Assembly (NCBI GenBank): GCA_018340375.1
Contig: JAFFJZ010000050.1
Span: forward strand, 744,001-808,000
DNA: 64,000 bases
Reading direction: 5' to 3'
Origin: Gonatopus flavifemur
Taxonomy: Eukaryota; Arthropoda; Insecta; Hymenoptera; Dryinidae
Below the pieces are notes generated by a model. It was not told the origin of the DNA and ran no database searches. It worked only from the letters and a program-made list of their open reading frames with translations. The translations under genes and the position numbers were made by a program. This document shows positions 1 to 64,000 of this stretch, piece by piece (positions within the stretch are counted from its first letter, which is position 1; each line of letters opens with the position of its first letter).

Positions 1-980
1 TTAATTTTACCGTTTGGGAAATAATCAATTTCCACCGCAGATCCTATTTTGGTCTTGTGAATTCCAGAATTTTTTTTTTTTAAATCGATTCAAAATCTCT
101 TACGTTGCATTGTGCAGCGTCAATCATTTTAGAAAGAGGATTTCTGGATTTTTCAATGATTTCAATGCACTCTTCGGGTTTTTCAATGGTTTCTTGCACT
201 TCTTTCTTCTGACCGTATCTACCAAAATTCCTATCACATTCACAATACGAGTGGCCACGGACAGGGTAGAGATGTTCAATAAGAACCTCGAAGTTTTGGG
301 AGAACATTGACAAAAAAAGGACCATCATATAATTTCTATTTTGACCTCCTGCAGCATCAGAATATGAAAAGATTTTGTTATACCCCTTCTTTTGTAATTC
401 AAGGTGCAAAGCATGATATAACAAATTACAAACTGTGTTTGCTCCTTCCTTGAGTATTCCTTCAATGAAATGAAACATATAAGTCGATTCTGAATGAAGA
501 ATATGTGTCATTCCGTTGAAGGAATACTCAAGAAAGGAGCAAACACAGTTTGTCATTTGTTATATCATGCTTTGCGCCTTGAATTACAAAAAAAGGGGTA
601 TAACAAAATCTTTTTATATTCTGATGCTGCAGGAGGTCAAAATAGAAATTATATGATGGTCCTTTTTTTGTCAATGTTCTCTCAAAACTTCGAGGTTTTT
701 ATTGAACATCTCTACCCTGTCCGTGGACACTCATATTGTGAATGTGATAGGAATTTTGGTAGATACAGTCAGAAGAAAAAAATGCAAGAAACCATTGAAA
801 CACCCGAAGAGTACATTGAAATCATTGAAAATTCTAGAAATCCTCTTTTTACAATGATTGACGCTGCACAATGCAACGTAAGAGATTTTGAATCGATTTA
901 AAAAAAAAAATTCTGAAATTCGCAAGATCAAAATAGGATCTGCGGTGAAAATTGATTCTTCTCCAAACGGTCAAATTAAC
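1..980. repeat. Inverted duplication of a transposase fragment
   Basis: Bases 1-480 and about 502-980 are diverged reverse complements meeting near position 490. The left arm runs off the window start. Both arms encode the same transposase segment, so this is an inverted duplication of part of one mobile element. The arms differ by scattered substitutions, and the A/T runs near 72-86 and 899-910 differ in length. Confidence 0.85.
80..556 (-). pseudogene. DUF7869-like transposase fragment, minus-strand arm
   Basis: The minus-strand frame encodes a fragment containing SDAAGGQNRNYMM, an LYPVRGHSYCECDRNFGRYG stretch and a C-terminal RNPLSKMIDAAQCNVRDF segment. These resemble the DDE-like core found in DUF7869 proteins of insect mobile elements, where SDxxGGQNKN and GHSYxECD are typical. 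That family assignment is from memory. The frame is a fragment, and residues upstream of about genomic position 470 come from the palindrome centre rather than from the family. Its mirror copy lies immediately to the right. It cannot encode a complete transposase. Confidence 0.6.
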
Positions 981-1214
981 GTGTATCATCAGTACAAAGG
1001 GGAACTGTTAACAATATCCGTCAAGGTAGATACTTCATTTGATGATTCAGGAAATGCAGCGACAGCGACTGAAGTAGGGATTTCAAGCGCAAAATTGAAA
1101 GATCTAAGAAGTTTGCAGCAATATTTGAGCATGAAAGGTGGGGCTTTTTATGAAAATCTTTCCCGAAACACGACAATTCGTGATCCTAAAAAAAACGATG
1201 AAGAGCTTTTGTGA
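494..1214 (+). pseudogene. DUF7869-like transposase C-terminal fragment, plus-strand arm
   Basis: The first part (494-901) repeats the GGQNRNYMM and GHSYCECDRNFGRY motifs of the minus-strand arm. It stops just after RDFESI at an A-rich run. The coherent continuation (KKKNSEIRKIKIGSA through KKNDEELL) is in another frame from about 888 to 1214, so the run of A at 899-910 has probably caused a frameshift. The continuation ends at TGA 1212-1214 and looks like the natural C-terminus. The N-terminal half of the protein is missing. Confidence 0.6.
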
Positions 1215-1985
1215 ATAATAGGACACATTTTGAAATTCGTATGATTTATTTTGGAGTTCATTATTTCATCTTTTATTCTATAATATTTGGTTGGTTGTTC
1301 TTTTAATGTATGGAGAAGGTTTATACGATGCATTGAAATAAAAATTCTTTCAATTCAAAGGCATACTGGTTGTATTCTTAAATTTTAAATCGTTCATTGA
1401 AACGGAATCTCAATTAAAGACGAGGAAATGTGTTGTTTATGAATTCCACTGTCGCAAAATTGACGTTTCTAGATTGAAACCATCATTCAACAGCCATGTC
1501 AGATGAACAGCAACGTTCATGTTCTCAAATTTGCCAATATCCAATTATTGGTTCTTCCCAATAAAACGTTTAAATAACTATCATACATTTTTCTATGTGT
1601 GTGATTATGTTTTGTTGAAAAAAAGTGTGAAATATTTAATCGATTCGGGTGAACTGCATTTGAGAATTTTTTTTGAACAGCTTCATGTACACAATCATTT
1701 TATCCCCTTTGGAAACACCCATATTGTCACATCTCAATCGATGCACATGGCATTTTTTTCACTCAACCTGCAATAATTTCTAACCTACAATACGGACTTG
1801 TCTCAAAATTCGTCGGAGTGTTGTTGAATACATTTGCAACAACTTTCCCCCTGGAAGTTTTTTTAGTATTGCGAATTTATTGTATGTTTTTAATATGAAA
1901 GTCCTGAAACGTGATTAGCGGTGGTTGCCTACTTGCAGGTGCACGAGACGAGAGGTCACGCGTACAACCGACTACTCGATCCGGC
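1215..1985. other. No recognised gene; AT-rich spacer
   Basis: About 770 bases of AT-rich sequence follow the transposase fragment. Short frames such as 1519-1776 have no recognisable motif. I see no hairpin, RNA gene or clear repeat here until the minisatellite begins near 1985. Confidence 0.5.
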
Positions 1986-2720
1986 CCTTCAATTATGATG
2001 AAACATGGGTCTTGGGGGTTTTCGAGGGTGCTGAATCCGAATCTGGAGTCAAATCTCGAATTCAAGGTAGCGGATCCAAGATGGCGGACGTGAATTCAGT
2101 CAATTTTGCATTTGTGGGCAGATTCACATGAAACATGGGTTCTAGGGGTTTTCGAGGGTGAGGAATTCGAATCTGACGTCGAAAAACGAATTCAAGATGG
2201 GGGATTCAAGATAGTGAACGCGAATTTGTTTGTTTTGGCATTGGATGGATTCCTATGAAACATGGATTATAGGGGTTTTCGAGGGTGCTGAATTCAAATT
2301 TGAGGTCAAATCTCGAATTCAAGGTAGCGGATCCAAGATGGCAGACGTGAATTTAGTCAATTCTGCATTTGTTGGCAGATTCACATGAAACATGGGTTCT
2401 AGGGGTTGTCGAGGGTGTTGAATTCGAATCTGGGGTGAAATCCCGAATCTATGATAGGGCATCCAAGACGGCGGTCGTGAACATAGTCAACTTTGCATTA
2501 ATGGACAGATTTGTTAGCAACATGGGTCCTAGGAGTTTTGGAGGGTGTGGAATCCAAATCTGACGTCAAAAAACGAATCCGAGATAGCGAATCCAATATG
2601 GCACACGTGAATATAGTGATTCTGACTCTAGTGACCAAAATTATATTGTTTCATGTAACACGGGTTCTGGGGGTTTTCCAAGCCGCTGAATCAAATTCTG
2701 GGCTCCAATGTTGAAAGAGA
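1985..2720. repeat. Tandem repeat, ~128-bp monomer, about six copies
   Basis: The phrase ATGAAACATGGGT and variants recurs near 1999, 2128, 2256, 2384, 2513 and 2650, giving a period of about 128 bases. Each monomer then carries a GGGGTTTTCGAGGGTG block, an AATCTGGAGTCAAATC block and, in several copies, AAGATGGCGGACGTGAAT. The last element relates it to the ~122-bp minisatellites elsewhere in this window. Copies are diverged. Confidence 0.85.
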
Positions 2721-2844
2721 ATGATATCTCTGATCTTTCCGTGTAAGCTCCACTGCATCCGGAGACTCTTCAAGAGCTGTTTGACGTTATGACAACTGCA
2801 CACCAGTGAGGATCCAAAAGTGAAGGAAGTAGCAATTGACCGGA

Positions 2845-3966
2845 GACCGTGCGATATGCAGACGTGACCCGGAGCGCTCCGAGTCTTCGGACTCGCTCTA
2901 GTCGCGCACTGCAGCTCTCCTTCTCCGTGGCATGCCCCCAGATCTCGGCACCATATAGGAGGACCGAGTTGACCGTGGAGATCAGCAATCGCCTCCTGCT
3001 CGACTTGGGGCCACCGACGTTCACCATAAGCCTGCTGAGAGCTGTGACCTTCTTAGCGGCTCCGTCGGCAGCCCCCCAGATGTGGTTCCGGAAGCTAAGC
3101 CTCCGGTCCACTGTGAGGCCCAGGTGCCGTGCCGCGGGCTTCGACTCCACTACTTCCTGCCCCACCCGCAGAGTGAGGACAGCAGGGATTCTCTTCTTTG
3201 TGAGAACCACGATCTCTGTCTTGCCGAGAGCCAGAGATAACCCATGCTCCCTCATCCAAGCTTCGATGCGTCGCATCGCCTGGTTGAGTACCAGCTGGGC
3301 TTGCGCAACGTCGCGGGTCTCTATGAGTAGGCCAACGTCGTCCTCAAACCCAACCAGTAGGGAACCATCGGGCATCTCCGACCTCAGCAGACTGTCGTAA
3401 GCGACATTCCAAAGATCGGGGCCCAGAATAGACCCCTGCGCCGCTCCCGACGTGACCGTAGTTCTCTTCCAGCCCGCGGTAGTCTCGTAAACGAGAGCAC
3501 GGCCCTGTAGATAGTGGTCCACCATCCTGAGGAGGTACAGAGGCACACGGAACGTATGCTCCAATGCCCAGAGCATGTCGCTCCAGCGTGCGGAATTGAA
3601 CGCGTTCCTCACGTCCAACGTCACGAGGAAGACCACCCGTCTAGTGTGACGATTGTGATCCTACGCGCGCCGCACGGCCTCCACTACTTCCTGGACCGCA
3701 TCAAGGGTCGAGCGACCCATACGGAATCCGTACTGCTTCGGCGACAGGCCACCCTCTTCATTGATCGCCTGAAGCAGTCTCCCCTTGAGAAGCGTCTCTA
3801 ACACCTTTCCCGCTGTGTCTAACATGCACAGCGGCCGGTAAGAGGACGGCATTCCTGGATCGCCTTTGCCCTTCTCGATGAGAGCAAGGCGAGCGAGCTC
3901 CCAGCGCGCGCTGAAGACCCCAGCCGTCAGGCAATCGATGAGAGAGATCATATCGAGCCTGCTCAA
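2845..3966 (-). pseudogene. R1-like non-LTR retrotransposon reverse transcriptase fragment
   Basis: The minus strand encodes a reverse transcriptase of non-LTR type, best matching the R1 clade by memory. The N-terminal part (3661-3966) has the SYRPLCMLDTAGKVLE and YGFRMGRSTLDA motifs. The C-terminal part (to about 2845) has LDVRNAFNSARW, GAAQGSILGPDLWN and FEDDVGLL at the catalytic box, then GAEIWGH and LERVRR in the thumb and connection region. A single in-frame TAG near 3643-3660 separates the halves. The usual FADD/YADD box is FEDD. Both ends are truncated: no endonuclease, no ORF1, and the family-like sequence stops after SAYRTVS. GC content is clearly higher than the flanks, as in R1 elements. 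Confidence 0.85.
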
Positions 3967-4221
3967 GGGTGATTATTGAAGTTTATTTGCTATTTTGATA
4001 CAGGCGAATGTATAATGGATGTACCATAATCTCTAATGGAATCCACCATTCTGCAATCAGAATCGTGAACAAATAATGAAACAGAATGGTGAATAGATGA
4101 TGAATGTAAATTCAATTATAGCAAGTTTGAAAAACATTCGAAAAGAAGGTTAGTCACCGAGCACTTTAGGTATACTAAAATATGACATCCTGGATCAAAA
4201 TTATGAACTATGTACACAATG

Positions 4222-6165
4222 GTTTCCCTAGATTCTTCGAGTGAAATTACAGGTGGATCAAGAAAAAGTAGAAGGGATGCAGGTATACTATACATCTGTA
4301 TGTTACTTACCACCAGGATCACTATCATCAAGTAGCGGAGAAGGAAAATTAAGAAAAGGCAGAAGTGCAGTGGATATACAAGTCCTTGCCTTGAATAATA
4401 CCACTATCAGATTCTTCTAACAGAATCATAAGTGGATGAAGAAAAAGCGGAAAGGATGTAAATGTATCATACATCTTTATGTTATGTACCACAATAATCA
4501 ATGTCATCGGATAGCGTCATAGGAAAATGAAGAAAAGGCAGAGGTGCAGTGGATATACAAGTCCTTGCGTTGAATAACACCACTATCAGATTCTTCCAAC
4601 AGAATCATAGGTGAATCAAGAAAGAGCAAAAAGGATGTGAATGTATCATACATCTTTATGTTATGTACCACAATGATCAGTGTCATCGGATAGCGTCATA
4701 GGAAAATCAAGGAAAGGCAGAAGTGCAGTGGATATACAAGTCCTTGCATTGAATAATATCACTATCAGATTCTTCCAACAGAATCATAAGTGGATGAAGA
4801 AAAAGCAAAAAGGATGTAGATGTACCATACATCCGTACGTTAAATCCTACCATTAACATTAGTGAGCGTTGAAGGGATGTGCAGAAAAAATTGGAGCGCA
4901 GTGGATATATCACAAATCTTTGCATCAGGTGCATTCCACTGACCAATTAACGAATGATTAGAGAGACTGTTGAGGATCAACTCAACGAGAATTGAGCAGA
5001 TACAATATTCTGATTATAGAAATTGTTGCAGAACAACTACAGGTCAACTTGACTGATGTGACTGGATGTGACAATTCATTCTGAATGTTTCCTTCCAAAG
5101 TTCCATCTTTTCAGTTGTTCCATTCCAGCTGGATTATATTTGTGTTCTTACAAACCATCATTTTTATCTTCCCTTATCTTGGTTTCGGAATGATTCAATT
5201 CTCAAATATCATGAATATTAAATGGTTTGGATATTCGATACAATATTGCTTTTTAATGATCATGAATCACTCTGGATACATTTTGAACATTTCATGGATC
5301 CTAGAGTTACTAAATCTCTCAACCCAAAATACTCTATGACAATTTAATAAAATTCATGATATTTGAGAATTGAATCATTCCAAAACCAAGATAAGTAAAG
5401 ATAAAAATGATGGTTTGTAAGAACACAAATGTAATCCAGCTTGAATGGAACAACTGAAAAGATTGAACTTTGAAGGAAACATCCAAAATGAATTGTCACA
5501 TCCAGTCACATCAGTCAAGTTGACCTGTAGTTGTTCTGCAACAATTTCTATAATCAGAATATTGTATCTGCTCAATTTTCGTTGAGTTGATCCTAAACAG
5601 TCTCTCTAATCATTCGTTAATTGGTTAGTGGAATGCACCCGATGCAAAGATTTGTGATACATCCACTGCGCTCCTGTCTTTTCTGCACTTTCCTTCAACG
5701 CTACCTAATGATCATGGTAGGATTTAACCTACAGATGTATGGTACATCTACATCCTTTTTGCTTTTTCTCCATCCACCTATGATTCTGTTGGAAGAATCT
5801 GATGGTGGTATTATTCAATGCAAGGACTTGTATATCCACTGCACTCCTGCCTTCCCTTCATTTTCTTATGACGCTGCCTAATGACATTGATAATTGTGGT
5901 ACGTAACATGAAGATGTATGGTGACATGCATCCTTCTTGCTTTTTCTTCATCTACCTGTGATTCTATTGGAAGAATCTGATCATAGTGTACCTAACGCAA
6001 GGACCTGTGGTATATCCACTGCACTCTTGCCTTTCCTTCATTTTCCTTCTACGCTACCTGATGATATTGATCGTGGTGGTAAGTGACATACAGATGTATA
6101 GTATACCTGCATCCTTTCTACTTTTTCTTGATCCACCTGTAATTTTACTCAAAGAATTTACTCAC
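4222..6165. mobile_element. Palindromic foldback repeat with internal ~179-bp units
   Basis: Bases 4222-5220 and about 5345-6165 are reverse complements around a loop of about 120 bases. Within the left arm, GCAGTGGATATACAAGTCC recurs near 4369, 4548 and 4727, with a variant near 4905, so the arm contains ~179-bp direct repeats. The same unit reappears in the giant inverted repeat at 31-47 kb. There is no transposase frame inside. It is probably a non-autonomous foldback element, but I could not define termini or a target duplication. Confidence 0.8.
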
Positions 6166-6240
6166 TGAAAAAACTTTTTCCCCTGGGTATTCAGGAATAA
6201 GGATATTGGATAATATATAATCCAGGGGCCAAAATATTGA

Positions 6241-7064
6241 TGAAAAATCAACAGAAATTCACGCGTTCAACGTAATGGGTCTTCCTATTGTTGACGGTGT
6301 TTCTTCTTATTTGAATGCAGTAATGCATATTGTACTGTGTTCCTAAGACAAAACAATTACTTCTATCTGACCCCAATGACATCATAAATATTTCAATTCA
6401 GAACTACAATTCGCAAAAAAACCTTGATATCATAGCTTTAAAACAGCTTGCAGGTCCACAATACTTGCATAATCACTCACAAGATGCAGGAGAATTCATC
6501 GCTTCTATTTGCGAGAATTCAATGGCTATTAAAAATTTAGTGAAGCACCAAATAACTCCCTTAACGGAATGTACGGAATGTGAATATACTGAAAATATTG
6601 TTGTTACAAATTGTGTTACACGTCTTGGGCTACCTCCAATTTCACAAAAATCATTTGAGTTTCAAGAAATATTCAAGTTCAATTTGTCAACATCGAAAAT
6701 ATCCGAAAATTCTTGTGACAATTGTAATAACTTGCATAAAACTGAAAAATCATTCATTAGAGCGTCAGAACAATATGTAATTGTGCAATTGATGATGTTC
6801 AATCACAATAATGTTGAAGCAACAAAGGTAGAAAATATAAACATCAAAGCAGTACCAACTTCAAAAATTATAATTGCACAACACTTTTATAAAGTTATAG
6901 CTGTTGTTTCTCATCAGGGTAAAAATATTTCTGAAGATAATTTCACATGCGTGTTACGAAGTGAAGGTACAAAGTGGATATTTATTCATGATCTGCAAGT
7001 TGAAGAGCGACATTGCCCACGCAATGCTAAAGATCCGTATATATATTTCTTTGAAAAGCAATAG
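6241..7064 (+). pseudogene. Decayed ubiquitin-specific-protease-like (USP, C19) frame
   Basis: The frame resembles a compact USP fold. Near 6275-6335 it reads GLPIVDGVSSYLNAVMH, matching the USP Cys box (G-NTCYLN-) but with Ser at the catalytic Cys position. A frameshift near 6335 is needed to join the main frame. QDAGEFIASIC near 6480-6510 matches the QDAxEF box. Two CxxC pairs follow (CTECEY and CDNCNN), like the USP zinc finger. The His box near 6945-6990 reads DNFTCVLR, where GHYT is usual, so the catalytic His is Asn. The frame ends at TAG 7062-7064. Catalytic Cys and His both appear lost. Whether it came from a host gene or a transposon cargo gene is unknown. Confidence 0.5.
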
Positions 7065-7308
7065 TTTCACTTCATCATAAAATTAGAATTCAATTACTGT
7101 GATATCGTACAGATTTGAAGAATATATAATACCTTCATAATACCATAACGAACCAAATATTCTTGAAAAATTTTTCCGAATGATTTCGATGGATATTCCA
7201 CAAAATTCTGAAAAATGTCTGGTACAGTACTAGAAAGTGTCTTCAATCTGATATCTTGAAGGTGTATCTTCTTGTTGCATGATAAATATTTGACATCTCT
7301 TTACCCAC

Positions 7309-7558
7309 ATAGCAAAAGTTCCAAAAACTAGATCCCATTGAATCCTTCTGGAACCACAGAATGAATCACTGAAATGTCAGTAGGATGGAGTTGGTAGAGA
7401 ATTCAAATCGCCTCTCGTCATACTATATACAGTACAATATACAGCATGACAAAAGGCGATTTGGATTCTCCAAGGACTCTATTCTGCTGCCATTCCAGTA
7501 GTTCGTTTTGTGGTCACGAAAGAATTCAATGAGATCTAATTTTTGGAACTTTTGCTAT
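7309..7558. mobile_element. Small foldback/MITE (~250 bp)
   Basis: The left end ATAGCAAAAGTTCC and the right end GGAACTTTTGCTAT are inverted. Pairing extends inward through GATCYCATTGAATYC-like sequence and again around the central AATTCAAATCGCCT / AGGCGATTTGGATTC pair. No coding capacity. No convincing target duplication beyond the ends. Confidence 0.75.
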
Positions 7559-8100
7559 CTGCTACTTTTCACAATGATTCAAAAGAGTGACCAAAAAATG
7601 TTTGCTGGAAAGCTATCTTCAGCTTCATGCTAAACAGTACAAATTCTATCTTGCAAGAAAAATTTCTGTCGGATACCTTGAATATATTGTACGCAAGTTA
7701 CCTTTGTCTGTAAGATCTATGTTGTTTCGATTCTCTTACAATGATATTTGAAAACACTGGAAATTTCAGCACAAGACATGTTCAGCACAATATCGTGGGC
7801 TGCTTTGAGCGGCGTGAGCTCCCTTGAGCGCTGTGAGTTGCTTTGGGCGCTTTGAGCTGCTTTGAGCACCAACCTTATCAGTCAAGGTGAATTTAGTTTT
7901 CGGAATTCTTCACACGTATATTTGTTCATGAGAATTCGCTTTTCTTCCTTTCTTTTCTTCATTCTTTATTTCGATAATCTATTGCCGTCCAATGATGAGA
8001 TGACTGATGGAAATCCAAGTGGATTTTTATATCACATGAGTTATCTGAGGACATTTCCTTCATTCCTACGATTGCCATAAGCTCGACAGGGATTTTTCAT
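7559..8100. other. AT-rich spacer with a short GAGC-rich tandem patch
   Basis: No gene is recognised. At about 7797-7866 a short imperfect repeat of GCTTTGAGC / GCGCTGTGAG-type units forms a GC-richer patch of roughly 70 bases. The frame at 7862-8080 has no recognisable motif. Confidence 0.5.
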
Positions 8101-8394
8101 TTTTATTTGGGTTCAGTTGGGAGCATATTCAGAAAAAGAAGTGAAATCCCCCGAAAAAACTCCAAAAAAGTAGAAAAATAACGCCAAGTACATGAAAATC
8201 CCAAAAACAAAGAATAAAAAAATCTAAGAACACATTCCAAAGAAAAATGTCACTGCATTCAGAATTTCGAGGGGATATAAAAGGATATGCTCCATTTGAA
8301 AGAAAAGGATATGAAATCAGTATGAGCGACCAAGTACATTGGTCATCCAAAGGATATGTGAAAGACGTATACGTCCCACCTATGTTATTTCAGT

Positions 8395-9640
8395 CTTCTT
8401 CAGATTTCTAGTACATATTGCATTATTAACGGGGAAATACTCATTCTTTACACTCATCGGTATCTAAATTATTCAAACTTGATGCAACATTGCAATAATT
8501 TATTCATTTTAATATTGATTATAAATGATTAACATGAAAAAATTCGCTTTTTTTGAAGAAAAATCGGTTTCTCCGGAATGAGAACAGTTGAGCCCCTGAA
8601 ATATCTTCTTACATACTCTGCATACATAGTTCTTTGACATATATTTCTGTCAAAATTTTCCGTAGATTAGTTTTTAAGGACAAAATTTTTGAAATTCCGG
8701 AAAATGAAATTTGTTCAGCCCTTTCAGAGATACATTTTTCTGTGATACTTATATCAATAACAGAATCACCCATAAGAATTTTTGGGGTTGCTGAATACAA
8801 ATTCAAGGTCAGATTTGGAAAATTCAAAATGGCGGATTCAATATGGCGGTCAAAATTTCCAAAAATTGACCGATTCCGGCCAAATTTTTATTCTAGGGGT
8901 TTTTGAGGTTGCAAAATAAGAATCTGAGGTCAGCTTTGCAGGATTAAAAATGGCGGATCCAATATGACGGACACAATTTCCAGAAAACTGACGGATTTTG
9001 ACTCAATCCTAATTCTAAGGGTTTTCGGGGTCATTGATTACGAATCCGCAGTTAGATTTTGAATCATACGCACCAGATGAGAATTTTTCAGTGCTTTCGT
9101 TTCTGCTCAGCAAAACGTAGAACTAACGATGTGGATATGGGATGGGAGTAGTTTCATTCTTTGTTAGTTCTTGTTGTGTGTTTTTTTTGTGGCTTTGTTT
9201 TCCTTTTACGTTATTTTGTGTTTCTTATTTTTCAATTTCCAATTCTCTCACCCAATCCCTTCCAGGGGCAGTGGGGCATCCACATTCTACCTATTTTGCT
9301 ACAGTTTTTCTCGTATTTCTAGTACATTTTGCACTATTCACGGGCAAATACGCATATTTCACAGTTATTGGTACCTAAGTTATTCAAGCCCCATGCAAAA
9401 TTGCAATAATTCACTCAATTTAATATTAGTTATGAATAATTAACCTGAGAAAGTCCGCATTTTTCTAAAGAAAAATCGATTCCTTCTTCATGAAATTAGT
9501 CGAGGCCCTGAAATTCTTTCGCATATTCTCCATACATAGTTGGTCGATACATGTTTTTATTAGAACTTTGGATCAATTGGTTTAGAAAAAAAATTGGAAA
9601 TCTCGGAAAATAAAGTTTGTTCAGAATTATTCATCATTTC
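8395..9640. repeat. Diverged direct duplication (8395-8730 and 9310-9640)
   Basis: The stretch around TTTCTAGTACATATTGCA (8405-8425) through the CATACATAGTT block (8618) reappears in the same orientation from about 9318 to 9545. Shared landmarks include GCAATAATTTATTCA/GCAATAATTCACTCA, AAGAAAAATCG and the CTCYRCATACATAGTT block. The copies are clearly diverged. Each is followed by more repeat-family sequence. Confidence 0.7.
8780..9060. repeat. ~122-bp minisatellite, two to three monomers
   Basis: AAAATGGCGGATTCAATATGG near 8827 and AAAATGGCGGATCCAATATG near 8947 are about 120 bases apart. Each is followed by a GGGTTTTYGRGGT block and an AATCYGMGGTCAGATTT-like block. The monomer is the same family as those at 10.0-10.9, 54.4-55.4, 58.9-59.7 and 63.0-63.8 kb. 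Confidence 0.8.
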
Positions 9641-9782
9641 TTTATCACTCTCATTGATGAAATTTTTTTGCATGAATATATGTATACAGGCACGTATCCA
9701 GGATTTTCATTCAGGAGGTGCCAAGTGGAAGAATTTTCAAAATTACATAAAAATTATATCCGATTCTATCCTTAGTAGAACT

Positions 9783-9868
9783 GATATAGGGCTCACATCA
9801 GGGCCACATCAGGCTACATCGGGTTCTGATATGGCCTCATGTGGCCCTGATGTGAGCCCTATATCATT
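9783..9868. repeat. Near-perfect ~86-bp hairpin
   Basis: TGATATAGGGCTCACATCAG near 9783 pairs with CTGATGTGAGCCCTATATCA ending near 9868, with GGCCACATCA/TGWGGCC pairing continuing inward to a short loop. It may be the core of a very small MITE. No function is apparent. Confidence 0.8.
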
Positions 9869-10029
9869 TTTACCAGGCCTATATTCAGTTCATTCATGAG
9901 TTGTATATAATTTCGAAAATTTTCACCTAGTTCATGAAATTAATGCCCCAAAAACATATTGAGTGAATCCGTAAACATCCATGCATCCATTTTTTGTAAA
10001 TCACGTGGAAAAACACAAGGTTAACTCAA

Positions 10030-10860
10030 CATAGTGAGCTACCGGGTCTACCATCTTGAATTTCGCAAATCCAACTTCAGATTTGTGATCGGTGGTTCCA
10101 AAGATCCCTATAATCAAAATTCCATCATAATCTACCATTTTCTCCCATATAGCACGAATCGCCTGGGGACGTCCTCAGGAGATCTTGGGGATATTGCACA
10201 GTCTCTAGGATATCCGGAGGACGTCACCACAAGGTTTGTGCTGGGTAAGCTGGAGAATGAATGTGCCATAATGATTCTGGCATCTTGAAGTTCGGGAACC
10301 TGACCTTAGATTCGTAATCCGCGACCCCGAAAATCCTTAGGGAACGAATTTGGTCAAAATCTGTCGAATTTTGAAGATTTAGTCCGCGTTTTCTGGATTC
10401 GCCATCCTGAATTTCGCAAATCTGACCTCAGATTCGTAATCCCCGACCCCGAAAACCCTTAGAGAACAAATTTGGTCAAAATTTGTCGAATTTTGGAAAA
10501 TGTCATCCGCCATATTGGATCTGCCATCTTGAATTTCGCGAATCTGACCTCAGATTCGTGATCCGCGACCGCGAAAACCCTGGGGATGAAAATTTGGTCG
10601 AAATCTGCCGAATTTTTGAAAATGTCATCCGCCATATTGGATCCGTCATCTTGAATTTTGCAAATCTCACCTGAGATTCGTAATCCGCGACCACGAAAAC
10701 TGTTGGAACCAAAATTTGATCCGAATCTGTTGAATTCTCGAAGATGTTATCCGCCATATTGGATACGTCATCTTGAATTTTGCAAATCTAACCTCAGATT
10801 CGTAATCAGCAACCCCAAAAACCTCCACAATCAATTTCATCAAAGCTGTGAGTATCATAG
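10030..10860. repeat. ~122-bp minisatellite array, CCGCCATATTGGAT orientation
   Basis: GCCATATTGGAT occurs near 10509, 10632 and 10754, a spacing of about 122 bases. Degraded units extend back to about 10040. Each monomer carries CCATCTTGAATTTCGC, CTGACCTCAGATTCGTAATC and CGCGACCNCGAAAACC blocks. This is the reverse orientation of the 8.8-kb copies. Confidence 0.85.
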
Positions 10861-10881
10861 AAAAATGTGCCCCCGAAAGGG

Positions 10882-11705
10882 TTAAACTGTATTGAAGGTA
10901 ATTTATGATTTTCGAAAAAGCATTATTGTATTAAAAAAATAAATAGAATAAGCGTATCGTTCTGCTCGTATATATAGATACCAAAAAGTGAAAAAAAGTA
11001 GAATCCCACAAAACATACAAATGTCTCACAAAAACCCCTAAAAACTCCAACACAGTAAAAAATAACGTCAAATCCCGAAAACCATACAAACGTTTTACAA
11101 TTACGCTTGAAAAAAAATCCTTGAAAAAAATACTTCACTCTTCCCGGAAGATTACTTGATATAACAAATATACCATCAAAAAAAAAGATGTCAAAGGCAA
11201 CCCTGTTTCGGAATTCGCATCCACCAGTAACACTTGGCGTGGCCGAAGAAGATTTTATGAAATTATATCATTTAAATTCCTTGTTTAATGTTCTATAGAA
11301 ATCCATTTGTATATAATAAAGGCTAAAAACTTCTACCATCGGTCACGCCAAGTGTTGCTGGTTGATGCGGATTCCGAAACAGGGTTGCCTCTCACATCTC
11401 TTCTTTCAATGGCATATTTGTTATATCAAGTAATCTTCCGGGAAGAGTGAAGTATTTTTTTCAAGGATTTTTTTTCAAGCGTTATTGTAAAACGTTTGTA
11501 TGGTTTTTGGGATTTGACGTTATTTTTTCACTGCGTTGGAGTTTTTAGGGGTTTTTGTGAGACATTTGTATGTTTTGTGGAATTCTACTTTTTTCTCACT
11601 TTTTGGTATCTATATATACGAGCAGAACGATACGCTTGTTCTATTTATTTTTTTAATACAATAATGCTTTTTTGAAAATCATAAATTACCTCCAATACAG
11701 TTTAA
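10882..11705. mobile_element. Palindromic foldback, arms ~360 bp
   Basis: The arm beginning near 10882 (AACTGTATTGAAGGTAATTT) is matched by the reverse complement ending near 11705. Pairing runs inward through GCGTATCGTTCTGCTCGTAT and GGAAGATTACTTGATATAAC to about 11245 and 11345. The central loop is about 100 bases. Arms look highly similar. No protein is encoded. Confidence 0.85.
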
Positions 11706-11960
11706 ACAAACTGAAGTTACAATATACCAAAAATCTTTCACATATCCTTTGGATAACCAATGTACTTGGTTGCTCATATTGATTTCATATCTTTTTTTTT
11801 TCAAATGGAGCATATCCTTTTATATCCCCTCGAAATTCTGGATGCAGTGAAATTTTCCTTCGGAATGTGTTTTTAGATTTTTTTATTCTTCGTTTTTGGG
11901 ATTTTCATGTACTTGGCGTTATTTTTTCATTTTTTTGGAGTTTTTTTTAGAATATGATTG

Positions 11961-12366
11961 AAAATTCCATGTATTCTGTAAAAGAACAAATCGATTTTGT
12001 CAAGAATAGGGGAGTGACTTTGAGAGAAGCACCTGTACAGTTACTCAATATAATGATAACTTAATATAATGATATAACTATCTTGTATCACAGACTTCTA
12101 TATAATACACCAGACCGCGAACATGGTATAGGATGTGTTGCTCAAGCTGAGGCAAATACACGGATACACGAATTCATATGTGTTAGTGAGCTATGGGAGT
12201 TGCTATTTGTAATAGGGACACATGGATAGACATTTTCTGTGATGTGTGAGTGTAACATGCAGCTCGTGAATATTTTTGACAATTTTATGTCTTATGTACA
12301 ATATTTTCACGTAAAATTTATTCAAAAATACGATTGAGGAATGCAGAATTAAAAAAGGGCCAAATA
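11961..12366. other. AT-rich sequence upstream of the THAP exon
   Basis: No gene or repeat is recognised in these ~400 bases. It could contain the promoter of the THAP gene that follows, but no TATA or initiator element stood out. Confidence 0.35.
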
Positions 12367-12939
12367 ATGCCCGAAAAGTGTGCATATCCAGATTGTAAAA
12401 CCTACATTAAAGAAGACAGTATGGTGTTCACTTTTTCAAGTAAGTTTGATATGAATTTATTTACATAAAATGAATGTAGCTTAGTTACCCAAGCCTGAAT
12501 AATCCAAGTCATGTTATTATTTCATCACTTCAAAGTGAAATTTCAATAGTCCATCATATTTTTTTCATGTCATATGAACCTAACCTAGAACCTCTTCTCC
12601 GTGGATTCCAGATTTCCTTTGAAAACACCGAAAATATGTGGGGAATGGATCAAATTTATAGGAAAAAAAAATTTTAATCCTACTAAACACGCCGTCATTC
12701 ATAGTATACATTTCAAAGAAAATGATTATGCAAATAGACCAGGAATAAAGAAGCCTCACTTAAAACCGACAGCTATTCCTTCGTTACATCCAAATATAGC
12801 TGATCGAACAGTGCCTTTCAAGTTGTCCAATGCTAATAAACTTTTCCCACAAGCATCAATTTCATTGCAAGAAGTTCAATCGAACAATCGAAATTCAGAA
12901 GAACAATCAGCATTCAGCGACGAGAGTATACCACACTGA
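12367..12939 (+). pseudogene. THAP zinc-finger domain protein, two exons, probably damaged
   Basis: Exon 1 starts at ATG 12367 with MPEKCAYPDCKTYIKEDSMV, giving the first Cys pair (C-x4-C) of a C2CH THAP DNA-binding domain. Exon 2, after an acceptor AG at 12610-12611, gives RFPLKTPKICGEWIKFI, then IHSIHFKENDY and LKPTAIPSL, matching the THAP Trp, the C-x2-H-F box and the AVPxx motif. It stops at TGA 12937-12939. Two oddities: the second Cys ligand is His (IHSIHF), and the obvious donor GT at 12440 joins exon 2 in the wrong frame, one base short, as if a G had been lost. THAP domains bind DNA in P-element and THAP9 transposases and in other transposon proteins. It lies upstream of gene remains on the same strand, but a direct link is inferred only. 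Confidence 0.6.
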
Positions 12940-13442
12940 AAAAAAGTTAGCACACCAGACGTCCCATTAGACGTAATACGCACGAACGACCTCTGTACCG
13001 CAGGTTGAGACAGCTGCTGCCCCATCTTAGGGCCGCAGACGACTTACAACCGTGCAAGGGCTGCACTAGTCGTAGTTGGTAATAGCTGCCTTTGCCTTCG
13101 GAACGCGAGATGTGCCAATTATTTCATACCGTGTCCAGTGATTGCCATTACGATCTATTCGAATATTGTGTAATTGTCATCTTATTACCATCATTTGAAA
13201 GGGGTCTCTGAATGTAAGTCTAAACTTTTGACTTGATTCCAAACTTTATAAACATGGTGAATTGTATCCTACAATTTATTTGAGAAAGGAAATGCTCATT
13301 CGAAGTAAATCAACCCAAAAAAACTGTGAACATAATTACATGTTTGGAAGGAATATTGATATTGCAAACAGATTTGAGTTCTTGTGAAAATTGGAATTTT
13401 CATATTGATGCTAATTATCTGAATATGGATGTGGTGTAGGTA
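12940..13442. other. Spacer between THAP exon and mariner, with a GC-richer patch
   Basis: The ~160 bases from about 12950 to 13110 are clearly GC-richer than the surroundings and contain no recognisable motif. The remainder to the mariner TA site is AT-rich and featureless. Confidence 0.4.
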
Positions 13443-14724
13443 TTAGGTGTACAAATAAGTTTCCGCGGTTTTTTATAAAAAATTAGGAATTTATTGTAAA
13501 GGAAAAGTACATTACGTTTTATTCAAAGTATTTTCCATCATTTGCCACTACTTTTCCCCATCTTTCTGGCAACATTCGGATACCCCGTCGAAAAAACTCT
13601 TCATCTTTTGACGCTATCCACAAATCTACCCAATTTTTGGTGTCTTCATTTGGTGAAGCGCTGCTCCGACAGACCATGTGCCATCGACCGGAACAGGTGA
13701 TAATCAGAAGGGGCTAAGTCTGGTGAATACGGCGGGTGGGGTAAAACTTCCCAGTTGAGTGTTTCCAAGTATGTTTTTACCGGCGCCGCAACATGTGGAC
13801 GAGCATTATCGTGTAAAAGAATAATTTTGTCGTGTCTGGAGTAGTAATGGGCGCGTTTTTCCTTAAGTGCCCGACTCAATCTCATCAATTGTGTTCGGTA
13901 GAGAGCTCCAGTAATGGTTTCGCTTGGTTTCAGCAATTCATAATACACGACACCAAGCTGATACCACCAAATACACAGCATGAGTTTTTTTCCATGAATA
14001 TTCGGCTTAGCTGTCGATGTTGATGGTTCGCCGGGCTTAACCCATGACTTTCTCTTCTTTGGATTATCGTAGTGAATCCATTTTTCGTCACCAGTGACTA
14101 TACGATGCAAAAAACTTTTTTTTATTCCTGGCAAGCAGCATTTCACTCATGCATAATCGGCGTTCAACGTCTTTCGGCTTTAGTTCATATGGAACCCAAT
14201 TTCCTTGTTTTTGAATCATTCCTAACGATTTTAAACGATGTGAAATTGCTTGTTGAGTCACTTGTAGAGTAAGTGCAAGTTCTTTTTGCGTTTGGGACGA
14301 ATCTTCCTCCAATAGTACTTCTAATTCCATGTCTTCGTACACTTTCGGCCTTCCACTGCGTTCTTTGTCTTTAACGTCAAACTCACCGTTCTTAAACTTT
14401 TGAAACCATTCCTGACAACTTCTCTCACTTAAAGCAGCTTCACCATATGCTTCTAGAAGCAATCGATGCGCCTCAGCTGCAGATTTTTTCACATTAAAGA
14501 AGTAAATCAGAAGTTCCCGCAAATGATGCTTATTTGGAATAAAACTTGACATTTTTGCACGAAAAAAATTACGTGATGCTGATACGGAATCACTAGTACT
14601 TTAAGGTTATGGTGTTGCCAGATGACTAAACTTGGGATATTACGTTTTACATCTGACAATTTCTCCATAACCTTCTGGTGGGGCCATCTTTTGACAAACC
14701 GCGGAAACTTATTTGTACACCTAA
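13443..14724 (-). mobile_element. Mos1-like mariner element, 1282 bp, full length
   Basis: The ends are inverted: TTAGGTGTACAAATAAGTTT, followed by CCGCGGTTT, at the left, and the exact reverse complement at the right, about 29 bases each. A TA dinucleotide flanks both sides (13441-13442 and 14725-14726), as expected for Tc1/mariner insertion. The length fits the mariner family (about 1.28-1.3 kb). The transposase is on the minus strand. It interrupts the spacer between the THAP exons and the 15.0-18.4 kb gene. Confidence 0.95.
13519..14552 (-). pseudogene. mariner (Mos1-type) transposase, two frameshifts
   Basis: The protein starts at ATG 14552 (MSSFIPNKHHLRELLIYFFN) with the paired helix-turn-helix region, including RSGRPKVYEDMELEVLLEED. 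The catalytic part has TGDEKWIHYDN (first Asp), LLHDNARPHVA (second Asp) and YSPDLAPSDYHLF (third Asp). The spacing between second and third is 34, the D34D hallmark of mariner. A frameshift lies in the A/T runs near 14105-14125, between the MLLARNKKK and KKSFLHRIV frames. A second is near 13646-13655 after EQRFTK, beyond which WIASKDEEFFRRGIRMLPER continues to a stop at 13519. All catalytic Asp are present, so the copy is inactive but young-looking. Confidence 0.93.
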
Positions 14725-14995
14725 TATATATCCATTTTTAAAAGTATGTCATAACATAACCTCTTGCGTGGTCAAAATATATGTCAACTAGGGATGAACA
14801 AATTCTCAAAATACGTTAATCTGTGTCATTACAGTTTGTTTTACGAAATCATAGGACAATTCATCTTTTTAAAACTTCAGATTTGTATTCACGAAACGAT
14901 TCATGTTTTTTATTTCAGCGTAATCAATTTGAAGGATGTCTCCTTTTTTCCTTAACCTGCAGATGAATTTTTTTCTCACTTTGAAATCCAATATA

Positions 14996-17900
14996 ATGGA
15001 TGAATATTATATAGAAGAAATGGGAATGGATATTTCAAATGAGAGTACAATTGATGATCTCGCGAGCAACTTCCAAGAACATAACGATATGTCGAATAAA
15101 AATCCTTCTCCTAAGAATCCTCCAGGTTTTGATTTGACATTTTTGATTTTTCACTTACGCATATGATTTGGTTGAACTAATCATTATACATATTCTCAGA
15201 TGATTTCAGTTTCGAAGAAAATGAGCTGTTCCGTTTTCTCAATAGTACTTTAGGAGGTAAAGTTGTATTGGGAAAGTACCAAAAAAGAGGATTCGTTGAT
15301 CGTACAAGATTGAAAGATCTGATAATTTATAATAAAATAGGCGAAGATCCATTCAATTATAGGTAAGTCGAAAATTTCAAGAAGATATATTGAATATTCA
15401 ACATATCTTATCCGATACGAAGAGTGAGGGAAGTCATTCCTCATAAATACGCACCTTTGTTTTCAGAATAAAACTAGAAACTTTTCTAGAATTGAAGAAT
15501 CAAATAATAGAATTATTCCCAACTGAAGACCCTGGAATTTATTTCGTACCAAGCTGTAGAAATGAAAACAATGAGATTGTAGGAGCAAGAGGGTGCTTGT
15601 ACAATCATTATAAAATAGTGCGTAAGGACTTTCGTGGAGCTGGAATTCTGATCAAATCTGATGTCAACTTCGAATCGCCTCAAAATAATAACAGTATAGA
15701 ACGTAAGAAATAGACACATTTTCATCTCGTGATGTATTTAAATATGTATATATATATTTTGAATTATGTCACAATGGTTCTGTTCAGATTCCAATGCCTT
15801 GAATTGCTCAACCGATTCGAACCGACAACCATACACTTTGGCAGACGTAACTAACTGTACAATGGGAAGAGACTTACGAGAACCGCATGAAATTATTTCT
15901 CCAGAAAGGGAGAAAAAATCACATTGAAAATATATTTTCGAAGTTTTCCTTGTTTGAGTCCTCCGCTTGGTATCATACTTGTGAGTGGTCGTGTTTTTTT
16001 ATATTTTTATATAACAATGAGGAAATGTACTTTTTCACAATTATTTAGTTCACTTATCAATGGAGTCTATTTTTCCTTGATATTTTAACCCTTCAACGCC
16101 CAAATGCACTGATTTTGACCGTTGATTTCAACGTCGTATTGTTTGAAGAAAAGGGCTGTGAAAAAAATCGGGACAAACATTTTCTGCTATTTTGAAGTGT
16201 GCTCTTTCGAATGGTGTGGTCTAAATTTGGAAAAAAAAATGACTGTTAACCCTTCATGTTTTGAAAAATACTTCAAAAGTCGTGTTTTTTTCAAAATCAT
16301 TTTTTTTAAATCTCATTTTTCGAAAACTTCCCGATGTCCAATCAACTTGGGACTAATTTCAAACGTGCACCCGATGTCTAAATATGGGGAAAACCTTTTT
16401 CACAAATGAATTTTCACCTTCGAAGAATTCAAAATGGCGTCCGATATGGAAAATTTCGCCGGATATAATGAAAATGACGAAACTGCTTGGCCTACGAGAA
16501 AAATAACGACTGGAAATAGGAGATCTAGCGGGGAGATGGAAATTTTCAGCAAAAAACAATTCTTGCAATTTGTTGAAACAATTATTCAATGAATAATTTG
16601 TTGAAAATATCAATAGACGTGAATAAAAACCTCGGAATCATATTTTATGAGAAATTTCATGTAAGAATCGATGCCTCAAGAAATGTTCGCGCATCGCGAT
16701 TGTTATAAACAAAAATTGTAAACAATGTTGAACCCTCCATACCCGTTGGTGTCCACGGCGAGACTGGTTGCCTTTAAGAAGAGTAATTACTGGAAATAGG
16801 ATAGTGGGGAGATGAACATTTGCAGGAGAAAAAATTTTTGCAATTCGTTTAAACAATTATTGTATTTATAGAGAATTCGAAATCGCTTATGAATTTTATT
16901 CATAACAATCGCGATGGGCAAACATTTTTCGAGGCATCAATTCTCACACGAAATTTCTCGTAAAATACGATTCTGAGGTTTTTATTCACGTCTGTTGATA
17001 TTTTCAACAAATCCTTCAAACAATAATTGTTTGAACCAATCGCGATAATTGTTTTTCCTGCAAATATTCATCTCCCCACTACCTTATTCACAGTAGTCGC
17101 TTTGCCCGTAGGCCAAGCAGTTTCGTCATGGGGATTATATCCAGTAAAAGTTTCCATATCGGACGCCGTTTTGAATTCTTCGGAGGTGAAAATTGATTGG
17201 GGAAAAACGTTTTCCCCATATTTAGACATCGGGTGCACGTTTGAAATTAGTTCCAAGCTGATTGGACATCGGGAAGTTTTCGAAAAATGAGATTTGAAAC
17301 AAAAATGATTCTGAAAAAAACACGTTTTTTGAAGTATTTTTCAAAAAATGAAGTGTCAAAAGTCATTTTTTCCAAATTTGGACCATACCATTCAAAATAG
17401 CAGAGAATCTTTGCCCCGATTTTTTTCACAGCTCTTTTCTTCAAGCAATATGACGTTGAAATCAACGGTAAACATCCGTGCATTTGGGCGTTGCAGGGTT
17501 AAATATTTGAATTTATCTGTAGTATGGGGAATATTAATTGATTCTTAATAATTTCAATTCACTTGGTATTTATAGCTTGAACAAGAGTTCAATAAAATCA
17601 TCACTGATCTTACAAGAGAGCATTCGACTTTGAACAATGAAGCACCCGACTACTCCGCATTGTTTCATTCGAAGTGGCCCGCATTAGCTACGAAAATCAT
17701 TTTGCAGTCTAAGAAAAGTAAAAGTGCAGAAATAAAAAAATCTCTAGCGCTTCATAAATCTTTGATTGATGCAGGTGTGGTTTTTATTTTTCTTTTCAGT
17801 TTTTTATCCTTATTTCACGAAATACTTTAGGATTATTGATGACGTTTGAATTATTTTTCAGGCACTCATGACAGCATTTTAGCTTTACTGTTGCTACCTT

Positions 17901-18440
17901 TAAGTATCAAAGCAGTGAAAAAGTTGAAAATTGATAATGGATCTGTTACTTTAACGAAAGAAGAAGTGGCGAAATGTTTTATTCTTCATGTTCAGGTGAG
18001 GAGAATTTCTCGTGAATATGTTCTCAAATTTCGTCCACATTATATACATATTCTGATAGTCAGATCGATACAGATACATCAATTTGCGTTTAATACTGTA
18101 AACTGTTTCTCTGTCACAGAATTCTGAAAACCTACAAAGTGGTCAAGAAGAATTTGAAGCTTGGTTAGCAAACTTGAATCAAGAAATTTATCCTTACTTG
18201 ATTTTTTGTGGAGAATTGGAAAGCCTTCAAATCTTCGTTGTCTTGAATACGGAGAAAGATGTATACCATGACGCAGTGAGGGCTGTAGAAATCCTATATA
18301 AGTGTCTCACTGCGTTACATGCATTTCCCACTATCTGCGATTTTGTGTGGTCATTTGTGGATAAAGCTATATACGATATTACTTCTAAGAAAAGTAGTTT
18401 ATGGGTGAACAGATTTATCTTGGATATCAATAAGAATTGA
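14996..18440 (+). CDS. Multi-exon transposon-type gene, ORF1-like partner of a DDE transposase
   Basis: Supported exons are 14996-15125, 15200-15362, 15467-15702, about 17576-17774, 17862-17995 and 18120-18440. The first three and the last three each join in frame at GT/AG sites. Landmark residues are MDEYYIEEMG, FVDRTRLKDLIIYNKIGEDP, LKNQIIELFPTEDPGIYF and, near the C-terminus, LTKEEVAKCFILHVQ and EILYKCLTALHAFPTICDFV. I recognise this as a protein class that accompanies a large DDE-like transposase in arthropod and cnidarian transposons, from memory. No biochemical function is known to me. A likely further exon at about 15790-15985 (SNALNCSTDSNRQP to LFESSAWYH) has a broken frame. The intron after it holds a 1.4-kb foldback insertion. 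The first and last blocks are open, but the full mRNA may not be. Confidence 0.55.
16089..17498. mobile_element. piggyBac-like foldback with TTAA target site, 1410 bp
   Basis: The element begins CCCTTCAACGCCCAAATGCA and ends with the approximate complement TGCATTTGGGCGTTGCAGGG. TTAA lies directly outside both ends (16085-16088 and 17499-17502). TTAA plus CCCT-type ends is the signature of piggyBac-mobilised elements. The arms pair over most of the length, for example around TTGATTTCAACGTCGTATTG. It encodes no transposase, so it would be non-autonomous. It sits in an intron of the 15.0-18.4 kb gene. Confidence 0.85.
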
Positions 18441-18666
18441 GTTCGTTAATGATGATGATACTAGTTTTGGTTCTTCTTGATTCTAGTCTTGTTTGAACTA
18501 TTCCAATTCTTTTATAAGATCACTTTCGTTCAGTGACATATATTGTTGAAAAATATAGTGAAATTGTATTTTATGATATTATTTGTGGAGTGGAGCATAA
18601 TGATATAATATTTGTAATGGATTACGTTTAATAACTTAAATTTTAACGTTAATTTCAACGCTTTAT

Positions 18667-20467
18667 GGTGTTCCAAATTCACCGAGGAAAATAGTAGACA
18701 TGGTTATCAATTCCATACATCATTTTTTGAATGAAGTTTTTGTGCCGTCGTTGAAAACTGACATTTTGAATATATTGAAAGATGACAACATTACAAATTC
18801 TTCTTTGAGAGGAATAGAAAAATGTTTCAACAAATACGGTTCAATATTTGAAAGTGTAGACACTAAATCTGAACGATTCCAACTTTTGAGAAAGAAAGGA
18901 CTCATTTGTTTTGAAGAATATCCGATTGGATCAGTTTTCAAAGAGAAAATTGTTGACAATGAAACACTATTTGTGCCGAAAGTCTTGTACGGTGTCCACG
19001 TTCCGTTGCGGGAAACTCTAAAATCTTTCTTAGAAATACCTGGATTGTTCCATCAAATAACAGAGTACATTCAAAAATTAGGTGAGGAATCACACATTAT
19101 AACAAACATTATCCAAGCTGATTTATGGAAAAAAAATATTCTCAAAAATTTGTAAACGATACTGTCCTTCCTTTGTACATCTTTTTCGATGATTTAGAGG
19201 TCGGAAATCCGTTGGGCAGTCATGCTGGGACTAATAAATTTGCAGTTATTTATGCAACAATTGCTTGTCTCCCCCCGTACATAGCTTCGCAATTGAAAAG
19301 TATCCTTTTCTGTACCCTTATACGTTCAGAGGATAAAAAAAGTGGGAATGAAACAGTTTTAAAAAACTAATCGATGAGTTGAATTTTCTGAGTACAGGAG
19401 GAATTATAATAGGTGTAAACGGTATCGCGAGAAGTGTTAAATTCCAATTACTTTCAGTGTTAGGGAATAATTTAGATTTGAACGGTATACTTGGCTTCAC
19501 AGAATCATTCAAATCAGACTGCTTTTGTAGAATATGTAAATCAACTTCACAAGAAACATCTGAAATGTGTGTAGAAGATGAGTCGAGATTAAGAACGAAA
19601 TCTAATTACGAAAGAGATGTATAAGAGGTGGATGTTCAGAAAAGTGGCATTAAAGAGCGTTGTGTGTCGATTCAAGTCAACGGGTTTCATGTAACAGAAA
19701 ATGTGACAGTAGACATGATGCATGATTCCTTAGAAGGCGTATGCAACTATATTATGAGTTCTCTTTTATATACGTTTGTTTTCGAAAAAAAATATTTCAC
19801 ATTGCAACAGCTCAATACAAGAATTGATCACTTTGATTTCGGGCCTAATTCGAACAAACCGCCTAGAGTTGGTATGCACCGAGTATCAAATAAGTTAACT
19901 TTGACAATGTCAGCGTCAGAAATGTTGAGTTCCGTAAGGTATTTCGGTTTGATTGTTGGCGATTTCATCCCTGAGAATGACACCCATTGGAAATTATATA
20001 CATATTTGCGAAAAATTTTGGACATTTCACTGTCCCCACGGGTGGTTCGCGTAGACGCCAAAATATCAAAGAAACTAATAGAAGATCTAAATAAATTGTA
20101 TCAGAAACTTTACGGGAAATTGAAACCCAAATTTCATTTCCTAGTACACTATCCGACAATCTCACTCAACTGTGGGCCAATCGTGAATTTCTGGAGTATG
20201 CGCTTTGAGTCCAATCATCGTCCAGTAAAATTTATTACACAGTCGACCAGTTGTACGCAAAATTTGTTGAAAACTATCGCAACGAAGCAAACATTAAAAA
20301 TGTGCGAAACAATGCATCATTTAGAATTTCAGGAAAATATCAAATTTGGAGCTGTTGACAATGATAATGAGCAACGATCTTATTTCAATGATAAGCAACA
20401 AGACGGTCTATGTAAATATTATAAACAAGTAGTCATTCATGGCACCCCGAATCACTTATATTTTTAG
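18667..20467 (+). pseudogene. Large DDE-like transposase (CMC/EnSpm-like, tentative), broken
   Basis: Four consecutive frame segments make one protein. Recognisable acidic positions are FFDDLEVGNPLGSH near 19178-19215, VTVDMMHDSLEGVCNYI near 19705-19755 and GPIVNFWSMRFESNH near 20175-20218. The D, D-x2-H-D, E arrangement with HFLVHYP before the last block resembles CACTA/EnSpm-type (CMC) transposases. A CRICKS pair near 19530 suggests a zinc-binding insertion. Breaks: a frameshift in the A-run near 19130, another near 19345, and an in-frame TAA at 19622-19624. The upstream frame may begin at ATG 18700, or earlier via VPNSPRKIVD. It follows the 15.0-18.4 kb gene on the same strand by about 230 bases, fitting a two-gene element. 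Confidence 0.65.
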
Positions 20468-21133
20468 AGAAGAGAGAGGTGAGTATTCAGAACGATTCAT
20501 CCTGTCTTGAGATTCAGAACAGAACAAATTGGAAAAAATCCAAAGAATTAGATTTCCTTTCAATACATGCTTTTTCCAGTAATATTTCTCAACTTTTTTT
20601 CCAATACAAAACACAGTTTTTTCGTTAAGTATTATGAATTTTATAAAAAAGATGAAAGAACCTTGACAATATAGTACATTATATACTCCTAAAGAAGAGG
20701 AGTGTTTGACAAATTTCAGCGTTTGACGAATTTTAGTCCGAGTCACAACCGGATATATTTCATACACCGTAAGAAAGAGAAAGAAACGACTTATCAAACG
20801 AGAGAAAGTTTTCAATTCAACGTTCCTTTTTCATATGGAGAAAATAATTGATCGAATAAGTTAAAAACACATCAATAATCGAATTTCAAGTTTCCTCTTT
20901 CCTTCGCATTCATTCTCTGAATCCATACTTGCATTATTCTATTTGATTTTACATTATTATAACATCTTTATAACAATCACTTCTTATTCTCGAAATACGC
21001 ATATGCAATATATTCATTATATTATTGTATAATCCATAATATTTATAGGATTATTTATATATGCATGTGTATATATTCATATTAAGAGTGTTTGAAACTT
21101 CAGTTCAACCTATCTTTGGGATTGCCAAAGAAT
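20468..21133. other. AT-rich spacer, no gene recognised
   Basis: These ~660 bases between the DDE-like pseudogene and the P-like fragment contain stretches rich in TATA and ATTATA near 20940-21090. I see no coding motif. The minus-strand frame 20456-20815 has no recognisable feature. Confidence 0.4.
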
Positions 21134-24100
21134 GATCACGGACACAAGATTATAAGTATTTATTGACATATAATCTATCTCAAGATCATTTGAAAATTTT
21201 TTTTTCCAAAATCAGGTCTAGGCATGGATTCAATAATAACCCTAATGTGATGCAATTTCGAAGTGCCTTGAAGCAAATTCTAATGAAAAATAGGATGTTA
21301 GCTTCTTCTTCTGCCAATTGTTCAACTTTTGATAATGATCCTTTCGGTTCAGTATTTTCGATTCAATGGCCCAAACGTGCACACAGTGATCTCAGTCTTG
21401 ATAGTCCTGATGATTATGATGCAACAGGTACCTCCTTAAACATGGAGGATAATATTACGTTACCTGACATTGAACCTGAATTAAAAGATTATATCCTTCA
21501 CTACATCTCCGGGTATGTGGTTCGCACGATGTTGAATGTTGTTCACTGTAACTCATGTACTGAATCGTTAATTGCAGAGAAAAGTGGACGCTGTTACTCT
21601 CATAATTCCATTTATTCGAAATTCACTGATTTGGTGAATAATGGAGGACTGATTATAACCTCCGTAAACTTAGCCCCCGATTTTACCGAAGAAATTTTTT
21701 TTTATGCGAAACGTTTGTACCCCGTTTGTACCTGTTGTACCATACTTTTTTCGTTTGTACCTCAAAATTAAGGGCGAAAAATCGGTTTTGAAAAGTTGGC
21801 CCCCGATGCATCCGATTTGGGTGATCGACCTCTCATTTGAAAGAGGATCGGCCCTAGATGATTGTACCACCATTTATTTCGTTGAAGGGTCATATTACAA
21901 TTTATTACACTGGAATCATGAGAGACTGATGAGTATTCATCTGACATTCATACTGACCAAGACCTTGGGATATAAGCCAGAATTCTGACCACACTGTCAT
22001 CGAACCAGAGTGAGGCCCAAATGATTCCCGGAATGATTACAGATTGCATGAATCTGGCGAACTTTGGAATGGAGGTAAGTGGATTGTTATGTGTACTCCA
22101 AGAGAGATCCCAACGTTGGTGACACCGAGGATTCGTCTCTGGGCCCAATTCTGGTGAGGCCCCGGATTGATTCTGGAGGAAATTCATTGGTACCTCCGAG
22201 ATCTTTGCGGAGGCTATTTCCATGAATGGAAACTAGTTTTTAGGGCCCGAATGAAAAGCCCGTATGGGCCTTTGAATACTTAAAAAGCGTATAACTTTGA
22301 CGAATTTCGGAATTTCGGGACGTGTATTTCTATGCTCACTCTAGGGGAGGGCACATCGTTCGTAACGCCAAGGATTTTCCCCTCCGGCCCAATCCTGATG
22401 GGGCCCCTGAATTAATTTCCGACAAAATTCGTTTGTACCTCCGGAATCTGTGCGGGGGCTATTCCCATGGATGGGAACTGGTCCGAAACAATTTTTGGAG
22501 TTTTTTAGGGCCCCAATAAAAAGCCCATATGGGCCTTTGAATACTTGTAAAGCGTATAACTTTGACGAATTTCGGAATTTCGGGACGTGGATTTTTATGC
22601 TCACTCTAGGGGAGGTCCCAACGTTCGTACCGTCAAGGATTTTCCCCTGGCCCAATCCTGATGGGGCCCCCGAATTGATTTTCGACAAAATTCGTTTGTA
22701 CCTCCGAGATCTTTGCGGGGCTATTCCCATGGATGGAAACTGGTCCGAAACAATTTTTCGATTTCCTTAGGAACCCAATGAAAAGCCCATATAGGCTTAG
22801 AGTAGGCATAGAAATCCACGTCCCCAAATTCCGAAATTCGTCGAAGTTATACGCTTCTTAAGTATTCAAAGGCCCATATGGGCTTTCTATTGAGGCCCTA
22901 AAAAGGATAAGAAAATTGTTTCGGACTAGTTTCCATCCATGGAAATGGCCCCCGCAAAGATCTCGGAGGTACAAACGAATTTTGTCGAAAATTATTTTAG
23001 GGGCCCTATCAGGATTGGGCCCAGGGGCAAAATCCTTGGCGATACAAACGATGGGACCTCCCCCAGAGTGAGCATAAAAATCCACGTCCCGAAATTCCGA
23101 AATTCGTCAAATTTATACGCTTTTCAAGTGTTCAAAGGCCCATACGGGCTTCTTATTGGGGCCCTAAACGAAATTAAAAAATTGTTTCGGACTAGTTCAC
23201 ATCCATGGAAATAGCACCCACAAAGATCTCGGAGGTACCAATGAATTTCCTCCAGAATCAATTCGGGGCCTCACCAGAATTGGGCCCAGAGACAAATCCT
23301 CGGTGTCATCAACGTTGGGATCTCTCTTGGAGTACACGTAACAATCCACCTACCTCTATTCCAAAGCTCACCAGATTCATGCAATCTGTAATCATTCCGG
23401 GAATCATTTGGGCCTCACTCTAGTTCGATGACAGTGTGGTCAGAATTCTGGCTTATATCCCAAGGTCTTGCTCAGTATGAATGTCAGATGAATACTCATC
23501 AGTCTCTCATAATTCCAGTGTAATAAATTGTAATATGACCCTTCAAAATCTTTTGGGACCCAAAACTCCCAATTCTTGGGGCCCCTTATAAAAATAATTT
23601 GTGGTACAATCAAGTAGAGCCCATCTCCTTCCCAATGAGCCATCGATCATCAAAATCGGGCGAATCGGGGGGCTAACTGAAAAATGGCCCTCACTGGGCC
23701 CCCGCAGGGGTACAAACGAAATAAATGGTGGTACAATCATCTAGGGCCGATCCTCTTCCAGATAAGAGGTTGATCATCCAAATCGGATGCATCGGGGGGC
23801 CAACTTTTCAAAACCGACTTTTCGCCCTTAATTTTGAGGTCCAAACGAGGAAAAGTGTGGTACAATCAGGTACAAACGGGGTACAAACGTTTCGCATGAA
23901 AAAAAAAATTTTTCGGTAAAATCGGGGGCTAAGTTCACGGAGGTCTGATTATACCATCTCAGAGTGTACTGAATATCATTATATTTACTGAAGAAGAAAT
24001 TTGCATACAAACCAACAACTTCAAAGAATTGTCTGTGAATGATCTTGATAATAAGATATTTCCAAATTCGATTTGTGAAACTTTGCATCTGGAAGAATCG

Positions 24101-24247
24101 CATAAATTAAAATCGATTGTTTCTGTTGCTCATGAATTCTTAAGCATTAGACTGCATTCAGATGCGAAATTTTTCACTCAAGAAATTTTATTGCCCCTGC
24201 GTCAAAGACACAAGTTTACAAAATTGATGTTATTTAATCACGAATGA
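21134..24247 (+). pseudogene. P-element/THAP9-like transposase C-terminal part, split by an insertion
   Basis: The frame opens near 21150 with TYNLSQDHLKIFFSKIRSR and GFNNNPNVMQFRSALKQ, the conserved C-terminal block of P-element and THAP9 transposases (SQDHLExFFSxIRxRGGxNNNPT). LKDYILHYISGYVVRTML and CNSCTESL follow, as in that family. At LII (21649-21657) the frame is cut by a 2287-bp insertion. After it the frame resumes as PSQSVLNIIIFTEEE and ends with LMLFNHE at TGA 24245-24247. Removing the insertion and one copy of the 9-bp duplication restores a continuous reading. The N-terminal THAP, coiled-coil, GTP-binding and catalytic regions are not found next to it, so this is a remnant. The THAP exons at 12.4 kb could belong to a related element. 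Confidence 0.8.
21658..23944. mobile_element. 2287-bp foldback element with 9-bp target duplication (MULE-like)
   Basis: CTGATTATA is duplicated exactly at 21649-21657 and 23945-23953. The ends are inverted: ACCTCCGTAAACTTAGCCCC at the left and GGGGCTAAGTTCACGGAGGT at the right. The two halves are largely reverse complements meeting near 22840, and contain repeated GGGCCC-rich blocks with CGGAATTTCGGGACGTG. A 9-bp duplication with long inverted arms fits Mutator-like (MULE) foldbacks. No transposase is encoded. It is clearly younger than the P-like gene it interrupts. Confidence 0.88.
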
Positions 24248-24410
24248 TTCCTAATCAAGTGGATGTGATATCAGACTAATCAGTATTGTATTAGTATTAG
24301 TATCAGTATTATTGTTTAGAAGTGATAAGTCATAATGTTAGACTGCTATATAATATACCAAAGTGTCCTGTGATATAAATTTCAACAATTTGCGACTGAT
24401 TTATATATAT

Positions 24411-25921
24411 ACAGGGTGATTCAAAATTCGCGCACTCTTATTTGGGAGTAGATTCCTGATGAAATTCTAAAACGATTTGTCCTTTTGCACAATGCTCTCC
24501 GACGCATAATTTCCAAGATATAATTAATTAAAGTTGACTAATTATGAGGTGGATCCATCGGTCATTCAGGAGCGTCATAACAGAACAAGAGAGGAAGGTG
24601 CTTGCAGAGGGCGCTCATACGATCAGCTGATCGGTATAATCGATACGATTTACCAACATACAAATTGGTAAATTTTCTATGTAGCACGATTGAATTCGTC
24701 GACACTGTGGAAAAATTGATTATTGTCATGAATTCTTATCACGATATGCTGTAGGTGAAAGTTGTAATTACAGTAATGATTTTTATTACGCAGACAAATG
24801 GAAAATAGTGTTATTTCGTAGGGATAGGGATTCAAGTGGGAGAAAAAAGTATAACTACTCGTTTTCAATCAGAATTTTCATGTAAATAAGAAAACATGAG
24901 AATTTTCATTCATCCGATACCCAATTTGAACGGTTTGATTAGTAAGTTCAACACAAGAGATTGGATTCCGAATCTTGTATTCTGATTGGTCGAGAATCAA
25001 TGTATGTTAGATCAATCCTCGGCCGTTTCAAATGATTCTTCTGAAGAATGTGTTTTCGACTTATCCCAACCACAACATTGAACAATGATGAATTTATTCG
25101 AATTCGCCCTTTTTACATCATTCGATGATTATAAAGGGTTTATCGAACGTTAATTACGTACAAGCTGAAGTAAGTTATTAACGTTCGATAAACCCTTTAT
25201 AATCATCGAATGATGTAAAAAGGGCGAATTCGAATAAATTCATCATTGTTCAATGTTGTGGTTGGGATAAGTCGAAAACACATTCTTCAGAAGAATCATT
25301 TGAAACGGCCGAGGATTGATCTAACATACATTGATTCTCGACCAATCAGAATACAAGATTCGGAATCCAATCTCTTGTGTTGAACTTACTAATCAAACCG
25401 TTCAAATTGGGTATCGGATGAATGAAAATTCTCATGTTTTCTTATTTACATGAAAATTCTGATTGAAAACGAGTAGTTATACTTTTTTCTCCCACTTGAA
25501 TCCCTATCCCTACGAAATAACACTATTTTCCATTTGTCTGCGTAATAAAAATCATTACTGTAATTACAACTTTCACCTACAGCATATCGTGATAAGAATT
25601 CATGACAATAATCAATTTTTCCACAGTGTCGACGAATTCAATCGTGCTACATAGAAAATTTACCAATTTGTATGTTGGTAAATCGTATCGATTATACCGA
25701 TCAGCTGATCGTATGAGCGCCCTCTGCAAGCACCTTCCTCTCTTGTTCTGTTATGACGCTCCTGAATGACCGATGGATCCACCTCATAATTAGTCAACTT
25801 TAATTAATTATATCTTGGAAATTATGCGTCGGAGAGCATTGTGCAAAAGGACAAATCGTTTTAGAATTTCATCAGGAATCTACTCCCAAATAAGAGTGCG
25901 CGAATTTTGAATCACCCTGTA
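24411..25921. mobile_element. Near-perfect 1.5-kb palindrome (foldback)
   Basis: The ends are ACAGGGTGATTCAAAATTCG and its complement, each bordered by TA-rich sequence. The arms are about 745 bases and meet in a loop of about 25 bases near 25150-25180. They appear almost identical: a 63-residue frame reads the same on opposite strands at 24677-24868 and 25463-25654. No protein function is recognised. A partial relative lies in the giant inverted repeat at about 35364-36440. Near-identity implies recent formation or ongoing arm-to-arm correction. Confidence 0.9.
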
Positions 25922-26314
25922 TATATATATAATAAACAAATATTCAAATAGTCTGAATGTTATTTGTAATGTGAAAGTTTATGATAATAAAATATGACTG
26001 AACCTTTTCAGAAATATAAATATTCGAATGTCTTCCGGCAGAATGCCGTTTTATTCAATTAATAAACGATTACAAACTCCAATATTCATCTTTTATTGTT
26101 TTTATCACAAACCAATCCAAAAATATATATATATATTCATGATAAATCATGTATGTATATATATTTATATATACATATGCATTTGCGCGGGCGCGTGAAT
26201 TTTGGTATAGTGCAATCACTTTCCCTATTACAAATGGCCGACTGCACAATCATCCCCACCACTGAAAGAATTTGCCTCACTCGATTTCTCAACAGTTCGC
26301 GATCTAGTGTATTA

Positions 26315-26417
26315 CAGTGCGCTCTCTGAATAGTGCCGCGGACCTCTTTCTCGCTCAAATGCCTACCCTCGTTAGAGTGAGGAAGACACCATTCGGCACT
26401 ATTCGGAGAGCGCACTG
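26315..26417. mobile_element. 103-bp MITE with TA target duplication
   Basis: CAGTGCGCTCTCTGAATAGT at the left pairs with ACTATTCGGAGAGCGCACTG at the right. TA flanks both ends (26313-26314, 26418-26419). The CAGTG start and TA site suggest a Tc1/mariner-pogo type of mobilising transposase. Confidence 0.85.
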
Positions 26418-27416
26418 TATATAGAAGTCTGTGTCTTGTACCAATTCATATGGAATATCTAAAAAAATACGATATGTGTCATATAAATTCTCAGAAGATA
26501 TATATGGGTCATTCCACGGGAAATTTACAATTGAAAAACCAAATCGCGTGAAAAATTGTTTCCCTTGTATTGAATACAAAGAAAATCGAGCAATATTCTC
26601 CATTCCATCATGATACGCGGGATTTCGGAATTGGAAATTTTTGTATTTTGAAAATCGGAAAGATCCAAATTCCTTCAAATGCTTCTAGTTTATAAACCAT
26701 TCCATAAAAGAACGCGAAATTCTCAGTGAGAGTATATAATTGGTCAACCCCTATATATAGCGATGAATGAAATATTTACTTTGTTTATTTACACTATAAA
26801 CATGCCATTCTTAAAAGAAATAGCGATTGAAAGAGGGATATTTTCGAAATCATTTTTTCTGGAACTGAAATGCTCTTCATAGTCCGTAGAATATCTCCTG
26901 TGAATTTCAGAGTGAGCAGGCAGGTAGTTTCTGAGTTGAGAGTGATTATAACAACAGTTGTGTCACCCTCGAGTGTGTGATAACAGCGCACTGTCTATGG
27001 GTGCGTTCATAGTGAGAGGTACAGAAAAGGGAACAGAAAAAAAATCTGCGTCTAGCATGTATTGGAATACATAGGTGAAGTATGCAGGTTACTCGGGCGA
27101 CCGAAGTTCATCGAAGTTACAGGCTGGTGTCCGAAAGAGACGATAGTAGCACACTTCTTTCGGCACATCTAGGCGTATGAAATAACATATTGAATCAGAC
27201 CTTGGAACAACACACCGACGCAGGAGTGAATACAAAGCACACAATATTGGTGAAAATATGAGAAATAGCAATTATCGCTATCTCTATTAATGTATCGATA
27301 TTGATGACCGTGATTCTTCATGCTTTCACCGATATGAACATATTTTCAATGATTTCTTGTGTGCTGTGAGTTATTCCTCTCTCCGTGTTGTAGACCATGG
27401 TGATCACACTGTGCGT
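26418..27416. other. No recognised gene
   Basis: About 1 kb without a supported gene. Short frames such as 26355-26678 (minus) and 27089-27271 (minus) have no known motif. GCGCACTGT near 26977 echoes the end of the neighbouring MITE but has no partner. Confidence 0.4.
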
Positions 27417-27744
27417 CCCTTGTAAAAATGAATCATATATGCGGCATATATGACAACATATGGTACATATATGATTTCACAGATTCATATATGACCCCTA
27501 TATAATTCATATATGGGCCATATATGATTTCAGACATTCATATATGGCGTTATGCTCCCTATATATGGGTCATGTTTGGTCCTTATATGGATTGAACTAT
27601 CGTATATGAATTTTATATGGTCATATATGCCACATATATGAATTACATATGATTTATATATGACCATATATGATTCGTACCAAATCCACATATGAATCAA
27701 ATACAGTTTATAAATGGGCCATACATGAATCATTTTTACAAGGG
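27417..27744. mobile_element. AT-rich MITE (~328 bp) built of ATATATG repeats
   Basis: CCCTTGTAAAAATGAATCAT at the left matches the reverse complement of ATGAATCATTTTTACAAGGG at the right, about 25 bases of inverted terminus. The interior is a series of imperfect CATATATG-type units spaced 15-30 bases. No coding potential and no clear target duplication. Confidence 0.8.
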
Positions 27745-29356
27745 CTATGACCACCTATACATTGATTCGCGTGGACTGACCCGAACCCGTCAGCTTATTT
27801 GTTACTATCCGAGGCGCCACTGCGGACATAATCTTCATTTATCATAAGAGCATTATTGAAGATTTTTTTCACAAGTATTATTGAAACGAGATTAGGGACA
27901 TCAAGTAAAGCGGGAGCACTACGGCATGTTACTCTCAGCCTGGCAACCCGGCAGCCCTTAGCAACCACGCTATTATATAATTCTAATTTCGACCAACGAC
28001 TTCTCAAATCATGAATTGAAAGTATTTATACCCTCACTATTTTGACTTTATTTAACATACGTAATGCCTAACTATAGTTTCCAAAAAGAATCCTGGCTAA
28101 GAGGCTCTTCAAGTTATTTCTATAAAACTCAAATATATCATGAATGACGATTTCAAAAGTCTTCAATTCAGCATCGGCTGTTTCAGACCTATGAAGTCAG
28201 CTGCTTTTGATATATGTATATTACACATTACTTGAATCTCCATTGAAGTGGTAATTTTAAATGTACGCGAGAACATTATATAATATTGTAAGTATCATTG
28301 ATATCATGGGATCTCATTGTTCAATTTCTTCATTTCAATAATCGCGATATATTTGACAATAAAATACAACGTCATGTTATTAACCAGTATGAAATCTAAC
28401 CATTCGTTATGAAAAAAGGTTTTTTGTAATATAAAGCCATTGCATATGGTTTACATGATTGTTTAGAGCACTGATATCAATTTTGATTATTGAAGTGCGA
28501 AATACTGTTATTAAACAATGTTAAATAAACAATATGTTGTGAAAGCCGAGTTTCCGAGACACGAAAGCGTTGCATATTGTGATTATGGTTTTTGATATTG
28601 ATGACTCAAATCTTGATTATTGAAGTGCAAAATAGTATTGTATAATTGATTGGAATAAGAAATTTGTTTTTTATGACTAAATTAATTTGAAAAAGCGTTT
28701 TTTGAACACCAGCTGTTCATAAATCAGTTAGAACTTAATAATAATAAGATTACCTGAGTGACTAACGTGACAATTTATGGATATTTTGATAAATCTGTTT
28801 GATGATGATTCCTAGTCGATTCGGATTAGATCGGGAATATCCAGGGAATAGAGCCTATCTTTATGGTACACTAACTTGAGAGTTGCGGAACTTCCAAATG
28901 ATAAATGAATGATGAATAAGTTCTTATACTTGGCTCATTACAAAACGACTAATCGATACCTCGATTCATTTCATTGAATCGATTGACGCCCGCGTACTGT
29001 TTCAAAGTCACCTAACCCTGATACTAACGTAAATTGACTTTTTTCTCATTCGGGAGTGAATAGTTGTTCTGTAAGACATGTTCGAACGAATCCATCATTA
29101 TCCACGATAAATACATTTGCGTTTGACCACGATCTTCCATTATACGTCCCACTCATCCACTTCAATATTGGAGAAAGAACGCGTTAACTACTACCTCGCC
29201 ACCGCGAACGGCCTGTCCTACGATAAAACACAACACTTCCTGATATCGTCATTTCGACCTCATAAAATTGATTTGAGGAAAAAAAATCATATTTTTCCCT
29301 CAATTTTTCAACTTAACCTCCACAATACACATTTAAACCAACAATGGACATTTATA
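27745..29356. other. AT-rich non-coding stretch
   Basis: No gene is recognised in 1.6 kb. Around 28425-28660 two diverged direct copies of a ~125-base block share TGATTATTGAAGTGCRAAATA and a CATTGCATAT/GTTGCATATT start. The frame at 29117-29377 lacks any known motif. Confidence 0.4.
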
Positions 29357-29471
29357 GGAGCCTTCCGAAGTAGCTGACCTGACCATCTGGTCATGACTAG
29401 ATCACCTTTGATTGGTTGAGAAGAGATCTGGTCATGACCAAATGATCAGGTCAGCTACTTCGGAAGGCTCC
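29357..29471. mobile_element. 115-bp foldback MITE
   Basis: GGAGCCTTCCGAAGTAGCTG pairs with CAGCTACTTCGGAAGGCTCC, and pairing continues through the CTGGTCATGAC / GTCATGACC core to a short loop. Nothing coding. Confidence 0.85.
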
Positions 29472-29822
29472 ATAAAATAGCCCATTACTTGGTTTGATTA
29501 CAATTTTTGGAGATTTTCTTCAACACTCAAATGAGACATTTTTATGTTTACAGAGCCAATAACAATGCGGAGCGCTACGCGTTGTAAAATATGTATTCGC
29601 AGATGAAAATGCATACAATGTCCATATATTCATATTATATATATATATGTTTGTACAGACATGGAAAAACAGGGGAAAAACATGGAGAAATGGGGAAAAA
29701 ACATGGGAGAATAGGAAAGAACCATAGAAAAAATAGGGAAAAAAACAGGGAAAATTGTGCAAAAAAATACCGAGATTTTCCATAAAAAGAACAGGGAAGA
29801 AACAAGGAAAACTTCCCCACGG

Positions 29823-29826
<4 letters not shown>

Positions 29827-29872
<46 letters not shown>
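29827..29872. repeat. (AT)n microsatellite, ~46 bp
   Basis: Uninterrupted TA dinucleotides from about 29827 to 29872. Just to the left, 29660-29815 is a purine-rich GGGAAAAACA-type repeat on the plus strand. Confidence 0.9.
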
Positions 29873-29875
<3 letters not shown>

Positions 29876-29900
29876 GGTACATGTATAGTCGGCAGGGCAG

Positions 29901-30098
29901 GGCTCGATAGGCCCAAAAGGCAGTAAGACCGAGGGGCTGTAGACCCGAAAACAATGAGCCCGACCGGAGTTGAACCCGAAAAATTACCATGTGTTACTAG
30001 TCGTGCTCCAATTATTATAGTAGTTACCAATTCTTTCGGGTTTATTTTTTTCGGGTTAACAGCCCCTCGGGCTTACTGCCTTCCGGGCCTATGGAGCC
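29901..30098. mobile_element. ~198-bp foldback MITE, GGGCTTACTGCC-type
   Basis: The left end GGCTCGATAGGCCCAAAAGG is matched by the right end GCCTTCCGGGCCTATGGAGCC-type sequence. CAGTAAGACCGAGGGGCTGT pairs with the ACAGCCCCTCGGGCTTACTG block. No coding potential. Confidence 0.8.
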
Positions 30099-30335
30099 CC
30101 ACCGTTGACAGCATAGAGATATAAGAATAGAAGAGGTGAGTGGGCTGAAAACGTGTGAGACCGAGCAGGAAGAGAGAGAAATAGAGGAGTTTGCGACGAC
30201 TACGCCCATTGGTTCACGTCTATTGCTTTCGCTTTTGCTCTTTCTTTTATTCAATGTAACACTCCCATCTACAGATTCCGGCCAACTCCTCTCCTTTATT
30301 CCTATATCTCTATGGTCGGCAGTATAGACTTCGAC

Positions 30336-30490
30336 AGGTCGTATGCGAGACGCCCGACTGGTAATAAGCCCGACTGCTTGTGATTGGATGACAACTAGGG
30401 ATTTATAGTGGAATTACTGAACATTACTGGTGATCGACCAATGATAGTGGAGTCGGGCTTATTACCAGTCGGGCATGTCGCATACTACCT
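30336..30490. mobile_element. 155-bp foldback MITE, GCCCGACTGGTAATAAGC-type
   Basis: AGGTCGTATGCGAGACGCCC and GGGCATGTCGCATACTACCT are inverted ends. CGACTGGTAATAAGCCCGACT pairs exactly with the AGTCGGGCTTATTACCAGTCG block inside. The loop is about 70 bases. Confidence 0.82.
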
Positions 30491-30607
30491 TTCAACACAG
30501 TGACTGTGTACCCACCGTACCGGGATGGAACGGAAGCAAAATGAGATTATCAAATCGCTATGGGATGATGACCAGCATGTGAGTAGTTTTTTGTTATAAG
30601 ATTGGAT

Positions 30608-30818
30608 CAGAGTTGTCAGATTCGAGGCATACGCAGTTCCTTCCCTCTCCATCGAGCCACTCTCCTTTCCCCCACCATGCGAATCAAGTCGGGCGAGCGA
30701 GGGAGAAAGTAACTTATTCTCTCTCCCACTCGCCCGACTTGATTCGCATGGTGGGGGGAAGGAGAGTAGCTCGATGGAGAGGGGAGGGACTGCGTTTGCC
30801 TCGAATCTGGCAACTCTG
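30608..30818. mobile_element. 211-bp foldback MITE, GATTCGAGGC-type
   Basis: CAGAGTTGTCAGATTCGAGG pairs with CCTCGAATCTGGCAACTCTG. CCACCATGCGAATCAAGTCG and its complement pair near the centre. The frames on both strands here (for example 30613-30858 and 30616-30813) are mirror artefacts of the palindrome. Confidence 0.82.
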
Positions 30819-31587
30819 GATTGGATGTGATTGGGTAATCTCTTTCATTCCTATTTGATTCCAGTACGGTGGAGATATAGTCACTGATGCCAGCCTGGGG
30901 GTAAAACCTGGCATCACTGCTTCAATATGTCAACAATGCATTGGCAGGTTTTAATACGACAACTATTCCGTGGAACGGAATGAATGGATTGCAGGTTATT
31001 GGCCGCTTTTCGAGCTGAAATTTATAGTTGATGTTACATAATGGATTTAATCGATCGGTCTACACAGTAGGAAAAATTCTGTCATTGTGTAAAAAAGAAG
31101 TACGTGTCGGAATTCAAGTGTTGAATATTGACCTCCGTGTCAAAATTCAAGTGCTGGATATTTAACTACGTGTTAAAATTCAAGTGTTGAATATTCAACA
31201 CTTTCGTGTGTTCATTTACAACACTGATCAAATGCTGTTCGAGCGATTCATTTTCAACACATAAAAATGTTATTCGAGTTCAAATTAACACTTTGTGAGT
31301 GTCACTCTGGAATCAACACACGTTGAGTGTGAAGAAAAGAGGTTAACATTCACTTGTGTGTTGAATTTGACGAAAAATTTTTTACTGTGTATATCTCATG
31401 GACACGAATATTTGGGAAATTTCCAATCCACTCGAACCTGTACTTGGTCGAATCCGCAAGTGAATTCTGAAAGATCAGGATTATTGATAACATGACGATG
31501 TAATGACATAAAAAGTAATAACCGGATGTGAGATTCAATTATTCACCAGAGAGATGACAAAAAAAATGAAATGTCTCCACACAGAAT

Positions 31588-31652
31588 CGAACCCGACCGT
31601 TCTCTCGCAAGAACCATGTCTTTTGCTGCTAGGCTATGGGGTTTTGTAATAT
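31588..31652 (-). other. tRNA-like / Pol III box-like sequence (left arm)
   Basis: On the minus strand, TAGCCTAGCAG resembles an A box and GGTTCGATTC a B box, spaced about as in tRNA-derived sequence. A clean cloverleaf does not form, as the T-stem and acceptor pairs are poor. It may be a decayed tRNA or a SINE head. The mirror copy is at 46993-47058 on the plus strand. Confidence 0.3.
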
Positions 31653-34613
31653 TTCGATCTACATGTTACGTCTATAGAGTAATGCAGCGAAGGAAAGAGA
31701 CTGATAGTCCGTGAAATGATGAAATATCAATTTGAATGCTCGAATCTAATTATTCAGTCGATTGAGAATAATTTGCACTCAATCAATTGAATATTCAGTC
31801 TTATTATTTTGATGTTAATCAACATCTGATGATCCATGTTGATTTGATTATCCTCAGTGGAATATCATAGTGATCTCTGAAAATTAATTTATCAGGGAAG
31901 ATTATGGACTTCACCGCAGGACATTGATCATAGATCCCCAAACTATCTTAGAATTTTTCAACCATCGATTGATTGACAATTCTAATGGAATTCATTGAAA
32001 ACTCATCAAGATTTAAAATAATGATTAGAAATGTGTAACTATTAGGAAATTTTTGAACAATACATATAGGAGTTCTTGAAAGCTTCATGATCAGTCATAA
32101 GAATAACCAATAATCTTATAAAATTCATGGAAAATACATAATAATTGGGAAATTATTTACTTATTTTCGATTTTAATTCAATTGAATGATGCTATGCATC
32201 AAATCTATATTTCATCGTGATAATTTGATAATCAGTATTGAACTGGCTCTTTGATTGAAAAAAAAACGAAAAAAATATCGGAGGCCCCCGGCCGAGAATT
32301 CCCCGGGGTGCCGGGTAAGTCAGTTCGATACTGATCACAATAAAATTGTCGCTTGGAGAAGGGAAAGCGGTGGAACTTTTCGGTAAGTCGACCGCGTGGG
32401 CTTTAAACTCTTTCCGATCTTGCAGGTTATTATGAAATGAATGATCTGAATTGTTAGACAATGACAGTTTGTCATCAGGAATCTGAGTTTGAGAAGAAAC
32501 ACGACCCATGAAATATAGGGAAGTCGGAGAATATAAGAAAATAAGGTTAGTCTCTGATTACTATGATTATGCTGGAATATATCAGATATTCTGAATAAAA
32601 ACTATAAACTGTATACAAAATGATTTCTCTATGTCCTCCAAGTAGAATCGCAGATGGATGCAGAGAAAACAGAAAGGATACAGAAACATACCTTCATCCC
32701 ATAGCTACAACCCTGATCAATTCCAGTAGGAAGGCTCGGAAGGAAATCAAGGGGGCAGAAGTGTAGTGAACAGACAACAACAAAAAATGGAGGAGATCAA
32801 TCGTAGAACTCCATACGTTGGCTATCATCACTATCAACTTCATGAGGCGGCGTCGTCAACAAATAGAGAAAAAGCAAAAGTGCAGTGGATGTACCACAAA
32901 TTCTTGCGATAGGTGTCCTGCTATCAGATTCTTCCAGACGAATTACAGGGGGACAAAGAACAAGCAGAAAAGAAGCAGATATACCATGAATCTGTACGCT
33001 CGCTACCACCACTATCGAATTCATTGGATGTAGTCGTAAGCAAATGAAGGAAAGACAAAAGCGCAGCAAATATGCCCCAGATCCTCGCATCAGGCGCACT
33101 TCACAGACCCACTGACAAATCATTCAGCAGACTATTCAGGATCGATTTTACCGAAATCGAACATATATAACGATATTGTGGTTATAGAGATTCTTGTAAA
33201 ATAACTATAGTTCATCCTGACTTATGTTAATGGGGATACGATCCATCCTAACATGTTCTCTCCAAAAATTTCATCTTTCCAGTTATTCCATTCAACCTGG
33301 ATGATATTTCCATTTCTATAAACCTTTATTCTCATTTCAAATTATCCTTGTTCTCAAAGAAATCAATTCTTCAATATTATGAATAATAAATATATTTCTC
33401 CTCACATGTTTACACACTTACATCGTTATGCCTGAATATGTGTCGAGAATGAAGACAATCTCATTCACCAACAAATCTTTCTTTTCATTCCAACATACAT
33501 TTAACAATAAGGATCTGTGAGAATGGAAGTATAAGAGAGGGAGGATATTTAAGATTCATAATATTTGAGAATTCAATTCCTTGAGAACAAGGATAGTTTC
33601 GAATAAGAATGAAGGTTCATAGAAATAGAAATATAATTCAGGTTGAATGGAACAATTGAAAATATAAAACTTTTGGAGAGAACATTTTAGAATGAATCAT
33701 ATCTTCAATCACATAAGTTGAGATGAACTATAGTGATTTTACAACAATTCCTATAAGCAAAATCATTTATATTGATTTCTATGGCGCATGGGTTCAATTT
33801 TCATCAAATTGATTCTGAATGATCTGCTCAATTATTCGTCAGTGGGTTTCTGAAGTGTGCCCGATGGGAGGATATTTGCTGTGCTGCTGACTATTCTTCA
33901 TTTGCTCACAACTACATCCAATCAATTTGATAGTGATGGTAGCTAGCGTACAGAATCATGGCAAATCTGCTTCTTTTCTGCTTGTTGTTCGCCTCCCTGT
34001 AATTCTTCTGGGAGCATCTGATAGCAGAATACCTATCGCAAGGATTTTTGGTACATCCACTGCACTTGTGCCATTTCTCTATTCGTTGACGACATCACCT
34101 GATGAAGTTGATAGTGATTATAAGTAATGTACATATCTCTATGGTTTTCTACTACTTCATCTCTCCTTGTTGGTCGTTCAACTGTGATTCTACTGTGAAA
34201 ATCTGATAGCAGCATTATCTTTGTTTTCACAGAACCAAATTCCTAATTATTATGAATATGAAATATCTTTCTTCCAACATTTCTCCTTTTTGCTTCTCTT
34301 CTTTCTTTTTTTCCATTCTCACAGATCCTCATCTTGGAATATATGTTGAAATGGGAAGAGAAATTTGCTGGTGAATAAGATTATTTTCATCCTGGTCACA
34401 TATTTAGGCATAACGATGTGAGAAGAAATATATTTAATATTCATAATATTTAAGAATTCAATTCTTTGGCAACAAAGATAATTTGAAATGAGAATGAAGG
34501 TTTATGGGCATGGAAATATAATCCAGGTAGAATGGAACATTTGAAAAGATGAACCTTTCGGGGAGAACATGTTAGAATAAATCGTATCTCCCAGTCACAT
34601 AAGTTAACATGCA

Positions 34614-35101
34614 GGGTCGGTGCCGAATCAACGAAAAACCAAATCAACGAAAAAAAATTTACTAGCAGTATGAAGTTGTCATTTTGTTGCAGTATGAAAC
34701 GAAATTAGTCATAGATCATTGATTAAATTAAACGAAAAGTAAAAAACATTGATTTGCTAACACAACCCCACGGTAAACTTAATTTCCCTTTCTCATTTTC
34801 ATGATAATGGTATGGTTATGTTTATGATAACAACAAACCGATTTTCGTCTCCTACAGACGTTTGAAACAGTTTGATTGTACCGATCGATTAGGAAGATCA
34901 TTTATAATTTCATTAAAATGATGAATTACGTGTCTACTGTAATGAACGGGTGCAGTGAATAGGTTAGCATAAAGAATTTTCGTTTAATTTAATCAATGAT
35001 CTATGACTAATTTCATTCCATACTGCAAAAAAATGACAACTTCATACTGCTAGTAAATTTTTTTTCGTTGATTTGGTTTTTCGTTGATTCGGCACCGACC
35101 C
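34614..35101. mobile_element. 488-bp foldback MITE with 8-bp target duplication
   Basis: AACATGCA is duplicated at 34606-34613 and 35102-35109. Ends are GGGTCGGTGCCGAATCAACG and the complement. Inward, the arms pair over about 130 bases including AATCAATGATCTATGACTAA. The right arm of the giant inverted repeat (around 43019-43036) has the same flanks with one AACATGCA and no insert, so it is a natural empty site. An 8-bp duplication suggests hAT-type mobilisation. Confidence 0.92.
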
Positions 35102-35363
35102 AACATGCACTGTAGTTATTCTACAACCATTTCTATAATCACAATATTGTTATATATATTCAATGTTCATCAATGGATGGATCTTACAGATGTCTTATAT
35201 TACAGTTTTCACTATCTTCAAGATATCTTCGTTTGAGAAGACTGGAGAATGTCTTTTGATCTCTTTTAGGCGCATTTGAGATTACTTATCGAATATATCT
35301 TGAAGATAGTGAAAACTTTTGCATAAGACATCTTTGAGATATCCAGTGGAACTCTTCCAGACA

Positions 35364-36440
35364 TTGAACAATGATGAATTTATTCGAATTCACCCTTTTT
35401 ACATCATTCGATGATTATAAAGGGTTTATCGAACGTTAATAACTTACTTGAGATCACTCAAGATCATTCATGTTTAAATCAAAATGTCATTCAAATCGTG
35501 TGCAAGTTCGAGCGCGTTTCTACGTTTGGAAAATGTCTTCGTCCTAAAAAGGTTGATTCGTATCACGAATGGTTGATTTAAGCTAAACAAACCGTATGTG
35601 ATTACAATGTCAATCAAGTGGAATGATTGGGTCGTATACGATGTCACACCTCGTATTTTCGTCGAAATTGATGGATTCTGCGAGTTGAAGTGAGTTATTG
35701 ACGTTCGATAAACCCTTTTTAATCATCGAATGATGTAAAAAGGGTGAATTCGAATGAATTCATCATTGTTCAATGTTGTGGTTGGGATAAGTCGAAAACA
35801 CATTCTTCAGGAGAATCATTTGAAACGGCCGAGGATTGATCTAACATACATTGATCCTCGACCAATCGGAATACAGGATTCGGAATCCAATCTCTTGTGT
35901 TGAACTCACTAATCAAACCGTTCAAATTGGGTATCGGATGAATGAAAATTCTCATGTTTTCTTTTTTACATGAAAATTCTGATTGAAAACGAGTAGTTAT
36001 ACTTTTTTCTCCCACTTGAATCCCTATCCCTACGACATAACACTATTTTACATTTGTCTGCGTAATAAGAATCATTACTGAAATTACAACTTTCACCTAC
36101 AGCATATCGTGATAAGAATTCATGACAATGATCAATTTTTCCACAGTGTCGACGAATTCGATCGTTCTACATAGAAAATTCACCAATTTGTATGTTGGTA
36201 AATTGTATCGATTATACCGATCAGCTGATCGTATGAGCGCCCTCTGTAAGGACCTTCCTCTCTTGTTCTGTTATGACGCTCCTGTTGACCGATGAATCCA
36301 CCTCATAATTAGTCAACTTTAATCAATTATATCTTGGAAATTATGCGTCGGAGAGCATTGTGCAAAAGGACAAATCGTTTCAGAAATCCATCAGGAATCT
36401 ACTCCCAAAAAAGAGTGCGGGAATTTTGAATCACCCTGTA
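35364..36440. mobile_element. Rearranged relative of the 24.4-25.9 kb palindrome
   Basis: The sequence from about 35364 (GAACAATGATGAATTTATTC) to 36440 (ATTTTGAATCACCCTGTATG) contains one full arm of the ACAGGGTGATTC element. The opposite half is reduced to about 80 bases plus ~240 bases of unrelated sequence around 35450-35690. It is absent from the right arm of the giant inverted repeat, which instead has about 130 bases of other sequence near 42640-42770. It therefore arrived after the arms formed or replaced local sequence. Confidence 0.75.
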
Positions 36441-37169
36441 TGTGTTATAAATGAGATTATCATCACAGATGATGATACGTAGAATAACTACAGGTCAGTT
36501 CGACTGGAGGGACTGGGAATACCGTTTATTCTAGAATGATCTCTTTCGAAGTTCAATCTCTCCTGTGGTTTCATTCAAGTTGAATCATATTTCCATTCTT
36601 ACAAAGCTTTATCCTAGATAGCATGAGAGTTCAGTTGTTACAGTGAAAATGAATTCATTAAAAATACTTTGAATTCAATTTGAATCCTTAATCAACACGT
36701 TACCCTAGTGAGGAAATTTCACTCAAAATCTCTGAGAATTTCAGACATTTTCAATGAAAAGTTTCTCTGAGGATTTCAGAGCTATTCATACTTTATCAGA
36801 GATTTTTAGTGATTTTAAGAGGAATTCAGAGAAATCTTTAAAGATTTTTGGGGAAGTTTTTTGCACAGGGAACAATTCCGTGTCTGTGTTCCTCGGTATT
36901 CCTTCTCATGTATAACGGGCCTGATATTCCTTGCGTACACGTATTTTATTCGACGTCAACTCGGTATATTCAGGCATGACGATGAGGGATCGTCGTATCG
37001 CTGTCTGCCGCGAGAGTGCACAGTATTTCTATGTATACAATGTATATATAGATATACTACGCATGCTCGCGGCAGACAGCGGTACGCTGCCTGATGACGA
37101 TCTACTTACCGACATCTATCTCAAAATAACGAGATAACCAACTTTACATGAGAATGCGCCAGTGTTTCG

Positions 37170-37375
37170 ATCTACCTATCGGAATCAGCTCGAAATACAC
37201 CTAGATGACTACGTACCTATCACGATCAACCCCGAGATACCAAGGTATCTCGAGGTCATATCGACATAGTTCGAAAGCGCGGAATACACCTAGATGACTA
37301 CGTACCTATCACGATCTGTCCCGAGATATCAAGGTATCTCGAGATCATATCGACCTAGTTCGAAAGTGCGGAGTG
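37170..37375. repeat. ~100-bp tandem repeat at inner end of left arm
   Basis: The blocks CTAGATGACTACGTACCTAT and GAGATAYCAAGGTATCTCGAG recur about 95-100 bases apart, two copies. The right arm has three copies at about 41630-41900 in reverse orientation. Confidence 0.8.
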
Positions 37376-37904
37376 CTCGTTCCTTCTCGCGGAGGCTTCG
37401 CAAGATTTGGCAACGCTGCCTCTTCGCTGTCATGAGCTACCGCTACAGGGTGATACGTAAACAAGCGCACAGTCCGTTTACAATAATCTTGTTATACTCA
37501 ATCTTGTTATTAGCGAGCGAAGAAGAATGAGGGTAGAATGAGAAAGAATGAGAAAGAATGAGGTACATCAATACTTATAGGAAATTTTCCAAGGAATCCA
37601 ATGGTGTACGGCTCATTCCGGTACGCGGCCGGTTTCATGCAGTTTTTGTCGATAGGAGGGGAGATTTTTTTATTATTATTATTAATATTATTATTATGAT
37701 TATTATTGCAATACACGGGTTAGTACCCTTTGATATGAAAAGTAAATACAGAGTCAATACAAGACAGCGTCCAAAGACGCATAAAATACAATTACAATAT
37801 GGTCATGCATTAACCGACAGTTTAAACCGATTCAAGGAAACACCAAACAATTCCATCGACCGATCGAAATCATTTGCTAATTTACAAATGCGAGAAATCG
37901 GATC

Positions 37905-40612
37905 CTAATTTCCAAATCTAGATTTAAATTGTACAGGTCCGAATAAAAGCACTCTCCTAACTGGTCTACCGGGGATGTTGAAATTGACTTTACTCAGCGA
38001 TGACTCGCAATCAAGACAACCATTAATCAATTTCAAAAGAAATAGGAGATCATTCATTTGTCTCCGCTCTTCGAGGGTAGTCAAATTCATTCTGTGAAGA
38101 ATTCTGGAGTAATCATGGTCAGAATATCTCATAGGGCAGCCTATTCTGAGAGCAGCAAAGCGTAAAAACTTGTGTTGCACACTCTCAATCATTCTAATAT
38201 CCGTCTTCAAGTGCGGAGACCAGATAGGGGACGCATATTCAAGATGGGGTCCAATTGAAGAGGAATATAGTACTTTTAATGACCTAAGATCTTTGAAATC
38301 ACTAGAAAATTTGACGGAGCCGAGATTTCTCAGCGCAGTACCACAAGCTTTCACAGAATGCTCAGAAAAATCCGGTTCATGATTTATAGTTACACCAAGA
38401 TCAACATAAGATTCAACAGTATCCAATGTAACATTTACAATCTTGTAGGAGAATATGAGAGGATTCCTTGACCGCGAGATTCTCATTACACAGCGGTTTT
38501 CTGAGTTCAGATGCAGAGAATTACGGGTGCACCAAGAATCTAATCTCGATGATACTGACTGTAAGTGATGAACATCCGCAAGCCATTTTATGTTCTTGTA
38601 GATTTTTAGATCATCGGCAAATACCAGGGAATCACAATCATTAAGGACCTGCCCAATGTCTTTTATGGATAGCAGAAATAAAAGTGGACCCAGGTGGGAT
38701 CCCTGGGGCACTCTCGAAGAAGGTATAATCGGTTCAGAGAAACAGTTCCGAACTTCAACCATCTGCACCCGATCAGTTGAGTAACTCTGGAACCAAAGTT
38801 TCAGATTACCAGATATCCCAAAGCTACGCAACTTAGATAGAAGAACGCTGTGAGATATATTATCAAACGCTTTACTGGAATCAGTGTAAATAACATCCAC
38901 TTGTGAGTTATTCTCCAGCGCAATGGCGGTGTGATTACAGAAAGCAGCCAAATTCGTAGTAGTAGACCTCATTGACATGGAACCATGTTGTTCCGGGATA
39001 ATAAGAGGAGACAACAAAGAAGTAATCTTGTCAACAACCACGCGCTCAAAAATCTTAGACATCACATTTAAACTACTTATAGGTCTATAATTCTTAGCAT
39101 CCAGTTTATTACCATGCTTGAAAATAGGGGAGATCAGGCTCGTTTTCAATTCAGCAGGGGAACATCCGGAAGAAAGAGTTTCAATCAAGATAATCCAAAG
39201 CGGTCAAGAAAGAATGAATTTGCAAGACTTGAACAGCAACGGCGGGAGGCCATCAAATCCTGGGCCCCTGCTCGTATCTAACGAATCAAGAACAGAGTAG
39301 ATCTCTCCTATGGTAGTAGCCAAATTAGAAAGCATGTTAAATGACATATCATGTCTGGAATGGTTAACATTGACCGAGTTATGTGGAGCAAAAACCGATG
39401 GAAAGTGATCAGCAAAAAGGTTAGCCATTCCAGCTGCAGAGTCAGCAACTACATCATTTAACATGATAGTACTAGGTAAGTCATTAAATGAACGCTTACT
39501 GTTAACAAAATTCCAAAAAGATTTGACATCCTTTTGAATATTAGTCTCACCTTGGCAAATGTAATTCGAATAACAAGCCCGAGCTCGTGATTCACATTGA
39601 GCACGCTAAAAAGAGAACGCTAAATAATCGCCGCGATTATAAGACGGTTTGTAAATCATATGGGCAACTTTCTTTCTTCTAATTGATTTTTTGAGCTCAG
39701 GAGTAGACCAAAGAGGATAAATGGATCTTTTGATCAATGTTTTCGGACCGTACAACTCAATAGCCACAGAAAGTTGATCATACAAAAAACTAATAGCAGT
39801 ATTCACATCCATGCATTTTAACTCCAAATCCCAATCAATTCGATTCAAATGCTGCTGTATAGAAAAAGATCAGCCAATTTATAATTATACCGGTACGTGC
39901 CGATACAAGACAAAGATCTCAATGAAAGAGAAAGAGAATACAATTTAATTTCAATAGGGGGATGATAAGCATCACAATGTAGGAGGTAATCAACCGGACT
40001 AATAGTTTCGACATACTCATCAGTGGTACAAATCAAGTCCAGCATACCATTGAAATCATTGTGAATATTGTTTTTTTGATATAAACCGAAGTAGTTGAAA
40101 TATTGAGTCAAAATCTCCACCGAAGACCTTTCATTCAGTGTCACACCAGGACGAAACGATGCCGTTAGAGAAGTGTCATCATTGCGCCAAACCACATGCG
40201 GAAGATTGTAGTCACCGCAGAGGAAAATTGGAGAATCATAATCCTGACACAGTACCTCGGCCAGAGAGACACAATGTTCAAGGTAAAGAGATGATGATGA
40301 GGCAGGGGGGAAGTAACTTGCTCCAATGAGAACAGACTTCGAATTAAACTGCAACTTGACAAGAATATGTTCCACGTTAGTAGGCGGCAAATCAACCAAT
40401 GCACTATTCAAATACTTTTTGACCGCAATCAGCACATCACCTTCTCGAGAAAAAACACTGGTGCGCCTGCTCCTGTCCAACCGATACAAGACATAATCAT
40501 TGAAGGACAATTCTTCATCAGATATGTTATCCGTTAACCAGGTTTCAGAGAAGATAATGACATCATACGTAGAAGTAAGAGATGAAAGTGAAATTTGCAA
40601 ATCTTGGAGTTT
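37905..40612 (-). pseudogene. Non-LTR ORF2: APE endonuclease plus reverse transcriptase, broken
   Basis: The 5' part (40612-39845) is an APE-type endonuclease with KLQDLQISLSS, IIFSETWL, GDYNLPHVVW and a late HCDAYHPPI (SDH-like) motif. The middle (39848-39204) includes PLWSTPELKKSIRRKK and RGPGFDGLPPLLFK. The reverse transcriptase (39188-37905) shows NYRPISSLNVMSKIFE, SRVPQGSHLGPLLF and FADDLKIY at the catalytic site, and it ends SRFGN. Breaks occur near 39845, 39605, between 39464 and 39204, and near 39190, so several frameshifts or stops prevent full-length translation. One finger motif reads TDSSKAFD, where DFSKAFD is common. FADD is intact. Confidence 0.9.
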
Positions 40613-40640
40613 AGCGTGTTAACAATCGTTGGCAATCCAT

Positions 40641-41408
40641 TCATATACTTGATTGTTTGTTGATATCACCACCATCGATCAGATTCTTGAGTTCCGCACG
40701 TAACGTGGTTAAATAATTTCTCTCTTGAACAGTTCGATCTTGATAAATCTTAAACGGTCCATTGTGATTAGATTTACGTTTCAGGATATTTATAACATCC
40801 CGAGACGATGGAAAAGAAACACAAATAGGTCTGTGTTTGTTCGCAACCTTTTTACCGATTCTATGCAACCTAATATTATCATGAACGGAAGGACTAATGT
40901 TTCGGAACAGTGTTTTCACCTTCGCTGTATCATTTTGCTGTTGATTGTCCGGCGTCTCATCAATACCAACAATAATAATACCTTGAGATCGCTTCTGTCG
41001 CTCGTTGACTTCATGAATAATCGTTTCAAGATCACGAGAATCGCGGTCCTGTTTTGGAACGTCGAGTTTGTTCTCAACTTCAGTCAATCTCGCAGTGAGG
41101 GAAAGAATAGTTTGACTAAGATAAACTATTTTGTCCTCGTAAACCCGAGCCATTCCATCACGAAATTTCGAAAATTCTTCATGAATGAGCTCCTTTATAT
41201 TCATCAGCAGAAACGAGTCTTCTGGCGAAGATGAATCAATTCGATGTGAAGAAGCATCTGAACAATCGATGAGTTTGTTCACACTCCACGGATGATTACA
41301 TCTGTGCACACATCCTGGATGCGAATGAATATCACACGTATGACAGCTCACAGGATGAGAGACAGGTTCAGTACAACCTTCACAGATTTTCTTATCTTGT
41401 TGTGACAT
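40641..41408 (-). CDS. Non-LTR retrotransposon ORF1 protein (zinc finger, coiled coil, RRM-like)
   Basis: An uninterrupted 255-residue frame from ATG 41408. Residues about 9-37 form a PHD/treble-clef-like cluster (CEGC, CHTC, HPGC, HRC). Residues about 75-115 (EFSKFRDGMARVYEDKIVYL and following) are predicted coiled coil by heptad look. Residues about 140-225 (GIIIVGIDETPDN, IRLHRIGKK, RPICVSFPSSRDV) resemble the RRM/C-terminal nucleic-acid-binding part of L1/CR1-type ORF1 proteins. Its likely job is RNA binding in the retrotransposition particle. It precedes ORF2 on the same strand by only about 30-40 bases. It is the only open protein of this element. Confidence 0.75.
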   Translation of the reverse strand: MSQQDKKICEGCTEPVSHPVSCHTCDIHSHPGCVHRCNHPWSVNKLIDCSDASSHRIDSSSPEDSFLLMNIKELIHEEFSKFRDGMARVYEDKIVYLSQTILSLTARLTEVENKLDVPKQDRDSRDLETIIHEVNERQKRSQGIIIVGIDETPDNQQQNDTAKVKTLFRNISPSVHDNIRLHRIGKKVANKHRPICVSFPSSRDVINILKRKSNHNGPFKIYQDRTVQERNYLTTLRAELKNLIDGGDINKQSSI

Positions 41409-44400
41409 TTTTGATATATGGAAAGATCAAAACGTACAGCAGATGATAATCACTGGTACTAGTAACACACAACACACATACATTCATCGTTAAATAACTT
41501 TGCTTGTACCTCTGTAACTTTCTTCACATTTTCCGAACTATTTTTATTTGCATTACGACACCATTTCCTCTAGAAATCTTTATGCATCAAAGCAACACCA
41601 GAAATTCCAACCATAAAGCACTCCGTGCTTTCGAACTATGTCGATATGACCTCAGGATACCTCGGTATCTCGGGGTGGATCGTGATAGGTACGTAGTCAT
41701 CTAGGTGTATTCCGCGCTCTCGAACTATGTCGATATGACCTCGAGATGCCTTGGTATCTCGGGGTAGATCGTGATAGGTACGTTGCCATCTAGGTGTATC
41801 CCGCGCTTTCGAACTATGTCGATATGATCTCCAGATACCTCGGTATCTCGGGGTAGATCGTGATAGGTACGTAGTCATCTAGGGGTATTTCGAGGTGATT
41901 CTGATAGGTAGATCGGAACACTGGCGCATTCTCATGTAAAGTTGATTATCTCGTTAGTTTGAGATAGATGTCGGTGAGTAGATCGTCATCAGGCAGCGTA
42001 CCGCTGTCTGCCGCGAGCATGCGTAGTATATCTATATTTACATTGTATACATAGAAATACTATGCACTCTCGTGGCAGACAGCGCTACGACGATCCCTCA
42101 TCGTCATGCCTGAATATACCGAGTTGACGTCGAATAAAATACGTGTACGCAAGGAATATTAGGCCCGTTATAAATGAGAAGGAATACCGAGGAACACAGA
42201 CGCGGAATTGTTCTCTGTGCGAAAAACTTCCTTGAAAATCTTGGAAGATTTCTCTGAATTTCTCTTCAAATCACTGAAAATCTCTTATGAAGTATGAATA
42301 GCTCTGAAATCCTCGGAGAAACTTTTCATTGAAAATGTCTGAAATTCTCAGAGATTTTGAGTGAAATTTTTTCACTAGGGTAACGTGTTGATTGAGAATT
42401 CAAATCGAATTCAAAGTATTTATAATGAATTCATTTTTACTGTCACAACTGAACTCTCATGCTATCTAGGATAAAGCTTTGTAAGAATGGAAATATGATT
42501 CAACTTGAATGAAACCACAGGAGAGATTGAACTTCGAAAGAGATCATTTTAGAATAAACGGTATTTCCAGTCCCTTCAGTCGAACTGACCTGTAGTGATT
42601 CTACGTATCATCATCTGTGATGGTAATCTCATTTATAACACATATATTATATTTCGAAACATCCTTACCCTTTATTCTTCATTAAATATTTGTATTTTTC
42701 ATCCTGTTCATTCCCAGATCAGTATCACTGATAATAAATATCTAGCTCAGACAAAAAAATATTTGTCACTATCTGGAAGAGTTCCACTGGATATCTTCAG
42801 GATGTCTTATGCAGAAGTTGTCACTATCTTCAAGATATCTCCGATAAGTAATCTCAAATGCGCCTAAAAGAGATCAAAAGACATTTTTTAGTCTTCGCAA
42901 ACGAAGATATCTTGAAGATAGTGAAAACTGTAATATAAGACGTCTGTAAGATCCATCCATTGATGAACATTGAACATATATAACAATATTGTGATTATAG
43001 AAATGGTTGTAGAATAATTACAGTGCATGTTAACTTATGTGACTGAGAGATACGATTTATTCTAACATGTTCTCCCCAAAAGTTTCATCTTTTCAAATGT
43101 TCCATTCTACCTGGATTATATTTCCATTCCCATAAACCTTCATTCTCATTTCAAATTATCTTTGTTGCCAAAGAATTGAATTCTTAAATATTATGAATAT
43201 TAAATATATTTCTTCTCACATCGTTATGCCTAAATATGTGACCGGGATGAAAATAATCTTATTCACTAGCGAATTTTTCTTCCCATTCCAACATATATTT
43301 CAAAATAAGGATCTGTGAGAATAGAAAAAGAGAAAGAAAAGAAGCAAAAAGGAAAAAGGTCGAAGAAAGATATTTCATATTCATACCATTTAGGAATTCA
43401 GTTCTGTGAGAACAAAGATAATGCTGCTATCAGATTTTCACAGTAGAATCACAGTTGGACAACCAACAAGGAGAGATGAAGTAGTAGAAAACCATAGAGA
43501 TATGTACATTACTTATAATCACTATCAACTTCATCAGGTGATGTCGTCAACGAATAGAGAAATGGCACAAGTGCAGTGGATGTACCAAAAATCCTTGCGA
43601 TAGGTATTCTGCTATCAGATGCTTCCAGAAGAATCACAGGGAGACGAACAACAAGCGAAAAAGAAGCAGATTTACCATGAATCTGTACGCTAGCTACCAT
43701 CACTATCAAATTGATTGGATGTGGTTGTGAGCAAATGAAGACTAGTCAGCAGCGCAGCAAATATCCTTCCATCGGGCACACTTCACAAACCCACTGACAA
43801 ATAATCAAGCAGATCATTCAGAATCAATTTAATGAAAATTGAACCCATGCGCCATAGAAATCAATATAAATGATTTTGATTATAGGAATTGTTGTAAAAT
43901 CACTATAGTTCATCTCAACTTATGTGATTGAAGATATGATTCATTCTAAAATGTTCTCTCCAAAAGTTTTATATTTTCAATTGTTCCATTCAACCTGAAT
44001 CATATTTCTATTTCTATGAACCTTCATTCTTATTCGAAACTATCCTTGTTCTCAAAGAATTGAATTCTCAAATATTATGAATCCTAAATATCCTCCCTCT
44101 CTTATATTTCCATTCTCACAGATCCTTATTGTTAAATGTATGTTGAAATGAAGAGACATAAGACATATTTAGGCATAACGATGTAAGTGTGTAAACATGT
44201 CAGGAGAAATATATTTATTATTCATAATATTGAAGAATTGATTTCTTTGAGAACAAGGATAATTTTAAATGAGAATGAAGGTTTATAGAAGCACAAATAT
44301 CATCCAGGTTGAATGGAATAACTGGAAAGATGAAATTTTTGGAGAGAACATGTTAGGATGGATCGTATCCCCATTAACATAAGTCAGGATGAACTATAGT

Positions 44401-46251
44401 TATTTTACAAGAATCTCTATAACCACAATATCGTTATATATGTTCGACTTCGGTAAAATCGATCCTGAATGGTCTGCTGAATGATTTGTCAGTGGGTCTG
44501 TGAAGTGCGCCTGATGCAAGGATCTGGGGCATATTTGCTGCGCTTTTGTCTTTCCTTCATTTGCTCACGACTACATCCAATGGATTTGATAATGGTGGTA
44601 GCTAGCGTACAGATTCATGGTATATCTGCTTCTTTTCTGCTCGTTCTTTGTCTCCCTGTAATTCTTCTGGAAGAATCTGATAGCAGGATACCTATCGCAA
44701 GAATTTGTGGTACATCCACTGCACTTTTGCTTTTTCTCTATTTGTTGACGACGCCGCCTCATGAAGTTGATAGTGATGATAGCCAACGTATAGAGTTCTA
44801 CGGTTGATCTCCTCCATTTTTTGTTGTCGTCTGTTCACTACACTTCTGCCCCCTTGATTTCCTTCCGAGCCTTCCTACTGGAATTGATCAGGGTTGTAGG
44901 TATGGGATGGAGGTATGTTTCTGTATCCTTTCTGTTTTCTCTGCATCCATCTGCGATTCTACTTGGAGGACATAGAGAAATCATTTTGTATACAGTTCAT
45001 AGTTTCTATTCAGAATATCTGATATATTTCAGCATAATCATAGTAATCAGAGACTCACCTTTTTTTCTTATATTTTCCAACTTCCCTATATTCCATAGGT
45101 CGTATTTCTTCTCAAACTCAGATTCCTGTTGACAAACTGTCATTGTCTAACAATTCAGATCAATTTACTGTGATTTGGATACATTCATTTCATAATAACC
45201 CTCATCCATCCGCTTCATACCGTTCATTATCATTCAAATTGAATCCATTATGTAACATTAACTATAAATTTTAGCTCGAAAAGCGGCCAACAACCTGCAA
45301 TTCATTCATTCCGTACTACGAAACAGTGATGTCAGCATTTGGTCGACCGAGTCGATTTACCCTCTCCATCTGACCATTTCTCGTCCCCACCATTCCAGCC
45401 GGGTGTAAGCACACATTGAAACCCGTATTCATGTGATTCGGAACCGGTCGGTTCACTTCGAGTCGGCTCGGACAATCGAGAGAGAACCAACTATCCGTCG
45501 GTCTTTGTCTTCTCAATATGTTTTACGATCGGCTAACTCCGTGCAAGATCGGAAAGAGTTTAAAGCCCACGCAGTCGACTTACCGAAAAGTTTCATCGCT
45601 TTTCCTTCTCCAAGCGACAATTTTATTGTGATCAGTATCGAACTGACTTACCCGGCACCCCGGGCAATTCTCTGCCGGGGCCCTTCGTTATTCTTTTCGT
45701 TTTTTTTTCAATCAAAGAGCCAGTTTAATATTGATTATTGAATTATCACGATGACATATAGATTTGATGCATAGCATCGGTTAATTGAATTAAAATCGAA
45801 TATAAGTAAATAATTCCCCAATTATTATTCATTTTTCATGAATTTTATAAGATTATTGGTTATTCTTATGACTGATTATGAAGTTTTCAACAACTCCTAT
45901 ATGTATCGTATAAAAATTCCCTGATAGTTACGCATTTCTAATCATTATTCCAAATCTGGATGAGTTTTCAATGAATTTCATTAGAATTGTCAATCAATCG
46001 ATGGTTGAAGAATTCTCAAACAGCTTGGGGATCTATGATAAATGTCCTGCGGTGAATTCCATAATTTTTCCTGATAAATTAATTCTCAGGGATCACTATG
46101 ATATTCCACTGAGCATAATCAAATCAACATCGATTATCAGATGTTGATCAACATCAAAATAATAAGACTGAATATTCAATTGATTGAGTGCAAATTATTT
46201 TCAATCGACTGAATAATTAGATTTGAGCATTCAAATTGATATTTCATCATC

Positions 46252-46940
46252 TGACGCTGAATAATTCGTTTCGAAATGAATTTTGTTCAAGCGGTTAAGC
46301 GAGTCGGATGCGAAAGCGAATGCGAAGTGCGAAAAGCAAATAATATTCAAAGCAAAAAAAAATTACAAGAGAGCGTGATTCGTTACCTACCGCGGACTGT
46401 ATGTCGAAGCTGAGCGAATCGATAGCCACGTTGCTGCCTCCGCCCGTCTCAAAGAGTTAGGGTTGATGTCGTCCTTCGAAGCAATTTTCCCAACGAGGGT
46501 TGGTCTTCGTAAACTTCTCTGTCTTAAAGCGACAAGCGACGAAGCATATGCAAGCAACAGACAGCTGGCATGCACAAAAGAAAAAGAGCAGCAACTACGT
46601 TTTGCACTACAAATGAATGTGTTTTGGAAAATAGCGGGAACTACTACGTGCGCGCACTCACTCGCTATATACTGTACGAAGATCAAGAACGAAGTGAACG
46701 AGTGTAAAAGGGCACGTGCTCCAATCGCTTCGTACTTCGACGAGTAGTTGCGTAATAGTAACAAATCAGACCGATGATGGCATCACATTACGCGACAATT
46801 ATGCATGCTGGTAAATGGCTCATCGATAAGCTAGATCCCGTGTTAAATTTAATTCTAATATGACTAATACAAAGGCTAAAGATTTGTACATGTGAATATA
46901 TACATATATACAGACGATCACGAACAAACAGACGCACTTT
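46252..46940. other. Arm-specific insertion of unknown type
   Basis: This ~690-base block is absent from the corresponding place in the left arm (near 31705). It is richer in GC and contains purine-rich GCGAATGCGAAGTGCG-type repeats near 46310. A 94-residue plus-strand frame (46463-46747) has no recognised motif and is mirrored by a 125-residue minus-strand frame. No termini or target duplication found. Confidence 0.45.
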
Positions 46941-46992
46941 CAGTCTCTTTCCTTCGCTGCATCACTCCATAGACGTAATATGTGGATCAAAA

Positions 46993-47058
46993 TATTACAA
47001 GACCCCATAGCCTAGCAGCAAAAGACATGGTTCTTGCGGAAGAACGGTCGGGTTTGAT
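46993..47058 (+). other. tRNA-like / Pol III box-like sequence (right arm)
   Basis: The mirror of the 31588-31652 patch. TAGCCTAGCAGC is A-box-like; the B-box-like part is GGGTTTGATTC here, one base weaker than the left copy. Not a credible functional tRNA. Confidence 0.3.
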
Positions 47059-47514
47059 TCTGTGTGGAGACATTCCATTTTTTTTGTCATCTCTCTGGTG
47101 AATGATTAAATTCCACATCCGGTTATTATTTTTCATGTCATAACATCGTCATGTTATCAATAATCCTGATCTTTTAGAATTCACTTGCGGATTCAACCAA
47201 GTACAGGTTCGAGTCGATTGGAAATTTCCCAAATATTCGTGTTCATGAGATATATACAGTAAAAAATTTTTCGTCAAATTCAACACACAAGCGAATGTTA
47301 ACCTCTTTTCTCCACACTCAACGTGTGTTGATCCCAGCGTGACACTCACAAAGTGTAAATTTGAACTCGAATAACATTTTTATGTGTTGAAAATGAATCG
47401 ATCGAACAGCATTTGATCAGTGTGTTGGATGAACACACGAAAGTGTTAAATATTCAACACTTGAATTTAGACACGTACTTCTTTTTCACACAATGACGGA
47501 ATTTTTTTCACTGT

Positions 47515-47835
47515 GTAGACCGATCGATGCAGAATCTTCTGAAATGAGAAATGAATAGCACTTCAGAGGAACGTTTTTGGAAGAGTGTACTCGCAAATTC
47601 CATCAATTCCTGTGACAAATGGCTGGGAAAAATTTCAGAAACTTGTGTCCATCGAATAAAGACCGATCGATCCGAAATCTAATGAAATGAAAAATTAAAT
47701 CACTCCGGAGGAACGTTTCTGAAAAAGTATAATTGCAAATTCCATCAAACCCTCTGACAAATTGATAGAAAAATTTCGAAACTTTGTCTCCGTGGAATAT
47801 AGACCGATCGATTCTGAATCTCCTCACGGAGAGAA
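47515..47835. repeat. ~140-bp tandem repeats next to the giant inverted repeat
   Basis: TAGACCGATCGAT and variants occur near 47517, 47658 and 47802, about 142 bases apart. Each is followed by a GAATCTTCTGAAATGA-type block and AGGAACGTTT. A further relative is at about 48960-49160. The giant inverted repeat ends inside the first copy. Confidence 0.75.
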
Positions 47836-48137
47836 ATGGATTCTAAGGAGTATGACAAATATCATGAAGGCTGGAATATTTGATAATATATTTTCGAGTA
47901 TGAGGACAAGTATCTAGATTATAAGTGTTATGAGTACAAGTATCCATTTATGATGAAGGTGTTTGTTTTGGGGTAGATGGTACTGTCAACCAGTAATATA
48001 TCAATATAATAACAGCAAGGAAAAAAAGTTAGTTCCCATTATAATATAGGATTATTACAATTACTATCTTCAGTTGCTTGAAATAAGAGAAGAATAATAT
48101 GAAATCGGAAAGAAAAGATATCCCTCAGGGCATGAAC

Positions 48138-48418
48138 CCGCCCAGATAACACACGAAGAATTCTTTTTCAAGAGCGAGAATAGAACTCTTCAAGAACTGA
48201 TGAATTCAAATAGAGCTCTGGAGGAGTTCAATCTGTCGGACATTAACAAGTTATTTGAGAGTACTCAAACAATACTTCCAATATTCTCGAAGAGCTTGTT
48301 AATGTCCTACAGATTGAACACCTCCAGAGCTCTATATGAATTCACTAGTTCGAAAAGAATTCTTGAAGAGTTCTATTCTTGCTCTTGGAAAAGGATTCTC
48401 CGCGTGTTATCTGGGCGG
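48138..48418. mobile_element. 281-bp foldback MITE, CCGCCCAGATAACAC ends
   Basis: CCGCCCAGATAACACACGAA pairs with the right end TCCGCGTGTTATCTGGGCGG. Inner blocks such as AATAGAACTCTTCAAGAA and GACATTAACAAG also pair with their complements. No coding function. Confidence 0.85.
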
Positions 48419-50079
48419 ATTGGTAGCGTTCAAGTCGGTTACCGTAGCCGCTTGGCTATCGTGGCTTGCTTACGTACTCACAAATTTGAATGAAAATTAT
48501 AGCCTTACTCAGAGCACGTCAACTCTTCAAAATGTCCACATCTCAGGATTCTTATAGTTTGTACTTGACCTCCATCAAGAAGGGAGATTATGATGATGAA
48601 TATAATAAAAGATTGTTGTTCATCATAACTATGTATTTTGTTGGTCCGTACAATACTATTGTTGTGATCTCGATTTCATAGCTGCAGGGAACAGTGATGC
48701 TTATGATCGAAATACGGATTCCAATGGTAACTATACATTCTGTTGGTCCATATAATACTGTTCTTGAAATTTTCATTCCGTCTTTGCAAGTAACAGAGAT
48801 TCTTATGATTGAAATACGGATTTTTATGGGAAGTATATTCTCCCTATAATAACATACAGTTCAACCGTATTTCAGTACTAAAGAAAAAGTTAATATCCCT
48901 AAACATACAGATATTAACAGTTTGTATCTAAAGTTCTACAATGCGATTTGCATAATCCATTCCTCTCTGTGCTGTAATGAAAAATGGAAAGCATTTTAGG
49001 GGAATGTTTTTGAAGAAGTTCAACTGCGAATTTCAACAAATCCTGTGACAAATCGATGAAAATATTTGTTTCCGTGGCATATAGGCCAATCAATTCGAAA
49101 TCTTCTGGAATTGAAAATAAACAGTACTTTCAAGGTACGTTTTGGAACAGTGCACTTGCAAATTTTGTACTCCCCTGTGCATCAACCAGGCGGTGAATTG
49201 AGAGTGGATGCGTTTTTCCAACCCTTAGACGGAGGATTGCCTAATCCCAGTCAGAAATATGAATCCAACAATTTGGATTTCACATCGGAATGATATCTGC
49301 ACTGAGAGAAAAAGTCACCCCTCATTCTGAACAAAATAGATATTTCTGAATGTAAAAATATAAACAATGAGATAGAAGATGAAATTCATTAGAATACATT
49401 GAATTCAATACTTGAAATTCTTCCCAATTTCTATAATCCAAAATCTGGAATAATGATTCGACACTGCATGTAATTCAAAATCCAATCACTGCGCTCCTTA
49501 TCACATCTGCAATGAGAGAATCAAAAAACAGTCATGAATATGGAAATTCGATTATACTCAAGATCGGATGTCCTTACTGAGAACTGTGATATATTTCTTC
49601 TACGCTGTCTGACGAGGAGAGGGATATTTCCACTTACTCTGTCAATTTAGCGATGGGGAAATGTCGTAATTTTCGTAATTTTCCTCTTCCTTGATGCAAA
49701 ATCATTATTGGAATTATCGTATGAAAATTACATCGATTCACAAAATGTATTGATCCATACCTAAAAAGCATTTATTACGACATTGTGTCTATGCACTGTA
49801 TTGTACCAAAGGATGGGATTTCCGAACCACCAACGTATTCATCGAAACAAAACATTGCGCGACATCAACTGTTCATGTTTTTCTTTTCTCTCATCTATTG
49901 CATATGTGAAACGGACCGAGGTGGACGTCTTTTCGATTACCTTCAGTTTTAAATCGGATTTTGAGTTATAAAATGATTGCAAAAGGTTTGAAGTGTTGAA
50001 TTCAATAGTATTCGGATAAATTCTGTGTTTGATCTTACTGTTCATAGTTTTGTATTTGAAAATATTTAGTTTGTTCAGG
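48419..50079. other. Repeat-rich spacer before the hAT gene
   Basis: Contains two ~118-base direct copies at about 48625-48845 (shared TGTTGGTCC and GAAATACGGAT), and a copy of the ~140-bp repeat at about 48960-49160. No gene recognised; frames 49066-49293 and 49783-49971 have no known motif. Confidence 0.5.
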
Positions 50080-51007
50080 ATGGAGGGCAGTGATTTTCTA
50101 CTTATTGAGAAAGAAAAAAGCAATCCACATTTTTGGCAAAATTGGTTGCTCAAAGACCCTGAGTGGAAAATGTGGGTTTGTGGAGATCCGAGTGATAGCT
50201 CGGAATTTTTTTGTGAGATATGCCAAAAGAGTGTTTGGTGTGATGGCCCTGCAAGAATCAGAGCCCATTCCAAGAGCCAACATCATTCGCAACAGAGCGA
50301 GTTGTTCCATTCCGACCGAGGTGATGTAGATTCTTTTCCTTCTTTCTCTAAAACTTTCGGAAACGTCAGATCCATAGTTTCGGATGTTCTATCTCTTGAT
50401 GGGATATCACCAGGAGGGCAATGTGTCAATTCCATTCCTCAGTCTTTTGGTGGAAGGTTCGTTGTAGATGGGGCCGATGCTGTTCCTCCATGCCGTAATG
50501 ACTTTGCAATGAATGATACCGTTGATCAATCGGGTGCCGTTTGTGAGGGTTATGAGAATTCAGATCTTCTCCAAGGATCTGATTCTCCTTCTGTTAGGGA
50601 TAATAATGATAATAGTCACGGATCAGATGTTTATTCTTTTGTTGATGGAATTTCAGTCGAAAATTCAGATAGATTTTTGCGAAAAGCTGACGATAGATTG
50701 GAAAATCCCGTTGCATCCTCTTCTTTGAATGATGATCGTTTGGAATGTTCCCAAGATCCTAATCCTCCTCAATTGGATGCTGCCTCGTTTTCTGCTTCTT
50801 CACGATGCCAGCAAACAATTGGATTAGAAAGTTCAAATCCGGATGATGAGCCTTCAGATCTTAAAACAGAAGTTCAAATAGCAGGAATTCGTTTCGTGAC
50901 AATTTTCGCAGAGAAAAGTAATCCTTATAGTCATGAAAAGGACCTCTCACTCCTTATGCAAGATATAGGGAAGGAACCGGAAGTGCTTCAAAAAATTACG
51001 ATGAGTC

Positions 51008-51127
51008 CCCGAGTGGAAAAATTTTCAAAATTATATTTAATTTTTATATAAATCAATATAATTCATATATAATTCAGATATAATTCGATATAAATTATAT
51101 CCAATTTTGAAAATTTTTCCACTCGGG
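51008..51127. mobile_element. 120-bp palindromic insertion in the hAT frame
   Basis: CCCGAGTGGAAAAATTTTCA and its complement form the ends; the middle is AT-rich. Removing 51008-51127 and one flanking TC joins ATGAGT to CGTACAAAATTA and restores the hAT reading frame. So the insertion is later than the gene. The flanking duplication is at most the dinucleotide TC. Confidence 0.8.
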
Positions 51128-52652
51128 TCGTACAAAATTAACAAATATTGTGAATAGGGTTATTTGCGTTCAAGAAACAAACCAATTATCGGATGTTTTA
51201 CGCCACAAAAAATTTGCAGTTCACGAAGACGAAACGTCAGATATAACGAACGATAAATGGATGACATTAATGGCTCGTTTTATTGAACCAAAGACGTTAG
51301 AAGTCAGATGTGAATTATTGCAAATGATTCATTTAGACGCTGCTGATTGCTCCGCTTCAAAATTGTTTGAAAGTTTCAGATATACATTGTGGAAAAATCA
51401 GATTCCGATTAGCAATATTGTTGCATTAGGTACTGACAACGCGTCTGTCATGATGGGGAATAAATCTTCTTTCGAAACAAAATTGATGGAAAAAAATCCA
51501 CAGGTTTTGATGTTGTGTTTGTCATTCTTCCGCTTTGGCAGCAAGTGCTGCTTGTGCCATGGTCCCACCAGAGTGCGAGCAACTGATTGCAGGTTTGGCT
51601 ACTCTCATCAATGGTAGTCCCAAGCGAACTGCGACATTCAAAGATTTTCAGGATAGTTTTCAATAAAGTAATTTACAGATCTTAAAATTCGCGAAAACTC
51701 GTTGGTTAACCCGTCATCAATGCATTGTGAGAATCTTAGAGAATTGGAATACTTTGGGAAAATTTTTATCCGAACAGGTGGTTTCTGATCGTTGTCAACT
51801 TGCTGAAAAATTATTGAATCTTTTGGAGGATCCTGCGGTGCAAGCGTACTTTCTATTTCTATCGTATACTCTGAATCAATTCAATAAATATAATGCATCC
51901 TTTCAGAGAGAACAAACAATGGTACATTTATTGCAACCACGCTCACTTGATTTGTCAGTGTTTTTCTTGAAAAAATTTCCAAAACCCGCGCTACTCAATC
52001 ACTTGGACTTGATCAAATGTGTGAATTTTCCTTAACCCGCGAACCAATCAGCTTTGGAAGATATCGACGTAGGCAGTGAATGCGGAGAATATTTGGAAGA
52101 TCTTGACCCTGAAAATATTCCAAAAGTAGATGGAGTACGCCAAAATTGTTTAAAATTTTACATCACCGCTTCTACAGAAATTTTGGAACGACTTCCTACA
52201 CATGATCCGTTTTTGTATTCTCTCATTGCATTGGAAACGGAAATTGCTTTATTCGAACCGGATCGAAAAAAAACTGCATCGATGATTATTTACGCTAGTC
52301 GGAAATTGGGTGGTTTCGATGGAAATTCTCTGAGGGAAGAATGGAATTCTATGTACTTTTTGGGTCTCAAATTGAGAGGTGATTCATCGAAGCTTGATTT
52401 TCATCAAACGTGGATTAGAATCAGGTCTCTTTGTAAAAGTGAAGGAGATATAGAATTTCCGGACCTCCGAACACTTTCTTCTGCAGTTAGGACTCTTCCT
52501 CATTCCATGGCCGCGGCAGAAAGAGCGTTATCCATGATTCCGGATATTAAAACTGGGAAGAGGAATATATTGAGTCCTGAATTATTAAATTACAGCTGTG
52601 TCATCAAATATTTATTGAAGAGTAGGAAAGGAAATGCTCGTACCATGCCCAT

Positions 52653-53242
52653 TAGACCGGAGCGAAAAACAAAAAAGTTTTCAAATGGAATCGTAATAGT
52701 GCGGAAAAGTTGCTACTCGTTAACACAAACACAGGGAAAAAAAAATTTTTGAAATCGGACAATATCTTCCGTTCGCGCATCGCGTTCAAAATTTTCGAAT
52801 TCGAACAAAAATTTAACAAATATGCACAAAATTGCAGAAGGGGTATATGCTGTCCAATTGAGCCCATTTTTTTTGTATTTAACATGGCTTCGAGGCATAG
52901 AATGAGGGAAAAATGCCACACAACCCTCCTCTACCTCTTTCCAACCCCTTCGAAGGGGTGATGATGGACAATTTCCGTTAAAAATAGCTTGTATTACAGG
53001 AGGTGCAAATGGTAACCCATCGACCTGATTTTTCGTACATTAGATGTTTTGAGGCGCGAAGAGGAAAAAATTATTCTCTACCTCCTCTCTGCATGTTCCC
53101 CCCAAGGGGGAGGAGGGCTCTGTCCCGACTACACGAGCTAGAATAGGAATTGCAGATATTTGGCAAAATTTCCTTGTAGAATCCGTTACGTCCGTAGATT
53201 ACGATTCCATTTGGAAACTTTTTTGTTTTCCGCTCCGGTCTA
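52653..53242. mobile_element. 590-bp foldback with 8-bp target duplication, in hAT C-terminus
   Basis: ATGCCCAT is duplicated at 52645-52652 and 53243-53250. Ends are TAGACCGGAGCG and CGCTCCGGTCTA, and the arms pair on through AAAAGTTTTCAAATGGAATCG-type sequence. The interior has two GGGG/CCCC hairpins near 52940 and 53100. The surrounding hAT frame continues on both sides. Confidence 0.88.
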
Positions 53243-53512
53243 ATGCCCATTGATGAAGGTCACTTGGCTTCGATGAATTATAAGTATTTGTACAGGGATT
53301 CAAAATCATCGGAAAAGCCAAGTGGGTTGAATCTGTACGCAGGGTGATGTAGTATCTTCCACTCAATTCGGATGAGTATTTTTACGATTTCATTTTCAAG
53401 CCCACATTTTCTACATTGAGGTTCCTTTGGTTGCATTCCACATTTCATCATCTTTGGATTATTTTTTCTATAAAAATTGATTGATTGATCCACGCACATA
53501 TTCTAAGAGGGT

Positions 53513-54050
53513 TTGGAGTCCCAAAATACTGTGGAGGTGACGAACCACGGGGTCCTAATCTTAGATTGCATCTCCCTCAGTTTTCGATCATCCATCTAGG
53601 AAATTTATGATAGGTTTCGAGCCCCATAATTTCATATCGACGAGTCAGTTTCATTGTAATACCGAGGACGTCAATATTGCACATGTAAACTTGATCATCG
53701 ATCACCCAGACAGTACAACGTGCCACTGGGACGTTGATAGGAGGTCTATAGAACGTAGGGAAGGAAGGTTTCTCGACTGTTGAGGAGTCTCCAAATACTG
53801 TGGAGGTGACGAACCACAGCGTATTAATCTTAGATTGTGCATCTCTCTCAGTTTTCGATTATTCATCAAAGACATTTTTAATAGGTTTCGGATTCCATAA
53901 TTTCATATCGACGAATCAGTTTCATTGCGATATCGAGGACGTCGATATTGCACATGTAAACTTGATCATCGAACACCCAGACAGCACAACGTGCCACTGG
54001 AGCGTTTATTGAATTTTCAAAGAACGTAGGGGAGGATTTCTGAACGTTCA
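53513..54050. repeat. Tandem duplication, two ~275-bp copies
   Basis: ACTGTGGAGGTGACGAACCAC occurs near 53527 and 53799. The shared order includes CTCAGTTTTCGAT, ATAATTTCATATCGACGA, GATATTGCACATGTAAACTT and AACGTGCCACTGG. Copies are similar but not identical. No gene. Confidence 0.85.
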
Positions 54051-54218
54051 GGGAACATCCCCGAGATGTATCTTGCTTCTTCTCCCAATTTGTGGATAAT
54101 CTCCGTTATACATCGCGAAACACAAACGGTGGGGTGCCACATCACACACACGCACATATCTATATATATATATGGGGCATTCTTTGTGAAATCGGCCACC
54201 CCCCCTGCACATCTCAAT

Positions 54219-55515
54219 TTCGAAGATAGAGATCTGGGAGACCAATCAAAATTTTCGTTGAAGTGTCTACTTTTCATTGCCGTATGGTGTTTTTTGAACG
54301 TGGCGGCCATTTCGCCATTATGGCGGCTGAAACGAAGGGGAAACGTGTTGAGAATAATCAAAACCAGTCCTCGGAATATGATACGTGGGTGTTGGATAGC
54401 ATGTAATTCGAGCCTCCCGGATTAATTGCATGCGGTCGGAATACTGGAATTGCAAATGGCGGATCCAATATGGCGGCCGGAAATTCAAAATTGCTTCGAA
54501 TTTTTCCAATCATGTGGAAAGGGGGTTCTTTGGGTCGCTGATGACAAATCCGAACTCAAATTCCCGGAATTACAAATGGCGGATCCAATATGGCGGTTGG
54601 GAAAATGATAAATCTCTTGAATTTGTGCAAACATTGTCATACTGAGGTTTCTGGGGTCGCGGAATAAGCATCCAAACCCAGATTTCTGGAATTGTCAATG
54701 GTGAATCCAATATGGCGGCAGGGAATTGAAATATTGCTTCGAATTTTCTGAAAGATTGGGGAAGGAGGTTTCTTGGGTCACCGATGACGAATCCAAACTC
54801 AGATTCCCGGAACTACAAATGGCGGATCCAATATGGCGGTCAAGAAAATTATGGATCTCTTGGATTTGTGCCATCATTGTCATACTGAGGTTTTTGGGGT
54901 CGCGGAACAAGAATCCGAACCCAGATTTACGGAATTGCAAATAGCGAATCCAATATGGCGGCCGAAAATTAAAATATCGCCTCGAATTCTCTGAAACATT
55001 GGGGAAGGGGGTTTTTCGGGTCGCTGATGACGAATCTGAACTCAGATTTCCGGAATTACAAATAGCGGATTCAACATGGCGCTCGGAAGAATTATAAATC
55101 GCTCGAATTCGTGGAAACATTGTCATACTGAGGTTTTTGGGGTCGTTGATCAGGAATCTGGACTTGGAATTCCTAAATAGCGAATGAGTAATCCAATACG
55201 GCGGTCGGAAGAATTATCAATGTCTCGAATTTGTGGAAACGATGTCATACTGAGATTTTCGGGGTCGCTGATAGATTTTCGAATCCGGATTTTCGGAATT
55301 ATGAATGGAAGATTCGGTATGACGGTCTGGATATGAGAAATCATCCGTCCTCTGACGTGAATCTTTGTCCCGAGGAAGTTCTGGTCGTTCATTATGAACC
55401 TGAGGTCAGATTCCGGAAACCAGAACGAACGCACCACGTTCAATGATCCGCAAGCACATTTGATATGATGGAAACGAATATTATATTAATTTCAGGAATC
55501 ATTTGGGGTCTGGTC
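54219..55515. repeat. Left arm of large inverted repeat with ~121-bp minisatellite
   Basis: Reverse complement of about 62935-64000. The outermost match visible is the TTCGAA at 54219-54224 pairing with the window's last bases, so the right arm continues beyond the window. At 54450-55430 the arm is an array of ~121-base monomers: ATGGCGGATCCAATATGGCGG cores or variants occur near 54456, 54575, 54697, 54818, 54940 and 55060. Confidence 0.88.
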
Positions 55516-55544
55516 GGACAAATTCACAAACTTCCAATAGACTC

Positions 55545-55549
55545 CCTCC
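55545..55549. other. Transib target-site duplication, left copy (CCTCC)
   Basis: CCTCC directly precedes the CACAGTG terminus and is repeated directly after the other terminus at 59720-59724. A GC-rich 5-bp duplication is characteristic of Transib insertion. Confidence 0.9.
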
Positions 55550-55588
55550 CACAGTGGTCGTTTTTCCCAATCTAGCTGGACAAAAGTC
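55550..55588 (+). promoter_or_regulatory. Transib left terminus, RSS-like (heptamer-23-nonamer)
   Basis: CACAGTG (55550-55556), a 23-base spacer (55557-55579), then ACAAAAGTC (55580-55588). The last matches the RSS nonamer ACAAAAACC at 7 of 9 positions. Expected to be the transposase recognition and cleavage site. Confidence 0.8.
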
Positions 55589-56615
55589 CTAAAATCAAAG
55601 TCTTCCAATGGATTAAATGAACATTCGTATGTCATTTAGGATAGTTGTGAACACGATAAAATCGATGATCAACAGTCAGAAGTTTGCTCATCATGTCCAA
55701 ATGTGCATGTTTCAATCACTCATTTTTGCGTTTGTTCGTTCTCGGTTTTTCAATGAAAAAAGTCTACATTGTGTTTTACCTAATACGCGTCGAAAAATGA
55801 TTCAAGTGGTATGCTATCATGAGTAGTGAAAATACATTGTCTTTAACATAATTTTCATGGTGGAAGTGGGGAAATTAGTTTGATTCTTTCCTCGTTCATC
55901 ATATAGTGAACCCATTTATACCTTTACTGAAATAACATAATTTCAACTTTAATGGACTATAACTTTCCCTATCCGGCCTTATCCGACAAACGGGAAAAAG
56001 GAGTCGAAAGTGTGAACAATTCTGAATCGTTTCGTTCGAATTCCAAGTGCGTCCAAGTGCGTCTCAGGATTTGGTGAATGTTTTTCCAAATTATCTCTGT
56101 CCTCGCTTGTCCTTTCGCCAATTCGTTTGATTTCATTAGCCACATTTTATTCTGTATGCAATACATTTTTTTTCTTAAATTGGAATTTCTTACAGACAAA
56201 TGATTTTCAATGATATTTGAGTGATAAAATTGATTAGGTATCACTTTCTTTTAGAATACTGACGTTTTGTCTCTTGGTTTGGCTCCGGTATCGCTCTGTC
56301 AATGTGTTTTCCCTTATAATTCCTATATGTTCGTTATTGTGGACCTCATATAATAAAAATGCATGAATTTCATAATGATTTGGAGTTTGTCAAGCATTCG
56401 GCCTGAAGTTAGCAACAACCGACGACTGGACGAGAGTACACTTTTGTTTTATTTGTTAGTGACGCGACTGTCCTATCTTAAGAAGTTGTAATTTCTGAAC
56501 TTTCGGTATAATCACTGTATTGTCAATCCTGGTACGTTGTAATTCGCAAGAAATAATCTGTTCATTGTTTTTTTCAATATTTCAGTATATATTCCCATTC
56601 CGTTCTATCAGAATA

Positions 56616-58649
56616 ATGTCTATCACCAAGAGAGAGCTGTTTGATGTGTGGTATTCCGAAAGAGAGGCGTCCAAGAAATTTGATGCAATGTTGCGATATG
56701 TGAAAGGAAAAACGTCAGTGTCGGGAAACTCAACCCATGTTTCTGAATGTGTACTGCAAATGATAAACAATTTTCTGAGCCATTTGCGGGACAAATGGAA
56801 AAAGTGCTATCGGTCGAAACAAAAATTCGAACAACGTTTTTCTGAATGGCTAGATTCAACGATCAAGTTGTTTCCTGAACCAAGTGGTCAACAGAGCTCT
56901 ATAGGAAGACCGTCCAAAGAATTCCAGAATTTGAGTGAGAAATCGAAAAAAAGAAGAATCCAAAACTTGCTGGATAATCATACTACAGAAGAATTCACGT
57001 TCGCAGCTTGCTCGAATTCGTATACTACTGGTAAAAGAGACGCATCTTCAGTTTTAAAAAATATTACAGAAAGCTCTCCCACCAGAGCAACAAAAATCAA
57101 ACGTGCATTTGATACCCCAAATGTGAAACCAGAAACTTATTCACCCGAAGAAGGTCTTGCTTTGTATATAGATGGTCGTTTCTCCAAAGATAGCTACATC
57201 CTGATGCAACAAGGAGCTAAAAATCGGAAAGCCAATATATATCCAAGTTATGAAAACATCTTGGTGGCAAAAAAAGAGTGTTATCCACCAAACAACAGTA
57301 TAAGTATCACAGAATTTTCAGCAGAAATTCGACTTCAAGCCATAGTGGATTATACGTCATCAAGATTATGCCTCGCCTTGAAAGATATTTTAGAAAGCGT
57401 ATGTGGAAATTCACAATCAGATCTTGTTTCATTGTATAAATGGGGAGCTGATGGAAGTGAGGGACAATCTATGTATAAAATTCGTATTCAAAATGAGGAA
57501 GACCGTGAAAGAACAGACGGGAATCTATATGTAGTTTGCATTGTGCCTCTTCGATTACAAACGAAAGATGGAAATACCATAATCTGGAATAATCGTCGGG
57601 CTTCGTCTACGAGATTTTGCCGACCAGTGAAACTCATTTTTGAAAAGAAAACCCCTGATTTAATTCGAGAAGAAATTCCGGGAATAGAAAGTCAGATCGA
57701 AGGGCTTTCTCCGACTATAGTTACCCTAGACAACATCACAGCAAAAATTGACCATCAGTTAATGCTAACTATGATCGATGGCAAAACCTCCAGCACGATC
57801 ACAGAGGCATCGGTTCAAACATGTAGTATTTGCAAAGTCACTCCTAAACTGATGAACAATCTCTCTTTCGTTTATGAGAGAGAGTGTGATGAGACTAGAT
57901 ACCATCTGGGCCTTTCATCTCTCCATGCATACATAAGATGCCTCGACTGTATGCTTCACATTGCATATCGCATTAATATAAAGAAGTACCGGATAACAGA
58001 AGAACAGGACAAGCAAATTTTAGAGGATAATAAAAAACGTATCACTAAGGCGATTCGGCAGGAAATGGGATTGTTAGTTGACGTTGTGAAACAAGGTTAC
58101 GGAACAACTAATGACGGAAATACCGCAGCTCGATTCTTTGAGAATTTTTCAACGGCTGCTCAAATAACAGGACTTGACGGAAATTTATTGAAGAGGTTCA
58201 ACGTAATATTGAAAACCATATCAAGTGGATTTGATATTGACGTTGAGAGATTTCCTCTGTACGCCAGAGAAACAGCGGATTCATACGTGAAGTTGTATTC
58301 GTGGTACCATATGCCTTCTAGTGTGCATAGGTTACTGATTCATGGTGGGGAGATAATAAGTTCTTGTGCATCGCCTATAGGTATGATGTCAGAAGAAGCT
58401 TTAGAGGCCAGGAACAAAGATATCAGAAGATACCGAGAATCCAACACGAGAAAAATGTCTCGGCATCAGAACATGGAAGATTTGTCACACACTTTGCTGT
58501 ATTCCTCTGACCCTCACATTTCTATCTTGTCTAATCGTGATAATAGGATATCTCAATTCAAAACCTGCAAACCGTTACCTGTGGAAGTGTTGAATTTACT
58601 GCGTGAACCTGATATTGGACAATCACATGCTTCTCCAACATCTGAATGA
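56616..58649 (+). CDS. Transib transposase (RAG1-core homologue), apparently intact
   Basis: An uninterrupted frame of 709 codons opens at 56520; the likely start is ATG 56616 (codon 33), giving 677 residues (MSITKRELFD). Cut-and-paste DDE transposase that should bind the CACAGTG termini. Using the 709-codon numbering, alignment by eye to RAG1 gives first Asp D311 in KWGADGSEGQ (RAG1 D600), second Asp D420 in LTMIDGKTSS (D708), and Glu E629 in SEEALEARNKDIRRYR (E962). Zinc ligands C435 and C438 (CSIC; RAG1 C727, C730) and H603, H608 (VHRLLIH; H937, H942) are present. LHIAYRINIKKY, NTAARFFEN and SDPHIS are Transib-typical. An AATAAA signal lies at 58736-58741. A 54-base intron (56532-56585) may precede the start codon. 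No defect was seen, so it may be active or recently active. Confidence 0.93.
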   Translation: MSITKRELFDVWYSEREASKKFDAMLRYVKGKTSVSGNSTHVSECVLQMINNFLSHLRDKWKKCYRSKQKFEQRFSEWLDSTIKLFPEPSGQQSSIGRPSKEFQNLSEKSKKRRIQNLLDNHTTEEFTFAACSNSYTTGKRDASSVLKNITESSPTRATKIKRAFDTPNVKPETYSPEEGLALYIDGRFSKDSYILMQQGAKNRKANIYPSYENILVAKKECYPPNNSISITEFSAEIRLQAIVDYTSSRLCLALKDILESVCGNSQSDLVSLYKWGADGSEGQSMYKIRIQNEEDRERTDGNLYVVCIVPLRLQTKDGNTIIWNNRRASSTRFCRPVKLIFEKKTPDLIREEIPGIESQIEGLSPTIVTLDNITAKIDHQLMLTMIDGKTSSTITEASVQTCSICKVTPKLMNNLSFVYERECDETRYHLGLSSLHAYIRCLDCMLHIAYRINIKKYRITEEQDKQILEDNKKRITKAIRQEMGLLVDVVKQGYGTTNDGNTAARFFENFSTAAQITGLDGNLLKRFNVILKTISSGFDIDVERFPLYARETADSYVKLYSWYHMPSSVHRLLIHGGEIISSCASPIGMMSEEALEARNKDIRRYRESNTRKMSRHQNMEDLSHTLLYSSDPHISILSNRDNRISQFKTCKPLPVEVLNLLREPDIGQSHASPTSE

Positions 58650-58735
58650 GGAATAAATGAGAGTTGATTTTTGAGGCATTTGGAAATTTCACCAGTTTTT
58701 TGTAAGTTGCTGCTTCACCTTCGAGATTGATGTTC

Positions 58736-58741
58736 AATAAA
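58736..58741 (+). terminator. Polyadenylation signal AATAAA of the Transib gene
   Basis: AATAAA lies about 87 bases after the TGA of the transposase. Position and sequence suit a 3' end signal. Confidence 0.5.
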
Positions 58742-58984
58742 TTACTCCTTATTCGGAAGTGAATTAAAGATTCCATTTCGCTTTCTTTCTGTTCATCATT
58801 TCTATTTATCGCTGTGAGGATTGATAATGAGTGAATATTTGTTCTTTTGAGAGTTTCCACGCAAAGTTGGAAGAAGAAACAAGTGTTTCAACGATGAAAA
58901 TTGGGATAATAACAGTGATTCGAACAATGAGGTATGTAGAACCCTAGTGTGGCGCTTCTGTTTCATTTAGATGGTGTGGTATCC

Positions 58985-59690
58985 TTGAGTTGCAAAATTC
59001 TGAGTCCAGATTGAATTTATGCGACCCCAAAACCCCCTGATAGTAAGTTTCAAGCGGATATCAACCGTTTTTGAATTTGTGTCCGCCATATTGAAACCGC
59101 CATGTTGAATTTCGGATTTCTGACTCCACATTTGGATCCTGCGACCCCAAGAACCTTGCCATTAGTGAGTTTCAAACGGATATCAACGATTTTCGGATTT
59201 TTGTCCACCATATTGAATCCGCCATTTCGAATTTCGGATTTCACACTCCAGATTCGAATTCTGCGACCCCATAAACTCCTTGAAAGTGAGTTTCAAGCGG
59301 ATATCAACCATTTCTTTCCATTTTTGTCCGCCATATTGAATCCGCCATTCTGAATTCCGGGATTCTGAGTCCAGATTTGGATTCCGTGACCCCAGAAACC
59401 CCCAAGTACTAAGTATCAAGCAGATATCAACCATTTTTCATTTTTTGTCCGCCATATTGAATCCGCCATTTTGAATTCCGGAATTCTGAGTCCAGATTTG
59501 GATTCTGTGACCCCAAAAACCCTCAGGTACTAAGTTTCAAGCAGATATCAATCATTTTTGAATTCTTGTCCGCCATATTGAATCCGCCATTCTGAATTAC
59601 GGAGTTCTGACTCCAGATTCGGATTCTGCGACCCCAAAAACCCCCTGATATCGAGTTTCGAGCGAATATGGTAGAGTTTCGAATTCTGTC
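58985..59690. repeat. ~122-bp minisatellite inside the Transib 3' region
   Basis: CCGCCATATTGAAWCCGCC or variants occur near 59086, 59208, 59330, 59452 and 59573, about 122 bases apart. Each is followed by TTCGGATTTCTGACTCCA-type and GACCCCAAAAACC-type blocks. The same monomer is found outside the element in several places. Confidence 0.88.
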
Positions 59691-59719
59691 CACCTAGATT
59701 GGGAAAAACGACCACTGTG
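59681..59719 (-). promoter_or_regulatory. Transib right terminus, RSS-like
   Basis: Read on the minus strand from 59719: CACAGTG, a 23-base spacer, then ACAGAATTC, which matches ACAAAAACC at 6 of 9 positions, weaker than the left end. CCTCC follows on the plus strand at 59720-59724. Confidence 0.75.
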
Positions 59720-59949
59720 CCTCCCAATGGAACTCCTTGCAAATCTTCCTCGAACCAAACCATGAATACTGCTGGTTTTTGACTTGTGAATTTGTGTATT
59801 CAGGCTCCAAGCTGTCGGCATTAGCATAACCCAATGTGCACCACGAGGAGGTTGCGCGATCAGACTTTGCACATCGAGTGGCCCTGAAAAGGGCCGTTGA
59901 TTGTCACATGTCTCTCAATTAACAAGTTTGCAACCACGCGTGCATTACC

Positions 59950-61858
59950 TCATGGTTGTCCATTTGGCCACCATACTCTGTTTTGTTCATCGTTAGAGTA
60001 CCTTTTGATGAGCACCTCATTATCGGATCCTATCAAAAACCCATGGTTTCTCAGAATCTCAGGTACAGGTTGGGCATTTTCGAATCGTTTGTTGAGTTTC
60101 CGTCTCATCTTTTCGTGGAATACTTTATCATAGTACATGATGCTTATGGTGTCAAAATGACTCTTCGCCCAGCTGTAGAGTTTTTGTGGCGTCAATATAG
60201 CATTTTGAGGTTTGGCAGTCATACTCGCTCTGTATGCTCCTCTTTTGAAAGTAGCACCGATCCCGTCACAAGCACCTTTACCATGAGCAGTTGCACTGTG
60301 ATGCCATTCAGCGTCAATATTGAAATTTTCTTTGTGATGAACTAAATTCGCGATTTGAAATTTATTTTCGAAGTGCTGCTTTGCTCCGTCACTGGTATGG
60401 ATAATCTTATTCACTTTCTTCACATTGCGTTGAACTCCACGAATTAACGAGGTCTGGATAGCATAAACAGCGGAAGTGTCGTGTTTTAAACTCCCAGATA
60501 AGAATACATAACTCTTGTGCTCAACATCGCGCCCTCCCTTATAATAATAAATGGCAGGGAACACAGTGCATTGGTCGTTATCGAAATGAAATGCTTGTGA
60601 GGCATCCTGGCAGACATATGCGTAGTTCTCAGAAAAATCGAACGTAACCAGTACTTCACCATCGCGAAGATTGTGTTTTCGTTCTTGGATGAAAAGCCTC
60701 TGTTGCTTAGAGATGGATGAATGAGGTTTGAGGATTGTCAGTTTTTTACACAATTCAAGTATAAAATCATCAATTTTCATCACTTCTGTTTGTAGAGTTG
60801 AACGATCCGTTGCTGTCCAAACTGAATATTGAATATCTGTGATGAATGAATTCTCCAGTAGATTATGTAATTTCTCCGAAGACTGAAACTCCTGGACAGT
60901 CATCACATGCGTCTAGATAACAGTCAGCGGGCGGTCTCTCACAAACAATTTCATTGAGGCAGTCTTTGTAATTAGTTAGTGGCTTTTGTGTATCCAACGT
61001 CAGCTTTTGAATATCAATTGCATCCAACATCAATTTCGGATTTTGATGTATTGTGCAAACACAAACTGAATGTAGTCCACAAGCCCCAGGGAGTATGCAA
61101 TTTTTTGGTCTCAGTTGAGCGAACGCGCTGAAGCATATAATATGTTCTGGGTGAGACTGTTTGAATACGGTATAAAGTTCTTTCAAACCCATCAGTAAGA
61201 GACGTTTCTGTTTCAGCGTTCGCTCTCCATCAATTTCCACAGGAACGACATCTTTCGATGCAGGCGTTATCCTGCTTTTCATGTCCCTTGTATAAAATCC
61301 ATATACTTTTTCTGAAGTTGTTTGACAGAGTTTTCTCCCCTCCCTTGCAATACTATCGGGTAAAATGCCAGCTTTCATCCTCAATTCCTTTGATTTGTTG
61401 GCGAAATATCGCGTTGTAACAAATTCTTGGGCGATTTTCCTCGCACTCCAAGATGATGAGGCGATAGTTAAAATTTGTAATTTCAATGGATTGTTGGGTT
61501 CCAAGGTTGAAAATTTCTCCTTGAGCTCATCCAGCATTCCTTCCCGTTCAATTTCTCTGTTCGTGCGTGTATCATTGAGACCTTCGTGTGTCTCATTCTC
61601 CAATTGAACATCCATTCTCATAGAACTCTCAATACTACAAATATTTTGACCGCTATCATTTGATTCATGAACCACATCGTCATTTTGTAATTTGTCCGAT
61701 GAACCCTCTTTTATATATGCAGCACAAATCCTCGAATTCGCGCATAAGTCAGGAAATTGCTGTAACATAACCTCCGATATCTTTCGTAAATTTCTACTGA
61801 CGTACCCGGCAGTTTTAAACGGATTCGCACATCGGTCCGTTCGAAGAATTCGCGGCAT
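59950..61858 (-). pseudogene. DDE-type transposase of an arthropod/cnidarian family, one frameshift
   Basis: The N-terminal frame (61858-60863) starts MPRILRTDRCANPFKTAGYV and contains EKVYGFYTRDMKSRI and LRPKNCILPGACGLHSVCVC, then LDACDDCPGV. The C-terminal frame (60906-59950) continues QEFQSSEKLHNLLENSF and has the catalytic-type motifs VTFDFSENYAYVCQDASQ, IHTSDGAKQHFENKF and AEWHHSATAHGKGACDGIG, ending WWPNGQP. I recognise this set (DFxENYxxxxQD, SDGAxxxxKN, HGKGxCDGIGG) from many uncharacterised transposon proteins. The frames overlap at 60863-60906 and one frameshift near 60890 separates them. Otherwise it looks complete and young. The Transib lies just beyond its 3' side. Confidence 0.75.
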
Positions 61859-62384
61859 CGTGTATTAGATGATCAAATTAATCAGATGAAAATATACGGA
61901 CTCCTAGTACGATTTTATAAGTTAAAACACAAAAACTTCGAGGTTTGAACGTCGCGAACATTCATAAAGTAACAATGTAAAACGATGAATAACAGGAGAC
62001 GAGAAAAACAATTGACGTTACAATGAAACCACATGAAATTAGATGCAGAGATTACTGAACAATACACTGTCAGTTGATAAGAATCGATTTCACGCATTTA
62101 TTCGTTTATTTTCAGCTGATTCATTCGACATCCTGATATACGAAGCCGCGAATTCTTCAAAAAAGCCAATGATTCATTGACTCAAAACAGCCGCACACAA
62201 CGGTAGAAATTCGCGAAAGATATCGGAGGTTAACTTACAGGAATTTCCTGACTCATACGCGAATTCCAGAATTCAAGCTGCATGTATGGAAGAAGGTTCA
62301 TCGTACAAATTACGAGATGACAAGGTGGTTGATGAATTGAATGATAGAGGTGGAAATATTGAAAGTATCGAGAGTTCGATTGTC
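61859..62384. other. Spacer upstream of the minus-strand transposase
   Basis: AT-rich, no gene recognised. It would contain the promoter of the minus-strand transposase and the junction to its inverted partial copy, but no element stood out. Confidence 0.4.
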
Positions 62385-62930
62385 CAGGAGTTTCGCAGTT
62401 CTCGGAGAAATTACATGATCTACTGGAGAATTCTTTGATCACAGGTATTCAATATTCAGTTTGGACGGCAACGGATCGTTCAACTCTACGAACAGTAATG
62501 ATGAAAATTGATAATTTTATACAACAATTGTGCAATAGACTGACAATACTCAAACCTCATTCATTTATGTCTGAGCGACAGAATCCTTTCATCCAGGAAC
62601 GGAAACACAATCTTCGCGATGGCGAAGCACCGATTACATTTGATTTTTTGAGAATTAAGTATATGTCAGCCAGGATGCCCCAAAAGCGTTTGAATTCCGA
62701 TACCGAACAATGCACCATGTTTCCTGCTATTTATTATCACAAGGACGCGATGTTGAGCACAAGAGTTACGTATTCTGATCATAAAGTCTAAAACACAACA
62801 CCTTTGCTGTTTATGCTATTCAGACTTTGCTAATTTCTCGAATTCAACGGAATGTGAGAAGAATGAATGGGATTATCCGTACCAGAGACAGAGCGAAGCA
62901 GTACTTCAGAAATAAATTCCAGGATGAGTA
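62385..62930 (+). pseudogene. Partial inverted copy of the neighbouring DDE transposase
   Basis: The plus strand encodes VQEFRSSEKLHDLLE-like, GIQYSVWTATDRSTLRTVMM, FIQERKHNLRDGEAPITFDF and FPAIYYHKD. This matches the beginning of the 60906-59950 frame in the opposite orientation. The catalytic DFSENYAY motif is DFLRIKYMS here and stops follow. The family-like sequence ends near 62930 (RDRAKQYFRNKFQ-like), exactly where the right arm of the large inverted repeat begins. Confidence 0.8.
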
Positions 62931-62934
62931 TGAT

Positions 62935-64000
62935 CAGGCCCCAAATAATTCTTGAAATCGATATAATATTTGATCCCATCATATGAAATGTGCTTGCGGA
63001 TCATTGAACGTGGTGCGTCCGTTCTGGTTCCCGGAATCCGACCTCAGGTTCATAATGAACGACCAGAACTCCCTCGGGACAAAGATTCACGTCAGAGGAC
63101 GGATGATTACTCATATCCAGACCGTTATACCGAATCTTCCATTCATAATTCCGAAAATCCGGATTCGAAAATCTATCAGCGACCCCAAAAATCTCAGTAT
63201 GACATTGTTTCCACAAATTCAAGAGATTAATAATTCTCCTGACCGCCATATTGGATTACCCATTCGCTATTCCAGAAATTCGAGTCCGGATTCTTGATCA
63301 GTGACCCCAAAAACTTCAGTATGCCAATGTTTCCGCAAATTTAAGCGATGTATGATTCTTCCGAGCGCCATATTGGATCCGCTATTCGTAATTCCGGAAA
63401 TCTAAGTTTGGATCCGTCATCAGCGACCCACAAAACCTCCTTTTCCAATGTTTCAGAAAATTCGAAACGATATTTGAATTTCCGGCCGCCATGTTGGATT
63501 CGCTATTCGCAATTCCAGGAATCTGGGTTTGCATTCTTGTTCCGCGACCCCAAAGACCTCAGTATGACAATTTTTGCACAAATCCGAGGGATTCATAATT
63601 TTTCCGACCGCCATATTGGATCCGCCATTTGTAATTCCGGAAATCTGAGTTCGGGTTCGTCATCAGCGACCCGGGAAACCCCCTTTCCGCATGTTTGAAA
63701 AAATTCGGAGGAATTTTGAATTCCCGGCCGCCATATTGGATCCGTCATTCGCAATTTCAGTATTCCAACCGCATACAATTGATCCGGGAGGCTCGAATTA
63801 CATGCCTTGATCCACAGAACAATCCAACACCCACGAATCGTATTTGCAGGACTGGTTTTGATCATTCTCAACGAGTTCCCCCTTCGTTTCAGCCGCCATA
63901 TTGGCGAAATGACCGCCATGTTCGAAAAACACCATACGGCAATGAAAAGTAGACACTTCAACGAAAATTTTGATTGGTCTCCGAGATCTCTATCTTCGAA
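62935..64000. repeat. Right arm of large inverted repeat with ~121-bp minisatellite
   Basis: Reverse complement of 54219-55515, continuing past the window end. From about 63010 to 63790 it is a minisatellite with CCGCCATATTGGATCCGCC cores or variants near 63243, 63366, 63487, 63606 and 63728. The arms differ by scattered substitutions. Confidence 0.88.

Follow-up and report, generated by a model that had tools for sequence, protein, structure and literature searches.

The window, a 64-kb stretch of DNA that is probably from an insect, contains at positions 55550–59719 what is almost certainly a structurally complete, autonomous-type Transib cut-and-paste DNA transposon. Its ends, its target-site duplication (TSD), an intact single-gene transposase, and the HzTransib-type predicted fold and active site of that transposase together identify the element, and we found no evidence against membership in the Transib family. 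The first-pass annotation had proposed both the family and the structural completeness, and the proposal is borne out by ends, TSD, open frame and residues, all of which are present. By analogy with HzTransib and RAG, a transposase dimer would pair the two CACAGTG ends, nick 5′ of each heptamer, form a hairpin on the flanking DNA, release a blunt-ended element, and join it into a 5-bp target, giving rise to the CCTCC duplication; these steps would involve no RAG2-like partner encoded by the element.

Termini, target site and surroundings

The element starts with the C of CACAGTG at 55550 and ends with the inverted copy at 59719, and CCTCC flanks it at 55545–55549 on the left and at 59720–59724 on the right, so that the termini and the duplication called in the first-pass annotation are correct. 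Both terminal inverted repeats (TIRs) begin with the RSS-heptamer-like CACAGTG. Specifically, the 5′ TIR (55550–55588, plus strand) is composed of the heptamer (55550–55556), a 23-bp spacer (55557–55579) and the nonamer-like ACAAAAGTC (55580–55588), while the 3′ TIR (59681–59719, minus strand) is composed of the heptamer (59713–59719), a 23-bp spacer and the nonamer-like ACAGAATTC (59681–59689). The TIRs are 39 bp long and 92% complementary, and their outermost 26 bp are identical. We scored both ends against ACAAAAACC, which we take to be the RSS nonamer consensus, and obtained 7 matches out of 9 at the left end and 6 out of 9 at the right end. Among spacers of 0–40 bp, the 23-bp spacer gives the top nonamer score at either end, the next-best score being 6 on the left, with a 31-bp spacer, and 5 on the right. 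Scores of 7 and 6 are reached by 0.3% and 1.7%, respectively, of the 9-mers of the element, and the two nonamer matches are not independent tests, because the left and right ends share most of their sequence. A 5-bp TSD is typical of Transibs according to PMC4411706, and PMC8355894 already describes Transib ends that resemble RSSs, some with symmetric 20–22-bp spacers and some with 12/23 asymmetry.

An exact search of the window with a 17-bp end sequence recovers the two ends only, and allowing up to 3 mismatches adds one site, at 17089, with 0.24 chance matches expected. Tblastn of the transposase against the window returns, beyond its own locus, just two matches, both with E above 6; neither search found a second Transib copy in the 64-kb window. 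No DNA relatives of the element were found in viral_contigs or genome_contigs. Likewise, no unoccupied site was seen within the window, where the homology of the left-flank paralogue ends 34 bp before the insertion point.

The Transib is nested inside another repeat. The left flank (54219–55515) is an inverted copy of 62932–64000, 82–92% identical by segment, with the match running to the window end, and further inverted pairs link 60356–60901 with 62378–62921 and 61620–61898 with 62103–62380. Together they make up a long, imperfect palindrome that encloses the Transib, and a split frame lies in its left arm, at 59950–61864. We considered whether the locus could be a domesticated host gene derived from a Transib and no longer a mobile element, as an intact single open frame within a repeat-rich region might suggest. 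This is very improbable: the TIRs still agree over their terminal 26 bases and the 5-bp TSD is still perfect, features that a host-selected gene would not need, and the nesting inside another repeat also argues for a mobile Transib.

The split frame adjoining the Transib consists of two overlapping frames on the minus strand (317–320 and 333 aa). No Pfam match above cut-off was found for them, and they apparently represent one broken gene, that of the repeat into which the Transib jumped. Elsewhere in the window, a Mos1-like mariner transposase on the minus strand (13649–14600) is split over two frames. The earlier remark that nearly every other transposase in the window is broken therefore holds for those examined, namely the mariner and the gene adjoining the Transib. 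At 6324–7064, in repeat-rich surroundings, a frame encodes a ubiquitin carboxyl-terminal hydrolase domain (E 6e-8). A fragment at 21136–21771, which may be left over from a P-element-type transposon, matches a TNP-like RNase H C-terminal domain (E 1e-15). Among the 120 listed of 2512 relatives of a LINE fragment, those that carry a name come from several insect orders (Callosobruchus, Rhynocoris, Nesidiocoris, Photinus, Loxostege, Lygus, Tribolium) and are ~38–43% identical to it.

The 3′ part of the Transib contains a tandem array (58985–59678, plus strand, ~0.7 kb) of about 5–6 units of a 122-bp satellite. Arrays of this family lie at 1998–2617, 8776–9059, 10265–10827, 54446–55268, 58985–59678 and 63175–63756, with a unit of 122 bp, or 130 bp in the 2.0-kb array (2.0–2.6 kb). 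They adjoin or sit inside different repeats, the Transib included, and both outer arms of the palindrome carry arrays related to that of the Transib. In a tree of units chosen by a short core pattern, the five Transib units included form a clade of their own (support 0.95), as do the 2.0-kb units. Units of the 54-kb array are interspersed with those of the 63-kb array, for the most part in matching order, and units of the 8.8-kb and 10.3-kb arrays are interspersed too. Recent copying of the Transib array from the flanking array was considered and rejected: similarity is 79% among the five Transib units but only 58–60% between them and units of the other five arrays, and the Transib units group separately in the tree. 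We infer that the array expanded within the element, starting from an old unit common to the arrays. Two other pairs of tandem arrays, one with 179/180-bp units (4253–4833 and 5725–6144) and one with 89-bp units (37187–37372 and 41622–41889), have consensus units that look by eye like mutual reverse complements, and LINE-like frames (37905–41426) lie between the two 89-bp arrays.

Reading frame, active site and N-terminal region of the transposase

The transposase is encoded by a single open frame of 677 aa (56616–58649, plus strand). The longest stop-to-stop frame spans 716 codons, a length to compare with the 169 codons that none of 300 shuffles of the element's bases exceeded, and the uninterrupted 677-aa frame reported earlier is confirmed as an ORF of 677 codons. 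We favour the ATG start of this ORF, because 43 of 67 aligned relatives likewise begin at window residue 1; fewer than 10 residues lie ahead of that position in 56/67, and 6/67 of the sequences compared fall short of the first 59 residues altogether. The ORF is preceded by a leader of 1066 bp (35% GC) from the 5′ end of the element. Downstream, the poly(A) signal noted before is present as a candidate AATAAA at 58736–58741 (plus strand), with further candidates at 58652 (AATAAA) and 58763 (ATTAAA).

The active-site residues named in the first-pass annotation are the right ones under a different numbering: D311, D420, E629, C435, C438, H603 and H608 follow a 709-codon reading and stand 32 above the ATG-based numbering. 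Once lowered by 32, they become the catalytic residues D279, D388 and E597 and the zinc ligands C403, C406, H571 and H576, present as claimed. The catalytic aspartates are found in 67/67 (D279) and 63/67 (D388) relatives and the glutamate in 66/67, the exceptions being N at 388 in four relatives and a gap at 597 in one. The zinc ligands are similarly kept (C403 in 67/67; C406, H571 and H576 in 66/67 each). Histidine 437, presumably the match of RAG1 H795, is kept in all 67.

In the alignment with HzTransib, D279, D388 and E597 fall on chain positions 109, 208 and 419, which a constant offset of 17 converts to D126, D225 and E436, the catalytic triad of HzTransib as given in PMC6941560. A check for misplaced catalytic residues leaves all three on these partners, and the comparison with HzTransib (~41% identity over 476 aligned residues) points to a HzTransib-type predicted fold and active site, with a RAG1-like core and an equivalent DDE triad. 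The Pfam RAG1 model scores 18.5 bits, below its cut-off of 25. Many of the relatives have a precomputed assignment to PF26100; the Pfam scan of the window protein does not list this entry. We took as chance the weak similarities to two Pfam domains of unknown function and, in the PDB, to a TPR protein.

The RAG1-type fold and the RSS-like ends would also be expected of a RAG1L–RAG2L (ProtoRAG-type) transposon in which RAG2L is lost or hidden. We regard this identity as very improbable. The longest stop-to-stop frame outside the transposase is 109 codons, so that the element encodes a single protein with no second gene-sized frame where a RAG2L gene would lie beside RAG1L. In addition, the match to HzTransib is far stronger than that to RAG1 or RAG1L, and the protein lacks the CTT1 motif, a feature of RAG1L and Subgroup I (PMC9435367).

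The N-terminal region of the transposase contains a GRP motif (residues 97–99; 56904–56912, plus strand) in a segment that, in profile comparison, weakly resembles the nonamer-binding domain (NBD) of RAG1. The motif is common in the relatives (G97 in 56/67, R98 in 59/67, P99 in 55/67). A HMMER alignment of the region to RAG1 yields just 1.7 bits, and hhalign against a RAG1 segment yields a weak match (probability 10–16%, P 0.0005–0.003). An NBD equivalent with GRP has been reported in Transibs (PMC9435367), and the putative NBD-like region of the window protein fits that description.

Capacity for present activity and value of the copy

Whether this copy still moves is a separate matter from its identity, and we consider present activity possible but rather doubtful. 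In its favour are the complete ends, the open frame and the conserved active site. Furthermore, 103/112 conserved columns are kept despite a tip branch of 0.54 changes per site, indicating strong constraint along the lineage. Under neutral evolution since insertion, the intact frame is compatible with a divergence of at most ~3.9% when substitutions only are counted, and of ~1.3% when indels are added at an assumed rate of 0.1 indels per substitution.

The window transposase departs at 9 of the 112 conserved columns, where ~4.6 departures are expected (Poisson P 0.04). The expectation comes from a linear fit to the 68 sequences, this transposase among them, and the excess hints at some loss of constraint. 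The window transposase ranks 62nd of 68 in agreement at conserved columns and 12th of 68 when departures are taken relative to branch length. Five of the nine departures (G180, I243, D444, Y458 and R572) are seen in at least one relative, and two (F127 and A505) are absent from the relatives and fall where the relatives vary, residue 505 being R in 61/67 and A in none. The remaining two, Q289 to I and E345 to K, replace residues invariant in 67/67 relatives.

It is quite plausible, if short of probable, that the copy was inserted recently and is already dead: structurally whole, with a frame still open for lack of time, and with at least one inactivating missense change. The excess of departures, including the two at positions that never vary in the relatives, would be consistent with this, as would the fact that a neutral copy with a divergence below ~1–4% could still have an open frame. 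Against it, the excess is just about two-fold and the fit includes the window transposase itself, and the catalytic and zinc residues are all intact. Moreover, the lineage is diverged, the closest relatives of the transposase being 48–50% identical, and the unusual residues may therefore be tolerated changes of the lineage.

A more far-reaching reading, and in our judgement an unlikely one, is that a still functional Transib reads both ends bipartitely as 23-RSS-like signals, heptamer and nonamer, with the nonamer recognized through the N-terminal GRP/NBD-like region. Such an element would preserve the ancestral way of recognizing V(D)J signals, with neither RAG2 nor the 12/23 rule.

An animal genome typically has a single autonomous Transib copy or a few at most (PMC4411706), and an intact copy whose ends are strongly RSS-like therefore offers a usable test case for asking how DNA ends are read in the RAG1 lineage. 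Because the Transib family, its ends and its relation to RAG1 have been well described before, this copy adds a member and not a principle; with its clean RSS-like ends, it is valuable as material and brings no surprise. If active, it could become a gene-transfer tool.

Comparison with known systems

The window protein shares its predicted fold and catalytic triad with HzTransib of Helicoverpa zea (PDB 6pqn, 6pqx and others), to which it is ~41% identical over 476 aligned residues, and neither protein has a large insertion in the zinc-binding domain. The window protein has ~170 extra N-terminal residues relative to the solved HzTransib chain, and the window element, unlike HzTransib, contains a satellite array in its 3′ region.

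The element also resembles Transib Subgroup II of Tao et al. 2022 (PMC9435367), which lacks CTT1, allows symmetric TIRs, and has a HzTransib-like zinc domain and the GRP motif of the NBD-like region. The window protein has neither CTT1 (C..C...GH....C) nor, in its zinc domain, a RAG2-binding insertion, and residues 377–579 align with HzTransib ungapped save one residue. The putative placement in Subgroup II draws solely on the motif and on similarity to HzTransib.

With vertebrate RAG1 and amphioxus RAG1L, the window protein shares an RNase H-type core, the DDE triad and the C2/H2 zinc site, at 15–17% identity over the aligned core, and the element shares the CACAGTG heptamer and the 23-bp spacer. 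Unlike these systems, the element has no RAG2 partner, and its spacers are 23 bp at both ends, whereas those of RAG are 12 and 23 bp.
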